Assembly (NCBI GenBank): GCA_001247695.2
Contig: LGRX02034272.1
Coordinates: 1-64,000, forward strand
Direction of reading: 5' to 3'
DNA: 64,000 bases
Source: Cymbomonas tetramitiformis
Taxonomy: Eukaryota > Chlorophyta > Pyramimonadophyceae > Pyramimonadales > Pyramimonadaceae
Shown here: in pieces, positions 1 through 64,000 of the stretch
How positions within the stretch are numbered: the first letter of the stretch is position 1
Layout: the number at the start of each line of letters is the position of its first letter
Translations under genes and position numbers: made by a program
The notes under the pieces: model-generated
Told to the model about the DNA's origin: nothing
Database searches by the model: none
Seen by the model: only the letters and a program-made list of their open reading frames with translations

Positions 1-256
1 GGGGAGGCCCCCAATTCCGGACACCGTCTTGGTAGACGGGGGGTTCAACCCCCTAGGCGTTAAAGCGTGTTGCTAGGGAGGGGGTCTAACCCCCCTAGGA
101 ATTCCGACGAAAATACACACTTAAGGGAACTCTTAGGGGGAATTAACTGCTAGGGGGGTGGGTTAGCCCCCCTAGACGTTAAGATGTGCTGCTAGGGGGG
201 GCAAAATCCTTGTCCGGAATTGGGGCCCTCCCCCCCAAAGCAATGTCCGCCCCCCC
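1..256. repeat. Inverted-repeat miniature element, family B, copy 1
   Basis: Both ends carry the same sequence in opposite orientation: a G-rich run followed by CCCCAATTCCGGACA. The interior is itself a series of quasi-palindromes built around CTAGGGGG/CCCCCTAG. A second copy lies inverted at 44,892-45,140. The left end may be cut by the window edge. No coding capacity is seen. It is best read as a MITE-like or foldback element of unknown superfamily. Confidence 0.6.
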
Positions 257-284
257 CTTACGTCACGATTTCCGTAAGCTCAAT

Positions 285-375
285 TTGCCCGCTGCGGGGC
301 TCGAACCCAGGTGCCCAAGCTTGGGTGCCCAAAAAACATAATTATGGGGAACGAGCTAACCACTGTTCCGCGTTT
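285..375 (-). other. tRNA-like remnant, possibly a SINE head
   Basis: Read on the minus strand, this contains a T-arm-like GGGTTCGAGCCCC and, about 60 bases upstream, a D-loop-like AGTGGTTAGCTC. The acceptor arms do not pair and the anticodon region is disrupted by a duplicated GGGCACC stretch. It is not a functional tRNA by eye. A degenerate tRNA or tRNA-derived SINE head fits better. Confidence 0.3.
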
Positions 376-519
376 CGTACCGCCCCCACCCACGCGTGGG
401 TGGTATGCCTTTCCTGGCTATATGTACCCGAACCTTGTCGAGACGTGAAATCTGCACCGTTGACCGATCGTGAAACTTTACCCTCTATTTCTATAGAGGG
501 CAAACTCGAAAACGATTAA

Positions 520-1877
520 GAGATGACATCATATTAATCGAAAAAGAGCTCCGACTATATCATTTAACAAATTGCTGACGGTTGTAAGATGGCGCATGCT
601 TGTTTACGAAATTATAGAGCCGCAGTAAGATAGCTCGTCGTATTCAATATATTAAACGGATGAACTTTCATTTAATCGGGCGTGGGCAAACGAAAATGGC
701 GCGTTGATATTTTGGTTACCTAGTAAATCATATATTGATATGTACAGATAACGAACCAGCAGCCATCAAGATCAAGCAATTCAACGATTCAACGTTGATG
801 ATGATGTTTGAATGGCATATGCACAGTGTATAAATGACATGCATGAATACGTATATCGCGCGTTCGTCGTAATTCGTGGGTCCTCGCGGTCGGCGTGTTT
901 GTGTGCCCCAGCATGGTATGATCACAAGCTACCGGGTGATGGCCTATAGTAGTCAATCCGGGAAAATTGCCTGGTGGTATGAGCTGTTGCTATCGACATC
1001 GATTTATTGAGGCAAATATATTGCGCATGCTGTAATGTATCTTTGGTTGGATTTGTGATGAGTGTACATGTGTGGGCGATGTCTTCGTACGTAGCACATT
1101 TTCTGTGTGCATTGTAGACGATGAAAGATCCATAATATATTGGTAAACTGGGATCGACATAAACGGTGGCATACCGAAAGCTAGTGACACACATAATTTT
1201 AGGCATCTGTCTACCCAATCGCGCGCGTGTTCAGTTGCACGAATTGCAAATTTTGCACATTGACATTTTATACATATGGATACCACATTGCAGCGTGGCA
1301 TTTACTACTGATCGGAGGATCGAAATGTGTTTATTGTAAATTTTCGAACATTGTCATCCATCTGAACAAGCATAACTTGCACGCACGTCACAAAAGTTTG
1401 CAAGCTAGTGTTCGGCGCCGTGCTGCGACTATCTGTCGCAGCCGTCAGATACTTGCTTAGGTGCCCATAATACAATACGTCTGCGTGGAAGATGTACAAC
1501 GTGTAATGGACATCGCCGGCTTTCTCTTCATCTGCAACACGTCGATGTGGGCCATCATGCGTTTGAACTGGCACATTTGAAATATAATCGAATTTCAAGC
1601 CAGCTTTATCGAGCATGCCATACATACGAAATGCAACTAACAGTTTGACGCGCATTATGGGATGTAGGATGGGAGGCACTGCCCCAGCAAAACATCAGAC
1701 CGTTAGAAGGATAGAAATCGCAATTACAGTACTCGGCTAATAAACTAATAGCTGCCCACAAGCAAATTGCCGCGCGCACGTTGGTGTTATTTATTTATGG
1801 TGCTCGCGCTTACCGACAGTCGGCGAAATAAATAAACAAACGAGCATACAGAGCAGCGGGGACACATACACAACCGG
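520..1877 (-). other. Gene-poor AT-rich stretch with two possible minus-strand coding fragments
   Basis: No recognisable domain is present. Two minus-strand open stretches, 1,305-1,679 (124 codons) and 922-1,218 (98 codons), have protein-like composition with a balanced residue mix and many aromatic residues, and no low complexity. They could be exons of one minus-strand gene, but I could not match splice sites or a family. The region from about 1,780 leads into the plus-strand MGC exon and is a plausible place for its promoter and 5' UTR. Confidence 0.25.
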
Positions 1878-1883
1878 TTGAAT

Positions 1884-2260
1884 ATGGGCTGCTACAATTC
1901 GAAAACTGAGAAGTCGAAACCGACAATGAGCGTGGATTCAAATGAGACCAGTTCTTCGACGAAGGCAAATTCTAAAGTCAGCAGAAGCAGTAGTATAAAT
2001 AAACGTCAGTATCAGCAGCAGTGCTCGAGAGATGATACCAATACAAGTAGTAAGCTCGTTGAAAGCGCGCACTTGCAGCAACGGCATGAAGCATCTCCTG
2101 AAAACAAAAACCGCGTGGGACCACCTCCTTTTGAACTCGATTGTGAAGCTGAGGGGAAGAGTTCCGGGGACACGCCGCTTCGTTTAGCCTCGTCATTGTT
2201 GTCACCACGCCCTTATACGACCTCATCGTGTTCGAATCCCAACCCAAGTACAACAATAGG
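1884..2260 (+). CDS. First exon of an unrecognised protein with an N-myristoylation-like start
   Basis: An in-frame ATG at 1,878 is followed two codons later by a second one. I prefer the second, because it gives M-G-C-Y-N-S-K, the MGCxxS pattern of proteins that are N-myristoylated and often palmitoylated. The next 115 residues are Ser/Asn/Thr/Gln-rich and probably disordered. The exon ends in a good donor, ATAG|GTAAAC, leaving one base of a codon (phase 1). The family is not recognised. The start motif suggests a membrane-tethered signalling or scaffold protein, which is inference only. Confidence 0.5.
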
Positions 2261-4061
2261 TAAACACAATTAATATATGCATGTGACGTCATCATCTTAA
2301 GTAGCACTGCCAGTGCAAGAATTAACTGCAGCCCAGCCGTTTCCAAGATCGTGAACTTCAAATTGTTGACACAGTAAATGGTCACTTGCCGACATGCATC
2401 GCGCGTCTCGAGCGCTTAGTTTTTGCATTCGTGATGTTGTGCGCGTTCATCTTGTGCAACATCGCAAAATGGAGAGCACGCAAACCAGTATTGAGATACG
2501 AAATTGGATTGCCTGCTGCTCGCCTGCTACACACGTCTACGCGCGCGCACACACTTTAAGTGCGCCATTCTCGATGGAACCGACGTGTCGTCAACATAGC
2601 TCAGCAATCAAACTAGGTACCGCATCAAATTGCAAGCATAATGTAGGGTTAGGTCTTACCATCGGGATGTACCTAGCTGACGCGGAATAAATTAGGCACG
2701 CATCACCAAGAGGAAGTTTATCTGTAGTTTGCAGCGCCGCGAGCGCCGTGCACTTGCGAAGGCACTGGGAAAGGTGATGTGGAGCATCTCATGACACTTC
2801 GAAAGTGGTGCATGTATTTATTGTGCACCCTACCACGCCGTGCACATTACACATGACTGGTCATATGCTCCTCCCACGGTAATTCATACCGTCCGGCTGC
2901 TGTTTTCCCCAGCAGGGCCTACAAGATAGTTTGTTTAACACAACCTCGGTGTTGCTTTGTGATGTGCTGCCGCGCTGCCTGAGGGAGATGCTATAAGATG
3001 CAATGATTACATATTTAATGAGAGTTGAGAGAGGTATACGTTGGGATAGTGATGGTGGTGATGATCGATGATCGATGGTGGTGGTGGTGGTGGTATTGAT
3101 GGCGGTGGCACTGATGATGATGATGGTGATGTATGCCATCGCTCCTCTCGTACATGTAGCAGATGCCGATGACATGTCGACGATCAAAATTTCCAATCAA
3201 GGTGTTTGCCTGCATATGATGTCACCCTGCAAAGGAAGAGGAGGGGGGGAGATCCATTGAGCAGTGTGAAGTATTGAGTCCCCGCGGCCTTTCATTTTCC
3301 CTGCTCACGTCTCCCTGTTGTCGTGGAACCGTTTATATGGGCCTGTGTGAGAGTGAGAGCTACTTAATCCACTGCGAGCTGTTGATATCTCCATGCATTG
3401 ATACAAGGGCGGAGGATTTATGTGGCCAGTTTCCGCTGTCCCTGAAACAGATAATGTGCTGCGGTAGATCCTAAGAAGCGGTGGGTGGCTGCATGTGAGG
3501 TGCCTCCTGAGGGCTCCAGTTTCAATTCATCAGCCGCGTCTCGTCAACAAGCAGGCTCTGCTCAGGGTCTTCAAGCAGTCTTAACACATAAGTGGCACTC
3601 ACACATAATTAGTTATGATGAATCCATTCCTGCCAACCCCATTATCACTTGATGCAGATGGTCAGCGCCTGCGCCTGCATGGTGTTGCTTCAGCTCCGCA
3701 CTTGCGCTGCGTTTGTGCCGGTGCCAGCAAGAGTGGCACGCCATTGCCTGATATAATTGTGACCTTGCCCTGAGCAGTGAAGCGTCGCTCCTCACACAAA
3801 GCATCATCAATGGCAATACTGCTCTCATCCGCACTGTGGGCAGTTCTTGTGAGAGAGCTTCACGATTATCCACAGCACACCGTACTCTCTCAGTTGTAAA
3901 CATGCTTATGTACTAATAATAGCCTTACAACTGAGAAAGCCGACAACCCACTGCCTGTTATATCGATGATGCTCTATATTCATAATTGCTTGTTTGTGCA
4001 TATCAACTTTCGGAGCCGCTATAAGTGACATTTGTTACAATTTCACTGAATGAATTGTCAG
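2261..4061 (+). other. Probable intron region, with one candidate mini-exon and a microsatellite
   Basis: No long coding stretch is present. A 39-bp candidate exon at 2,735-2,773 has a strong acceptor (TAGTTTGCAG|) and donor (AAAG|GTGATG). Its phase (2 bases in, 1 base out) would fit between the exon ending at 2,260 and the one starting at 4,062. A TGG/TGA microsatellite lies at about 3,048-3,132. Another possible exon begins near 3,658 after TGATGCAG. All are tentative. Confidence 0.25.
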
Positions 4062-4276
4062 GTCACCGCATATCTTGGGAGCTTTCTGCCTTCGGCAACA
4101 TCGTGAACGATGGCATGAAGCTGGCCGCTGATGAAGCTGTGAACGAGCGCATCGACGGACCCGAGGGAGCGGGGGGGCTCAGTACCATAATGTCGCCCTT
4201 GTTTTGTATTGGACGTTGCCAGCACCGATGGTACGTGGAACAAGCTAACATTTTCTTGGGCACTGCATGTACAATA
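4062..4276 (+). CDS. Candidate internal exon, unknown protein
   Basis: The exon is preceded by TTGTCAG| and ends at ACAATA|GTAAGA, a near-consensus donor. The single open frame gives about 71 residues; the first part (ISWELSAFGNIVNDGMKLAA and the acidic stretch after it) looks like folded protein. The entry phase matches the one-base overhang of the exon ending at 2,260, so the two could belong to one transcript. An internal GTACCA near 4,180 is an alternative, shorter end. Family not recognised. Confidence 0.4.
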
Positions 4277-6953
4277 GTAAGAACTATACTTGATCAATTG
4301 TATCGTGATCCGCCTCAATTGATCCAGCGGCTGGAAGGCATTTTCTTGAGTTGCTTACGCTTTTTGGGTCACAATACTGCCTCAGCATTCTTATTAGTGT
4401 ATTTTATGGTTATTCTTAAAGTCTAAAAACTTATATTGAACGAAACAGAGGTGCGGCAGTTCTAGACCCCTTCATTCATGTGTGTGTGCCGCGGGCTTAG
4501 TACATCTTTCAAGTGCTGCCAACACTTTTCCCTATCGCACGGGTTGCACAAATGAGCTGCAGTACCCCTCTATCTACCGGATATTCCAACTGCCCGCTCT
4601 TGCCATCTGCACATCTCGCCCATGGTGCTCGCGCCGCTCACTAGGGGCCCTCCACCGATACCAGATCCACATACGGACTCCTCAGCCAATCCCCAGAAAC
4701 CACGCGTGGCGCGTGCACCTCACCCCTTTGAGCGCAGAGTTTCTTCGCCTCACCTCGGTTCTCTCCAAGTTGACAATTTGTTTTTGCATCCAGCAAGGCT
4801 AGGATTGCCACGTGGCTAAACGGGGAATAAACCTAAATTGACCACCAAGCAAGCACAGCAGCGTAGTGTAATTCTTTACCTACCGAAGCACAAAGATACT
4901 TCAGTAGTTTCAGGATTGGGGCTTTGTTATCTTTCTTATGAGTGGCGGTATCCCAGTCCATATCCCCACGATACCCAGTTGTTCACCGCGGTCTCCCAAG
5001 CCCCAGCGCCGCCCTACTGGTCATCCCAGCAGCAGTCTCCGCCGCTGTGAAATGCGCCACGTCTGCCGCATTCTCAAGGCAGTTGAGTGACGAACAAACA
5101 AACAAAGGTGATTAATCAACAAAAATCATAAATAATAAACATGACATATACCATCGTCCCCAGCGAAACAAGGGCCTGCTAGGCCGCAAGGTGTCATGAG
5201 AAATGATACTCCTCAGCCAGGCATGAAGGCGATCAAGCACAGGACTGCGCAGACTGCTCAGTCAGGCATGAAGGCGATCAAGCACAGGACTGCGCAGACT
5301 GCTCAGCCAGGCATGAAGGCGATCAAGCACAGGACTGCGCAGACTGCGCAGACTGCTCAGCCAGGCATGAAGGCGATCAAGCACAGGACTGCGCAGACTG
5401 CTCAGCCAGGCATGAAGGCGATCAAGCACAGGACTGCGCAGACTGCTCAGCCAGGCATCAAGCACAGGACTGCGCAGACTGCTCAGCCAGGCATGAAGGC
5501 GATCAAGCACAGGACTGCGCAGACTGCTCTGCCACACCCATCACGCCTTGTTCCCTTTGATTTGCATTGCCGCAGCTGTGAACTCAACAAGTGTGACCAG
5601 TCTTCGGCAATCACAGCAAGTCGCCAGCTGGCACCTTTATCGAGCCCCCACTTGTTAACACACTGCACCGAGAAGTTAGAATGCACCCGAGCTGACTGAT
5701 TATGAAAGCAAAAACATATCATATTACTAAGTGCACACCAACACGAGGGGCTTCTCCGTCAACAGTGACTAAGTATGACACACACACATTCTTGATTGAC
5801 CAATGTATTTCCCCTGCTGATTATATATAATTATATAGCGTATGCGTACAGTGCAGCATGCGCTTCTTATTGTAAAATGGAGCTGTAAGGCATGAATTGG
5901 GCACACGGATAGCCAAAGAGAACATAACAGGTATAGTAGTTTGTGTACTCGTCTTGAGATTTGGATATTAGTATTGATCGCCTCTCGTTAAGAGAATACG
6001 CAATGTTGAGATAGTTTTAGGGATTTCTAGGGTTCAAAGTGTTGGGGAGCCATCGGTTTCAGAACATCCAGCAGTTCCAAATGAACACTACTACTGGCCG
6101 TGAGAAGCACTATACTTACATTTACAGCCTGTAAGCTGCCGTTCAACCCTTGCCAAGAGGTATGCGTCAGTAGGTTTTGCCTGAGAAAGCAGTGCGTTGC
6201 CGCTGCCGTAGTTGGTCAATACTACTTGGAGATGTGGCTAATAACTATCGATCAAAATTTGGCTGACAGTTTCAACGTACAATGAATGTGACATCGGTCA
6301 AATAAGTGATATTTGACTTATGATAGGGGCAGTCACTACACTTCTGTCTTACGTAAACCTCTGTCTAAAATACAACGCGTACAAAAACCTAGGGGGGGTA
6401 AGGCACAATAAACATAATTGCTGAATCCCCATCAAAGTACGTTCCAGCATAATTTTATTCAAGCAGTACTGCTGCTTTCATAGTAATTCAGAAAATACTA
6501 CAATCAGCTGCCTGCTGCGTTCTCTTCTGAGTCTGCTGCTCTACTGTTTACATTACCCTAGTATGGCGGCATGCTCATGCTTTGCTACGTAAGTGTAGAG
6601 ATCCTTGGAGGAATGAACAGTAGTTTTGGGGGGTAAGTCAAATGAGCGTTTTGGAATATCCTGCACACTTGCTTATTGATATTTCAACAAAAAACAAAAA
6701 ACCCGAACATGAAATAAAGAAATCACTTCTTCAGGAATATACTTCATGTCCTTGCCACATAACATTGGAAGTCACCCAAGTCTTGGCATCTAGGAAATTG
6801 ATTGAAATTTGACACATGCATTACTTATGTCATGCCGTGTACCATACATTAACGTCACACATCCACTCCAGTATTTATATTTCAGACGCGGCCTAGCACA
6901 GCTGACATGTAGCGCACCATTGAGGCACACTACTACTGTGACTGCTGGCTGCA
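4277..6953 (+). other. Repeat-bearing region with weak exon candidates
   Basis: A Pro/His-rich open stretch runs from about 4,560 to 4,819 and a Pro/Ser/Gln-rich one from about 4,910 to 5,050. Both could be exons encoding disordered sequence, but their splice sites are weak. Short splice-bounded pieces occur at 6,063-6,099 (cag|AACATC..GGCC|GTGAG) and 6,128-6,159 (ACAG|CCTG..AGAG|GTATGC). They are only 28 bases apart, so at most one is real. From 6,300 to 6,950 I see nothing recognisable. Confidence 0.2.
5211..5540 (+). repeat. 45-bp minisatellite, about seven copies
   Basis: Tandem units contain CAGCCAGGCATGAAGGCGAT and then a segment ending in GCGCAGACTGCT. The unit length is a multiple of three, so it stays open and would encode a repeated MKAIKHRTAQTAQPG block. 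One unit has an inserted GCAGACTGC and another lacks the ATGAAGGCG part, both also in frame. Whether it is exon or intron is undecided. Confidence 0.85.
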
Positions 6954-7274
6954 GGAGACTTGTGTGGATTGCCAACGACTGGAGCAACAATGTGCTGTCA
7001 CTGTACCTACTCTGCGTCATATCTGATGACACGAGCACCTACGATTCATATGGAGGATGTCACCACCAGCACCGCCACAGTGCCCCAGGAGTTATAAAGC
7101 GGTCATCGCAGCCGCCTGCAGTCATCAGACTAAAGTGTGACTTATCAGTAGAGATTGGTATCAAGAAATCTGCGCAGCACGATGACAGCGATACCGATGC
7201 CTCGCCAGATTCCACCTTGCATGAAATCAAAGCCAGCATCCACCATGTGTTCACGTCACAGAACCGCATATGGG
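6954..7274 (+). CDS. Candidate internal exon, unknown protein
   Basis: The acceptor is GGCTGCAG| and the donor ATATGGG|GTACGC, with one open frame of about 107 codons between them, leaving one base at the donor. The C-terminal half is the most convincing coding part (IRLKCDLSVEIGIKKS, then an acidic DDSDTDASPDS stretch and KASIHHVF). A second acceptor at about 7,117 (GCCTGCAG|) would give a shorter exon covering only that half. No family recognised. Confidence 0.4.
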
Positions 7275-7527
7275 GTACGCATTAAGCTGGCGGTCATCCA
7301 CTTCACTTTACATGTGACAAGCATGACATGTCATTACGTATCTATCACACCAACCGTTGACGTGAACCCATCTGCTACACTAATGTTCACCTGCCACTCT
7401 TCGGTGTAGCATTCACACACGCGGCGACGTTATATATGCAATACATTTGTTCAATAGAAAGAGGTCGTGCGCATGCAGACTGGGCCGCAGGTGACCACTT
7501 AGGCGCTGACAGGAACGTTTCAAGAGG

Positions 7528-7682
7528 CTATATATATGTTACGGTACAAGCGCGCCACACGCATATGCGTGTTTGTACCAGTACAAGCGCGCCAGGCGAG
7601 TACAAGCGCGCCTGGCGCGCTTGCACTGAAATAAGCACGCATATGCGTGCGGCACGCTTGTACCGTAACATATATATATATA
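7528..7682. repeat. Foldback element with long inverted arms
   Basis: The outer arms TATATATGTTACGGTACAAGCG and its reverse complement enclose inner arms containing CACGCATATGCGTG. A further nested GCGCGCC(A)GG hairpin lies at the centre. The whole segment can fold into one long stem. TA-rich flanks suggest a TA target site. It is non-coding. Confidence 0.7.
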
Positions 7683-8231
7683 CACTCTGCCACACCGTAT
7701 GTATAAGGGATCACAATGTGTTAAACCGAGGCACCCACTAAAATAGCAGGCCCTGGAAGACTTCAGGACGGTATCACCCACCGTGAAGGGAAGAAAACTA
7801 TGTATATTCCGATCAGATGCAGGATAGTGCATGTCCCTCACAATCTCTCAAGACATGCAACAAGTGGCCACACCTCAATCTCCACGTGCAGCACGCGATC
7901 CTTGTTGCAGAAGAAGTAGTTGATACTATCAACTAAACATTATATCACACATTAAAGCATGTACAAGACCAGCACTTGGGACACTGGTGGTTGTGCGCTT
8001 ACGGAGCGGTTTTGGAAACAATAACGTTCACCACGCCCTCATAACTTTAGAGGCTAAATATGAATAAATAATATTGTGGGTTTCATCAGAGTGATGTGTG
8101 TGTGTGTGTATGCTTATCCTTGCAACTCCGTTGGCACCCCGTAGCCACAGGAGACTGCACTATGTACCCACACCGGGGATCAAAGGATTCAGCACACACT
8201 TCGGGACACTCATCCGGATTCTCCGGAGCTC

Positions 8232-8540
8232 ACTAGTGAAGAATGGGACCCCCTAAGCCTCGTTGAGCCACCCGAGCCCCTCTGCATCTGCACCGCCAGC
8301 GCACTGCCGCCTTGTGCTTGAAGCCGGTTCATCCCTGCCCCCCGAGCTGCGCGAGCCATATCTCCACCACCAAGCCCACGCGCAAGACCACCCCTCTGCT
8401 TCCTGAGCCTCACTGGGCCACCTGAGCCCTTCTGCGGCTGTCCTGCCGGCGCACTGCTGCTGTGTCTCTGGAGCCGGCTCACCTCCGCCAATCGAGCCAC
8501 CCCTCCACCACCAAGCCCACATCCCACATCACCCCGCTGC
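8232..8540 (+). repeat. Diverged tandem duplication of about 130 bp
   Basis: Two copies of a C-rich block (GAGCC(T/C)CACTGGGCCACCTGAGCC and the similar first copy, ending in CCACCACCAAGCCCAC) lie head to tail. They are about 75-80% similar by eye. The minus strand stays open in two frames because of composition, so I do not call a gene. Confidence 0.5.
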
Positions 8541-8831
8541 CCAAAACAGCCTGGTCTCAAGAGAGCTTGCCCACCCACGCCACGGCCAGAATGCCCAAGC
8601 GCTGTCCCAAGGGGCTGAGAATGATAAACTGGGTTGCCCTCATCCAAACTTGCGCATCCGCCACCATGTGTGTGTGTGTGTGTGCGCGTCTGGAGTCGGC
8701 ATCTCTACTACAACAGTGCATCCACAGGTTGCTTTTATTGACAGTGAGGTGTGGATGTTTATGGGGGTACGCATGTTTGTGTGTGTGACTGTGTGTGCTG
8801 GTGGGGCTGATGATGATTGCAACGATGCAAG

Positions 8832-8921
8832 GACTTCAAGAGATTGTGCAGGTGGGCGCCAGACGAAGCAACAATGGTGGTGTCTCCATGCTGGACACGG
8901 ACTACATGCGCGCATGCGTCG
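8832..8921 (+). CDS. Candidate exon, unknown protein
   Basis: The acceptor ATGCAAG| and donor GCGTCG|GTACGT bound a 90-bp exon. Its frame reads LQEIVQVGARRSNNGGVSML, then DTDYMRACV, and exits with one base (G). That base joins in phase to the exon at 9,071 to make an Asp codon, which supports both calls. The upstream acceptor is the weaker boundary. Confidence 0.45.
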
Positions 8922-9070
8922 GTACGTGCTGCTTGACGCATCTTCTCAACACTAATGCTGATTTGTCCTAATTCCTTGCAACATACTGCTGACACAGTCG
9001 CCGGCTCACCTATCGTTCTTGAAATGTTGAGGGAATCCGGTGGCATCAAGGGATTAATGTGGCAATGCAG

Positions 9071-9223
9071 ACGTCGGGTGTATAGATATGGACGACGATG
9101 CCGATTGCCGAGACGACGACCCTGCTGAGCTGGACCAGCACGTGGAGCGCATGAACATCCAGGAGAGACAGAGCGATGTCCCAGTGTCCTTGAAGCTTGT
9201 TTGTGAGCATCCACGAATCATAG
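9071..9223 (+). CDS. Candidate exon, unknown acidic protein
   Basis: The exon lies between CAATGCAG| and ATAG|GTCAGT. The open frame gives about 51 residues: an acidic segment (DMDDDADCRDDDPAELDQHV), then a helical one ending in SLKLVCEHPRII. Phase is compatible with the preceding exon across a 149-bp intron. The downstream partner was not found. An open 157-bp segment at 9,700-9,856 with good-looking sites enters in the wrong phase. Confidence 0.5.
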
Positions 9224-10690
9224 GTCAGTGCACCACAGACTCTGAATTCTGATGTTTGACATGTTGGGTATGACACTATACAATATTGACTGTCATTTGT
9301 TGATAATGACATCAGCTTGTCCATCATCACAACTGCTGTGTGATGAACTACATGGGATGTGTGATGGTTCTTGTGTGACCGAAGCATAGTGCGTATAGCA
9401 TGGTATACAAATGATCACCCTCTCTGACTGATCAACAATAAACTCTTATCATCCGTCCAAGAAAACAGTCTTAGTGATTTATATCCTGCTCATCAGCCAC
9501 ACAAATATCCCAGGGCTCAGAACCCCCTCTTCATGTTTTGAAAAACAGCCCTGCTATTATTGGTAAAGTTTAAAAGTCTCTCGACTGTCATTGAAGCAAT
9601 CCTCAAGGAGTGAGCGCAGCATTTCAACGCCTGCCAATGCTTGGGAAACTAAAATTGGTCACTGCCTCCCTTTCTGACCATCGTTGCAACACAATTTAGC
9701 TCATTCTTGCACATGAGCAACCCACAATCGTCATCCTTGCCAGCTCTACAAAAATTACATGCCACATTCTTGAGGAACATCCAAGCACCGCGCAGACAGT
9801 GCACATACTGAAACACTTCTGCAGAGCTTGGAAAATAAATCACACTCCCTCACTAGGTACCAGTCGCACGCTGATACCGGCCGCCATATATATAGTGAAG
9901 CTGTGGCTCAAAGGTGGTGAAGCGGGATAATGATACAGCAAAAAGTTGCCGGTGAGTTCAACGCATTATAGATATTGCGAACACAGCAAAACAACAGTAT
10001 TCGCAGCACTCAGCTATACTTCGCCACCTTTGAGTACGATGGATGCTGAAATTGATGTCGTTGATGCTGTCATAACCCCTCGACACTCCATCTGGTCATA
10101 GCCCCCTTTCCCAGTCGCTGAGCTCATTCTACGAGGCATCTCCTACCACCCCAAACACTGCACCACGCGTCTGGTCATCCACATAAAGGCAGATCACATA
10201 ATTCTGATAGAGCCTTGAAAGCAGTCACTGGAAAAAGTTGCCTATTCCAACCCAACACGTGCGATTTTATAAATGTGAAATGATCTCACGGTTTTGGGGT
10301 CACTGGAAAAAGTTGGTCAGTCTTGAAGCGATGCGATCTGAATCGTGAGATCTCCAGCCCGGGCAATCGTTCGGTGTTCCAGCTTTTTTCAGTTGCAAGC
10401 TTCACATCGGACATCAGAATTATTTCCAATTCTTTGAGTCTGACTAAGGACAAATTCAACAGCCGACAACAGCTGACTTAGCGCAATAATATTCACAACT
10501 TGAATACATTACGTGATACATTAGTCAGGAGAAATACTTAAATCCATCTGAACTGTTCATTCAACATATTATGATATCTGCATTCGATCCTGCGTTCCAT
10601 AAAGTGGCTTAGCGCCACAGCTCCGGTATGTTGTACGACTATGTTTGGTAGGGTATGTCATATGTGACGAGAAAATATTTGCTTTTTGGT
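9224..10690. other. No recognisable gene; short inverted repeat
   Basis: An inverted pair, CTCAAAGGTGGTGAAG at about 9,907 and its near-complement at about 10,018, encloses about 95 bases and may be a small MITE. The motif CACTGGAAAAAGTTG occurs twice about 75 bases apart near 10,230-10,310. Otherwise nothing can be supported. Confidence 0.3.
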
Positions 10691-11006
10691 TTTCTGAGAT
10701 TCGCCTCTGGCGGCTCTCGCTTGGCGGTCATGTTTTGCGTATGTGACTATCGATTGTTGCAATAGATGTCGCTTTCAACAGGTTCTATGCTCAATTGTCA
10801 TATGTTAAATATGCAATTCTAGCTTAAGGCGGAATGCTTTCTCCCCCGCAGTTTGCCCCTATCCAGCGAAGTAAAGAATTCTTACATAACGCATCATCAA
10901 TGTAAGTAACATTTTGCTGCATAATATTATCACATATGCCTACTGAGTATTTGTATACCCGTTTCGCCGAGAATGATGACCTCTGCCGCAACTTCCTGAA
11001 ACTTGC

Positions 11007-11757
11007 TGGGCGATAGTAGTTAGGGTTGTCGCTCGCGTGGGCGGTGTCGCGCGTTCGTTCTTTTGACTGTCTAGACGACGTGACAAACGCGACGTTTTTT
11101 TTACTATGGCTGGTGGGACGACGACGACGCTGGTGCTTGGGAGACTTGGGGTCGACGACTGGTTTTGGTGGTATGGAGTGGTGTGTCGAGGGCGTCAAGG
11201 GCACGAGCGCCGTCCACCTCTGCAATCTCGGGAGCAAGCCGGTGGTGAAGCACGGTGTGCTACTGAAATTACTGAGGTGTTGTTATTCCACCTGCAGGTA
11301 ATTAATTCGTGGCGTTCACCTACTTGTGATTTTTTGTTGGTCTATTTTTTTCCGCTTCACCGCTGGCAATTCCCGGCTTCCCTTGTCGTGACGGCTGGCG
11401 TCAACGAGATGAGCTGTGGCGAGGTGACGAAGGAAATGGAGCTCAAAGAGGAAGTAAGTATGCTACGTTTGTCTGGAAATCTCTCGAGTTTGACTGAGGA
11501 TGCTGTGGAGCCGGCAGTTTTCAAGGAGGTTGACTTGGGAGATGCGAAAGCATGCACGATCGACGACGTTCCACGGAGGCGGCAGGCACACAGGAGGTTC
11601 ATAGTTAGATCATATGACCTGTGCCATGAATTGTGGTTGGTAGCACGTTAAAACTACTATTCACTAGTATGAATTAAAGTAAGCTAGGATTATGAAGATC
11701 TCTGCTATGTGATGACTTGGGCTATGTTGTCCGAATTGCGAAAGAACAAACTATACA
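11007..11757. repeat. LTR-like direct repeat, left copy
   Basis: This 751-bp repeat starts TGGGCGATAGTAGTTAGGG and ends AACAAACTATACA, so it has TG..CA ends. It is nearly identical to 12,069-12,752, which lacks 67 bp around 11,361-11,427. The two flank about 311 bp of unique sequence. I find no convincing primer-binding site or polypurine tract and no clear target duplication, so a plain duplication remains possible. Open frames inside (for example 11,106-11,651) are duplicated too and match no family I know. Confidence 0.55.
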
Positions 11758-12068
11758 GGGCTTTGTTCGCCAGTATTCTACGCGCTGCTATTTCGAGGCA
11801 GTCGACGCGGTGCTGAGTATTGAAGAGAAGGGCCTCGAAAGAGGTACCTCTCACGTTGCTTTGATTCAAAAGACCTTGTGTGCTTTTGGAGATTACAGTT
11901 GGAATTGGGGGTGGCAATCGATGGGAGCGTGGAACGCCGGGCGGACCGAGGGGAATATTTACGCACAGAGGAATTTGAAGTTATGTTTACCTTGCGACAC
12001 GATTAGCTTTGCTGGTTGATGTTTACTTTGCTTGACAATGCTTCTAGGCCGCGCAGGCCCTTGTTTGC

Positions 12069-12752
12069 TGGGGGATAGTAGTTAGGGTTGCCGCTCGCGT
12101 GGGCGGTGTCGCACGTTCATTCTTTTGACTGTCTAGACGACGTGACAAACGCGACGCTTTTTTTACTATGGCTGGTGGGACGACGACGACGCTGGTGCTT
12201 GGGAGACTTGGGGTTGACGACTGGTTTTGGTGGTATGGAGTGGTGCGTCGAGGGCGTCAAGGGCACGAGCGCCGTCCACCTCTGCAATCTCGGGAGCAAG
12301 CCGGTGGTGAAGCACGGTGTGCTACTGAAATTACTGAGGTGTTGTTATTCCACCTGCAGGTAATTAATTCGTGGCGTTCACCTACTTGTGATTTTTTGTT
12401 GGTCTATTTTTTTCCGCTTCACGGAAGGAAATGGAGCTCAAAGAGGAAGTAAGTATGCTACGTTTGTCTGGAAATCTCTCGAGTTTGACTGAGGATGTTG
12501 TGGAGCCGGCAGTTTTCAAGGAGGTTGACTTGGGAGATGCGAAAGCACGCACGATCGGCGACGTTCCACGGAGGCGGCAGGCACACAGGAGGTTCATAGT
12601 TAGATCATATGACCTGTGCCATGAATTGTGGTTGGTAGCACGTTAAAACTACTATTCACTAGTATGAATTAAAGTAAGCTAGGATTATGAAGATCTCTGC
12701 TATGTGATGACTTGGGCTATGTTGTCCGAATTGCGAAAGAACAAACTAGACA
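12069..12752. repeat. LTR-like direct repeat, right copy
   Basis: This is the second member of the pair, 684 bp, starting TGGGGGATAGTAG and ending CAAACTAGACA. It differs from the left copy by scattered substitutions and the 67-bp gap, where short homology at the junction (CAC/GGAAGG) suggests a deletion. Confidence 0.55.
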
Positions 12753-14037
12753 GGGCCCGTTATACCTAAATGAACGTGTTAGCCGACAGTGAGATCTGTG
12801 GTTAACCGTTTAGTCTGTCCAATTTATTTCAGAAATATAGCACATATGAATTATCAAATTTGCTAACATTTCCCTCATCCGCTGCGCAGGCTTGCTTGCA
12901 AGCGAGCGCTCAGATGAGGGAAGCAACCCTAGCGGCAACGTGGAGGCGGTTGACATCCGCGTTTTCGCTAGACGTGTCAGTGCGCTGTCAGATGCTCAGA
13001 AATTGGTTTCTAGTTCGTATATGATATGTGCAATATGCATATGCTGTGCGGTATGCTTTCCTGTTGGGCGTGAGTCGAGATGGCTGGCTCGACTCACACC
13101 CATTACCCCCCCTCACAATAACCGTCTAGCGTCCTAATTCCTGGACGGATCATGTGCGCGCAATAAACATGTGGTTCCTAAGACACCTACGAAAAACACG
13201 AGTTCTATTGTGTTTGGCTTACGGCAGTATACCGAACACAACAGCGACTGAACAGTGACTTACGGTCCGGCTGTTAACCAGGGAGGTGGCAGCGATCGAG
13301 TGCAAACAGATTCTGTTTCTTTGCATGAATATCTGTTTCGGTCGAATAGCTTGGATGTGAGGTCGCACAGGTCATACACGTCATACTACCATAGATATCT
13401 GAATACAAAACTTTCTAACAGAATTCTTTTAGCAGGCTCGATCAGAATTATATGTGGATAGTCGAGGCGCAAGCTGGGGGTGATGAGGGGTGCTATGTGA
13501 ATAGTTATCTAATTTTGTTACACGTCTTGTTTGTCTCATTATACACAAATCAGTTATGGTAGGTTGAAGGTCTGTGCACAAGAAGGAAGAGCTCCCAGCT
13601 CTCTCTCGTTCATATAGCCTTGCTCCAGAGATTTATTTGCCAACTGTCATCAAATCTCTGATGCATATGAACCTGTCACCACCCCATTCCATTCCCATTA
13701 TAAAAATTGACAGCTAGGTCGTGGCCACCCTGAATTCAGTCATCGTCATGACATTCTGAATGCCGTCCACTTTTCGATGAAGCGACGAGTGAGATTCAAT
13801 TTCGATTGCTGACGTCATTTTATTTATTGAGAATTTACTTTCAATATGTTTGCCCAAATTTATTGCATCGAATGTACACGTCAGCTAAACACTTCTGATT
13901 GATCCTGCGTGTCACGGTCACATAATCGGTGACTTTTTCGCGTTGCGTCTGACCTCTGTCGCTTTTTGCAATAGATTGTCGTTCTGTACAGTCTCCTTGC
14001 TTGATTGCTATTTGTTAAATATGCAATTTTAACTTAA

Positions 14038-14277
14038 CTCCTATGCTGTTATGGCATTTGGAGTTTCTACGGCATGGTCGGCTAGACCGTTGCTTTTTGG
14101 TGCATATGAAAGCCATACGTGTTCGTGCTTGTAACCAAGTTCTTCTTGGCATCGTTAGGCACATTTTGAGCTATCGAATGCCTTGATAGGGGGTGTCTAA
14201 GGGGTCCGAATGGGCGTTTGTGGGGGGTAAATCGGTCGATTTGACACGCGGAAACGCCGGAGATTCCAGCATAGGAG
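14038..14277. mobile_element. TTAA-flanked miniature element, copy 1 (240 bp)
   Basis: The ends are CTCCTATGCTG and CAGCATAGGAG, flanked on both sides by TTAA. The related sites at about 10,820 (AGCTTAAGGCGG) and 43,830 (AACTCAAGGCGG) lack the element and have a single TTAA-like target. The insertion and its TTAA duplication can therefore be read directly. TTAA targeting is typical of piggyBac-type transposition. No coding capacity. Confidence 0.85.
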
Positions 14278-14649
14278 TTAAGCCGGAACGCTTCCGCCCC
14301 CCCGCAGTGTGCCCCGCCCAGTGAAGTAAAGATCTCTAAGATCATGTATTAATCTAAGTATCCTATTGCTATAAAATATTATCACATATTCATACTGAGC
14401 GTGTTGGTACCCGTTTCACCTAGGATGATAACCTATATCACATCTTTTGGAGGTTTCAAAATCCTGAAATTCTGCCCGTTTTACCCAAATGAACGTGTCA
14501 GCCCACTGCGAGATGTGTGGCTGACCGTTCAGTCTGTACAATTCATTCCTGAAATATAACGCATACGAAATACTATTTTTGCTATCGCTTTCCTCATCCG
14601 ATACGCATACTCGCTTGCAGTCGAGAGCGCGAATGAGGGAAGAAACCCT

Positions 14650-15330
14650 AGCGGAAATGTGGATGCGGTTGCCATCCGCGTTTCCGCCACAAGTAACAGC
14701 GCACTGTGAGATGCTCAAAATATGCTGCATATGTGTATGCGATATATGTAATATGCTGTGCAGTGCTGTATGCGTCCCTGCTGGGCGTGAGTCGAGATGG
14801 CTGGCTCGACTCACACCCATTTACCCCCCCTCATAAGAACCGTCCAGCATCCTGATTACTGGACGGATGTTGCTTGCGCAAAAAATAAGTTGTTCCTAAA
14901 ACTAATTATAATGCGTATGCAAAGTTATGTTGTGTTCGGTATCGGTCAGTATACCAAAAACAACAGCTGCTGCATAGTGACTTACGGGGCACGGAAATGT
15001 GGATGCGGTTGCCATCCGCGTTTCCGCTACATGTAACAGCGCACTGTGAGATGCTCAAAATATGTTGCATATGTGTATGCGATGTATGTAATATGCTGTG
15101 CAGTGGTGTATGCGTCTCTGCTGGGCGTGAGTCGAGATGGCTGGCTCGACTCACGCCCATTACCCCCCCATCACAAGAACCGTCCAGCATCCTGATTACT
15201 GGACAGATGTTGCTCGCGCAAACAATATATTGTTCCTAACACTAATTAGAATGCGTATGCAAAGTTATGTTGTGTTCGGTATCGGTCAGTATACCGAAAT
15301 CAACAGCTGCTGCATAGTGACTTACGGGGC
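14650..15330. repeat. Hairpin unit, two tandem copies (about 340 bp each)
   Basis: Units at about 14,650-14,995 and 14,996-15,330 each contain four inverted repeats: GCGGAAATGTGGATG/CATCCGCGTTTCCGC, TGGGCGTGAGTCGAG/CTCGACTCACGCCCA (15-bp arms), CCGTCCAG/CTGGACGG, and TTCGGTAT/ATACCGAA. Each ends in CAGTGACTTACGG. The same unit occurs at about 12,930-13,262, 44,206-44,548 and 44,549-44,878. Arm differences between copies are partly compensated (GGCTCGACTCACACCC versus ACGCCC). Confidence 0.8.
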
Positions 15331-16560
15331 GCTGTGCAACTTAAGCAGGCTCGCATATGTGGCTCTCTCCCTCTCTCTCTCTCGCAATCTTACTTGACCC
15401 CAAAAGTTTGTATAAATGCCATTCCATACCAAATGCAGCATACGCAACCCGAAATCACTTTATTACTGTACGCAGGATTGAATTAGAAATTATAATGATT
15501 TTAGTTGACGGTTAAGATGAATAAATTTAGATAGCTTTATACTGATAGTCAGAAACGATGGTTTATTGCGCCAGCACATCGACAGACATGTCGGACGTCT
15601 GATATTTCAGACCTCTACTCGCCAATAGCACTACTCACATTCAAGGAATCCATTATCACTGAAATAGGCAATGAAATGAATTTTAAACATTCCTAGTAAT
15701 TACCTTCGCCGTAAGATTTATTTTCATTTTATCCTGCGTCCTCAGTTTGATCCAGATTTTGTTTCAGATTCTGCTGTCTCATGCTCATGGTTGCTGCCAA
15801 AAATTGACTGAAATTGGCCGATACATGCCGCTGCACACTGTTAACACAATACCATGTGACACAGGCGGCGCTGTGACACAACGTTCAGGTGGCCACGACC
15901 TAGCGGTATGAATTTTTGTCTCGATCAGAAAGTGGTGCACATTGCACCATGACAGCTATCCTACTGTACCCAAGCTACGTACTTGGTATTACTTCTGAAC
16001 TGTCGCACTTCAGTGTCAGTATCTAAACTGGTCACGACTTCTCATACAGCATGATCATATCGCTTGTGTCGTCATGTCATGTTATCATCATGTCATGCTG
16101 TCATCGGTCATCACGGCATGCTGTCATCATATCACCAAGCAAGCCATACTATCACCAGCTCATACTGCCATCCGTCGTACTACGTGTCCCCTAGTACAAC
16201 TCCCCCTTAGGTGTGAATCGTCCTTGCGAACACTAAGAAGTTGGCTATTCACTATATGTGCTATTGCTATCCGCTCAGCAAGGTCCATCTGCTGAATGGA
16301 GCTGGCGGAGTGCTTCCTTGAGATCTCGCTGCCAACGCTCATCTCAGTTCCACACCCAGTCGGCACCCAATATCTAAGGCAGGTCTTTAACATGGCTGAC
16401 GGCCATGTTAGCTTTCTCAATGTCCTTTCTAATCATGAACGCTGAGACACGATCTCCTTGTAGTCATTTATGACGGACCTAGAGAGCCGTTTGCCGCCTC
16501 AGTCTTCACTCTACCGTCGCGGGCTTGTGGGTGCTGAACTCGGTTCCATCTTCCCTAAAA
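15331..16560. other. Intergenic, no gene seen
   Basis: Contains a CT microsatellite at about 15,362-15,385, the right terminus of the TIR element, and an array of CATGTCAT/TCATCA-like short repeats at about 16,070-16,145. No coding frame with family resemblance is seen. Confidence 0.4.
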
Positions 16561-17327
16561 GGACCAGAAGGGTGTAGCTTGGCAATGTGGTTGCGGGTAC
16601 CGTCGGCTCATGCTGCACTAGATCGCTGTCATTCGCGCAGCGCTCAGCGTTATGGTCTCGCGCCGCGTCACGACTACAGACACCAGTGGCTCCATGCTGC
16701 ACAAGGTCACTGCTGGTGGCGGCTGTTGGCTGCGTGTTGCCTTCCACCGTGGCTTCAGGCACCGGCAGCTTCATGCTATCCTGCGTCATAGCTGCGAGCA
16801 ACAGAGTCGGAGGCTGCTGTTTCACATCACGCTACAGCAATCTGCACGGTACGTTGCGGCAATGGCTGCCTGCCATGCTCAGCAGCTGCTGGCTGCGCAC
16901 CACACAACTCCGTGGTCGTGCACTGCATCATCATCAGCAACTTCCTGTTGATGGGTTGCTGCCGGCTGCATATCGCGCTGCACTGTGGCTTTGGGTGCCT
17001 GCAGCGCAATGCCGCTCCAGACCGCTGCCGGCTGCATATCGCGCTGCACTGTGGCTTTGGGCGTCTGCAGCGCAATGCCGCTCCAGACCGCTGCCGGCTG
17101 CATATCGCGCTGCACTGTGGCTTTGGGCGTCTGCAGCGCAATGCCATTCCAGACCGCTGCCGGCTGTGCATTGCGCTCGTCCGTGATCGCGCTCTGCATG
17201 CATCGACGCCTACAGCTCCACATCGCGTCGTCGCCGCTCGCGAGGTACGCTGCACCGCGGTCAACTCCTCAGTGGACACTTCAAGCCGAGTGCTCCACTG
17301 CACCGCCGTCAGTGGCTACTATCCGAC
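16560..17327. repeat. GC-rich dispersed segment with internal tandem repeat
   Basis: Sequence rich in GCTGCAC, CTCCGTGGT and TGCATCAT resembles the segments at 20,124-20,703 and 35,030-35,560. From about 16,957 to 17,170 a 61-62-bp unit (CCGCTGCCGGCTGCATATCG onward) repeats about three and a half times. Open frames on both strands reflect composition and lack of stops, not a gene I can name. Confidence 0.6.
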
Positions 17328-17375
17328 AGTCCTTTGAGAAGGACTAGATTGGAATCTGGTCCTTTGAGAAGGACT
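17328..17375. repeat. Two copies of an 18-bp palindrome
   Basis: AGTCCTTTGAGAAGGACT at 17,328-17,345 and GGTCCTTTGAGAAGGACT at 17,358-17,375. Further copies are at 19,899-19,916 and 20,104-20,121. The 17.33-kb copy is preceded by GGCTACTATCCGAC and the 20.10-kb copy is followed by GTCGGATAGTAGCC, so these two look like opposite-facing ends of one element type. Confidence 0.7.
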
Positions 17376-17674
17376 TGTGCCGCATAATATTTTTAGGCAA
17401 CGTAGCCAATAGCGCAGACCCTGGCCCCCGAAATATATCACCAATATGACCTAAAGTAAGTTGTCTTACTCCCCATAGGCCACCAGACCACGTAGGTTGT
17501 TGTGGTTGGGCGCTGGAGTGGCAAGGACCATTCCTTTTCACATGATATTGCTTAAACTCGATACCATGATTTCGATAGCTCGACTTCTCGAATTTTTTGG
17601 TGCTATCTCAAGAAGCCATATGGGCATGGTGAGTGGCAATATTTCATCCATATGGTATACCCAATGGTCATTAA

Positions 17675-17914
17675 CTCCTATGCTGGAATCTCCCGCGTTT
17701 CCGCGTGTCAAATCGACCGATTTACCCCCCACAAACGCTCATTCGGACCCCTTAGACACCCCCTATCAAGGCATTCGATAGCTCAAAATGTGCCTAACGA
17801 TGCCAAGAAGAACTTGGTTGCAAGCACGAACACGTATGACTTTCATATGCACCAAGAAGCAACGGTCTAGCCGACCATGCCGTAGAAACTCCAAATGCCA
17901 TAACAGCATAGGAG
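17675..17914. mobile_element. TTAA-flanked miniature element, copy 2, inverted (240 bp)
   Basis: This has the same element length and CTCCTATGCTG/CAGCATAGGAG ends as copy 1 at 14,038-14,277, in opposite orientation. It is again flanked by TTAA on both sides (17,671-17,674 and 17,915-17,918). Similarity to copy 1 is about 95% by eye. Confidence 0.85.
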
Positions 17915-18231
17915 TTAAGCTTTATAGCTACCTAGCATCGGGTTATTGGCCAGTGCCAATGGTTCTAACGAACAAGGGTAGCATGCAAGGTTTAAGTTGG
18001 TTAGAATAACGTTACATGTGGGTGAGAGCGGTGGCATTAGGTTCGCATTCTCGCCAAGTATGCACATTGGTCTCAACCATGTCCACACCCCCATACACTT
18101 TCTGCGCACAAAAGACAACTTTTCGATGTAAAAGTCCCTTGGTTGGTGGACTGAGTTCATTCAAGTTGATTCCGCTCCGTGCTAGGCAATCGTGAGGGGA
18201 AATCGTTCCCCTCAAATCTAGGACCCTCACA

Positions 18232-19500
18232 ACTAGCGCTCCGATACTTCCGCCATCCACGTTTATCTCACCGCATATCGGTGGGTAGTGGTTTGCAATA
18301 CCATTTTAGACTACCCCAAGCATCGACGTCCGCCGATGTCGCGGTTTGGATTGCACACGCCACGCGGGACTAGGGATGCCGACCATGCCAGTGTACCAGT
18401 GTACCAGTACACACGCATGCACAAGTAGCACTCCAACACTCGACCGCAACACCCCTCTAGCGCCACACATCGCTCGGTAATGTTTTGTTATGGCATTTTG
18501 GACTACACTTAGCATCGTCGTGCCCCTATACCCCGCCATTGGCTGTGCACCAATGCGCTAGGAGTATTCCTGGGGCACACTGCCAGTATATTAGTACGCG
18601 TACACAAGTAGCACCCCGATACTTCCGCCATCCACGTTTATATCACCGCATATCGGTGGGTACGAAGTGGTTTGCAATACCATTTTAGACTACCCCAAGC
18701 ATCGACGTCCGCCGATGTCGCGGTTTGGAGTGCACACGCCACGCGGGACTAGGGATGCCGACCATGCCAGTGTACCAGTGTACCAGTACACGCATGCACA
18801 ACAAGTAGCACTCCAACACTCGACCCTAGCACCCCTCTAGCGCCACACATCGTTCGGTAATGCTTTGTTATGGCATTTTGGACTACACTTAGCATCGTCG
18901 TGCCCCTATACCCCGCCATTGGCTGCGCACCAATGCGCTAGGAGTATTCTTGGGGCACACTGCCAGTATATTAGTACGTGTACACAAGTAGCACCCCGAT
19001 ACTTCCGCCATCCACGTTTATATCACCGCATATCGATGCACGGGTAGTGGTTTGCAATACCATTTTAGACTACCCCAAGCATCGACGTCCGCCGATGTCG
19101 CGGTTTGGAGTAGTGCACACGCCACGCGGGACTAGGGATGCCGACCATGCCAGTGTACCAGTGTACCAGTACACGCATACACAAGTAGCACTCCAACACT
19201 CGACCCTAACACCCCTCTAGCGCCACACATCGCTCGGTAATAATGTTTTGTTATGACATTTTGGACTACACTTAGCATCGTCGTGCCCCTATACCCCGCC
19301 ATTGGCTGCGCACCAATGCGCTAGGAGTATTCTTGGGGCACACTGCCAGTATATTAGTACGCGTACACAAGTAGCACCCCGATACTTCCGCCATCCACTT
19401 GTATATCACCGCATATCGGTGGGTAGTGGTTTGCAATACCATTTTAGACTACACCAAGCATCGACGTCCGCCGATGTCGCGGTTTAGAGTGCACACACTA
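18232..19500. repeat. 380-bp satellite, about 3.3 copies
   Basis: The landmark CACTCCAACACTCGACC recurs at 18,429, 18,809 and 19,189, exactly 380 bp apart each time, although individual units carry small compensating indels. Each unit contains a CCAGTGTACCAGTGTACCAG sub-repeat and TAGTACGCGTACAC. No coding potential. Confidence 0.9.
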
Positions 19501-20101
19501 AGGTGCCTAGGGGACGGAGCCACCGTGATTGCCACTGTACTCGGTATGCATACTGTTGCGTGGGAGCCCAATAGTGCATCTGTGTGTGATTGTACGAGTG
19601 CAAGCACATACGAGTACGATGAACATACATTACTTGAATTTTTAAACTTTAAAAACAGCATTTAGATCATTAATATCGAAGTTTGACACATAAATATTAA
19701 TGTGTCACAAAGTGAAAATTTCCAAAATCAGCATTTCCGTTCCCCCCCCTTGGTTATGGCACCCGATGAGGACCACATATCGGTCCCATATGTGAACTAT
19801 CGTTATGGAGCTTTAGATTGACTCATATCTTCGAACTTTATATGGGGGTACACCCTTCCAAGTCCATTTATCGAGTCGTAAATGACGGTACCGCAACTAG
19901 TCCTTTGAGAAGGACCAAGGAAATTAATTAATTTTCAGGCAAAATACCCATCAAAAGTGTGCCTCATTCTTGGGTACATTAACATGAAACTAGATGCTCA
20001 CAATAGAATAGGCACCTTTCCCGTGTCATAAATGAATTTTCTAAGCATAGAGTTGACCTCTAGAACCCAATATATAGTCGAGTCATTACATACGTTTCCG
20101 T
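19500..20101. other. Intergenic AT-rich spacer with palindrome
   Basis: A palindrome copy lies at about 19,897-19,916 (CTAGTCCTTTGAGAAGGACC). The remainder holds no gene or repeat that I recognise. Confidence 0.4.
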
Positions 20102-20703
20102 CTAGTCCTTTGAGAAGGACTAGAATGTCGGATAGTAGCCATCGGTTGCGAGCTGCGCTGCACGTTGGCACCATGCTCTTCATTGGCACCTGCAGCCTCA
20201 TAACGCGTTGGGCTGTCGCCAACTGTATGCCACCTTTCGTCGAGGCTGCGGGCACTCGCGACTCCACGCTGTACTGGATTACCGCTGGCTGGGCGCAACC
20301 AACCCAAGAAACTTGTCGGCACCTGCAACTCCACATCACACTGGGTCGCTGCAGGCTGAACATCGTCCCTTGTGGGTCCCGGCGATTCCATGCTCTGTGA
20401 GGCTACCGCCGAGGGCGCTCGGCCCTCAGCCGTGCCCACGCACTGTGTCGGCACCTGTGGCCCTAGATTGGCGCTGGCTTCGCGCCATGCCTTGCCTCGA
20501 CCACACGCTGTGTTGGCGTCTGTGGCCCCACATTGCAATGGGTGGTCACTCGTTGCACCTTGCCCACTGCTGTAGCTGCGAGCACTCGTGGTGTTGGCTC
20601 CATGTGCATGTCTCCGCGCTTCGCGAGGCCGCTCAATGTTGAAGCTGAAGCGTATTCCCCCCCCCGCTGCGGGTGGAGAGGCCATACCAGATTGAGGCTG
20701 CTT
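20102..20703. repeat. GC-rich dispersed segment, truncated by the gypsy insertion
   Basis: Begins with the palindrome CTAGTCCTTTGAGAAGGACT, then GTCGGATAGTAGCC, and continues as the GC-rich family also seen at 16.6-17.3 and 35.0-35.6 kb. It ends at the TGCTT target duplication of the gypsy element. Confidence 0.55.
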
Positions 20704-21168
20704 TGTCACGGGCATACAAATGCATATACGAAGTTTCAGAGTATTCGGATACGAATCGATATATATATCACAACCGGTGATTATGCAATACGGCCCGTGT
20801 TACGAAAACGTTTTTATTCTGTAACTAAGCTCCCAAAGGAATCGTGTTTCATCACTATATAGCACAGACTGTTCGGCTAGTTTCTCTCGTCACAGGAATC
20901 CCTGTTTTTCCCCAACCTGCGCCGCCATAAATGTCATCTCTACCGTCATCTGTCACGGTATTGTACCGACACCGTTGATTCTGTCATAATCGTTCCTAAT
21001 AATATTTCTATCGTTCACAATTCTGCCAGAGAGATAACATTTACTGATTTTGCATTCTTCATCCACGATCTCAGATTCCCTATCAATATTTCTCCCAATA
21101 TGCCGGTAATCTGAATCGGATCCCCCTTCCGTGGGGGTAATTGGCAGTCTATCTTGCCCCCTGGCACA
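20704..21168 (-). repeat. 3' LTR of the gypsy element
   Basis: 465 bp. On the minus strand it starts TGTGCCAGGGGGC and ends GCCCGTGACA. It is preceded on that strand by a polypurine tract. Confidence 0.95.
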
Positions 21169-21183
21169 ACTCTCCCCCCCTTA
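21169..21183 (-). promoter_or_regulatory. Polypurine tract
   Basis: On the minus strand AAGGGGGGGAGAGT lies directly before the 3' LTR. It overlaps the TAA stop of the methyltransferase frame, so the coding region reaches the end of the internal domain. Confidence 0.85.
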
Positions 21184-22419
21184 GGGGTGGCTTTCTCCTG
21201 ATGTCAACCCAGCATCTTCATCACCTGTATTCCTGGGAAATAATCGCTGAAATAAGGTTCTCAGTAACTTAGCAGGTATAGGATATACTGCGCGAGATTT
21301 CTGCATCCCTTGCTGATCTGGATGAGGTCCTAGTTGAGCGGTAAGGGGGTGCACTCCAGTTGCCCATTTACATGGGCACGGAGTCTGCGAGGTCCATTCC
21401 CGCAGTGGTACGCTGGGCGGCGCATTAGTCCAGATACAAGTAGGTTTCTTATACTTCTCCCCGTACATACAATATGAGCAAAACAAGGGGGTAGGTAATT
21501 GATCCACTACAGGTCTGAATCGCAAAGCATTGGGATATCGCCCTTTTGGATTTTCCAGAAACCAATAGCGCGGTCTGAGATATTCAATGATATCAAGGGT
21601 GCGTTCTACACAAGCATCTGCAGATATTAAATCTGGTGGTCCTCCAGTAGTTCGCGCTTGACTATATTGGGTACACGGTGGACTCGCCCATATTACATCA
21701 AAATATCCAGGAGGGTAATAGCTCCAATATTCCCAATCTTCAATTCTGGTGACATGCGTAGATCGCCAGAACTTATCAGAATGTAAAGATACTGTCTGTG
21801 CCTGAGGGAAGCATTCTGAGAAGGATCTTTGAACTGAGCCAGTGCCACTGAAGAGTACCAGTATTCTGATAGGTTTTACTGAAACTGGCGATAACTCAGT
21901 CACATACGCCACTTCTCCAGAATCGGTAAAGTGTTGTTCTTCCCATGAAAGACACGCACTCGCAGAGCTGTTAGACATACCCCAGAATTGCGCTGATAAT
22001 TGCTGCACTAATGTCCCTCTGCCCGCTGTCATCATCAACGCAGCATTCTGATGTCGTCGATGTTCTCTTCTCCGCGCAGCTGAATCTCTGACCTGCTGCT
22101 CCATTGCTAGGCGTCTCTCTTCAAAATCCCGCAACTGTTGTAATGGGGCACCACGCTCTAACTTATCACGCGTTCTCCACTGATCATGGGCTTTAGAGAA
22201 CCCGGTCCATCGCACCTTCCATTCCTCTATTTCTTTGCCCCTGCTCACGCGTACGCGTCGGCTCAGGATTTTCTCTACATGAGCCTCCTTCTGTCCGTCC
22301 ACCATCACTGCTTCAGGTGTCACTGTCTGCTGTCGCAGAGCGAAAGTGTCCTCTCCACCTGTGTAGGGTTTCAATCTGTGCTGCGCGAACACGTCATGTA
22401 CTCTCCAATGTGGGGGCAC
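21181..22419 (-). CDS. Integrase C-terminus, chromodomain and C5-cytosine methyltransferase
   Basis: 412 codons in a frame one base off the preceding pol frame. Residues 1-20 (PPHWRVHDVFAQHRLKPY) are the usual end of a gypsy integrase. Residues about 47-93 are a chromodomain (VEKIL...EWKVRWTGF...W). After a basic helical linker, about 185-390 form a C5 methyltransferase core: motif I LVLFSGTGSVQRSF (S-adenosylmethionine binding, 187-200), motif IV ASPPCTQYS with the candidate nucleophile Cys249, motif VI WFLENPKGR with Glu289, and a KPTCIWTN segment near 323-332 that in phage-type enzymes sits around motif VIII. A large target-recognition region is not obvious. The family methylates C5 of cytosine in DNA; activity here is inferred from intact motifs. 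The stop is TAA at the polypurine tract. Confidence 0.9.
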   Translation of the reverse strand: MPPHWRVHDVFAQHRLKPYTGGEDTFALRQQTVTPEAVMVDGQKEAHVEKILSRRVRVSRGKEIEEWKVRWTGFSKAHDQWRTRDKLERGAPLQQLRDFEERRLAMEQQVRDSAARRREHRRHQNAALMMTAGRGTLVQQLSAQFWGMSNSSASACLSWEEQHFTDSGEVAYVTELSPVSVKPIRILVLFSGTGSVQRSFSECFPQAQTVSLHSDKFWRSTHVTRIEDWEYWSYYPPGYFDVIWASPPCTQYSQARTTGGPPDLISADACVERTLDIIEYLRPRYWFLENPKGRYPNALRFRPVVDQLPTPLFCSYCMYGEKYKKPTCIWTNAPPSVPLREWTSQTPCPCKWATGVHPLTAQLGPHPDQQGMQKSRAVYPIPAKLLRTLFQRLFPRNTGDEDAGLTSGESHP

Positions 22420-25400
22420 TTCAGTCTATACGCCACTGGTGCCCCTCTGTCTGCCTCAGGCATCTCCGCCTGCAGATCGCTGTAAAAGCGTTCCGTAACT
22501 GCAACTGGACCATGCCACCGCTTGCTCAGCTTGCGGCACAAGGCTCTGTCCATCAACTTCTCTGTGAGATGTTTAGCCTCAATCCAGACCAAGTCACCTA
22601 CCGCATACTCCCGCTGCGTGTGTCGCTGATCAAAAGCGTCCCGCTGCCTGCGTTGTGCTAGCTCAAGTTTGCTGTGTGCGTCCCGCAACTGCGACGAAAA
22701 TCTCGACGCCCATTCATGTGCAGTCCCTACCCCTCCTTTTCGTCGCCCGCTGTGCAACTGAGCGGCCTCCAAGAAGATGTCAAGCTGCGACATGGGCGAC
22801 ACACCACAACATAATTCAAATGGGGTGAAGCCTGTAACATCATTACGCGAATCGTTGATTGCGAACTCTACGTTTGTAGCGTATAAGTCCCAGGACTCTG
22901 GATTGTCTTCCACAAACGATCTCAACATGTCCTCCACCACCCTGTTAGTGTGCTCTGCTTGACCATCAGAGCGAGGGTTGTAGGGCGTAGTCATCGCCAC
23001 CTTCACATCCATCAATCTCATCAACTCCTTCCAGAAGGTATCCTGGAAGCGTGGATCACGGTCACTGACTATTTTCATCGGAGCTCCATGTTGTCTCCAC
23101 ACCGTGTCAAAGTAGATACGGGCCACTGTAGCAGCAGAGCTGTCCCCAAAATTCATAGGAACCACATGTACCATTTTAGACAGTTTGCATGTAAATGCTA
23201 CAAATGCGTCATTGCCTTGCTCAGTTAAAGGTAGGCCTGTGACGAAATCCACTCCCACATCCTGCCATACCCGAGTTGGAATAGAATGCGGGTTCAGCAA
23301 TCCATCTGGGAAAGATGATCTGGGCTTCACCGCCTGACAAACTGAACAGGAGGCAACCCATTCTCCCACATCTTGGTGTGCATTCCTCCACCAGAACCTT
23401 CGCAGAACACGCTCCAGCGTTTTATCTCGGCCAGTATGGCCAGCTGTCGCTGACTCATGCGCTTCGCGCATAATAATCTCTCTCAGCGGAGAGTCCTCTC
23501 CCAGCACCAACTGAAATCTTCCCGATGCAGTTCTCCACAGTACCTCACCCACCAGACAGAATTCTTTGGTGCGGCTGTGAGGAGCACACTTTACCTTAGT
23601 GCGTAGCTCATTGAGAGGTCCATCTCTAGTATATTCGGACTTCAAGGCCTCTAAGAAAGCAGCATCAGACGCTCCTTCCTGAGAGTCACGCAACTTGGCT
23701 GCTTTGCCTGCGTGTATTATAGGTACTCGTCCTCTTGGTTGACGTACTCTTTGTACCCGCTGCTTCGATGGAGGCGCATACACCACCAGCATAGGCTGCT
23801 GTAAATCCACTAGTTTCCCATTGGAACCTTCCATCAATTGCACTGGTTCACCTTGCGCATCATGCGTGGGAATCACCTCCTCAATACGCATTCCTGCTCG
23901 CCTGAACAGGGATCTCCACTGCGGCATTCTGGACTGAATATCAGGCAGTAGAAACACCGCAGAAGTGTTCTCGGGGTCACATCGCCACTCCTGCACGTAT
24001 TTACGCAGCAAGGCCTCCACTGTCAAGTGTTTGTCTGAGAACGAGGGTTCGCACCACACATGTAACCCTCTCCACTTCTCCTGTAAGCAGTTGTGCCAGA
24101 ACCGCTTGACACGCCGATTGTTGCCATGCTCATCGCAGCAGGCGTCGACGTCAAAGTTGCCATATTTAGCCTGGATACGGTAAAATACCTCCTGCCGCAC
24201 ACGCATGCCGTGCCAGCCAACTGCCTGGAATCGTACAGACTTCCTTGGCTGCCTCTGTGATGGCAGTGGAGCTTCTGCAGACTGTTCCTGCGCTTCCGAG
24301 CACTGGTCTTCCTTCACGTCCCCTTTCAGGGCGGGAGGCACAGAACGCCTGTCCTGCGGGTCACCCTGCTTGGACACTTTGGTGTTCACTTCGCCTCGTT
24401 CTGAGGTGGCATCCCGCAAAGGAGTTTCTACATCCTCCTTCGCTCGCAACACTTGGGAGCGGGAACTCCTCCTCAATGTGCGTTCCAGTTCACCCGACTT
24501 CTGCTGAGTCGTCTGAGTGTCCTCGGTGCGACTGCTCACCTTCGCGACTTTATCTGATACCCCCTTCACTTTAGAAGTGATGCGCTTGTCCAGCGTCTTG
24601 GGTTTCAGATACTTTCCCCGACTTTTAAAGGCCAGGGTAGCCTCCATAGCTTTCTCCGCTATCTGCAAAGTGTCCACCGCGTGAAGATAGGCCTGCTGCT
24701 CTGCATGCCATGCAGGATAGCTCTTCGAGGGCCCCTCTTCGAAGATGTGGGAGGTGTCCATCGCAGCGAGCGAAGTCTTGGGCAAATCGGATTTGTCGTC
24801 CAGTACCCCCGCCTCCTTCAACCCCTCTTGTGGCGACTTGGCCACATAGTCAGGTCGGCGAGACAAGGCGTGAGGTACCAGCAATAGAGCCCCCTTCACA
24901 TATTCCATACGGGGAACACCCACCTCCACCAAGTCCATGTACCATCTCGCCTGTCGCCGAGATAGCTCATGCCCCGGCTCCATTAACCACTCTAATGGGC
25001 GGTGATCACCTTGAAGCTTGAACTCCGTAAAAATCAAATAATGTCTCCACGTCACTGTACAGCAATGATGTAGAGCACCCAGTTCTCGCTCTCCGGTATG
25101 GTAATTCTGCTCTGCCGCTGAAAATTGTCGGCTCTCATATGCAATCACCTTCAGGCCATTCCCACAGTCTTGCATAAGGACCCCGCCCAGCGCCACTCCG
25201 CCGGCGTCCGTCTGCACCAGAAAAGGAGCAGATCCATCAGCTGCCGCCTTCATATTTGGCAATGCCAGAATAGGCGCCTTAACCAGAGCAGCTTTCAACT
25301 CCTCAAAGGCCCACTGCTGCTCCGGTCCCCATGTCCAGGGTACATCCGTCTTGGTCAGCTTGGTCAAGGGCTGCGCTATCTCAGAGAAGCAGTGGATGAG

Positions 25401-26687
25401 ACGCCTATAATATCCCGCCAGTCCCAAGAACTGCCGCACGTGGGTAACATTCTCCAGCGCAGGCCAATCGCGCACTGCCGCCACCTTATCATGTTGAGGT
25501 TGGCGTTCTTCCTTCGACAGAGTGTGACCAAGAAACTTGATAGAAGACTTCAACATTTGCGCATTAGACTTCTTCAAGTATACACCCTTCTCGCGGCATG
25601 TTAACAGGAATGTACGTACCGCGGAGTAGTGCTCCTCTACGGTCCCACTGGTGTAAACACACACATCGTCAATGAAAATTCTGACGAAGGGTAAATGTCC
25701 CAACGCTCGCTGCATTCGCCGTTGATATTGTGACGGTGAGTTCTGCAAGCCTTGAGGCATTACCAACCACTCATAGGCTCCCATCTGAGTAGTAAATGCT
25801 ATCTTCTCCACGTCCTCAGGTGCCATAGGTACTTGCCAGAACCCGTCTACAGCGTCGAAGGTGGAGAAATGGGTAGCTCCCTGCATCTCGTCAAACATCA
25901 TTTGAATATCAGGTAGAGGATACCGGTCTCGAATTGTTTGTGAATTCAGTTGCCTGAAATCACACACCAGCCTAAGGACATGGGGCTGTCCTGGCTTGGG
26001 TACCATTAAACAAGGAGCCGCATACGGACTCGATGATGGTCGTATATATCCTTTCTCCACCAGTTGTTCAATGCGTTCTCGTAGTTGACGCAACTCCTCC
26101 ACAGACATCTTGTAAGGTCTTCTACACGGAGGTCCTCCTTCTCTGTCCGGCTTGAGATTAATCTTCGCCTGATCTTCGTCAGCGTGCCGAAGGTTTTCCA
26201 ATCCAGAGGGTAAAGAGTCCCGCAGCTCCTGCTCAAACTCGTCGAAGAGGTCCTTGAACTTCTTCTTCCACGCTGCAGTGGCATCCGCATCTTGCGAGTC
26301 CTGCTGCGACACAGGGTTCTTCTTCGGTTTATCGTTGGCGCCGGTAGGAATCTTCGAGATGTCCTCCTTCTCAACGGCCAAATCCTCAGCTTCCACCTTG
26401 AAAGCCGGCTCTCCGGTGGTGGTCCTCGCAGCCATCATCAACCACGCGGGCATTGAAGAAGCGTCTCCCGCGAGTCTTCGCGTTTCCGCGGCCACTAGAT
26501 GTTTCTTCAACTGCACCGCAGTGAGGAACACCTCGTCAATCAGCCCCGCACAATCCACATCTCCTCGCCGCTTCCCCTTCCTTCCTCCAGGGGCAGCACT
26601 GATTCCAGGATTACACCCGGAAATGGTAACCCTCTCTGCACCGCCTCCTTTCCTTTTGTTAGAAAAGGACACTGAACCATTGCCATC
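22371..26687 (-). CDS. pol: Pol polyprotein: RT, RNase H, Dam-like domain, integrase
   Basis: About 1,438 codons directly after, and in frame with, the TAA that ends the protease frame; there is no ATG at the start. Numbering from the GTG at 26,672: RT about 180-400 (DFRQLNSQ, FIDD at about 333-336), RNase H about 480-605 (Asp489 in TDAGG, Glu528/530, Asp556 in GDHRPLEW), and a Lys/Ser/Glu-rich linker 605-815. A Dam-like domain spans about 818-985 (FDVDACCDEHGN, then WCEPSFSD where NPPY/F is usual). Integrase zinc finger: His1072, His1079, Cys1109, Cys1112. Integrase core: Asp1142, Asp1204, Glu1240, a DD35E spacing. The frame ends with TGA where one base appears to be missing relative to the continuing PPHWRVHDVF frame. 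All RT, RNase H and integrase catalytic residues are intact. Confidence 0.95.
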   Translation of the reverse strand, partial: DGNGSVSFSNKRKGGGAERVTISGCNPGISAAPGGRKGKRRGDVDCAGLIDEVFLTAVQLKKHLVAAETRRLAGDASSMPAWLMMAARTTTGEPAFKVEAEDLAVEKEDISKIPTGANDKPKKNPVSQQDSQDADATAAWKKKFKDLFDEFEQELRDSLPSGLENLRHADEDQAKINLKPDREGGPPCRRPYKMSVEELRQLRERIEQLVEKGYIRPSSSPYAAPCLMVPKPGQPHVLRLVCDFRQLNSQTIRDRYPLPDIQMMFDEMQGATHFSTFDAVDGFWQVPMAPEDVEKIAFTTQMGAYEWLVMPQGLQNSPSQYQRRMQRALGHLPFVRIFIDDVCVYTSGTVEEHYSAVRTFLLTCREKGVYLKKSNAQMLKSSIKFLGHTLSKEERQPQHDKVAAVRDWPALENVTHVRQFLGLAGYYRRLIHCFSEIAQPLTKLTKTDVPWTWGPEQQWAFEELKAALVKAPILALPNMKAAADGSAPFLVQTDAGGVALGGVLMQDCGNGLKVIAYESRQFSAAEQNYHTGERELGALHHCCTVTWRHYLIFTEFKLQGDHRPLEWLMEPGHELSRRQARWYMDLVEVGVPRMEYVKGALLLVPHALSRRPDYVAKSPQEGLKEAGVLDDKSDLPKTSLAAMDTSHIFEEGPSKSYPAWHAEQQAYLHAVDTLQIAEKAMEATLAFKSRGKYLKPKTLDKRITSKVKGVSDKVAKVSSRTEDTQTTQQKSGELERTLRRSSRSQVLRAKEDVETPLRDATSERGEVNTKVSKQGDPQDRRSVPPALKGDVKEDQCSEAQEQSAEAPLPSQRQPRKSVRFQAVGWHGMRVRQEVFYRIQAKYGNFDVDACCDEHGNNRRVKRFWHNCLQEKWRGLHVWCEPSFSDKHLTVEALLRKYVQEWRCDPENTSAVFLLPDIQSRMPQWRSLFRRAGMRIEEVIPTHDAQGEPVQLMEGSNGKLVDLQQPMLVVYAPPSKQRVQRVRQPRGRVPIIHAGKAAKLRDSQEGASDAAFLEALKSEYTRDGPLNELRTKVKCAPHSRTKEFCLVGEVLWRTASGRFQLVLGEDSPLREIIMREAHESATAGHTGRDKTLERVLRRFWWRNAHQDVGEWVASCSVCQAVKPRSSFPDGLLNPHSIPTRVWQDVGVDFVTGLPLTEQGNDAFVAFTCKLSKMVHVVPMNFGDSSAATVARIYFDTVWRQHGAPMKIVSDRDPRFQDTFWKELMRLMDVKVAMTTPYNPRSDGQAEHTNRVVEDMLRSFVEDNPESWDLYATNVEFAINDSRNDVTGFTPFELCCGVSPMSQLDIFLEAAQLHSGRRKGGVGTAHEWASRFSSQLRDAHSKLELAQRRQRDAFDQRHTQREYAVGDLVWIEAKHLTEKLMDRALCRKLSKRWHGPVAVTERFYSDLQAEMPEADRGAPVAYRLKCPHIGEYMTCSRSTD

Positions 26688-28462
26688 TTAGTCCAGCGTA
26701 ATGGGAGATAAGCTGCGTAGCCACTTCCCTCCCAACACCATGTCCACGGCGATGCCCAGGGGTAGCACCCGCATAGCCATAGATTGCTCAGTATAGGTCC
26801 ATGTCGTGATCCTGGCAGTGAACTTAGAATAAGCCACATGACCAGTCGTCTTGACTGAGCCATCCGCCAGAGTCACACGCATAGCGGGTCCACTTCGCGT
26901 AGTCAACTTACAGCGTCTGGCGCAGTCTTCAGATACGAATATATCTGAAGCTCCAGAATCCACCAGCACCTTGACACGATGTTCCTTCAAGTACGCGAAG
27001 AATACCAGAAGTAGGGGTCCATCTGGATCTTGTGCAGAAGCTAAGTATTCAGTGGATCCCCAGCGTACACTACCATCGCTGCACACCCGCTCACATTTAA
27101 GTGGGTCATCATCATCTTCCTCATTATCATCCAATGGGTAGCTCCCTCCAAGGTCATCATCATCCAGAGGGTGACTATCCAACACGGACAGTTGCGCGTC
27201 CACGGTGGTTGAAGGTGATACATGAGTAGTAGTTGCAGCGTCGTTGTGGTCCGCAACCGATTTCAAGTCTTGATCTTCCGCTGCCATCATTTGCTGCGTG
27301 AAGTTTAGGTCGTTATCGGAAGTGGACATCTGTTCATCCGCTGGTGCATGCGTATTAATCGGAGATTCTGAAACCTCCGGTACCGACAATGGAGGGGTTG
27401 TAGCACCTACCGGCCCTCCAGAATCATCGCCTTCAGATGGAGTATCACCTGAATTAATCGGTACCTCAGGCATATCCTCCGCGAACATCTCTTGATAAAC
27501 TGCGGCTGGGTCTGCTTCTTGCTGAATCTCTCGAAATCGGTGTACTCGATATAAACTACACCACGCATCAGGAATTCCAGGGATGTCCCCCCCAGATCCT
27601 GGTATCCTGCCCGTATCAGATATCGCCGCTGATGGGCGTGCCACAGGAGATTGCAAGGATTCTAGCACCAGTAGAGTTCCAGAATCGTCACGCACAGAGA
27701 TGGGCTTATATCTTTTCCTCACACGCTTCCACCCCTCCAACTCCCACTGTCTGCTGCCTCTTGGAGTGGAGGTCTCCTGAGACATAGCGTGTAGTTGCTC
27801 TTCCATAGACAACTCTTCCCAAGCGTACCTTAAAAGGGTAGCTAGAGGCATCGCCAAATCCAGAGCAGTCAAACTCCGGCTGCGATGTAATTCACCAAAA
27901 TCCACCACACCTCGCTGAAGTAGGTTATCAACGTGTGATGTGATCATTGATTTCCTGGTACATACCGGTACCACACCCCCTGCAGCGTGATGTGCGAGAG
28001 GTAGGTCTGCCATTGTCCGCATCATATCCATATTGTTCCTTCTGTTTAGGAACCTAATTGGAATATTGCGTCGCCGCCGTCCATTAATAAGGTCCTTGTC
28101 CAGGTCCTTCTGTATGTCAGCAGCAGATACTTTCTGTCGCAGCTGTTTCCGAATCCGCTGCATCAGAACCTCCATCGAGGTCGACCTCCCCTTACTTCTC
28201 CACTGCCACGCGGGTAAACGCTGTGACTGTTCCGTCAAGAGGGGCGCGTACACATGATTGTACATCCATGTGCCCAACACTGCAAAGTGCCGAGGCATAG
28301 GATCACCTTCTTCAGGTGAAACTCTCAGCTTACTGCTGAAAGTCAGTGGCGAGCTTGTCGCCACCGAGAAGGGTGATTCATCACCCTTCCTCCTCAGAGA
28401 TAGTGATTTCCTCGGAGTTGCACAACTCCGCACCAATAACCGCCAGCTGCTCGGAGCACCCT
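26688..28462 (-). CDS. Aspartic protease with long N-terminal region
   Basis: A frame of about 590 codons, open from about 28,462. It overlaps the in-frame extension of gag by about 90 bases in a different frame, and it has no ATG near its start (the first Met codon is about 55 codons in). The retropepsin-like domain is C-terminal: VLVDSGASDIFVS (active-site Asp, residues about 491-503 counting from 28,436) and LGGKWL near 568-573. The upstream 480 residues are unusual: a basic/hydrophobic part resembling no gag or pol domain I know, then an acidic Asp-rich stretch (about 425-447). The frame ends ITLD-TAA and the next codons are pol in the same frame. It probably needs recoding from gag and readthrough into pol; that is inference. 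Confidence 0.85.
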
Positions 28463-28530
28463 ACCAAGGCCGCCAAGGATTCCACGGCCTCTCCATCCAT
28501 CTCTACCAAGCTCTCGATCTCCGCCTTTAA

Positions 28531-30705
28531 CTAGACAGGTGCCCACTCAGTGTCCTCATTGCGCGACAACGCCCAGAACAACGCCGCCACTTGTTCTCGG
28601 TTTCTAGCTAAACGAGGGGGTGCGTTTGCCTTCCACGCAGCCAACTTCACCGCGTCCGTACAGTCTCGCACCAGATGGTCGGGACTTTGACACGCGTAGC
28701 AGTTTCTCACTCGCTTCGGATAGGTCAGGGTTGTTGTCGAGGCCGGGGGCGATGGTCGAACAGAGGTCGGCGCTGCGGCGAGCTCAGCGTGCGTGGCCGC
28801 CATCAATCGAGGGGGCTCCCGAGAGCGGCTTCGGAAAAAGGACCTGGAGGGTGACGGAGATGTAGAAGGGGAATTCCATGAGCGGCCAGTTCGTTCTCCA
28901 CTCCTGTTGGATTGAGCCTGAGCCGCCTTCTTCTCTTTGCGCGACTCGATGTTTTTGGCAATCTCCAGCACTTTTAAGATCGCCTGAGTAACATCTCGGG
29001 GCGTCGCCTCCTCCTTCATCCTCTCTTCCCACACATGCGGCTCGGAGAGGTCCAGTTTGATTCTTCGCAACTCTTCGCCCACCTTGTCAGTGTACGTGAG
29101 TCCCCTCCAGAATATGTATGAGAACTCCGACTCAGAGACTTGTACGCACCCTTGAACGACCTTCGCCATGAAGTTCACTGTCTTGTGGCGATTGGTCAGA
29201 CGCGAGTGGTAGGCGTCAGCGGACTCATCTTTCTTCTGACCAATCTGTAGGTTGTCTCGAAGAGTTTGCAGCTCCGCCACCGGAAGGGTGCTCACAGCCA
29301 GATCCCCCAGAAATATGTCGGGGTCGCTGTACCGGAGACGCCAAGCTTCTGATGTTCCGGAACCACCACCAGCTCTCTCCATGTACTCCTTCTGTTCCGT
29401 TCCCAACGCAGTCTCGGTCACTGTCCAGAGCACCTCTGCGATCGAAGATTGACGCCCCTCTCCCGCATAGCAACTCGCCTGAGAGAACGCCCTTAGTACC
29501 ACCTTCTCGTTGAGGAGCTTGTGCAGATTCCTCGCAAAGGTTTCCAACTCAGTAATGGCCTTCTCTTTACTCAGCTTTTCCGCGGAAGGGAAGCGGGTCA
29601 GCTTTTCAACGAGGCGGTCAATGTTGCTCTGCACCTTGCTCTCCAGATAAGCCGCCTTATCGCCAGGGTCGTGTTCTCCTTGTCCAGGAGGGCGTGGGTT
29701 AAAGACCTGAGCGTGTGGAGAAAGGCCTGGACGAGCGTGAGGATGTGGCGCAACCGGTCCTGCGAAATAGGGACTCCGGTGTTGCGGCGCATGCAGTCCT
29801 GAATGAAGGGAATGTCCATGACCTCCTGCAGAAGATCCCGCTGCAGCCGCGCTGATCTGCGGAATCCCAGAATGAACAGCCACACCGGGAGTAAGTCCGA
29901 CACAGGGCGTCCCAGGTTGCACAGCAATGCCAGAAGGATGTCCGACAGGAGGCACCCCAGATTGAACAGCGAGGCCGGGGGGGACTCCAATGTTTGATAG
30001 CCCAGGTGGAGCAGCAAGGGCAGGAGGGACTCCAGCAGGTTGTACTCCAGATGGTACCGATGAGTCTCCTGCGTGTGGTATTACTGCCGATGAGGTCGTC
30101 GAAGTGTTCGCAGTAGCCACCGGAATACGCGTTACCATCGGGTCATTAAATATAGGCGTATTGGTCAGAGCCACTGATAATGATGGCGCCCTGACCATTG
30201 ATGAGGAAGGCGCGGCCGAAGAGGATGGAGGCGTCGCAGGAGCTTCCAAGGCCGGAAGGTTCCTCTCTCTCCGGCACTCGTCTACGTACCATTGACTTCG
30301 CTGCACCTCGAACCAGGCTGCCAGGCAATCTCGATCCAGCATGGAGATCTGCTCTTCAAGGGGCCAGTCTGGGATTTCCATCCAGCTTGGTGACATCACC
30401 CCCCTTCCTCCAGGACTGCGGTGATACTCGCGTAACACCGTGTCCACCGCGTTCTTGTTCACCATCATAACATAAGTGGGGACAGCGGGGGATAGGAGTA
30501 AGGCGGGGGAACCAGTTATCAACCCTCCAGCGGAGATGTACTCGGTGAGGGGCATACCGATCAACGTCAGGGCCTTGTAGAAGAGGTTATCGCCGAAGGG
30601 CCCCGTGGCTGCCAATCCAGTGGCCGTGGGCATGTCAAACTGGAATTCAGAATATCCAGGCGGCGTAGGCGTCCACAAGCTCAACCCATCCGCAGTGACC
30701 AGCAT
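28531..30705 (-). CDS. gag: Gag with CCHC zinc knuckle
   Basis: 724 codons from an ATG at 30,705, overlapping the end of the upstream frame by 25 bases. Residues 1-150 are an unassigned N-terminal domain. Then comes a Pro/Gly/Val-rich low-complexity region with near-repeats (GVPPGLAVQSGVPPVG). A helical gag capsid-like domain spans about 340-600. A single zinc knuckle, CYACQSPDHLVRDC (CX2CX4HX4C), lies near the C-terminus. The frame ends in TAG followed in frame by 49 sense codons to TGA, and the protease frame overlaps that stretch. This layout suggests readthrough and/or frameshift expression. Confidence 0.9.
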   Translation of the reverse strand: MLVTADGLSLWTPTPPGYSEFQFDMPTATGLAATGPFGDNLFYKALTLIGMPLTEYISAGGLITGSPALLLSPAVPTYVMMVNKNAVDTVLREYHRSPGGRGVMSPSWMEIPDWPLEEQISMLDRDCLAAWFEVQRSQWYVDECRRERNLPALEAPATPPSSSAAPSSSMVRAPSLSVALTNTPIFNDPMVTRIPVATANTSTTSSAVIPHAGDSSVPSGVQPAGVPPALAAPPGLSNIGVPPGLAVQSGVPPVGHPSGIAVQPGTPCVGLTPGVAVHSGIPQISAAAAGSSAGGHGHSLHSGLHAPQHRSPYFAGPVAPHPHARPGLSPHAQVFNPRPPGQGEHDPGDKAAYLESKVQSNIDRLVEKLTRFPSAEKLSKEKAITELETFARNLHKLLNEKVVLRAFSQASCYAGEGRQSSIAEVLWTVTETALGTEQKEYMERAGGGSGTSEAWRLRYSDPDIFLGDLAVSTLPVAELQTLRDNLQIGQKKDESADAYHSRLTNRHKTVNFMAKVVQGCVQVSESEFSYIFWRGLTYTDKVGEELRRIKLDLSEPHVWEERMKEEATPRDVTQAILKVLEIAKNIESRKEKKAAQAQSNRSGERTGRSWNSPSTSPSPSRSFFRSRSREPPRLMAATHAELAAAPTSVRPSPPASTTTLTYPKRVRNCYACQSPDHLVRDCTDAVKLAAWKANAPPRLARNREQVAALFWALSRNEDTEWAPV

Positions 30706-33302
30706 CGCTCTTCCTCGGTGCGATCCACTATATCCGCCAGGAGGATAGTGTGGGGGTCCAGAAGGAGGTCGACGAGGAGGTTCAGATTGATCTTCATCAT
30801 CTTCTCCTTCTTCTGCGCCACCGTCTGGGGGAACGCCACTGGGACCTCCGCCCTCCGCTGATCTCCTAGGTGGTGAGTGGTCACTCCCATCCCGCCAGTT
30901 GACTTACGGGGCGCCCCATCGTACGCCTTTTTGCGATCCACTGCCTTCCACTTCTCTTTCGAGATTCGCCGCCAGTGTTCCTCCTCGGTCCCAATGCTGT
31001 CATTCGCCACCGCTGGAGAAGAATCACTTCCATCAATGACGATGGTGTCGAGGGAAGACTGCCGCATCCTGGCCAGTTGTCGACATGCTACACCTGATTG
31101 TGGGTCAGGATGTACAGGGTCAATACTCTCTCGCAGTTATCGAAGCTCCTCCACCGACATCTGGTAAGGTTTTCTACTAGGAGGAGGCTCTGCATGGTTG
31201 TCCATCTCGAACGAGACCTTGGCCACATATCCTTCCGCCCGCTGCGTCCCCGATTTAGGGTTAGTCGAGTCACACACCTGAGTCGAGGCTCCCACTATCT
31301 CAGTTACCACAGCCGAGTGATGCGACTCGCTTAGGAAACCCAGCTTGGTCGCCTCCTCCATCGTGAGTCCCTGAGGAGACTTGCTCATGGCATCCTTCAT
31401 CGGGGGGAACTCCACTGTTATGAAGCCCAGCTTGATCGCCTCCTCTATCGTGAGCCCCTCAGAGGACTTGCGCCTGGCCTCCTCAACTCGGGCGATCTGC
31501 GACAAGCGATCCTCAGGTGAGGGTGGTGGTTGCGACATCCGCGTCTCTCCTGGCGTCTGACCCAGAGATACTTCAGCAGAAGGTTCTCCACCAGCGTTTC
31601 TAGGCTGTAGCTGCTGCGTCTTTGCAACCACTGCGGGTAAGGATAAAGATGGCGAGCTCTGCGTCGCTCCTGGCGTCTGACCCATAGATACTTCAGCAGA
31701 AGTTTCTCCACCAGCGTCTTCAGATTGTAGCCGCTGCAACTTAGCAACCACTGCGTCGCTGATGGTCTGGGTAAGGTCCGCCACCCCCTGTGACCCAGCC
31801 ACACTGTGACCACTGCCCGAGCCCGAACCTGCGCGTTCCACCAGCCTGCGCTTTCTCGCCTTCGCATCTTTCCTTGCTCGGGATCTGTCTGATTCACCAG
31901 AAGAAGAACTCCCAGGTGAGTTTGAGTCGTGCCGGTATGGCAGATTATGTCGAGCCCAAGTATATGGCCCGGAGGAAATGCGTGTTCCAAGGTCTCTTAC
32001 CCTTCGGGCTGGCGGCTGACCGTCTTCACGACCTCGAGCGCATGACTCTTCGCTGTCGTTATCAGGATATTGCGTGGCGTTGATCACCACAGTGCGTCCC
32101 AACTTCCCTGTCTCGCCCTCTGACTCTGTCGCAGTCGGAGACGGAGGAGCACCATCAGATACAGGAGGTGAATCAGATACTGCGGAGACAGTCGAAGAGA
32201 CCATAAATACCCCTGATACATTGCTCGGTTCCGTAGAAGACTGCGTCAATGCGGATGTCGTTGCCTCGTGGGTATGCGTAGTCGCCATCGCCTGTGCGTT
32301 AATGCGCGCACCCGGCACCTTCGATATATCACCAGCATTTATGCGCATACCCGCAACGCCCATCTGTACATTGGTAGGCAAGTCTTCCACGACAGGGAGT
32401 TGACCAGCATCCACGGTACGCGCATTCTCCAGGATGTCTACACGCATAGCCTCCGTAGTGTGTGTCTCGTCGGCTGGGTTGCGCACTCCATCCAGTGTGC
32501 CCACACTCACACGCATAGTCGCCGCCTCGTCCACCACACGACTAGGCCCTGGCATAGGCGAGTGAGCCCATCCTGCGGACATAGGAATGGGAGCTCCATA
32601 CATTGGTCTGCTGCCAAGTTCCTGTGTGTACCCTATTGCCTGCTGGTACGGAGTAGGGTACTGCACGTTCCTGAAAGGGTAATGTCCCGTCCAGGTATGC
32701 AGAGGTAAAGGTGCTGCCATACTCATTGGCACAGCCGTTGGTGTAACAAACTGGAGTTGCTGTACTGACTGATCTGCTGCCTGTGGGTACCCCTGCAGTG
32801 TTGGCCCCTGATATACTCCATTCTGTACTGTAGGGAATGAATACGCTGCGGATGTGGGAGCCATTCCATACATTGGAGAATAAGCTGCAGCTGGGTGTGA
32901 ATACTGAGCTGCTGCTACTTGGGGTATGTGCTGCAGTCCGGTGTAGGTTCCCGGTACTCCTGTCACTGCTGTCGAAGTTGGAGGGGGAGGATATTGCACA
33001 CCCTGCGCGTGTGTGTACTGTACTGCTGCTGACGGTTGTGCATACCCTGGCGTGTCAGCAGCTGCAGGCGAGACTTGGTATTGTACGGGCCCTCCCTGCA
33101 CGTATGTGTGCTGTACTGCTGCTGACGAACCGACGGCTGAGGTGTACTGCTGCCCGGGTTGCATATAATAGTGTGATCCTGAGGGCGCACCATAACCTAG
33201 ATAGGGTATCTCAGCATTAGCTTGATAATCGGGATTAGTCTGTGGTGTGCCCCTGAATATTCCACCCGACGTCTTATACGTGTATACGTCTGTGCCACTC
33301 AT
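30681..33302 (-). CDS. Extra 5' ORF: prion-like, Tyr/Gln/Pro-rich protein with RT-derived tail
   Basis: ATG at 33,302, 721 codons to an in-frame TAA at 31,134-31,136, then 150 further sense codons to TGA at 30,681. The first 250 residues are Tyr/Gln/Ala/Pro/Gly-rich with repeated AAVQYTHAQG-like units, resembling prion-like domains. The middle is Ser/Thr/Glu-rich. Near the C-terminus are two diverged repeats, VVAKxQxLQ..AGGEpSAEVS and EGLTIEEAIKLGF/QGLTMEEATKLGF. The tail EPPPSRKPYQMSVEELR matches the N-terminal edge of this element's own RT (PPCRRPYKMSVEELRQLRERI), with TAA in place of the next Gln codon. No enzymatic domain. It may be an accessory structural or RNA-binding protein; function unknown. 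Confidence 0.75.
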
Positions 33303-33359
33303 AGCCAGAGTCCAGATGTATATACAACGTCAACTATCCACAGAACAGTCCACCCAGTA

Positions 33360-33690
33360 GGTTGTCGTTAACGTTGAAAACTGTCCCGACCCGTGCAGGA
33401 TGGGTTTGTGTGCGCCACACACGAAGCTATTTTCTGTCTTCGAACCGTCAATATACTATTCTGGAATGGTACTCTGGTCTCAGAATCCGTTATATTCGAC
33501 GTTAAGCCGTCAAGAACACAGGATACGGGTTGTCGTTACTGGTACGGACTAGCCCGACCCGTGCAAGATGGGTTTTGTTCCGCCACACACGTCGCTATTT
33601 TCTGCCTTCGGACCGTCAATATACTATTCTGGAAAGGTACTCTGGTCTCAGAATCCTTATATTCGACGTTAAGACGTCAAGAACACAGGA
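33360..33690 (-). repeat. Tandem duplication in the gypsy 5' leader
   Basis: Two copies of an about 155-160-bp segment (landmarks GACCCGTGCA(A/G)GATGGGTTT, CCGTCAATATACTATTCTGG, ACGTCAAGAACACAGGA) lie between the primer-binding site and the first ATG. Leader duplications can carry packaging or promoter elements; function here unknown. The remainder of the leader, 33,691-34,111, holds no ORF. Confidence 0.8.
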
Positions 33691-34111
33691 CGTGATACGG
33701 CCCTGAGTGTTAAGAGCCTGTCGTTACGTTGTCAGTGAATATTCTGAACGTTGTACTGCATCCCTGAAGGTTTCCGTCAATATTCACGTTCAACTAGTAA
33801 AAGTAAAGTACGTTGTAAGGTCCCACGGACGATCGGAGCATATTTTTCAAAAAGCCCATGAACGACATGTTTGACCTTTGCAGTCGTATGAAAATAAGCA
33901 CCGAACGTCCTGAACGATGTATGATCTCTAGAGGCTCGTAGTCGTCAAAAATACTTTTCCATGGATAAGTTTGACATATACAAACGGAAAAGTAACGACT
34001 AAGAGCACATTCCCCCCCAGAACATACTGTGCGCTTTGAAGCCGCTTACGCCAAAGAAAGCCGAGTGCTGTTACCCTGCGCGAATAGCATAACCGAAGGC
34101 AGCACTCGCCA

Positions 34112-34123
34112 CATCTGATACCA
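34112..34123 (-). promoter_or_regulatory. Primer-binding site (tRNA-Met type)
   Basis: On the minus strand TGGTATCAGATG starts three bases after the 5' LTR end. TGGTATCAGA is complementary to the usual 3' end of initiator tRNA-Met. Confidence 0.9.
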
Positions 34124-34126
34124 ATT

Positions 34127-34590
34127 TGTCACGGGCATACAAATGCATATACGAAGTTTCAGAGAAATCGGATACGAATCGATATATATATCACAACCGG
34201 TGATTATGCAATACGGCCCGTGTTACGAAACGTTTTTATTCTGTAACTAAGCTCCCAAAGGAATCGTGTTTCATCACTATATAGCACAGACTGTTCGGCT
34301 AGTTTCTCTCGTCACAGGAATCCCTGTTTTTCCCCAACCTGCGCCGCCATAAATGTCATCTCTATCGTCATCTGTCACGGTATTGTACCGACACCGTTGA
34401 TTCTGTCATAATCGTTCCTAATAATATTTCTATCGTTCACGATTCTGCCAGAGAGATAACATTTACTGATTTTGCATTCTTCATCCACGATCTCAGATTC
34501 CCTATCAATATTTCTCCCAATATGCCGGTAATCTGAATCGGATCCCCCTTCCGTGGGGGTAATTGGCAGTCTATCGTGCCCCCTGGCACA
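34127..34590 (-). repeat. 5' LTR of the gypsy element
   Basis: 464 bp with TG..CA ends. On the minus strand it contains CTATATAG at 34,277-34,284 (TATA-like) and AATAAA at 34,235-34,240, about 40 bases downstream, a compact promoter/polyadenylation arrangement. About 99% identical to the 3' LTR. Confidence 0.95.
34277..34284 (-). promoter_or_regulatory. TATA-like box in the 5' LTR
   Basis: CTATATAG on the minus strand, conserved in both LTRs; the likely start region for genomic RNA. Confidence 0.5.
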
Positions 34591-34595
34591 TGCTT

Positions 34596-35657
34596 CGTGA
34601 ATACTAATTGCTTCACGCTGTGGCACATGGTACCCAGCAGTCGCGCCAGCGAATCCTTACGAGGCAGGGCAGAACTCCTCTCCGGAGGCCTTTCGGCCAA
34701 TTTTCGAGAAAACATTTGTTTTTTCTTGTTTTAACATATTTATGGATAATTAAGGGTCGAAATTCTTTCGGCCAATCTTCGGCCAAACCCTCTTTTTGGG
34801 AGACTCTCTCGGCCAGGGGCCGGTCAATCGCGACAGGACTTCTCCCCTGTTACGAGGCGCATGCGGTTTGACATACAACGGCAATGGCTGTGTTGACTCT
34901 ATTCTGCCCGACGCTCGCCTCTCGCTGCGTCTCGCAATTCCCGTTGCGCCTTTTCTCAACAAAAGTAATTAAAAAGCCCCAATGGGTGAGAATGAAAAAT
35001 TCTTGTTAACTGCAATCTTTCTTATCTTTGCGCCAATCGCCGCTTGACATGCTTGGCCGCTGCCAACCGCACGCCACGCAGCTCCGTGGTGGTGCACTAC
35101 ATTATCACGAGCAGCACCTCTCCATGCTGCGTTGCGCTGTGGCGTTACGCACCAGCGGCTCTTTTGTGTGCGTTTGCCCCTCGGTGCGTTGTCGTTCTGC
35201 CAGCCGCTCTGCGCTCTGCTCTAATTTCTCCGAGTCGCGCTCCAGCGGCTGCACTCCTTGCCACGAGCTTTGCACCTTTGGCACCGCGCTATGCGTTGGC
35301 GGTACCGGGTGCTGCAATCACTCGAGCTTGTCGAGCGCGGCCGCGGTTCTGCGCGCAGCTCCACCGCTGCGGCAGATTGCACAGCGCTTGCGGCTTCACG
35401 TGCATTGCGCGCCACTGCAAGCCTAGGGCCAATAGCTTCCCGCCACGCTCGGCTGTTGCTGGTTGCGCGCCATGCTCTTCCATGGCCGTGTGCTGTATCG
35501 TTACCAGCAACACCAAACCGAGCTCACAACGATCCTATGGCCAGATGCAATATCTGGACATGTCCTGAGAGCATCCGACGCATGTCACCTACCGGACCTA
35601 GCAAATATCGGGATATTGTCAGGATACGAGTCATGATCCCTGTTGCGGTTCTGTCGC
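34596..35657. other. Spacer between the two retroelements with GC-rich dispersed segment
   Basis: 34,690-34,830 has several TTTCGGCCAA repeats. 35,030-35,560 belongs to the GC-rich family also at 16.6 and 20.1 kb (CGCCACGCAGCTCCGTGGTGG, CTCCATGCTGC). Open frames here run on both strands and look compositional. No gene called. Confidence 0.45.
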
Positions 35658-35791
35658 CACGGGCTTTTGTCTAGTTTATGTGCCTACTACACGTGACACA
35701 AACCGTCACTAGAGCTGCAAAGCATGACACCGGTCATTTGATATGCACGTGGCAGAAACCACTAAAATTCCACTTTGTTCCAATTTAAACA
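35658..35791 (-). repeat. Terminal direct repeat, 3' copy
   Basis: Contains CGTGACACAAACCGTCACTA and GTGGCAGAAACCACTAAAAT. It starts about 30 bases beyond the recombinase stop. Confidence 0.8.
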
Positions 35792-35822
35792 TTTCTTTTG
35801 CACACGGATCATTGCCATGTCT

Positions 35823-36822
35823 TCAGAGATTTGTGCCGGCACTCTCCTTGTCCATCGGTGCTGCTGTCTGCTGCCATCCCGGTGTCAACCACCCGAAGTA
35901 GTAGACCATGTCGGCGTCTGCTGTGGGGTCGATGTAGGCGTGTATTGCCGAAGACAGCTGCACCCACCCCCCGAAGAAGCATACTTTTTCCATCACTACT
36001 CCCACTGCACGTGCGCATGTAGTGGCACCCTTTCGGGTGCAGTGGGCTGTGTAATGCCCCCCTTCCGGAGGGATACACCCCACGTGCCCCAAGGTACAAG
36101 CAATCCACTCGTTTGCATCAACGGTCTTGAACTGCTTCTTCTTGTCACACGGTAGCCTCCAGTAGCTGGCAGTGTCTGCTGCTCTTGATGTACTTGTCGA
36201 AGCAGCCTGCAGCCAATCTTCATCCCGAGTCTTCTCCCACCGATCGAGCAGCTCGTGCAGCTCTGACACCCCCCCCTGTGGGATGCAGAGCCTCCTCTTA
36301 CTCAAGAGGTGGTTCTTGCATTTTCCCTTCTTGAGCACGATCGACAGTCCGTTGCTGTCCCTCAGCAAGCTCTCCCGCAGCATCGCCGTGCCTGTCTGCG
36401 GTCTGCGGAACGTTACAAACGCCACAACAACGTACACACAAGCACGGAGGAGTGTCCGTTGTTTTTCAGTCGCAAGAGGCAACTGAAAAGCAGCTTTGTG
36501 CACGCACCTTACTGCCGAGGCCGGTAAATAAGTCCTCACCGTCTCAGTGACGTTCTGCTGCTCCGCTGCCGCTGTCTGCATCGCCGTCATGCCCTTCACA
36601 GCACGTGCGACAGCCCGGCCCTTCGCCGCCCCCTGAAAGCTGAAGTCCTTGTGGAAGCATTTGATGGCCGGCAAGTACGGCTGAAGGGAGGTGCCCTTCA
36701 CCGTACCTGCTTTCTGTAGGGCGGCCGTGTACAGCTGCACGGTGGCTGCCGACGGCAGTCACTGCAAGTTCTCCTCTGTGCAGAACTTCACGAACTTCTT
36801 CCAGTGCCCCTCGTATTTGTCG
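35823..36822 (-). pseudogene. Tyrosine recombinase of the DIRS element
   Basis: The main frame runs from 36,740 to TGA at 35,823 (305 codons). The core-binding part extends upstream to about 36,822 (KYEGHWKKFVKFCTEENLQ) across one TGA. Catalytic residues are visible: first Arg in TFRRPQTG, HxxR in AHCTRKGATT, the later Trp in GGW, and the nucleophile Tyr in HAYID. This enzyme class joins the cDNA circle to the genome without target duplications. Apart from the single TGA the domain looks complete. Confidence 0.88.
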
Positions 36823-36973
36823 ATTTCTCCAGCGCCGTTGCCTGCATCTCTGCTGCTGTGCCGGAGTGCTGGTTGCCACCAAGCTTCTTCGTCCAGGGTC
36901 TCAGCAGTGCAGTCTTCCATGGAGTCGCTGTCGCCCGCTGTTGTGGGTATTCTTTTTCATTTTCTGAGGGAAA

Positions 36974-37133
36974 TACTCGATATTTCTCCTCCTTCAGCAC
37001 GACGTTCTCCACGTCACCGTCGTCGACGAATGTACTCGATCTTCGTTCTTCCATCTTCACCTGTGGCCCCCACGATCCCGGGGTACCACGCCTGGTCCTC
37101 CGGCAAAAATACCTCTATTTTGCAACCGGGTCT
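36974..37133 (-). pseudogene. Tudor-like domain between RNase H and recombinase
   Basis: Reading GCKIEVFLPEDQAWYPG, then KIEY, and after a one-base frame change DDGDVENVVLKEEKYR. The pattern G..(I/V)EV....D..WYPG.(I/V)......IEYDDGD.E...L..E is that of Tudor-like barrels found in chromatin readers. It lies in the linker before the recombinase. The frame change between KIEY and DDGD is probably decay. Confidence 0.65.
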
Positions 37134-37359
37134 CACCTCTTTTTCTGGCTTGTTGATCTCCTCGTTGCCTTGTCTTGTCCCCACACCCTCCGCTCTCCAG
37201 TGAGCACTCCCTGGGAGCTGGGGATGTGAAACAAGACTGCGTCCCAGCTTGAGGCTCCGAGCAACTCGGACCCTCCCAGCCTGCTGGGAGTGAAGAGGTC
37301 CCTGCGTCGGGACACGATCACCACCTCCGCAGCCAGCGCCTCCAGCTCTCGGAACCACG

Positions 37360-37960
37360 ATTGCCCCGGCCAGTACGGTGCCACCACCGTCGCCGCTGCT
37401 CCTTATTCTCGCAGCTTGTGAGCCACTTCATCCAGTAGACTCCACGAAGGGTTCACCTAGTTGTGTTCCCCCCGCCAATCGTACGCCAGCGAGTCCACCC
37501 CCTCGCAGCCCGGGCCGTGCCAGGCACTGTAGTACCTCGGCAGCTGAGCCGAGATCTCGGAGGCGAAGCGGTCCACGGAGTGCTCGCCCCACTGCTCCTC
37601 GGCGTACTTGAACCACCTCCCGTTGATCCTCCACTCGTCGAGGTCCTTGTCTCGCGACAGCCGATCCGCCCACTGGTTGGCTTCGCTGCGGATGTACCTC
37701 GCCTGCAACTCGATGTCGTGTAAGTCGAGGAGCAACCAGAGCTTCCGCATACGTCGCATCAGCTCCGGGTTTCGTCACGTGAAGTGCGAGAGCATCGCCA
37801 CCACCGCCTGGTTGTCGCAGTACAGCCGTACTACTTTCCCCTCTAGCTCGGAGAGGAACGATCTGACCGTCTTGTAGACCGCCTCGAGCTCGAGGTGGGT
37901 GATGTGCAGCTTCTGAAGCTCGTCGCTTCAGAACCCGCGTGCCTCCTTATTCAGGTTCAG
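37360..37960 (-). pseudogene. RNase H and downstream Dam-like segment of the DIRS element
   Basis: RNase H pieces: HTDSSLFAWGG, THLELEAVYKTV, LYCDNQAVVAML, and YIRSEANQWADRLSR. They are separated by TGA at two positions (GF-TGA-SDEL and HFT-TGA-RNPEL). After it comes VDRFAS...YYSAW...GVDSLAYDW...N-TAG-VNPSW and VAPYWPGQSWF, the Dam-like (NPPW-type) segment known from DIRS elements. Here TAG stands where relatives have Trp, a sign of decay. Confidence 0.85.
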
Positions 37961-37999
37961 CACCCCTCCCCAAGCAAACAGGGAGGAGTCGGTGTGCAG

Positions 38000-39206
38000 C
38001 TTCGCCCTGGTTGGACTCCGCCAGATCTTGCGCCCATTCCACCGACTCGTCGCCGGTAGCTTGGCCCACCATTGTAGGTCTCGTCAGCTTCACCTTGGAT
38101 CCCTAGCTGCTCTTCTTGCCTAGCACGAAGTAAAGCTCTCGAAGGTACAGCCTCGCCGTAGGGACAGCCAGGTACACCGACTGGCAGAGTCCATTGAACC
38201 CCACCAGCTCTCGAGCTTGCACCCAGCGTCGTTCTCGAGTGGCTCTGCAGAGGATCGCCGTGGCCTTGGAGTGGATCTTCTTGAGTCTTCTTTCCGTCAC
38301 CCGGAATAAGCCTTCCTTGAAGTCCACCTCGAGTCCCAAGTGCTCCACCAGCTGTGTAGGCTCCCAGTGACCCTTCTTCTCGTTCCGGAATAACCCGAGT
38401 CGAGGTAGAAGTTTGCTCACCCGATCCCTCTGCACGAAGGCATCGTCCTGCGTCTTGGTGATCACCATGAAGTCGTCCATGTAGGGAAACACCCTCGCGC
38501 CTGCTCGGTCCGAGCCTCGTCGAAGTTCTCCTTCTCGTCGCCTCACCGCCCAGCAGCGTCGTACTTCTTGTCCATCTCTCAGCTTCTTGACTTCGTGCCG
38601 ATTCTCCCCCGCTTGCGGAGAGCAAATCAGCTCCACGAGCGTCTTTGTCAAGTTGATGAATTTGTGGTGAGTCCGTCCACCCGAAGGGGAGTGCACCGCA
38701 CTGGTACAGCACCCCCTAGATGTCGAACTGCATGAACTCTTGAAACGGGTCGATCTCAACTGCGTGGTACCCGTCCTTGAGATCGAAGGTGAAGCACCAG
38801 TCGCCCTGACTCGCCAGCCTTCGCAGCTTCTTCAGGGTCTCCATCTTGCACTTGGACTTCACACAGAACTCGTTCAGCCACCTGAAGTCCGTCACCAGTC
38901 TCCAGGAGTTCATGCCTGGCTTGGGCACCAGAAACACCCGCGAAACGTGACGTCTTCGGCGTGCCCGTACCCATGCTCCAGACTGTAGAGCTCGGTCCGT
39001 CTCGATGTCCAACCACTCCTGCTGCTGCTGCGTCATATCCCGCAGAGAGGTCCCGTGGTCGAACTTGGGTGGAGGACCTTTCACCCACCGCATCTTCGCT
39101 CCTCGACCGGTCCATTGCAGTGCTTCGCTGCTCGCGCCTCCAGCGCGCCATGGTTGCTCCTTTGCGACAACGTACATACTCCTGTATCGTACGCTGTTTG
39201 ACCTGA
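38000..39206 (-). pseudogene. Reverse transcriptase of the DIRS element
   Basis: Motifs in order: VFLVPKPGMNSWRLVTDFRW, FTFDLKDGYHAVEI, then TAG, LYQCGALPFGWTDSP, a frameshift, and VFPYMDDFMVITKT with the YMDD-type catalytic box. They are followed by GLFRNEKKGHWEPTQLVEHL and the thumb region. Two lesions in the core (TAG at 38,716-38,718 and a frame change near 38,660) make this copy non-functional. Confidence 0.9.
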
Positions 39207-39295
39207 ACCCCCGGAGCGAGAGGGGTTAGGTCAGGTGCCCCCAGGCACATTTAATTACCCTTCCCTTCCCACGGGGATTCGCGGGCTTGCCGCCC

Positions 39296-39766
39296 TTACC
39301 CGGAGAATTCGGCGGAGGAGCTCGATCTCCTCCACGACCACCTCCGACTCGGTGGTCGCTGCGTTGTGCTCGGCTTGCAGCACCCGCCGCCTGCTGCTTC
39401 GCTGTCGCCGTCATTCTCCGACTTGGCCTTGGAGTTGTCGAATTCTGCTAGCCACTTCGTCAGGACGGTGTCCACCACCATGCCCTTCGTGCCAGCGTAA
39501 ATCTTCTGCTCCATGAAGGCCAGCTTCACCCGCACAGCGTCAGCTCCACCGTGAGCCTCGTCGTCGCCCTCAAGCATCGAACGATCCCCCATCATGGTGT
39601 TCCGGTTACACAACAACCCGTAGACGCCCTTCTTGGTGTTGTGTCCACGCAGCATCCGGTCCCAGAGTTCCTCCAGGAACGGGGTGTACTCGGCTTCGGG
39701 TAGATTCTGCAGCAGGTCCACCGTAGCCTCCTCCTAGATGATCGCGTCGTGTAAGGCTACCAGGTA
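39296..39766 (-). pseudogene. gag: DIRS gag, 3' part
   Basis: Continues the gag frame after the insertion: YLVALHDAII, TAG, EEATVDLLQNLPEAEYTPFL, ending in a Ser/Arg-rich tail. Identified by position upstream of RT and continuity with the part at 40,980-41,500; no zinc knuckle seen. Confidence 0.6.
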
Positions 39767-40978
39767 TTTTTTTGGTAAATTACTGGTACCCCTAAAGGGT
39801 GGATGGAATTGTTTTGGTTCTTACGCATGCACATATTTTGCAATAAGTTGAGCATTCGACATCCAAAGGAACTTTTGAAAACAGTTCTGGAAATGTGATA
39901 TCAAGGTGAATCACATCAATGCGTGTAAAGTATTAGGTATTGGAGTTTCGCGAAGTAACTCTTAATATCACCAGATCCAAATCTTAAACTTGAAGATACC
40001 AAAACAACCCTAATATTGAGCCCAACCCAACATTTACGCGCCGTATCTAATGCACAACAGTACATTAGGGTTGTGTAACGTCGTTAGGGTGATTGTAACG
40101 GCACTTAATCATTTAAAATAGGTGGGATATATTTATGATATCCTAAAAACAAGCTTTAATCAACATTTCTTAATCGTGGACCTTCGATTTGACAATGTCT
40201 GGACAAATGGTTGCATGCGGCTCGTCGAGACATTTTCAGAACTGTGTTCAAAAGTAAATTCGGGATTCTTATGACGTCACAATATGAATTTGAGTGATCC
40301 GTCCGTATACGGTACAAACCGCCCTTTAGGGGTTAACCCCTAAGCTGCGAACGGAATTTTTGGTTTTTGAAAATTGCACGTTTCTCGCGATAACTACGTG
40401 AATTCTTGCCTGGATGCACTTTTGAAAATAGTGTCGGAAAGGTCCGTTCAAGGCGGGTTGCATGATGGCGTTCAAATTGGATGACAAGGAGTATCAACGA
40501 CGTGAATTTGAACGGAATATTTAATGGACTCACGTGCCTTTTTGACAGTTGAAACCCTAATTCTGACCCTAGACCTCAAGAACAATCTCACCAAGTACTA
40601 TACATGTTGTTGGGGCTACTTGTTGCCGTTAGGGTGATGTAACACTATTTTATGACTGCCCTATGCGTGACGCGTTATCTTGTAGTTGAAATCGAGTACG
40701 TCTCGGTTAAAACTTCGAGTATTGAAATGATTTAGCCGCGCCCGAGTTAATGGTTACATGCGGCTGATTGAGAGCTTTTCAGAACTGTCTTCAAAAGTGA
40801 ATTTGATCAATTTCCCGCTGAGAAAATCAAGTTTAAGTGTTTGTTGCGATATCGCAACACATAGCAGCTTAGGGGTTAACAGTGAGGGTAATCTCGAATG
40901 GTAATTTACCGGGATGGTAATTACCGGTAAATTACCAGGTATTACCAACCCCCAATTCCAAATTACCGGTAATATGAT
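39767..40978. mobile_element. 1.2-kb AT-rich insertion inside DIRS gag
   Basis: Gag reads ALAYFHAAKA on one side and YLVALHDAI on the other. The intervening sequence is non-coding, with many GGTAATTACC-like motifs at both ends. An internal direct repeat (ATGCGGCT.. then CATTTTCAGAACTGTGTTCAAAAGT at about 40,215 and a variant at about 40,757) divides it in two. Clear terminal repeats or a target duplication were not resolved. Confidence 0.6.
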
Positions 40979-41500
40979 AGCCTTAGCCGCATGGAAATAC
41001 GCGAGTGCTGGTCCCAGCACCATCTGCTCGTACTTCATGGAGGAGTTGGGCTTCTTGCTCAACGCCGCGTGTGTCTTGTCCCCGTACAGGTCGAACAACT
41101 TGGGCATAAAGTCCGTCAGCGTGTCCGGACGCGTTGGAAAGGGATTCACCTCCGCGTAAGGACAGTATGGAAGTCGTTTGAGCTTCTCCAGCTCTGCATC
41201 GCCAGTCGACGCCGTCGCTGCCGTGGCTTCTTCCTTCTCAGACCGAGCTTTTGCAGTGTCGGCCCGCAGAGCACTGATTTGCTCCGTCAGCAGCTGAGTC
41301 TGCAGATCTTTCAGCCTCCTCTCCGCTTGTTGGATTGTCATGGCCTCATTGTGGGCCTATTGCTGGTGCTTCATCTGTTGAAGCAGCTGCTGCACCTCCA
41401 GCGACGTCGCCGGAGGGTTTACAGTAGCACCCGGGGTACCCCCACCATTTGGTGGAGGCTCAGGTTCCCCTGGTTGCTGGCTGTCTGTGCTACCAGTCAT
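40979..41500 (-). pseudogene. gag: DIRS gag, 5' part
   Basis: ATG at 41,500 (MTGSTDSQQPGEPEPPPNGG), a TAG after KHQQ, then a coiled-coil-like stretch (QQAERRLKDLQTQLLTEQIS) and PYAEVNPFPTRPDTLTDFMP. It is truncated by the insertion after FHAAKA. Confidence 0.65.
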
Positions 41501-41651
41501 TGTGCTGGTGCAGGTTCCTGATTGCTTACTTCTACAGGAGTAAGGAATTTAATACTTACAGTGCGCCTCACAGAAAATATCCCAGAAGGAAATATTTTCG
41601 TGGAGCTCTTTTACCGAAGGTAAAAAAATAGAGATGAAGCCGATGTAGCTT

Positions 41652-41786
41652 CACGGGCTTTTTGTCTAGTTTCTGTGCCTACTACACGTGACACGAACCG
41701 TCACTAGAGCTGCAAAGCATGACACGGGTCATTTGAACTACACGTGGCAGAAACCACTAAAATTCGACTGTGTTCCAATTTAAACA
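41652..41786 (-). repeat. Terminal direct repeat, 5' copy
   Basis: Matches 35,658-35,791 in the same orientation. It lies about 150 bases upstream of the gag ATG. Confidence 0.8.
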
Positions 41787-42780
41787 GATTGCTTTGAGCA
41801 ACATATATGTTTATCAAATAAAAATATTTTCGGAAGTTTTTTGTCAAGTTTACCTTGCGTAAGACATACTTCGATGTATTCTTATTAGTTTGCCTTGAAT
41901 ATCAGCGGCCGGGTAGCTTATCAAGTTGGAAGAACAGTTTTGGGAAAACTGTTAAAGACAATTTGAGCATATTTATTTCAGCAGGAGTGGAGATCGTAAA
42001 GTGGTAAACGTGTTGCCCACATGCATGTTCGTATCGATTAGGATACTGCACTATGGGAAACGATCAATATGACAGAAGACAATTTACTGTAGGCCCTTAA
42101 GTAACGTACTGGCTGGGATATGAGGAGCAGGTCCCTTGAATCATAGGAAGGAACTGAAAGTTTTTGCACATTTTAGGTACTCAAGAGAGCAGCAGAGTAC
42201 TGAACACAATTTTGCTGCTCTCTTGAGCACTGCCGGGTAGTAATCATAGGTGCCATTCGACATACATTCAATCGGGGTAAAATAATACTAACATTGTATG
42301 TAGATTTGAATGTACGCACACTAAGCAAATATTATTTACAGTGGTACTGTGATGATATGTTGCACACTAGTTTTCCCCTTGCTGTTTTTTTTTTCATAAT
42401 TGCTAATATAATATATCCTGAGCCGGGCTTTGGAACTAGTGCACCCGTGTACACTCAAATATGAATCACAACAATGGCCATCTAATATACCACATTGTGC
42501 TCTCAAAGGTGACTTGTCAAACCGGTCATATCATATTGCACGCATGTTGCATGATGCAACAATACGCACACGTAGCATGATTCGGTGTATGAGGGGAGAC
42601 TTGTCTTGACGAAGCACCAGCATATCAGCTCTCAATCAATATTATTGCAGTGAATCTCCATCACGGTGGATACTGAGTGTGTGGTAGAGACTAGGTTTGA
42701 TCAGAGGGCGTGCTGGTACGGGACATGGCATGGGCATAATCGTGTGATGCATCTCGGATGGTGCGGCGTATGCTTGACAG
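41787..42780. other. AT-rich spacer with a perfect 15-bp hairpin
   Basis: CTCAAGAGAGCAGCA at 42,180-42,194 pairs exactly with 42,213-42,227 across an 18-base loop. 42,666-42,780 stays open into the next exon but shows no homology of its own and precedes a good acceptor, so it is probably intron. Nothing else seen. Confidence 0.4.
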
Positions 42781-42840
42781 AAATCTCAAACTTCTTGACG
42801 GATGGAGAATGCACCGCGCTGCAAGATCTAGGCCGGCCAG
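42781..42840 (+). CDS. P4H exon 1 (first one recognised)
   Basis: Acceptor GCTTGACAG|, donor GGCCAG|GTAATG. Encodes ISNFLTDGECTALQDLGRP. Enters with two bases and exits with one, so at least one upstream coding exon is missing. Confidence 0.8.
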
Positions 42841-45800
42841 GTAATGTCATGCTCATACGGCATGCATAACACGGGTCCATGAAATATTGTACAATTTAAG
42901 ACGCAGCTTAAGCTTACTCCACCTTTCATAGCGTTTAAGCCAAAATGTTAGCTTCTGATCTTCATCTTTCTGTCAAGTGATGTTAACGTCAACTAGTTCA
43001 TGGCTTAGAAAGTGCATCACGTTTTTTTACTTGGCATCCTGGAGAGTTCCACTTCCAATTCTCAAAACCTGCATATGTGGCACACATACTCTCTTAATGA
43101 TCATACATAATCCGCCACCACCACCTACTCCTCAATCTCCTCCTTATCCTCCTCATCCTCCGCATCCTCACCATCCTCACCGTAATCACAAATCACCACA
43201 CACCACGGCCGAAACATGTAACCAGGCTACCATTGCACTCAAGCCGCGCCGGTTTCACTCGGACATTTCGAATCGTCTCTGACGTGTGAGGAACTTAATA
43301 TGATAAGGCTTGAGTGCACGTGCATGCCTTGCCTAGGAAGGAAATTGTAATCATTCTCTAGCACGCGTCATATATATGATGAAATAAGTGTCTGATGCAC
43401 AAGATGTTGCATTGATAGTTAGTTAGTTACACTGCAGATTTGGTGTAAGAACAAAAGTGCACAGGATATGTACACTCCCAACAGCCGCATACACCCTAAC
43501 ATACCATCCCCACCCTCCCATGACAGGCCCGTGTTAACTCCCATGGGACTAAACACCACTTTCTGACACCGCCTTCAAAAGCGCAATAGAAAGTTTCCTG
43601 TCATAATCGGTCATCGTGATTAAATTATTTTGGACCGTTAATTGATTTACAAATATTTACAATCCATCCATCGAGAATCGTTTTAGCCGATTGCATGCCA
43701 TCTGACGTGGATAGGACTTCACAGATCTGAAAATGAGAAACTTGAATTTCGTCTTTCGTCTTTTGGAAGCAAGATTGACGTCTGCGTTTGTCGCTTCCAT
43801 GTTCTATTGTAATTTGTTAAATATGCAAATTTAACTCAAGGCGGAACGCCTTCTCTCTCACAGTGTGCCCCTGTCCAGCAAAGTAAATATCTCTAAGATT
43901 GTATCCTAATCTAAGTAACCTTTTGCTACAAAATATTATCACATATTCATACTGAGTGTGTCGGTACCCGTTTTGCAAAGGATGATAACGTATATCGCAT
44001 CCTTTGGAGGTTTCAAAATCCTGAAATTCCGCCCGCTTCCGCCAAATGAACACGTCAGCCCACAGCGAGATGTGTGGCTGACTGTTCAGTCTGTGCAATT
44101 TATTTAGGAAAGATAACGCATAGAAATTACTATTTTTGCTGACGCTTCCCTCATCCAATGCGCATACTCGCTTGCAGGCGAGAACACGAATGAGGGAAGA
44201 AATCCTAGCGGAAACATGAACGCGGTTGTCATTCCCGTTTCCGCTAGAGGTGACAGGGCACTGTCAAACGCTCAGTATGTGTTGCACATGCCTATGCGAG
44301 ATGCGTGATACGCGCATGCCGTGCAGTATGCGTCCCTGCTGGGCGTGAGTCGAGATGGCTGCCTCGACTCACGCCCATTACCCCCTCCTCACAAGAACCG
44401 TCCAGCATCCTGATTACTGGACGGATGTTGCTCGCGCAAAAAATATGTTGTTCCTAACACTAATTAGAATGTGTAAGCAAAGTTATTTTGTGTTCGGTAT
44501 CGGTCAGTATACCGAAAACAACAGCTGCTGCATAGTGACTTACGGGGCACGGAAATGTGGATGCGGTTGCCATTCACGTTTCCGCTACATGTAACAGCGC
44601 ACTGTGAGATGCTCAAAATATGCTGCATATGTGTGTGCGATGTGTGTGATATGCTGTGCAGTGCTGTATGCGTCTCTGCTGGGCATGAGACGAGCCAGCT
44701 CTCACGCCCATTACCCCCCATCACAAGAACCGTCCAGCATCCTGACTGCTGCACGGACGTTGTTCGCGCAAAAAATATGTTGTTCCTAACACTAATTAGA
44801 ATGCGTATTCAAAGTTATGTTGTGTTCTGTATACCTCAGTATACCGAAAACAACCGCCGCTGGACAGTGACTTACGGGGTCACGGGCCAGGGGGGGGCGA
44901 ACATTGCTTTGGGGGAGAGGGCCCCAATTCCGGACAAGGATTTTGCCCCCCCTAACAGCACATCTTAACGTCTAGGGGGGCTAACCCACCCCCCTAGCAA
45001 TTTACCCCACCTAAGAGTTCCCTTAAGTGTGTGTTTTTCGGAAATCCTAGGGGGGTTATACCCCCTCCCTAGCAACACGCTTTAACGCCTAGGTGTTCGG
45101 AATTGGGGCCTCCCCCCCCGGAACAATGTTCGCCCCCCCCAGCGGTCCCACAGCGGAAAACTGGCAGCGATAGGCAGTTTTTTGGTAAGAGATCAATATA
45201 TGTTTCCATCGAACGTGAAGCAAACGAGTAACTAGCCAACCAAAGACCTCTGCAGCCAACCATCTCACGGAATTGTAGTATCGTTTGCCAGATTGGACAC
45301 AGTGATTGAACCAGGCTGTAATCCCACGTCGCGTGTGCACCTTAATTCTGCCAGAAACTTCTTTGATTTCTTCCCATCGTAAGATTCATTTTACGATTTA
45401 CTCATTTTAACCCTGTGGCAAAACTTCGATCGCTAGCAACCGAGCGTGACACAAAGATTTCCTTAGAGGTCATGACTGTCATCATGAACGAAAGTGGCGA
45501 GATTGCAGCCGAATTTCGCCAATTTAGTTTTATCATCTGAGTATGACATGTCTTTCCTATTGCGCTTTTTGTCTGTCTGTCTGAATGTAGTGATAGCACA
45601 AGTGGGATCATTCTACAATGCGTTGGCATGACTATGCCAGCGGCGGGCTCATGCTGTAACATACACACGCAGTGTAATTAATATTGTGATCTCCCATAGT
45701 GGTTGCTACCGTCCTGATCATCTCCCAGGGCCTGTCTTTTGGCGGGCGCTCGTATTTTCAGTGTAACTGCCATGAAAGTGTCATGAAAGCGGTAGAAAGT

Positions 45801-48800
45801 TAACATATGTACTTCGTATTCCCTTATCGCTGTCAACTGCGGGGTTGTCATTGTTACATAGTAGGAGTGGTGTGTTCAAACTATATATCTAAGGGCTGTT
45901 CCATTTATTGTCGCAGGGGGGGGGGTTTAGGATATGGCACTTGACCCCCCACCACCCCAGCGGACATCATTTCTTCTGACCCCCACCTCCCCAGCGGACA
46001 CTCTCCACTGTTAACTTCAGCAACCCACACCCACCCACCCAGCGGACAACACCTGCCCAGCGGACAGCGCCATCACGTGACCCCACCACCCCAGCGGACA
46101 AAAACGGAAACTTGGGCCCCCCTCTCGCGACAATAAATGGAACAGCCCTAACTAGCTGGCAGGGCTGTCACCATATTGAGCTGGCAGGGCTGTCACCGTG
46201 CTGAGCTGGCAGGGCTCGGCCACCATATTGAGCCGACCGGGCTGTCACCATATTGAGCCGGGCAGGGCTGTCACCATGTTGAGCCGGCAAATAACTCCCA
46301 TATTGAGCCGACAGGGCTGTCACCATATTGAGCTGGCGGTGGCTGTCACCATATTGAGCTTGCAGGGTTGTCACCATATTGAGCTGGCGTCACGGCTGTC
46401 ACCACATTGAGCCGGGCAGGGTCAGTCACCATATTGAGCCGGCAGGGCTGTCACCATATTGAGCCGGCAGGGCTGTCACCATGTTGAGCCGGCAGGGCTG
46501 TCACCATGTTGAGCTGGCAGGGCTTGCCACCATATTGAGCTGGCCGGGCTGTCACCATATTGAGCCGGGCGGCTCTCACCTTGTTGAGCCGGGCAGGCTG
46601 TCACCATGTTGAGCCACGCAGGCTGTCACCATATTGAGTCGGGCAGGCTGTCACCATATTGAGCTGGCAGGCTGTCACCATATTGAGTCGAACAGGCTGT
46701 CACCATATTGAGCTGGCGGCTGTCACCATATTGAGTCGGGCAGGGTCGTCACCATGTTGAGCTGGCGGCTGTCACCATATTGAGCTGGTAGGGCTGTCAC
46801 CATAATGAGCCAAGGTGGCCGTCACCGTGTTGAGCTGGCAGGGTCAAGCCACCATGTTGAGTCGGGCAGGCTTGCCACCACGCTGGTCGGGCAGGGCTGC
46901 CACCATATTTGTCACCATGTTGAGCTGGCAGGGCTGTCACCATAATGAGCTGGCATGGGTCGCCACCTGTGTTGGAGCCGGGCAAGGTCAAGCCACCATA
47001 TTGAGCCGGCAGGGCTGTTTCTATATTTGTCACCATATTGAGCTGGCGGGGCTGTCACCATCCGCCTGCAGATCTGAAGCGCAGCCGAGTCACAAATGGC
47101 CGAGTCATTCAGAACCGTACATCGCATAGCACATTTTTGGCAGGAAAGAAGGTATGCTTGTGTTAGTTTACACATGCAGTATTGTATAATTATTGTTAGT
47201 GTCAAAATATATATTATTGTTAATGTCAGTATGCACAAAGGTCTAGAAGGGTGTGTGTGTGTGTGTGTGTGTGCGGGTGCGTTTGTGCATATTCATATTC
47301 CCCAAATTATGAGGGGATTTGCATTTATATGTTCTCATAGCATACTGTCTTCACCTCATTCGAAAGCAATATTTCGTTTTTAGCGTTTACATGCACACTG
47401 AAATTATGAGGTTGCGCAGCACTCCCGAGTTTAGCATAACTTTTTGATGGCCCGGGATTGAAAGGTTTTGATGCTCCTTTAGTATTCAAAGGCGTTGGTC
47501 GCAGTGATTTAAATCACATTGCAATAAATATTGAACATTCGATGAGAAATAATTTTACAAATATGCTTCAAAGAATTCATCATTCGGAAGGTTATGCAAG
47601 TGATATTGCATGTGACCCTGCATTTCTTGGGCTATATTCACCTGTATTATTCGATGAACATGCACTTGATCCTTTTTCATTCTTCTCTTATTCATATGTC
47701 TTCCCTTTATTGCATGGCTTCAAACCTGGATACACAGGCTGTCATTCACCATGGTGTATTGATAGAGAAAAAACATGGTTACATTATACATTATGTAACA
47801 TACGTTGGTTGTCTTTAGAAGACAATACCGCTAATAGATTTCATTTTACTAATAATGATCGACAATTTCTCCAAAGAGAACATGCTCGAGCTCGGGAAAG
47901 AGCAAAACGTTTTAGAGTAATGAAAGCACGATTAAAGTCTTTCAAACAATTAAAGTCTTTCAGATAAGGATGATGTTTTCCATATTGGATGATAATGGGT
48001 TCATCGTATTTTATTGTTCCATTTATAATTATGTGCAGTTCTGAACCGTGAGGGCAGAACTCATTTACTTATCAGACACCTTTGATTTCACTGTGTCCCC
48101 GAGTCTTAGTTGTTCACACACATACACACACACATATTCTTTTATGATACCTACCACCCACCCAAAGATGATAATTTTTATGTGGGTGGGTGGGTTTTGG
48201 GGGTTTTCATATAATAGAATACATTACTATACTTTTATGTATAGTTTAATTTTGAATGATTTATTATTAGTTGACATAATTTGACTTTGATTTCTGATTA
48301 AGGTAATCTATTCCCATTGCCTGAGTTATGGATGGGCCCCACTATCTAATATGTAGACAGAATAAAATCCATTTTTGAATTATTGCCAATGCCCATTCTC
48401 TAAGTTTTGGGTTGAACCTAATGTCTAAATTATGGACAATACTTTTAGTCTACATTATGGGAAAAGCTGAATTATACATTAATAACATTTGTCATGTTTG
48501 TCATATATAGATGACACTATATTCAGCTTCATGATTATTGACCTTATGATGAAATCTTATCCATGATGAGTCAGCTATGATTAAAACACAAATGATTTGT
48601 TATCCAACAATATACTTGTACAAATACTTTGGGTGTGTGGAGACTGTTCATTCTTGCTCTCGAAGACGTTCCGTAAGCGTACTTTCAGAGTCCCAAGTTC
48701 TGAACAGATTTGCTATTTTGATATATCATATTATTGGTTTTTGTGCCGAATATATTGATATATATATATACTGGAATATTATTCAATTTGATATCTTCTA

Positions 48801-51800
48801 CATACTTGGGGACGTGGTGTACTTCTTGTATTACGGAGTTTACTCAAAGGTGTCTTCAGGTCTGCCCATCTATCACTTTTATGGAAATGAACGGGACACC
48901 ATCCTGCCTGATATGTTGAGTTGACAAATATAGTTTTTATTCCCCCCGCGGTGGTCGATACCGTCCTGAGGTTTTCCAGGGCCCAAGACAATTTTGGGTG
49001 CCCCTGTTTGCACGTTGCGTTCCCGTGAGTGGCGTGGCAGGGTGTATATAAAAATAAAAAGGTTTTGATGGAGCCAATCCTGAGCAAAAAGTATTGTTGA
49101 AAAGTATCCACAATTTTGGGATTTTCGGATAACCATGAGATTGTAGAATTTCAGAATTTGGAGATTTCTCCCGAAAATGAGAAAACTGAAACATTTTTTT
49201 TGAAATGGGCAGAATGTGTGTGTGTGTGTGTGTGTATGATTCCTACTACCCCGCTACAGCACACCATCGCAGACACCATAATTGGGTACCCACATACACC
49301 ACCACCCATACAGTGGTGGCATTCATGGCAGGGGAAACAGTGACATATACTTCTGGAAGTGCCCAACTATAAAACATGACTTGGACACACTGCAACATCG
49401 CGTGGGTACACATACCGTTTCCCACAGGGGCATGCTGCATACATCCTGCCACACCACACATGGGGTTCACTACAGACTACATTAAAAGCAAGGGCACCTA
49501 TCTGAGAGTACAGTAAGCCGTGTAAGACTTCAAGACGGTATCCGCCACGAAGGGGGGGGACATCATATTCAAGAGATCATATGTACCAACCAAGCTCACC
49601 ATAGGTGACAAATGGGCACACCTGTAAAATGCATTAAGTCACACTTTTGTCATTGTAGTCGAAGTAGCGCAGACGTAGGTTACGTGAATTTGCACCACCA
49701 CAATCAAGATAGATTTATGGCAGTCAGAAGAAACGCTTTGTGGTGTGGCTACTGAAACACATATTAAAGTGCCATCATGGTGTCTATAATTAGTAGGTGT
49801 CCACTGGTACGTTTTATGTTTTTCTATCATACTCTTATGGTAGAAGGCATGTCTGAATAATCGTGAGGGGGAACCTTGTTTGGATATTGGGTACAAATGC
49901 ACTAATCACATCATGTACCGATGCACTTATCAGAATTTATTTCACCAAATGCAAACTTCTCAGTATTGGGGGAAAAGGCATCCTGGGAAGTGGGGAAGCA
50001 ATGAGGAAAACTGTGACAAAAGGTTGCAGCACTGGGTGGTGATAAAAGGGCGCAGCTGGTAAGTTCTTATGGCGGCTGTGTGGGAATGACGGCGGCGTCC
50101 CCGATGACCAGTTGGATCCCCACGAACGAGTAAACCGCTTGGCTCGATTGTGTGTGTGTGTAAAGATCATCAGGTGGTGCCACTGTGAGGAGCTCCTCGG
50201 CGGCCAATGAGTCTGTGGCAGTGTGTGGCTCTCCTTTTTGCTCTCACGTACCAACCGCACATGTCTGCAGCTTCCTAGCAGTATCTTGCCTGTGCATCGT
50301 TGTGGGCATATCTTCAGTCGCACGCACTTTCACCGAAAAGTGCAAATTGGACGAAAAAAGCCACCTCTGATCCCCTTTATGCACTGGCTGCATCAACCGT
50401 TGTCTGCCAGTCTGTCGTATCACGCGTGCCCCAACGCACTGCCACGAGCGTCTCCCTCGACTGCTGCCAGCTCAGTAGCATTCTCAGGCGAGGCCGGTGT
50501 GATGCACGCAGGAAATGGTTCCCGTCGTGATGTGCATTGAAGCTAAGATCCGACGGTAAGTGGCATTTATTGTCTCATTCTCTCTTTGATACCAGAGAAG
50601 CTGGGAATGCGACTAGATTATATCGTATTGATCAGAAAGTCGTGCAAACAATTCGTAGCAGCCAAATGCGAGAGATCAGAACACCCTTCAACAACACACC
50701 GCACACTACGCTGAAGACAGAAGCTGCAATGCATCGGCGACTGTGATACTCAAGTATCATACACCGAGCCTAGACTGCGCGGATCAATTCAGTCTCGGGT
50801 GACAACAGCTATCAATTTATTATCAGGAGCAAACGAGCCCTGGAATGCCTACTGTACCGCAAAGCCGGCAGTTAAATGACAGACAACTGCAAGATAGTCC
50901 GTATGTGGCGATGACGCGGCGCGAAATGGACGGCATGCCAGTGAGCATGTGCGCATGCCAGTTTTGGGACCTATAATCTGCTTTGACGAGCAGGCGCCTC
51001 GCCAGAGTGGCTCGCAAACGCAATTATAAAACACGCCTATGCGAATCTCCAAAGTCACCGGACCGCTTTGACGAGCTTGCCACATTGTACATATTCTTCA
51101 CCAAAGGGTAGGGGTTCGTTCTGTCCAAATATGGATGTTTGGTCATACAACAATATGTGCCTTGTCGAGACGATTCCAATGATGCATGCTGCTCGAATGT
51201 GCGGACGGGCCAAACAAATTTTGGTGAGGTGACTCCACCAAACTGGTCTGGTAAATCACACAACAGTGCTTCCACTTTCGCAAAGCACTTTGGTGAGGTG
51301 GCTCCACCAAACTGGTTTGCAAGTCCTGGGTGGGAAACAAATGCACAATCTTGCACAATGTAATATTACCAAATATTTACAGTGTGACTGTCACCAATCG
51401 ATGACTGCTGATAGATGATAGATAATAGACGATGATGTGATGTAGACGCAGAAGGATACATAAGGCATAAGCCTGCTGTTTACGACATTAGTTGTTTTAT
51501 GCCTTTAACCATGCGTACCTGAGTGTATTTGCATCGCAGTAAACCTATTGTAGTATTCACTCTGGCTTACCACCACGCATTGCATAGCAGTGAACCTATG
51601 GTCTTACTTGCCTTGTGGGTATGCCTTACCTCGGCTAAGATTCCCTAGAGAAATCCTATTGAGGACCATCACATACAGACCCCCACGCTCAGTATGCTGC
51701 AGTGCACATGCGAACTACTTCTTTTGTGCACACAAAGTACACCTACAGCTTGTATGTGCATTAATATGGTTCTCACAAGAGTGAGTGTGCTTTGTGAATC

Positions 51801-53580
51801 CACGGTGGTCATCACCAGGCTGCTTGATAAGGCTGCCATGATTCGGGGACATTCCCCACATCTCCCATCGCTCACCTCCGCAGAGCCGCTGCAAGTTGTG
51901 CGATATCAAAAAGGCGAGTATTATAGAGGTACGGTTTGTCCACGTGCCCATGCGTTGCTCACATTAGGCGGAGCGTAATCCTATCATCATGTCATCATGT
52001 CATCCTGCCAATAAACTTGGCTATGATCCAGCATTAACTTCCATCGTGTGTACCTGCGTGCCTGCAGTGTTTGATGATTATCACATGCAACACGCAATGT
52101 AGTCATCAAAGATGTACATCGCCGTGTCACTGGTTCACTTGTGATGTTCATTGATTCATTATATCATGTATAGTTGCAGCTCGCACTAACTTGATTTTGT
52201 TTGCAGAACATTTTGATAACAAAGAAGGTGCGAGCGTGATGAAGCGGGCAGCCACAATAATCATGTACGGCACCCGTCCCACAGCATGCATTTATTGTCC
52301 ACACCCGCGTTGCGGCGGCTGCGAGCGCGTGCAGGTGAGCTGGGTTTCCCAAAGGTGACCGGTACAATGTATATTTGTTCTTTACTTATTTGTGTTCATG
52401 TGCGCGGCTGCACTTTTGGACAAGCGCAGGTACCTGACTGATGTAGATCATGGCGGAGCGACCCATTTCCCCAAGGCCAAAGTGCAGACTCACGCAGTGG
52501 CAAAGAGCCGGACTAGCAAAAGCTCCCCCAAAACCTCGACCGGAATTAGAATTCGACCACAGAAGGTACTTGTATCTGTACAGCTACACACAATTGGGTA
52601 TGCAACTAGTTCTGAGCTTCAACTTCAAAGTTAATTTGGTTGCGTGTTATCAACTGTTGTGCTGTAAACGCCATGATCAGTACTAGGAACGTTGTGTGCA
52701 CAATGCATGTGACCGGAAATTATCTTTGACTAAGGTTCGAGCAGACCCGCCCTCGAGCTCCAATAATCCATTTGTGGTGATATTTATTGCAAATTTATGA
52801 AAATCATCAAGTTTGGCGCAAATTTTGTTTTTGCCACTTCATCTCAACCAACAAGAAGACAAGTGTATCATACGTCCACCGGACAGCCAATTCCAAATAA
52901 TATGTTCCTTGATGTCACAATTTCGACAGCTGTACGAATCAATTGCCCCCCATGAACTCCCTGCGAGCACACTGCTGGCTGTGCCATCGACCGTGGGTTC
53001 CAGCTACTTGGTGGAGATCCTCCTCCCAAACGCTGCTGCTTGCACGTCCATGTTCCGCAAGAAGTGTGGCGCCTGATCTGGCATGTCAATTAATGTTTGA
53101 GAGTGTTGAGTGGTGCCTTAGCTTGAATGCGAAATTCAGGTAGGCACACATCACTGTCACACGTTCTGAGAAAGCTAACGCATAGTCACAGTAGTAGTCC
53201 TCACATTAGACAATTGAAAGTGCATGTGCCAAGTGTGCATGTGTGTTGCTCAGCCCATAATATCTCTTAAAAGTCAACCATGGCTTACCACAACGCACTT
53301 CCTGCATATAATAACTCTTATAATATCTATTGACTGTGTATGCATATTTCACGTCATTCGTTGGCCGCAGCCGCTGATATGAATCACACATTACAATACA
53401 ACGCGACGCCCTGAGGTGACTGACGCTGTTGCGGGAGGCGGCCAATGCACACAGGGTCACGCGATGATGTTTTGGAGCATGGAGAGCAATGGCACAGAGG
53501 ATCCCCGATCTGTGCATGCGGCCGAACCTGTACTATCAGGAGAAAAGTGGATCGCGACAAAGTGGTTACGTTGCGGATAA
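42781..53580 (+). CDS. Prolyl 4-hydroxylase catalytic region, at least six exons
   Basis: I joined exons 42,781-42,840, 47,072-47,151, about 51,790-51,928, 52,207-52,264, 52,430-52,565 and 53,455-53,580 by splice sites, phase and family pattern. In order they read ISNFLTDGECTALQDLGRP; LKRSRVTNGRVIQNRTSHS; LQVVRYQKGEYYR; HFDNKEGASVMKRAATIIM; YLTDVDHGGATHFPKAKV; and VHAAEPVLSGEKWIATKW, ending in TAA. This is the 2-oxoglutarate/Fe(II) dioxygenase fold: iron ligands His and Asp of HFD and the His of VHAAEP, and the 2-oxoglutarate-binding Lys of GEKW. The enzyme hydroxylates peptidyl proline, in algae and plants mainly in wall or matrix glycoproteins, in the secretory pathway. The N-terminal exon(s) with signal or membrane anchor were not found. 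All junctions are phase-compatible except exon 2 to 3. Confidence 0.85.
43837..44880. repeat. Hairpin-rich dispersed family, copy B, with two hairpin units
   Basis: 43,837-44,205 matches 14,282-14,648. Units at about 44,206-44,548 and 44,549-44,878 match the 340-bp hairpin unit; the second has partly lost the GTGAGTCGAG hairpin. It lies in P4H intron 1. Confidence 0.75.
44892..45140. repeat. Inverted-repeat miniature element, family B, copy 2
   Basis: Inverted copy of 1-256, with the same CCCCAATTCCGGACA/TTCGGAATTGGGG termini next to G- or C-runs and the same CTAGGGGG interior. It abuts the end of the hairpin unit within P4H intron 1. Confidence 0.65.
45141..45889. other. Intron 1 segment, no gene seen
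   Basis: Only weak open frames. A dispersed motif CTACCGTCCTGA..CCAGGGCCTG lies at about 45,706-45,735 (relatives near 7,750, 48,955 and 49,525). Confidence 0.4.
45893..46148. mobile_element. Tourist-like MITE (256 bp)
   Basis: Termini GGGCTGTTCCATTTATTGTCG and its reverse complement, flanked by TAA on both sides (45,890-45,892 and 46,149-46,151). A three-base TWA target and GGGC(C)TGTT ends are typical of PIF/Harbinger elements. The interior has a repeated CCCAGCGGACA motif, five to six copies. Confidence 0.8.
46152..47058. repeat. About 26-bp minisatellite, roughly 33 copies
   Basis: Unit GGCAGGGCTGTCACCATATT plus GAGC(C/T), variable in length (23-30 bp). It runs to within about 14 bases of the acceptor of P4H exon 2. 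Open frames on both strands here are repeat artefacts. Confidence 0.92.
47072..47151 (+). CDS. P4H exon 2
   Basis: Acceptor CCGCCTGCAG|, donor AAGAAG|GTATGC. Encodes LKRSRVTNGRVIQNRTSHS then TFLAGKK, the RS.V and RTS.xxFL motifs of P4Hs. Phase fits exon 1 (G|AT, Asp). Exits in phase 0. Confidence 0.85.
47440..47967 (+). CDS. AT-rich open frame of unknown origin
   Basis: Open from 47,440, first ATG at about 47,539 (MRNNFTNMLQRIHHSEGYAS), ending at TAA after a basic tail (ARARERAKRFRVMKARLKSF). Aromatic-rich middle (FSFFSYSYVFPLLHGFKPGY). The codons are far more A/T-ending than the P4H or WSC exons. It lies in P4H intron 2 in the same orientation. It could be an exon-like remnant of a transposon or virus-derived insertion; no family recognised. 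Confidence 0.35.
   Translation, partial: LFDGPGLKGFDAPLVFKGVGRSDLNHIAINIEHSMRNNFTNMLQRIHHSEGYASDIACDPAFLGLYSPVLFDEHALDPFSFFSYSYVFPLLHGFKPGYTGCHSPWCIDREKTWLHYTLCNIRWLSLEDNTANRFHFTNNDRQFLQREHARARERAKRFRVMKARLKSFKQLKSFR
47968..51748. other. P4H intron 2, mostly unremarkable
   Basis: Microsatellites (CA)n at about 48,117, (GT)n at 49,216 and (TG)n at 50,146. A short dispersed motif near 48,955 and 49,525. Two TTGGTGAGGTG.CTCCACCAA hairpins in direct repeat at about 51,222 and 51,291. An ATG-bearing segment with a strong donor (GACG|GTAAGT, 50,552) could be an exon of another transcript. No domain seen. Confidence 0.4.
51790..51928 (+). CDS. P4H exon 3
   Basis: Encodes STVVITRLLDKAAMIRGHS through LQVVRYQKGEYYR, with donor TAGAG|GTACGG. 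The 5' boundary is uncertain: the frame is open upstream to 51,694 but no AG acceptor sits in phase 0 to match exon 2. Confidence 0.8.
52207..52264 (+). CDS. P4H exon 4, iron-binding HxD
   Basis: Acceptor TTTTGTTTGCAG|, donor ATCAT|GTACGG. HFDNKEGASVMKRAATII with the HFD metal ligands. A longer alternative ending at 52,334 (GTGCAG|GTGAGC) is also open but breaks the family pattern. Confidence 0.85.
52430..52565 (+). CDS. P4H exon 5
   Basis: Acceptor CAAGCGCAG|, donor CAGAAG|GTACTT. Together with the last two bases of exon 4 it encodes MYLTDVDHGGATHFPKAKVQ and a basic tail. Exits in phase 0. Confidence 0.88.
53455..53580 (+). CDS. P4H exon 6, C-terminal
   Basis: Acceptor TGCACACAG|, phase 0. 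GHAMMFWSMESNGTEDPRS, then VHAAEPVLSGEKWIATKW and TAA. Carries the distal iron-ligand His and the 2-oxoglutarate Lys. Confidence 0.88.
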   Translation, partial: GHAMMFWSMESNGTEDPRSVHAAEPVLSGEKWIATKWLRCG

Positions 53581-55272
53581 ATTTGTTTGGACTTTTGTAA
53601 GTCCATCGTTGATTGGAAAACGATACTGAGATTATGCAGCAGCAGGAATACCCATAGTTACAAGGTATAGAGGAAATCACAACGAGGCGAGATGTTCACG
53701 GAAAGTGCAGTGTGAACCTGCTGTTCAGGTGTTGGAGTCCATGCACATGGTATTCGATCAATAAGCTCTTGCGAGCTTCGTCGTTGGATATCTAACTTCA
53801 GATGACGCATTTGTTGCGGCACCATGCACCAGATTCACCAGATTTTATCCGTCCGTTATGGCTCGGCGCCTCTGTCAGGCCTCGGCTATATATCCCCCAA
53901 GCTGATGCCAGGACTATTTGTTTGTGTGGTATAAGTGTGATAGAAAGACCCTCTGGAAATGTAACTCTTTATATCATTTCAGTCACCCTTATTTTTGTGC
54001 GTAACAGAATATACATTCCTCCACAACTTTACATGTTTAAATAAGTAATTTGATTCCGATTTGATGCAAAAATCCAAGTTCATTGATTGTTGATAAATAT
54101 CGCTATGAAGATGCGGCATGCTTTGCTTGGCATTTGCACACCCGTGACATTTGGGGTGTTGAGGGCTTCATCTGCATGTCGCTATATTTGCCAAACGCAA
54201 CAGAAGGCGCTGCGCTGCGTACTGAGCAACACACCAGTCCTGAAACCTGCTATACCGCCTCGATTGCCTTTGTTGCCAGCATCACAGCCGTCACACCAGA
54301 TTGCCGATCTGCATGATGCATGTCTCCATCAGCTTCAGTCTGCTGTGAAACATGGTCCAAAGCAATTATCCTCGTCGAAGTAGACTGCTCTGACTTGGAA
54401 GCTTGTGCCGCACAGGATGAGGATATGTACAAACTCGGGCTCGGAATGCGCTATATACATTGGTTGCCAATATTCATTAAAACAATGTTTAGTACTGAGG
54501 TGACTAGTTGGTGGATGCAGAAAAGCGAAAATCGAAAGAATAAATTGTCGCAACCGTCTTCCGCCAGAAAATTAGCTTGCACATCAGGAATGCAGTCCTC
54601 GCATGCCATTCACCCTAGTCGACAATAATCTGATCCGATTGTCATTGTCCATTCGATTATATTAATCTGCAATCCTACGATGTCGATGGTAGCACACTGT
54701 GATACCTTATGAGTACAGGCTGTCCATAGATTCGATGACGAATTCAGATCTTCTTCGACCAAATCTTCAGGAATAGTCAGTGACAGCCTATCGACCATAT
54801 GGCAGTGTGGGAATGGCATGTATGCGATTTCATATTGACTGCAGACTTATGTCACCCAAGTCGATCCCCGATCAACCAAAGCGAGCCTGACATACTGATA
54901 TCGACTCCAAGTTGATATTATCAGTGTTGATCTCCGACTGACTGAAGCCTGTCATGTTGGCTATATTTCCTAACTTCACGCATTCATGCTCTTTTAGCAT
55001 CCTAAAATAACATCAAGTTTCCGCACCAGTATGGAATACATTGATTCCAACATGTTTATGCTTCATCGCGCTGTGAATTGCCCACAGATTTTGATGAGCT
55101 CTATAAGTCTGCTGATTCCGATTATTTTGCAAACCCCGTCAGTGGCAGCATACATCTCATTAGTTTTAGAATCGCATTCGACATCTTGGACTTGAAACCT
55201 AAATCTTATCTTTTATCAAATACTCTTCCCACCCCTCCATGCCCCGCTTTGGTGGCTTGTACTCCCTTCTTT
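53581..55272. other. Intergenic region between P4H and WSC genes
   Basis: Two converging genes end on either side. Open frames at 54,083-54,383 and 54,320-54,628 have protein-like composition but no splice or family support. AT-rich, possibly 3' UTR and spacer. Confidence 0.35.
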
Positions 55273-56721
55273 CTACTGCAGGGCTTTAGGAGACGGCTCT
55301 CCAACATATGGAGGACAACTGAACGGGTATGCATAAAGCGTGTTGAAGCCACCACACGCTTGCGAGGAGTTGCCGGCACAAGGAATCGCGCCACACGCTC
55401 CTGCCGGCAGGTGTTTGGAGTCTCCTGGTACCGAAACACCACAGAAGCACTCGTGGCCATTTTCTACGCCTGCGAATCTAAAATCTCGTCCTGCAGCTTC
55501 ACATTCAGCTGCGCACGTCTGCTGAGTAACAGATGCGCTAGAGATCATGAAATCTGGGAACACAGGGTGAATGGCGGAACAGCGACCACTTGGCACGCCG
55601 AACTTGTCCTCACCCCGGACGTATCCCAAACAGTACGGTTTCTCTTTGGAGCAGATGTACTTGTTTGACTCCACTGGACCAGGTTGATGACAACACACAC
55701 GGTCCCCAACTTTTGCCCCATAGTCTGCCACACACGGAGGTTCGCTAGGGGGTGCAGGTGCAAAGCAGCACTGATAAAGTAAGCCCTCTCCGATCTTCTG
55801 TGATGGAACTACGCTGCAACCTTGGGACTGGTCTTTCGTAACTGTTGGTCCCACTATAGTATCGCTAAAGGGCGGAAAGAACGTCCAGAACGTTGCTGTT
55901 ATCTTAGCTGCGTCGGCAGAAAGCGTGCAATTCAGATTCCAATCATATACATTCCCGCACTGCTGTGCCGTGACTTTGCAAGACTCGACCGTGCTGTTTG
56001 CTTCTGGAGCCAAGAATGCGAACCCATCCTTGCGAGGGCAAAACTTGCATCCCCCGTCACCCCCAAACGTGTAAGCCACACGGGCACCTGAGGTATCTGG
56101 CGCAGCTTGGCGTCCCCCGGAAGTGTCGACCGTGGAAACACGGGTGGCGTGCGCGTCGGCAAGGCATACCGCGCTCGCTGTGTCCGCGATGCAGACGTCG
56201 CTTTTGCACTCGCTGGAAACGCACTCGTCACAGGAGGCTTGATCCTTCATATAGGGCTTGCAGCACTCCGGACACACCGTGCACCGTCCAGCAGTGGGGA
56301 CGCATTTGCTTAGGAGCACTGGAGGCGCTGGCGGTGGTCTCGGCTCTGGGCAGTACTTGGGCTCCCAACAGCTTCCACTGCAGTACGCGCAGGTGGTTCC
56401 GTTCTGACTCCTCGCAGTGCAGCTGAAACTGGTCTTGAACTTTGGGTCGGTGCATTGATATTCGTCAGGATGCACACAGTGACCGTCACAGTCACAGGAA
56501 TTGATGCAGTCGGTGTCACTTTGGCATGAGCCCCCGTAAACGATCCAGCCTTGATCAAGGGTGTTGGCAAAACAGATACCTGAAGAACTGCCTGAAGAAA
56601 TTGCTTCCACAAACGCGGAATCACAGAGGGGAAATTTTGAGAGAAGCAGGCCAGCTAGCACACAATGGAAGATCGTGTGCTTCATATTTTGCCGAACGTC
56701 GAAGCCAGCTCTTTTCTCCAT
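55273..56721 (-). CDS. Secreted Cys-rich protein with C-terminal WSC domain
   Basis: 482 codons without introns. ATG at 56,721, but the ATG at codon 13 (56,685) gives a better signal peptide (MKHTIFHCVLAGLLLSKFPL, cleavage near DSA). Then several Cys-rich modules: EGF-like CQSDTDCINSCDCDGHC, CSGSCWEPKYCPEPRPPPAP, and CTVCPECCKPY. A middle region of about 150 residues has few Cys. Next comes VGDRVCCHQPGPVESNKYIC..PYC, and last a WSC domain (about 395-465: CAAECEAAGRDFRFAGVENG, ECFCG, CAGNSSQACGG, LYAY). WSC domains bind carbohydrate in wall sensors and extracellular enzymes. No transmembrane segment follows, so it is probably secreted into the wall or matrix. Stop TAG. Confidence 0.85.
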   Translation of the reverse strand: MEKRAGFDVRQNMKHTIFHCVLAGLLLSKFPLCDSAFVEAISSGSSSGICFANTLDQGWIVYGGSCQSDTDCINSCDCDGHCVHPDEYQCTDPKFKTSFSCTARSQNGTTCAYCSGSCWEPKYCPEPRPPPAPPVLLSKCVPTAGRCTVCPECCKPYMKDQASCDECVSSECKSDVCIADTASAVCLADAHATRVSTVDTSGGRQAAPDTSGARVAYTFGGDGGCKFCPRKDGFAFLAPEANSTVESCKVTAQQCGNVYDWNLNCTLSADAAKITATFWTFFPPFSDTIVGPTVTKDQSQGCSVVPSQKIGEGLLYQCCFAPAPPSEPPCVADYGAKVGDRVCCHQPGPVESNKYICSKEKPYCLGYVRGEDKFGVPSGRCSAIHPVFPDFMISSASVTQQTCAAECEAAGRDFRFAGVENGHECFCGVSVPGDSKHLPAGACGAIPCAGNSSQACGGFNTLYAYPFSCPPYVGEPSPKALQ

Positions 56722-57700
56722 CCCTGACTTAGCAACGGTCCTCTATATTGCCCCCAAGAACACTTAAAGAATTCCAGTCCCTGCACAGTCATTACGCACG
56801 ATTAAGACGTGAGTGACTAATGCATCTTAAACAATACGCACAGACCCTCAGATACCGTTAGAAGTAGGGAACACTACTCGAAAGGTTCGACGAATCTATC
56901 GACAACAAGACCCACTCATGTCACTTACATGTACTAGTATAATAATCGTACTGTTCATACTTTTTCAGAGCGCCGCAGAGTGCTCACGAATGTTTGCTGC
57001 GACGTGCCATTTCTAGCGACGGCATCTGTCCTTGTGCACGAGCCATAATATGTACTTTAGGAGGAAGCACGTTCTTTAAACAGCCGAACACGAGTGAGGA
57101 CAGGACAGGAAGGGAAATCCAGTCGTAACAGATTTAAACTAGTACATGTAGGAGTCAGCTATCGGCGGAAAACAAGTTGAAATCGGCGAAACTGAGGCCT
57201 CAAAGGGTGTGACAGAAGCTACTTTGCTCAATTGCGCGCGCGAGAGAGAACGAGGGAGTGAAAGAGCGTGCAAAGCGTATGATTTTGTGTACGAACTAAA
57301 TTACCGATTTGTCTACGAACTAAGTTACCGCGAGTTAAACATAAGTAACAGTAAAGCGTGATGTCAATATGCTCACCTCTTGTCTAGTGCTTTTTAACTC
57401 GCGGAGACGTTACTCAAGTACGTCTCAATGATATCTCGGTTGAACAAACGGCAAGCAAGAGCCAACAAGCCCTGTTTTGTACAGTACCGCTTTGGGTCAG
57501 GCTGCCTTGTGCTTGTGCAAGAGCTCGGAACAATCGAATGCATGCGATGGAGCATGGACTTGCGTTGAAGAACATTCAATTTCATTGAGATTGTCACAGA
57601 GCACCAATGAATGGGCTGGCTCGGGCTTGTCATCCGGATCGGTTCTACTTCTTCGTCCGCGTCCGTTTCATTCCGTTTCTGCAGACTGATATAAACTGAA
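56722..57700. other. Upstream region of the WSC gene, no gene seen
   Basis: Likely promoter and 5' UTR of the minus-strand gene. On the minus strand TATAGAGG lies about 20 bases upstream of the ATG at 56,721. No other feature supported. Confidence 0.35.
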
Positions 57701-57739
57701 TGACACATCACGAAATTTATACTCGAGGTAGTTGTGGAA

Positions 57740-58212
57740 CACTTCTGGAACTAGTTTGTCGCTCGCACGTCATCGAGCGATCCATCGACTGATCGTAGGG
57801 TAGCAGTGCTCTCATAGCCCAAATGGTACTTTTTGCCACGTCACTTAATAGTCTTGCCACGTCACTTTGTAGTTTTGAGACCTCATCCTCAACGCTGCGC
57901 TGCGCTGCGCTGCGCTGCTCGCTGCATGTCTGGCATGGCATATCATGGTCATTGTCATATCATGGTCACTGTCATATCATTGTCATGTCTTGTGATGTCG
58001 CTCGCTCGTCATCGACAACCTGATCGTAGGGTAGCAGTGCTCTCATAGCCCAAATGGTACTTTTTGCCACGTCACTTAATAGTCTTGCCACGTCACTTTG
58101 TAGTTTTGAGACCTCATCCTCAACGCTGCGCTGCGCTGCGCTGCTCGCGGCATGTATGACATGGCATATCATGGTCATTGTCATATCATGGTCACTGTCA
58201 TGTCATGTCTTG
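57740..58212. repeat. Two tandem copies of an about 230-bp repeat
   Basis: CGTAGGGTAGCAGTGCTCTC through CAACGCTGCGCTGCGCTG recurs at about 57,796 and 58,026. Followed by CATATCATGGTCA short repeats. These join the start of the complex array. Confidence 0.75.
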
Positions 58213-58384
58213 TCAGGTCTTGTCGCTCGCTCGTCATCGACAACCAATGGTGATTTGCCATTTGTGCACTTACAAAAGTTGTATTGCAATGGCATCGTTG
58301 AGCTGGCATGTTCTGATTGGCTTTCCCGATAGTGGGTGCACATGGTAAGGGCCCTGCCAAAAAGCGTCAGGTAGGAAGGATGGT

Positions 58385-59130
58385 GTTCCCTCCCCAACCC
58401 CGCCCTCCCCAACCCCAACCCCGCCCCTCCCCAACCCCGCCCTCCCCAACCGCCCTCCCAACCCCGCCCCTCCCCAACCCCGCCCCTCCCCAACCCCGCC
58501 CTCCCCAACCCGCCCCTCCCGCCCCGCCCTCCCCAACCCGCCGCCCCCAACCCCGCCCACCCCCAACCCCGCCCAACCCGCCCGCCCCAACCCCCGCCCG
58601 CCCCCAACCCCGCCCGCCCCCAACCCCGCCCGCCCCCAACCCCGCCCGCCCCCCAGCCCCGCCCCGCCCCCAGCCCCAACCCCGCCCGCCCCCAACCCCG
58701 CCCGCCCCCACCCGCCCCGCCCCCAACCCCGCCCGCCCCCAACCCCGCCCCGCCCCCAACCCCCGCCCCCAACCCCGCCCGCCCCCAACCCCGCCCGTCC
58801 CCAACCCCGCCCCGTCCCCAACCCCGCCCGTCCCCAACCCCGCCCGTCCCCAACCCCGCCCGTCCCCAACCCCGCCCGTCCCCAACCCGCCCGTCCCCAC
58901 GTCCCCAACCCGCCCGTCCCAACCCGCCCGTCCCCAACCTTCGTCCCCAACCCGCCCGTCCCAACCCCGCCCGTCAGCCGCCCGTCCCCAACCCGCCCGT
59001 CCCCAACCCGCCGTCCCCAACCCGCCCCGTCCCCAACCCCGCCCGTCCCCAACCGCCCCGTCCCCAACCCCGCCCCGTCCCCAACCCCGCCCGTCCCCAA
59101 CCCGCCCCAACCCCGCCCGTCCCCAACCGT
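58385..59130. repeat. Expanded GC-rich minisatellite in array unit 1
   Basis: CCCCAACCCCGCCC(GT) units of 14-17 bp, about 50 copies. The equivalent tract in the other units is only about 25 bp. The minus strand is a dense series of GGGG runs and could form G-quadruplexes. Confidence 0.92.
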
Positions 59131-59290
59131 CCGTGGGAACGCCATTCGTCTTATCCCACCTTCGCACAAGGGAAGCTTATGGGAGCCGATTCATGCGAAA
59201 GGTCACCAAAAGAGAACAATCGTGCCGAACCGCGCAAAAAACGCGACTGAATCGGTTGTCGCGGGTTGTCGCGGGCTGTCGCGGGCTGCT

Positions 59291-61125
59291 TACTGGATAT
59301 TATAACGTGAGTTAATAATATTACCAGTGGACAGAGGGTCAATGCAAGTCGGAACGTTGGAGCAGGCTACATACTCGGATATTATGTTATTAGAAGGGCA
59401 GAGACATACGGACTCGAGAGCTAAATAGCATGTGAACTGTTTGTCACGGCTGGACACCGAGTCTGATTACGGATGTGACAGGTGACCATAATGACAGTCA
59501 CCGTGTCATTTCCAGCACACCACCTCAGATGAGGTGGGACAGACACGAGTGACAAACACCACCCTGGCTAGCTAAATGTGTTAGGGATAAGTCATTTTGC
59601 GAGTCAGTTAAGTGAGATGCAAGATGCACGAGCCGGAGCTCGTGGCTAAGGCATGCCAGAATACGGAATCTAAGATTGAAGCATTCATCTACTATTGTGT
59701 CCGTTGAAAACAAAGGATCCTCATTGTGAAGCTGGCGAGTGATGCTGTCCAAGCACCACCGACTGCGAAAGCCACGGAACACCTGTGATTCAAGAATATA
59801 GCAAAGAACAAAAGAAAGATGAAACCAACGAAATCAACGCCTGCCCGCCGTGCCATAGGCGAGTCGTCAAAGTAGTGGTCGTACATGCCTGAGACCGGAA
59901 AGATGTATCGTCATTCGTTGGTGTGAAATACAGGAATCCCAAGATGTCAACGAGGTCGTGTGGTCGAATAGAGAGCTAGCTGGTAATAAGACAAATGGTG
60001 TGAACGTCGACCGAAGATATACCACTCTTGCCAACGATGCTACACGCCAACGAAAAAGGAATGTTCTGAACGAGCACCACCCAAACGCAGCGATACAGCC
60101 TACGGAGAAATGCCACCTCTCCGCATAGTCTCGAGCCCACCAAATGATGAAGGGCGAAGTAGATTCATGAAACAACAACGCCAAAGCACCACCCACATGG
60201 TGAACAAACGCCCAGATAACCACGAGTCCATAAGTCCACGAGTCATAAAAAAAATAAAGCATGCCAACGCCAGAGGTCCCAGCGGAGAAAACTGCCCGAT
60301 AGAAAGCAAGGCCACATAATTCCTCCATTCCTCCAATAGCGATAGAGAAAATCACGTCAAGCAATGTAAAACCATAAGTCCCAAATTACTTACAACGCGC
60401 GAATCACAGAAGGCGAATAACAAACAAAAAACGGCATCACGCAATGAATGCAATGTAGGATGCAGTGCTGAGTCGTCGAACGAAGCCGAAAATAATCACG
60501 AACCACAGGGAGACACCCATCCCTATAGTCGCTGCAACGCTCTCTCCAAAGCCTGAAATGCCAACGTAAACATATAAAACGATCTTGTGCGAAACGGAAT
60601 GTTAACTCGTGATTGGCCTCCACGAAGTTCTGCTCTGAACCGCGACCTAATGAGAGCCGCGACAAAGATGATAACAAAAAACCCAAAGAAAGAGGCAGCG
60701 AAAGATGCGTGCTCCCAAAGAGGAAACAACTGGTCGTACAGGGCGGTCAATCCGACGTCCCAGCAGGCTCAATGTAGATCACGTCCCAGCGCAAAGAATA
60801 ATACCGCGAACGGTAAGAATCCGTCGATACCCAAAAGCCACGCAAGAAACGAACCAACCTGCAAAGACGAGACGCAAGCGTAAAGTGGGACCATAACCTA
60901 CTGGATATTATAACGTGAGTTAATAATATTACCAGTGGACAGAGGGTCAATGCAAGTCGGAACGTTGGAGCAGGCTACATACTCGGATATTATGTTATTA
61001 GAAGGGCAGAGACATACGGACTCGAGAGCTAAATAGCATGTGAACTGTTTGTCACGGCTGGACACCGAGTCTGATTACGGATGTGACAGGTGACCATAAT
61101 GACAGTCACCGTGTCATTTCCAGCA
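59291..61125. mobile_element. Small LTR retroelement, non-autonomous, 1.8 kb
   Basis: Direct repeats at 59,291-59,516 and 60,899-61,125 are almost identical (TACTGGATATTATAACGTGA to GTGTCATTTCCAGCA). A CTGCT target duplication flanks it (59,286-59,290 and 61,126-61,130). The empty site is visible in other array units (GGGCTGCTCGATG). No RT, integrase or gag in the 1.38-kb interior. CCACCTCAGATGAGGTGG, a palindrome, follows the left repeat. Confidence 0.88.
59517..60898 (-). pseudogene. Membrane-protein-like sequence captured in the small LTR element
   Basis: The minus strand holds several consecutive open frames rich in predicted membrane helices (SFAASFFGFFVIIFVAALI; MGVSLWFVIIFGF; LVVIWAFVHHVGGALALLF). 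One frame continues HESTSPFIIWWARDYA. An HH followed by E.S.PF is reminiscent of TLC-type (TRAM/LAG1/CLN8) proteins, but the spacing is shorter than in that family. Frames change between segments, so introns or decay remain. Identity uncertain. Confidence 0.35.
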
Positions 61126-61317
61126 CTGCTCGATGTTGTTTCCAAATGCTCGATGTTGTCGCTTCGTTTCCAAATTTCGGAAGGAGAGAGCAAAATGTCG
61201 CGACAGCATGAAGGATTTGGAAACAGAGCTCAAAAGTTACGATAGTGACGTGGCAAGAAATAGCATTCGGGTGTGAGCGAGCAGTGCGACCGTAGGATCG
61301 AAGACGAGCGAGCGACA

Positions 61318-61421
61318 AGCTAGTTATAGCTGCCACGTCAGACTATATGCTCTGGACTGCGCCTCCACAGACTGCTGGCACAGTCCAGAGCATATAGTCT
61401 GACGTGGCAGTTATAACTACC
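61318..61421. repeat. 38-bp-armed palindrome of the array
   Basis: TAGCTGCCACGTCAGACTAT and following bases pair with the reverse arm across a loop of about 20 bases. The same structure is at about 62,125-62,224. A third at 63,183-63,803 has its loop replaced by a 522-bp insertion. Confidence 0.8.
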
Positions 61422-63229
61422 TCATGTCGCTCGCTCGTCATCGACAACCAATGGTGTTTTGCCATTTGTGCACTTACAAAAGTCGTATTGCAATGACATT
61501 TTTGAGCTGGCATGTCATATCATGGTCATTGCCATATCATGGTCATGTCATGTCTTGTCATGTCATGTCGCTCGCTCGTCATCGACAACCGATGGTGATT
61601 TGCCATTTGTGCACTTACAAAAGTCGTATTGCAATGGCATCTTTGAGCTGGCATGTTCTGATTGGCTTTCCCGATAGTGGGTGCACATGGTAAGGGCCCT
61701 GCCAAAAAGCGTCAGGTAGGAAGGATGGTGTTCCCTCCCCAACACCGCCCCTACCACCGTGGGAACGCCATTCGCCTTATCCCACCTTCGCACAAGGGAA
61801 GCTTATGGGAGCCGATTCACGCGAAAGGTCGCCAAAAGAGAACAATCGTGCCGAACCGCGCAAAAAACGCGACTGAATCGGCTGTCGCGGGCTGTCGCGG
61901 GCTGTCGCGGGCTGTCGCGGGCTGCTCGATGCTGTTTCCAAATGCTCGATGCTGTCGCTTCGTTTCCAAATTTCGGGAGGAGAGTGTGAGCAAAATGTCG
62001 CGACAGCATGAAGGATTTGGAAACAGAGCTCAAAAGTTATGACAGTGACGTGGCAAGAAATAGCATTCGGGTGTGAGCGAGCAGTGCGACCGTAGGATCA
62101 GTCGAAGACGAGCGAGCGACAAGCTAGTTATAGCTGCCACGTCAGACTATATGCTTTGGACTGCGCCTCCACAGACTGCCGGCACAGTCCAGAGCATATA
62201 GTCTGACGTGGCAGCTATAACTACCTCATATCGCTCGCTCGTCATCGACAACCAATGGTGTTTTGCTATTTGTGCACTTACAAAAGTCGTATTGCAATGG
62301 CATTTTCGAGCTGGCGTGGCATGTCATATCATGATCACTGTCATATCATTGTCATGTCATGTCGCTCGCTCGTCATCGACAACCAATGGTGTTTTGCCAT
62401 TTGTGCACTTACAAAAGTCGTATTGCAATGGCATTTTGAGCTGGCATGTCATATCATGGTCATTGTCATATCATTGTCATAGCATGTCTTATCATGTCAT
62501 GTCGCTCGCTCGTCATCGACAACCGATGGTTTTTTGCCATTTGTGCACTTACAAAAGTCGTATTGCAATGGCATTTTTGGTGGCATGTCATATCATGGTC
62601 ATTGCCATATCATGGTCATGTCATGTCTTGTCGCTCGCTCGTCATCGACAACCAATGGTGATTTGCCATTTGTGCACTTACAAAAGTCGTATTGCAATGG
62701 CATTTTTGAGCTGGTATGTTCTGATTGGCTTTCCCGATAGTGGGTGCACATGGTAAGGGCCCTGCCAAAAAACGTCAGGTAGGAAGGATGGTGTTCCCTC
62801 CCCAACCCCGCCCCTACCACCGTGGGAACGCCATTCGTCTTACCCCACCTTCGCACAAGGGAAGCTTATGGGAGCCGATTCATGCGAAAGGTCGCCAAAA
62901 GAGAACAATCGTGCCGAACCGCGCAAAAAATGCGACTGAATCGGTTGTCGCGGGCTGTCGCGGGCTGTCGCGGGCTGCCGCGGGCTGCTCGATGCTGTTT
63001 CCAAATGCTCGATGTTGTCGCTTCGTTTCCAAATTTCGGGAGGAGAGAGCAAAATGTCGCGACAGCATCAAGGATTTGGAAACAGAGCTCAAAAGTTATG
63101 ATAGTGACGTGGCAAGAAATAGCATTCGGGTGTGAGCGAGCAGTGCGACCGTAGGATCAGTCGAAGACGAGCGAGCGACAAGCTAGTTATAGCTGCCACG
63201 TCAGACTATATGCTTTGGACTGTGCCTTA

Positions 63230-63751
63230 CAGTGCGCGCGCGATATTAAGAATATGCTTTTTAAGAATCCAGCGCTGGCATCAAGCCCAAATTAAGAATC
63301 GGCTAAATCGCTGGGTTTGGCTCCGAGACGAATAAGAATATTGCAAGCGGATTAAGAATGTCGAATTCAGAATGTAGCGCTGGAATCTTGGCTACGAGTT
63401 GGCCACGAAGTACCTTTATTCTATAATTGTTATTATGCCGAAACCTTATTTACTGCAAGAACATACTTCTTCTGGCGGGAATTACTCAGCGCTGGGCGCT
63501 GCTGAGCCGAAAACTCGTGAAATAAGAAATCGGATCCGCTGATCGGGTTCAAAACTCGTGAAACAAGAATATTCCAGCTTTAAGGGTGCGACGATTAAGA
63601 ATTACTCATCGCTGGCCACATCTGATCGAGCGGTGCAAATAAGAATGCCGGAAATCGCTGCTCGCTGGAAATGTCGCAATCTGTAAGATTAAGAATCCCC
63701 TCGCCAGCGCTGGGTCTGAAAAAGCGAATTCTTACTATCGCGCGCGCACTG
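63230..63751. mobile_element. Mariner-like miniature element with repeated TTAAGAAT motif (522 bp)
   Basis: Termini CAGTGCGCGCGCGATA and TATCGCGCGCGCACTG, flanked by TA on both sides (63,228-63,229 and 63,752-63,753), as for Tc1/mariner elements. The interior carries about a dozen (T/A)TAAGAAT motifs and several AGCGCTGG boxes. No coding capacity. Confidence 0.8.
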
Positions 63752-64000
63752 TATTGAGGCGCAGCCCAGAGCATGTAGTCTGACGTGGCAGCTATAACTA
63801 CCTCTTGTTGCTCGCTCGTCATCGGCAACCAATGGTGTTTTGCCATTTGTGCACTTACAAGAGTCGTATTGCAATGGCATCTTTGAGCTCGGGCATGTTC
63901 TGATTGGCTTTCCCGATAGTGAGTGCACATGGTAAGGGCCCTGCCAAAAAACGTCAGGTATGAAGGATGGTGTTCCCTCCCCAACCCCACCCCTACCACC

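Follow-up and report, generated by a model that had tools for sequence, protein, structure and literature searches.

Transposons are a classical target of cytosine methylation, and an element that carries its own cytosine methyltransferase reverses this usual relation. The closest described cases are the DNMT-bearing retrotransposons of de Mendoza et al. (2018), which, in the available part of that article, comprise LINE and DIRS elements in Symbiodinium and a gypsy element with Dnmt3 in Klebsormidium, and for which de novo CG methylation by retrotransposon DNMTs is reported (PMC5890265). The original prediction for the locus described here had pointed to cytosine methyltransferases in retrotransposons of some dinoflagellates and charophyte algae. 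Dam domains are cited in DIRS elements in the available parts of two articles (PMC5890265, PMC6338049), and the second, in the same part, names green algae among several groups whose Ty3/Gypsy and DIRS elements encode DAM and DCM; neither partial text describes Dam and C5 domains in one polyprotein. A 2025 survey deals with orphan DNMTs, some of them of probable viral source, and its available portion does not mention Cymbomonas (PMC12344493). For Cymbomonas tetramitiformis, Burns et al. (2015) reported that three scaffolds covered at more than 10,000x show homology to chromodomain, RNase H and cytosine DNA methyltransferase; the part of the article at hand describes neither an element, nor the order of its domains or their origin, nor a Dam-type domain (PMC5741210). 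These scaffolds are very probably the elements described below. The accessible portions of PMC12695648 and PMC9998398 hold nothing further on such elements, and a survey of the open-licence literature by title and start of abstract found no description of the element or of a Dam and C5 polyprotein.

Anatomy of the element in the window

The window, by which we mean the whole 64,000-nt stretch of DNA that was analysed, carries a Ty3/gypsy element with a chromodomain at 20704-34590 on the minus strand (all features of the element below are on this strand). The chromovirus hallmarks are present, namely LTRs, target-site duplication, primer site, polypurine tract and the order protease-RT-RNase H-integrase. 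Self-comparison and exact ends place the 5' LTR (TGTGCC...GTGACA, 464 bp) at 34127-34590 and the 3' LTR (465 bp) at 20704-21168; the self-comparison gave 98.7% identity over 467 aligned bases, with 5 substitutions and 1 indel between the 5' and 3' copies. The target-site duplication AAGCA (minus-strand reading) is an exact 5-bp match between the 5' flank (34591-34595) and the 3' flank (20699-20703). Following the 5' LTR is the primer-binding site TGGTATCAGA (34114-34123), which we take to be initiator-tRNA-Met-like.

The 5' part of the Gag region is an ORF of 730 aa (31137-33329) that had no Pfam match, its main stretch being 56-61% identical to an ORF in 6 other copies of the element. It is followed in a different frame by a Gag ORF of 790 aa (28531-30903) with a CCHC zinc knuckle (28657-28704; PF00098, E 3.2e-4). 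The first of these ORFs carries at its end a second version, 80% identical, of the beginning of the pol region (RPY.MSVEELR; 31120-31184 versus 26068-26132), which indicates an internal duplication within the element. An ORF of 590 aa (26688-28460) contains a retroviral-type aspartyl protease (26715-26990; PF13975, E 2.2e-9) and lies in the pol frame, from which it is separated by one stop. In the Pol ORF of 1438 aa (22371-26687), Pfam domains mark the reverse transcriptase (25518-26003), RNase H (24927-25331), the integrase H2C2 domain (23319-23492) and the integrase core (22974-23252; PF00665, E 1.1e-5, under its cut-off), and a Dam-type domain recognised by PF05869 and a fold model is located between RNase H and integrase (23688-24242).

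An ORF of 414 aa (21181-22425) starts in the integrase C-terminal tail and overlaps the Pol ORF at 22371-22425, where the two frames part. It encodes a chromodomain (22117-22281; PF00385, E 1.9e-6, above cut-off), which is at the integrase C-terminus as in chromoviruses; here, one more domain comes after it. Profiles, motifs and fold identify this last domain, of 239 aa (21184-21900), as a compact C5-cytosine methyltransferase with motif I LVLFSGTGSV (21832-21861), motif IV SPPC within SPPCTQYS (21673-21684) and motif VI ENP (21547-21555). The ORF is thus as predicted from the first reading of the sequence, a frame leading from the integrase C-terminal tail via a chromodomain into a domain with these three motifs. 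The predicted coincidence of its stop with the polypurine tract also holds, as the TAA (21181-21183) directly adjoins GGGGGGGAGAGT (21169-21180), which lies between it and the 3' LTR. The element itself, at 20704-34590, extends well past the interval first reported and has a Dam-type domain that had been overlooked.

Several other features were noted in the window. A tandem array of ~380-bp units occupies 18228-19550, ~1.1 kb past the 3' LTR. Near the element, minus-strand ORFs at 35823-36758 and 37957-38831 resemble by eye a tyrosine recombinase and a DIRS-type reverse transcriptase; the two ORFs tested there, 35826-36758 and 38106-38831, had no Pfam match. A cysteine-rich ORF of 489 aa (55273-56742, minus strand), with a segment that looks WSC-like by eye, is possibly a host gene, and a GC-rich low-complexity repeat at 58203-59315 is open in several frames on both strands.

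Copies, reading frames and selection

The genome searched comprises 851.7 Mb in 25,745 contigs. A search with the window protein, in which 101 of 9,451 loose first-look candidates were scored, yielded at least 101 matches, all at 96% identity or higher and the window included; by count from the list, 11 of the 101 have internal stops. The C. tetramitiformis protein CYMTET_10182 (P0010), which represents a second family, is found in the genome at 100% over 372 aa, and the host is therefore very probably C. tetramitiformis (Pyramimonadales), a marine green alga; this second family has at least 110 matches at 95% identity or higher (9,168 candidates), 6 of the 110 with stops. The C5 domain is therefore found beyond this single insertion, in genomic copies that were retrieved through the C5 domain itself, as were all the copies studied here. 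A search of the genome with PF00145 gave 124 matches, many of them short and covering the model segment to which the compact domain corresponds; a minority are long and resemble ordinary methyltransferase genes or their exons. Close to one window-family copy, a second and divergent copy of the C5 domain was observed at 38% identity (L108:293-907).

The copy in the window has suffered damage: Gag is split between two frames, a single stop lies between the protease frame and pol, and the chromodomain/methyltransferase frame differs from the pol frame, whose ORF ends at 22371. Full pol in one frame was found in 11 of 20 fetched copy stretches, and in all 11 the C5 methyltransferase is in the pol frame, with no stop in pol. 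In 7 of these 11 the frame is also unbroken through the protease region, giving ~2,420 codons in total, and in 3 of 6 copies the coordinates put the whole Gag region in a single frame of about 1,550-1,620 codons. The window copy departs from the 11 in that its chromodomain/methyltransferase frame leaves the pol frame, a break that the first reading of the sequence had missed. Unbroken copies encode Gag, and then one Pol of ~2,420 aa with protease, reverse transcriptase, RNase H, Dam-type fold, integrase, chromodomain and compact C5 methyltransferase in this order. Because the stop adjoins the polypurine tract and the copies share one frame for C5 and pol, a downstream host gene was rejected.

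Both LTRs were complete in 6 of the 12 copies with fetched 5' regions. Within ~462 bases, substitutions between their two LTRs number 0, 1, 1, 1, 2 and 1; one pair has a gap as well, and 5 of the 6 copies have an exact 5-bp target duplication. Given LTR pairs that differ by only 0-2 substitutions, we conclude that the family was recently active.

Selection was examined by pooled pN/pS (Nei-Gojobori), in which the pairs are non-independent because the copies are related to one another. The set for the C5 domain and chromodomain contained 27 sequences, the window and 26 fetched stretches with some loci represented twice (23 distinct sequences, 4 with a stop); one stretch, L107, was excluded as it is one codon longer. 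When the window was compared with 22 copies, pN/pS was 0.12 for the C5 domain, 0.02 for the chromodomain and 0.22 for the linker, and the values among copies were 0.09, 0.05 and 0.18, respectively. For the rest of pol, comparison of the window with 11 copies gave 0.12 for RT/RNase H, 0.09 for the Dam-type domain, 0.04 for integrase and 0.64 for the pol spacer (0.03, 0.18, 0.12 and 0.66 among copies). Single pairs of the window with each of 4 copies gave Fisher p values of 8e-5 to 9e-7 for the C5 domain and of 0.18 to 0.37 for the spacer. The C5 domain is under purifying selection, with a pN/pS of about 0.1, like that of the reverse transcriptase. That the domain is integral to the element, as originally proposed, is upheld by copy number, common frame and selection, and by the structure and tree presented below.

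Identity and relatives of the two methyltransferase domains

The terminal domain was confirmed by its residues and predicted fold to be a compact C5-cytosine methyltransferase. The catalytic-site motifs SPPC and ENP are both intact in the window copy, and in an alignment of 42 sequences (the window and 41 of the best 120 among 207 relatives) the catalytic Cys, the second Pro and ENP are invariant, and the first Pro is conserved in at least 90%. The candidate catalytic Cys and Glu are therefore intact, as had been claimed. PF00145 matched the window copy at E 0.0028, under the gathering score, though at the level of the family the match that had been proposed as a check on the identification is significant: PF00145 recognises 34 of the 42 aligned sequences with E values of 0.01 or lower, P0248 scores above the cut-off (E 2.2e-5), and PHROG 757, annotated 'DNA methyltransferase', matches the window domain at E 1.9e-13. 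Motifs VIII (QxRxR), IX and X were unrecognised by eye in the profile A1 of the domain, which has in their place a conserved block with an invariant YC and K. An AlphaFold model (pLDDT 88) ranks with C5 methyltransferases by fold, DNMT3A/3B first and then HhaI- and HaeIII-type DNA enzymes. By sequence, profile A1 gave 40 matches among solved structures, the best being a tRNA methyltransferase/DNMT2 (E 9.8e-6); DNMT1 was weak, at best 0.0053, and DNMT3 was absent from the 40. A capture of DNMT3 was rejected on the strength of this absence.

A protein search returned 207 relatives of the window C5 protein. Among the best 120, those near the top include C. tetramitiformis proteins that combine a chromodomain with the C5 domain, as well as metagenome proteins of the same make-up, and further down are stand-alone proteins of ~230-260 aa. 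One of these stand-alone relatives, P0108, encoded on a 29-kb contig, has a basic, alanine-rich N-terminal extension. A profile built from the stand-alone relatives matched 5366 of 8000 scored proteins at E 0.001 or better. Scanning IMG/VR with a single sequence revealed no relative of the C5 domain; scans with alignments found relatives in at least 583, 594 and 593 of 600 candidate stretches each. Annotated phage records matching the domain number 17, at 26-34% identity. In one IMG/VR contig (L109, the best match to P0067), PHROGs matched 2 of 8 long ORFs, a methyltransferase and an HNH nuclease, and of the 7 ORFs compared with Pfam just the methyltransferase matched, weakly. Two further arrangements were observed: on IMG/VR contig L116 a compact C5 relative (708-1322) is near a canonical C5 methyltransferase (2663-3757; PF00145, E 1.3e-49), and in Bacillus phage CM1 (L186:717-4712) four adjacent genes bear the annotation DNA methyltransferase, and one of the four belongs to the compact family.

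A tree of 98 domains was constructed with a random sample of stand-alone proteins and 17 chosen viral rows, leaving out DNMT1 and DNMT3; it is unrooted, and its chromodomain labels represent an upstream word pattern. All 28 rows with the chromodomain pattern are on one side of a branch with ultrafast bootstrap 99 and SH-aLRT 97, all 17 viral and phage rows are opposite to them, and the remaining 53 fall outside both groups. A quick tree of 171 rows recovered the same retrotransposon side (SH-aLRT 95). The topology, which carries no direction, is compatible with a single uptake of the domain from a virus-type family into this lineage of retrotransposons. Trees of integrase and C5 domain (18 sequences) agree where supported, except for one row, P0007, whose shift between the two trees suggests a domain swap. 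The assignment to a virus-like type of C5 enzyme, made when only the letters of the locus had been seen, thus agrees with the phage, viral-contig and metagenome relatives, with the tree, and with the absence of DNMT3 among the sequence matches. Judging from these comparisons, the stand-alone metagenome relatives would be viral, and the element probably acquired its C5 domain from a lineage of virus-type methyltransferases.

Both the Dam profile and the fold support the Dam-type domain, with a PF05869 match at 23931-24194 (E 4.1e-8) and a model of pLDDT 81. Its motif IV site (24039-24053) reads CEPSF instead of NPPY in the window copy, and CEPSF is also found in 11 aligned copies of the window family; the Dam catalytic motif (D/N)PP(Y/F) is lost in this family. 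Of the 28 relatives whose Dam region was aligned, 20 have NPPY/F, and 11 of the 20, which are not all independent, also have both C5 motifs. In P0239, which stands for a cluster of 13 sequences, the Dam-type domain has NPPF, and the C5 domain ends early after motif IV and lacks ENP. This apparent loss on the C5 side runs opposite to that of the window family on the Dam side. A broader proposal, to which we would give somewhat less than even odds, is that a retrotransposon lineage of green algae, and perhaps of other hosts in view of the metagenome proteins, combines N6 and C5 methyltransferases in one polyprotein, the C5 domain coming from an algal-virus lineage, that related families keep or lose one activity, and that the element would write its own base-modification pattern.

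Proposed function and comparison with known systems

We favour, with a probability of roughly 0.6, the interpretation that the window holds a damaged copy of a high-copy, recently active chromodomain Ty3/gypsy element whose C5 domain, probably virus-derived, is kept by selection and methylates the element's own cDNA or insert and the surroundings of the insertion. Since the element carries methyltransferase domains of its own, it may be able to mark its DNA during its spread. According to this interpretation, the C5 domain would enter the nucleus as part of, or together with, integrase, and would there methylate cytosines of the cDNA or the fresh insert as well as DNA around the insertion site, while the chromodomain would keep it at marked chromatin. 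Integrase, chromodomain and methyltransferase would still be joined after processing. The enzymatic activity of the domain, its substrate and its benefit to the element are inferred. No clear CpG footprint of self-methylation was detected, either as CpG depletion in the element relative to its flanks or as an excess of CpG transitions between copies. The observed/expected CpG ratio is 0.82 for the element, 0.71 for the C5 ORF, 0.77 for pol and 1.22 for the LTR, compared with 0.885 and 0.879 for the flanks, as ratios without a significance test; the CpG transition ratio is 0.84 between the window and 19 copies and 1.27 among copies, which amounts to little or no excess. The footprint thus lends no clear support, as regards CG methylation, to the original suggestion that the chromodomain could direct new copies to marked chromatin for the enzyme to methylate them there. 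The sequence specificity of the C5 domain need not be CG.

The same anatomy and selection data would accommodate self-restraint, in which the C5 domain would shut down copies of its own element, keeping their number and the damage to the host low, or would have its effect in trans, on other elements or host genes. Near-median expression of transcripts from over-represented scaffolds, read by Burns et al. as tight regulation in the available part of their article (PMC5741210), points in this direction. We consider it unlikely, as families with at least 101 and at least 110 matches, and LTR pairs with 0-2 substitutions, look unrestrained. Some virus-encoded methyltransferases protect DNA from a nuclease or sensor, and the methyl mark might likewise shield the cDNA from a factor of this kind belonging to the host or to a co-infecting virus, the Dam-type domain serving the same end on another base. 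The best viral structure match of the C5 domain comes from Tetraselmis virus 1, two methyltransferase folds are present per polyprotein, with both motif sets in the 11 partly non-independent relatives, and an anti-viral role of retrotransposon methylases was proposed earlier, as stated in the accessible text of PMC6338049. Against this stands the loss of the Dam catalytic motif in the window family, and we regard protection as distinctly improbable.

DNMT2 methylates RNA, and the C5 domain might do the same, or might serve integrase as a tail that binds DNA or RNA or has a structural role, in either case without methylating DNA. The DNMT2 match among solved structures, the unrecognised motif VIII and the lack of a clear CpG footprint are all compatible with such a role, and the Dam-type domain demonstrates that constraint can be kept despite a lost catalytic motif (pN/pS 0.09 with CEPSF). 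The invariance of the catalytic Cys and ENP in 42 of 42 aligned sequences and the fold ranking, with DNMT3A/3B and then the HhaI- and HaeIII-type DNA enzymes at the top, argue against it; a domain that does not methylate DNA is, like protection, a rather doubtful prospect. The break of frame at the junction, confined to the window copy, would speak for a one-off insertion of a methyltransferase gene beside a retrotransposon, but such a chance passenger is refuted by the single frame in 11 of 11 copies, by two families that each have at least about 100 near-identical matches, and by the long polyproteins of public protein sets in which the two domains occur together.

This abundant, recently active family points to a possible route for viral DNA-modifying enzymes into eukaryotic genomes, and its intact C5 domain, its chromodomain and sister families that differ in which motif is intact provide a natural comparison for what a retrotransposon gains from methylating DNA.

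DNMT-bearing retrotransposons are already known; what is new here is the domain architecture and the probable viral origin. KnitGypsy-Dnmt3 of Klebsormidium nitens is alike in being an LTR gypsy element with a Pol-embedded cytosine methyltransferase that keeps its key residues and is under purifying selection; it is unlike in that its domain is Dnmt3-related and its repeats are DIRS-like, and a chromodomain is not mentioned for it in the available part of the article (PMC5890265). Compared by description, the coding region of the window element ends instead in a compact domain of virus type that follows a chromodomain, its LTRs are an ordinary pair, and it carries an extra Dam-type domain. SymbioLINE-Dnmt and SymbioDIRS-Dnmt3 of Symbiodinium are likewise high-copy retrotransposons with a DNMT domain, and again by description in the accessible text they differ from the window element, the former being a LINE with an orphan DNMT lineage and the latter a DIRS element with a Dnmt3-type domain (PMC5890265). 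The Dam domains of retrotransposons, as far as the available texts describe them, resemble the Dam-type domain here in being adenine methyltransferases inside a retrotransposon polyprotein (PMC5890265, PMC6338049). Among viral proteins, the putative cytosine DNA methyltransferase of Tetraselmis virus 1 (A0A2P0VN45) matches the C5 domain model at E 2.4e-21 with TM 0.80/0.88 and 34% identity over 223 columns; unlike the window domain, it is a viral protein of 218 aa, and it is outside the 98-row tree. The phage enzymes of PHROG 757, such as that of Bacillus phage CM1, are also compact C5 methyltransferases, with 30-32% identity over 87% of the domain in the best records, but they are encoded by separate phage genes and are placed across a supported branch of the tree from the retrotransposon domains.
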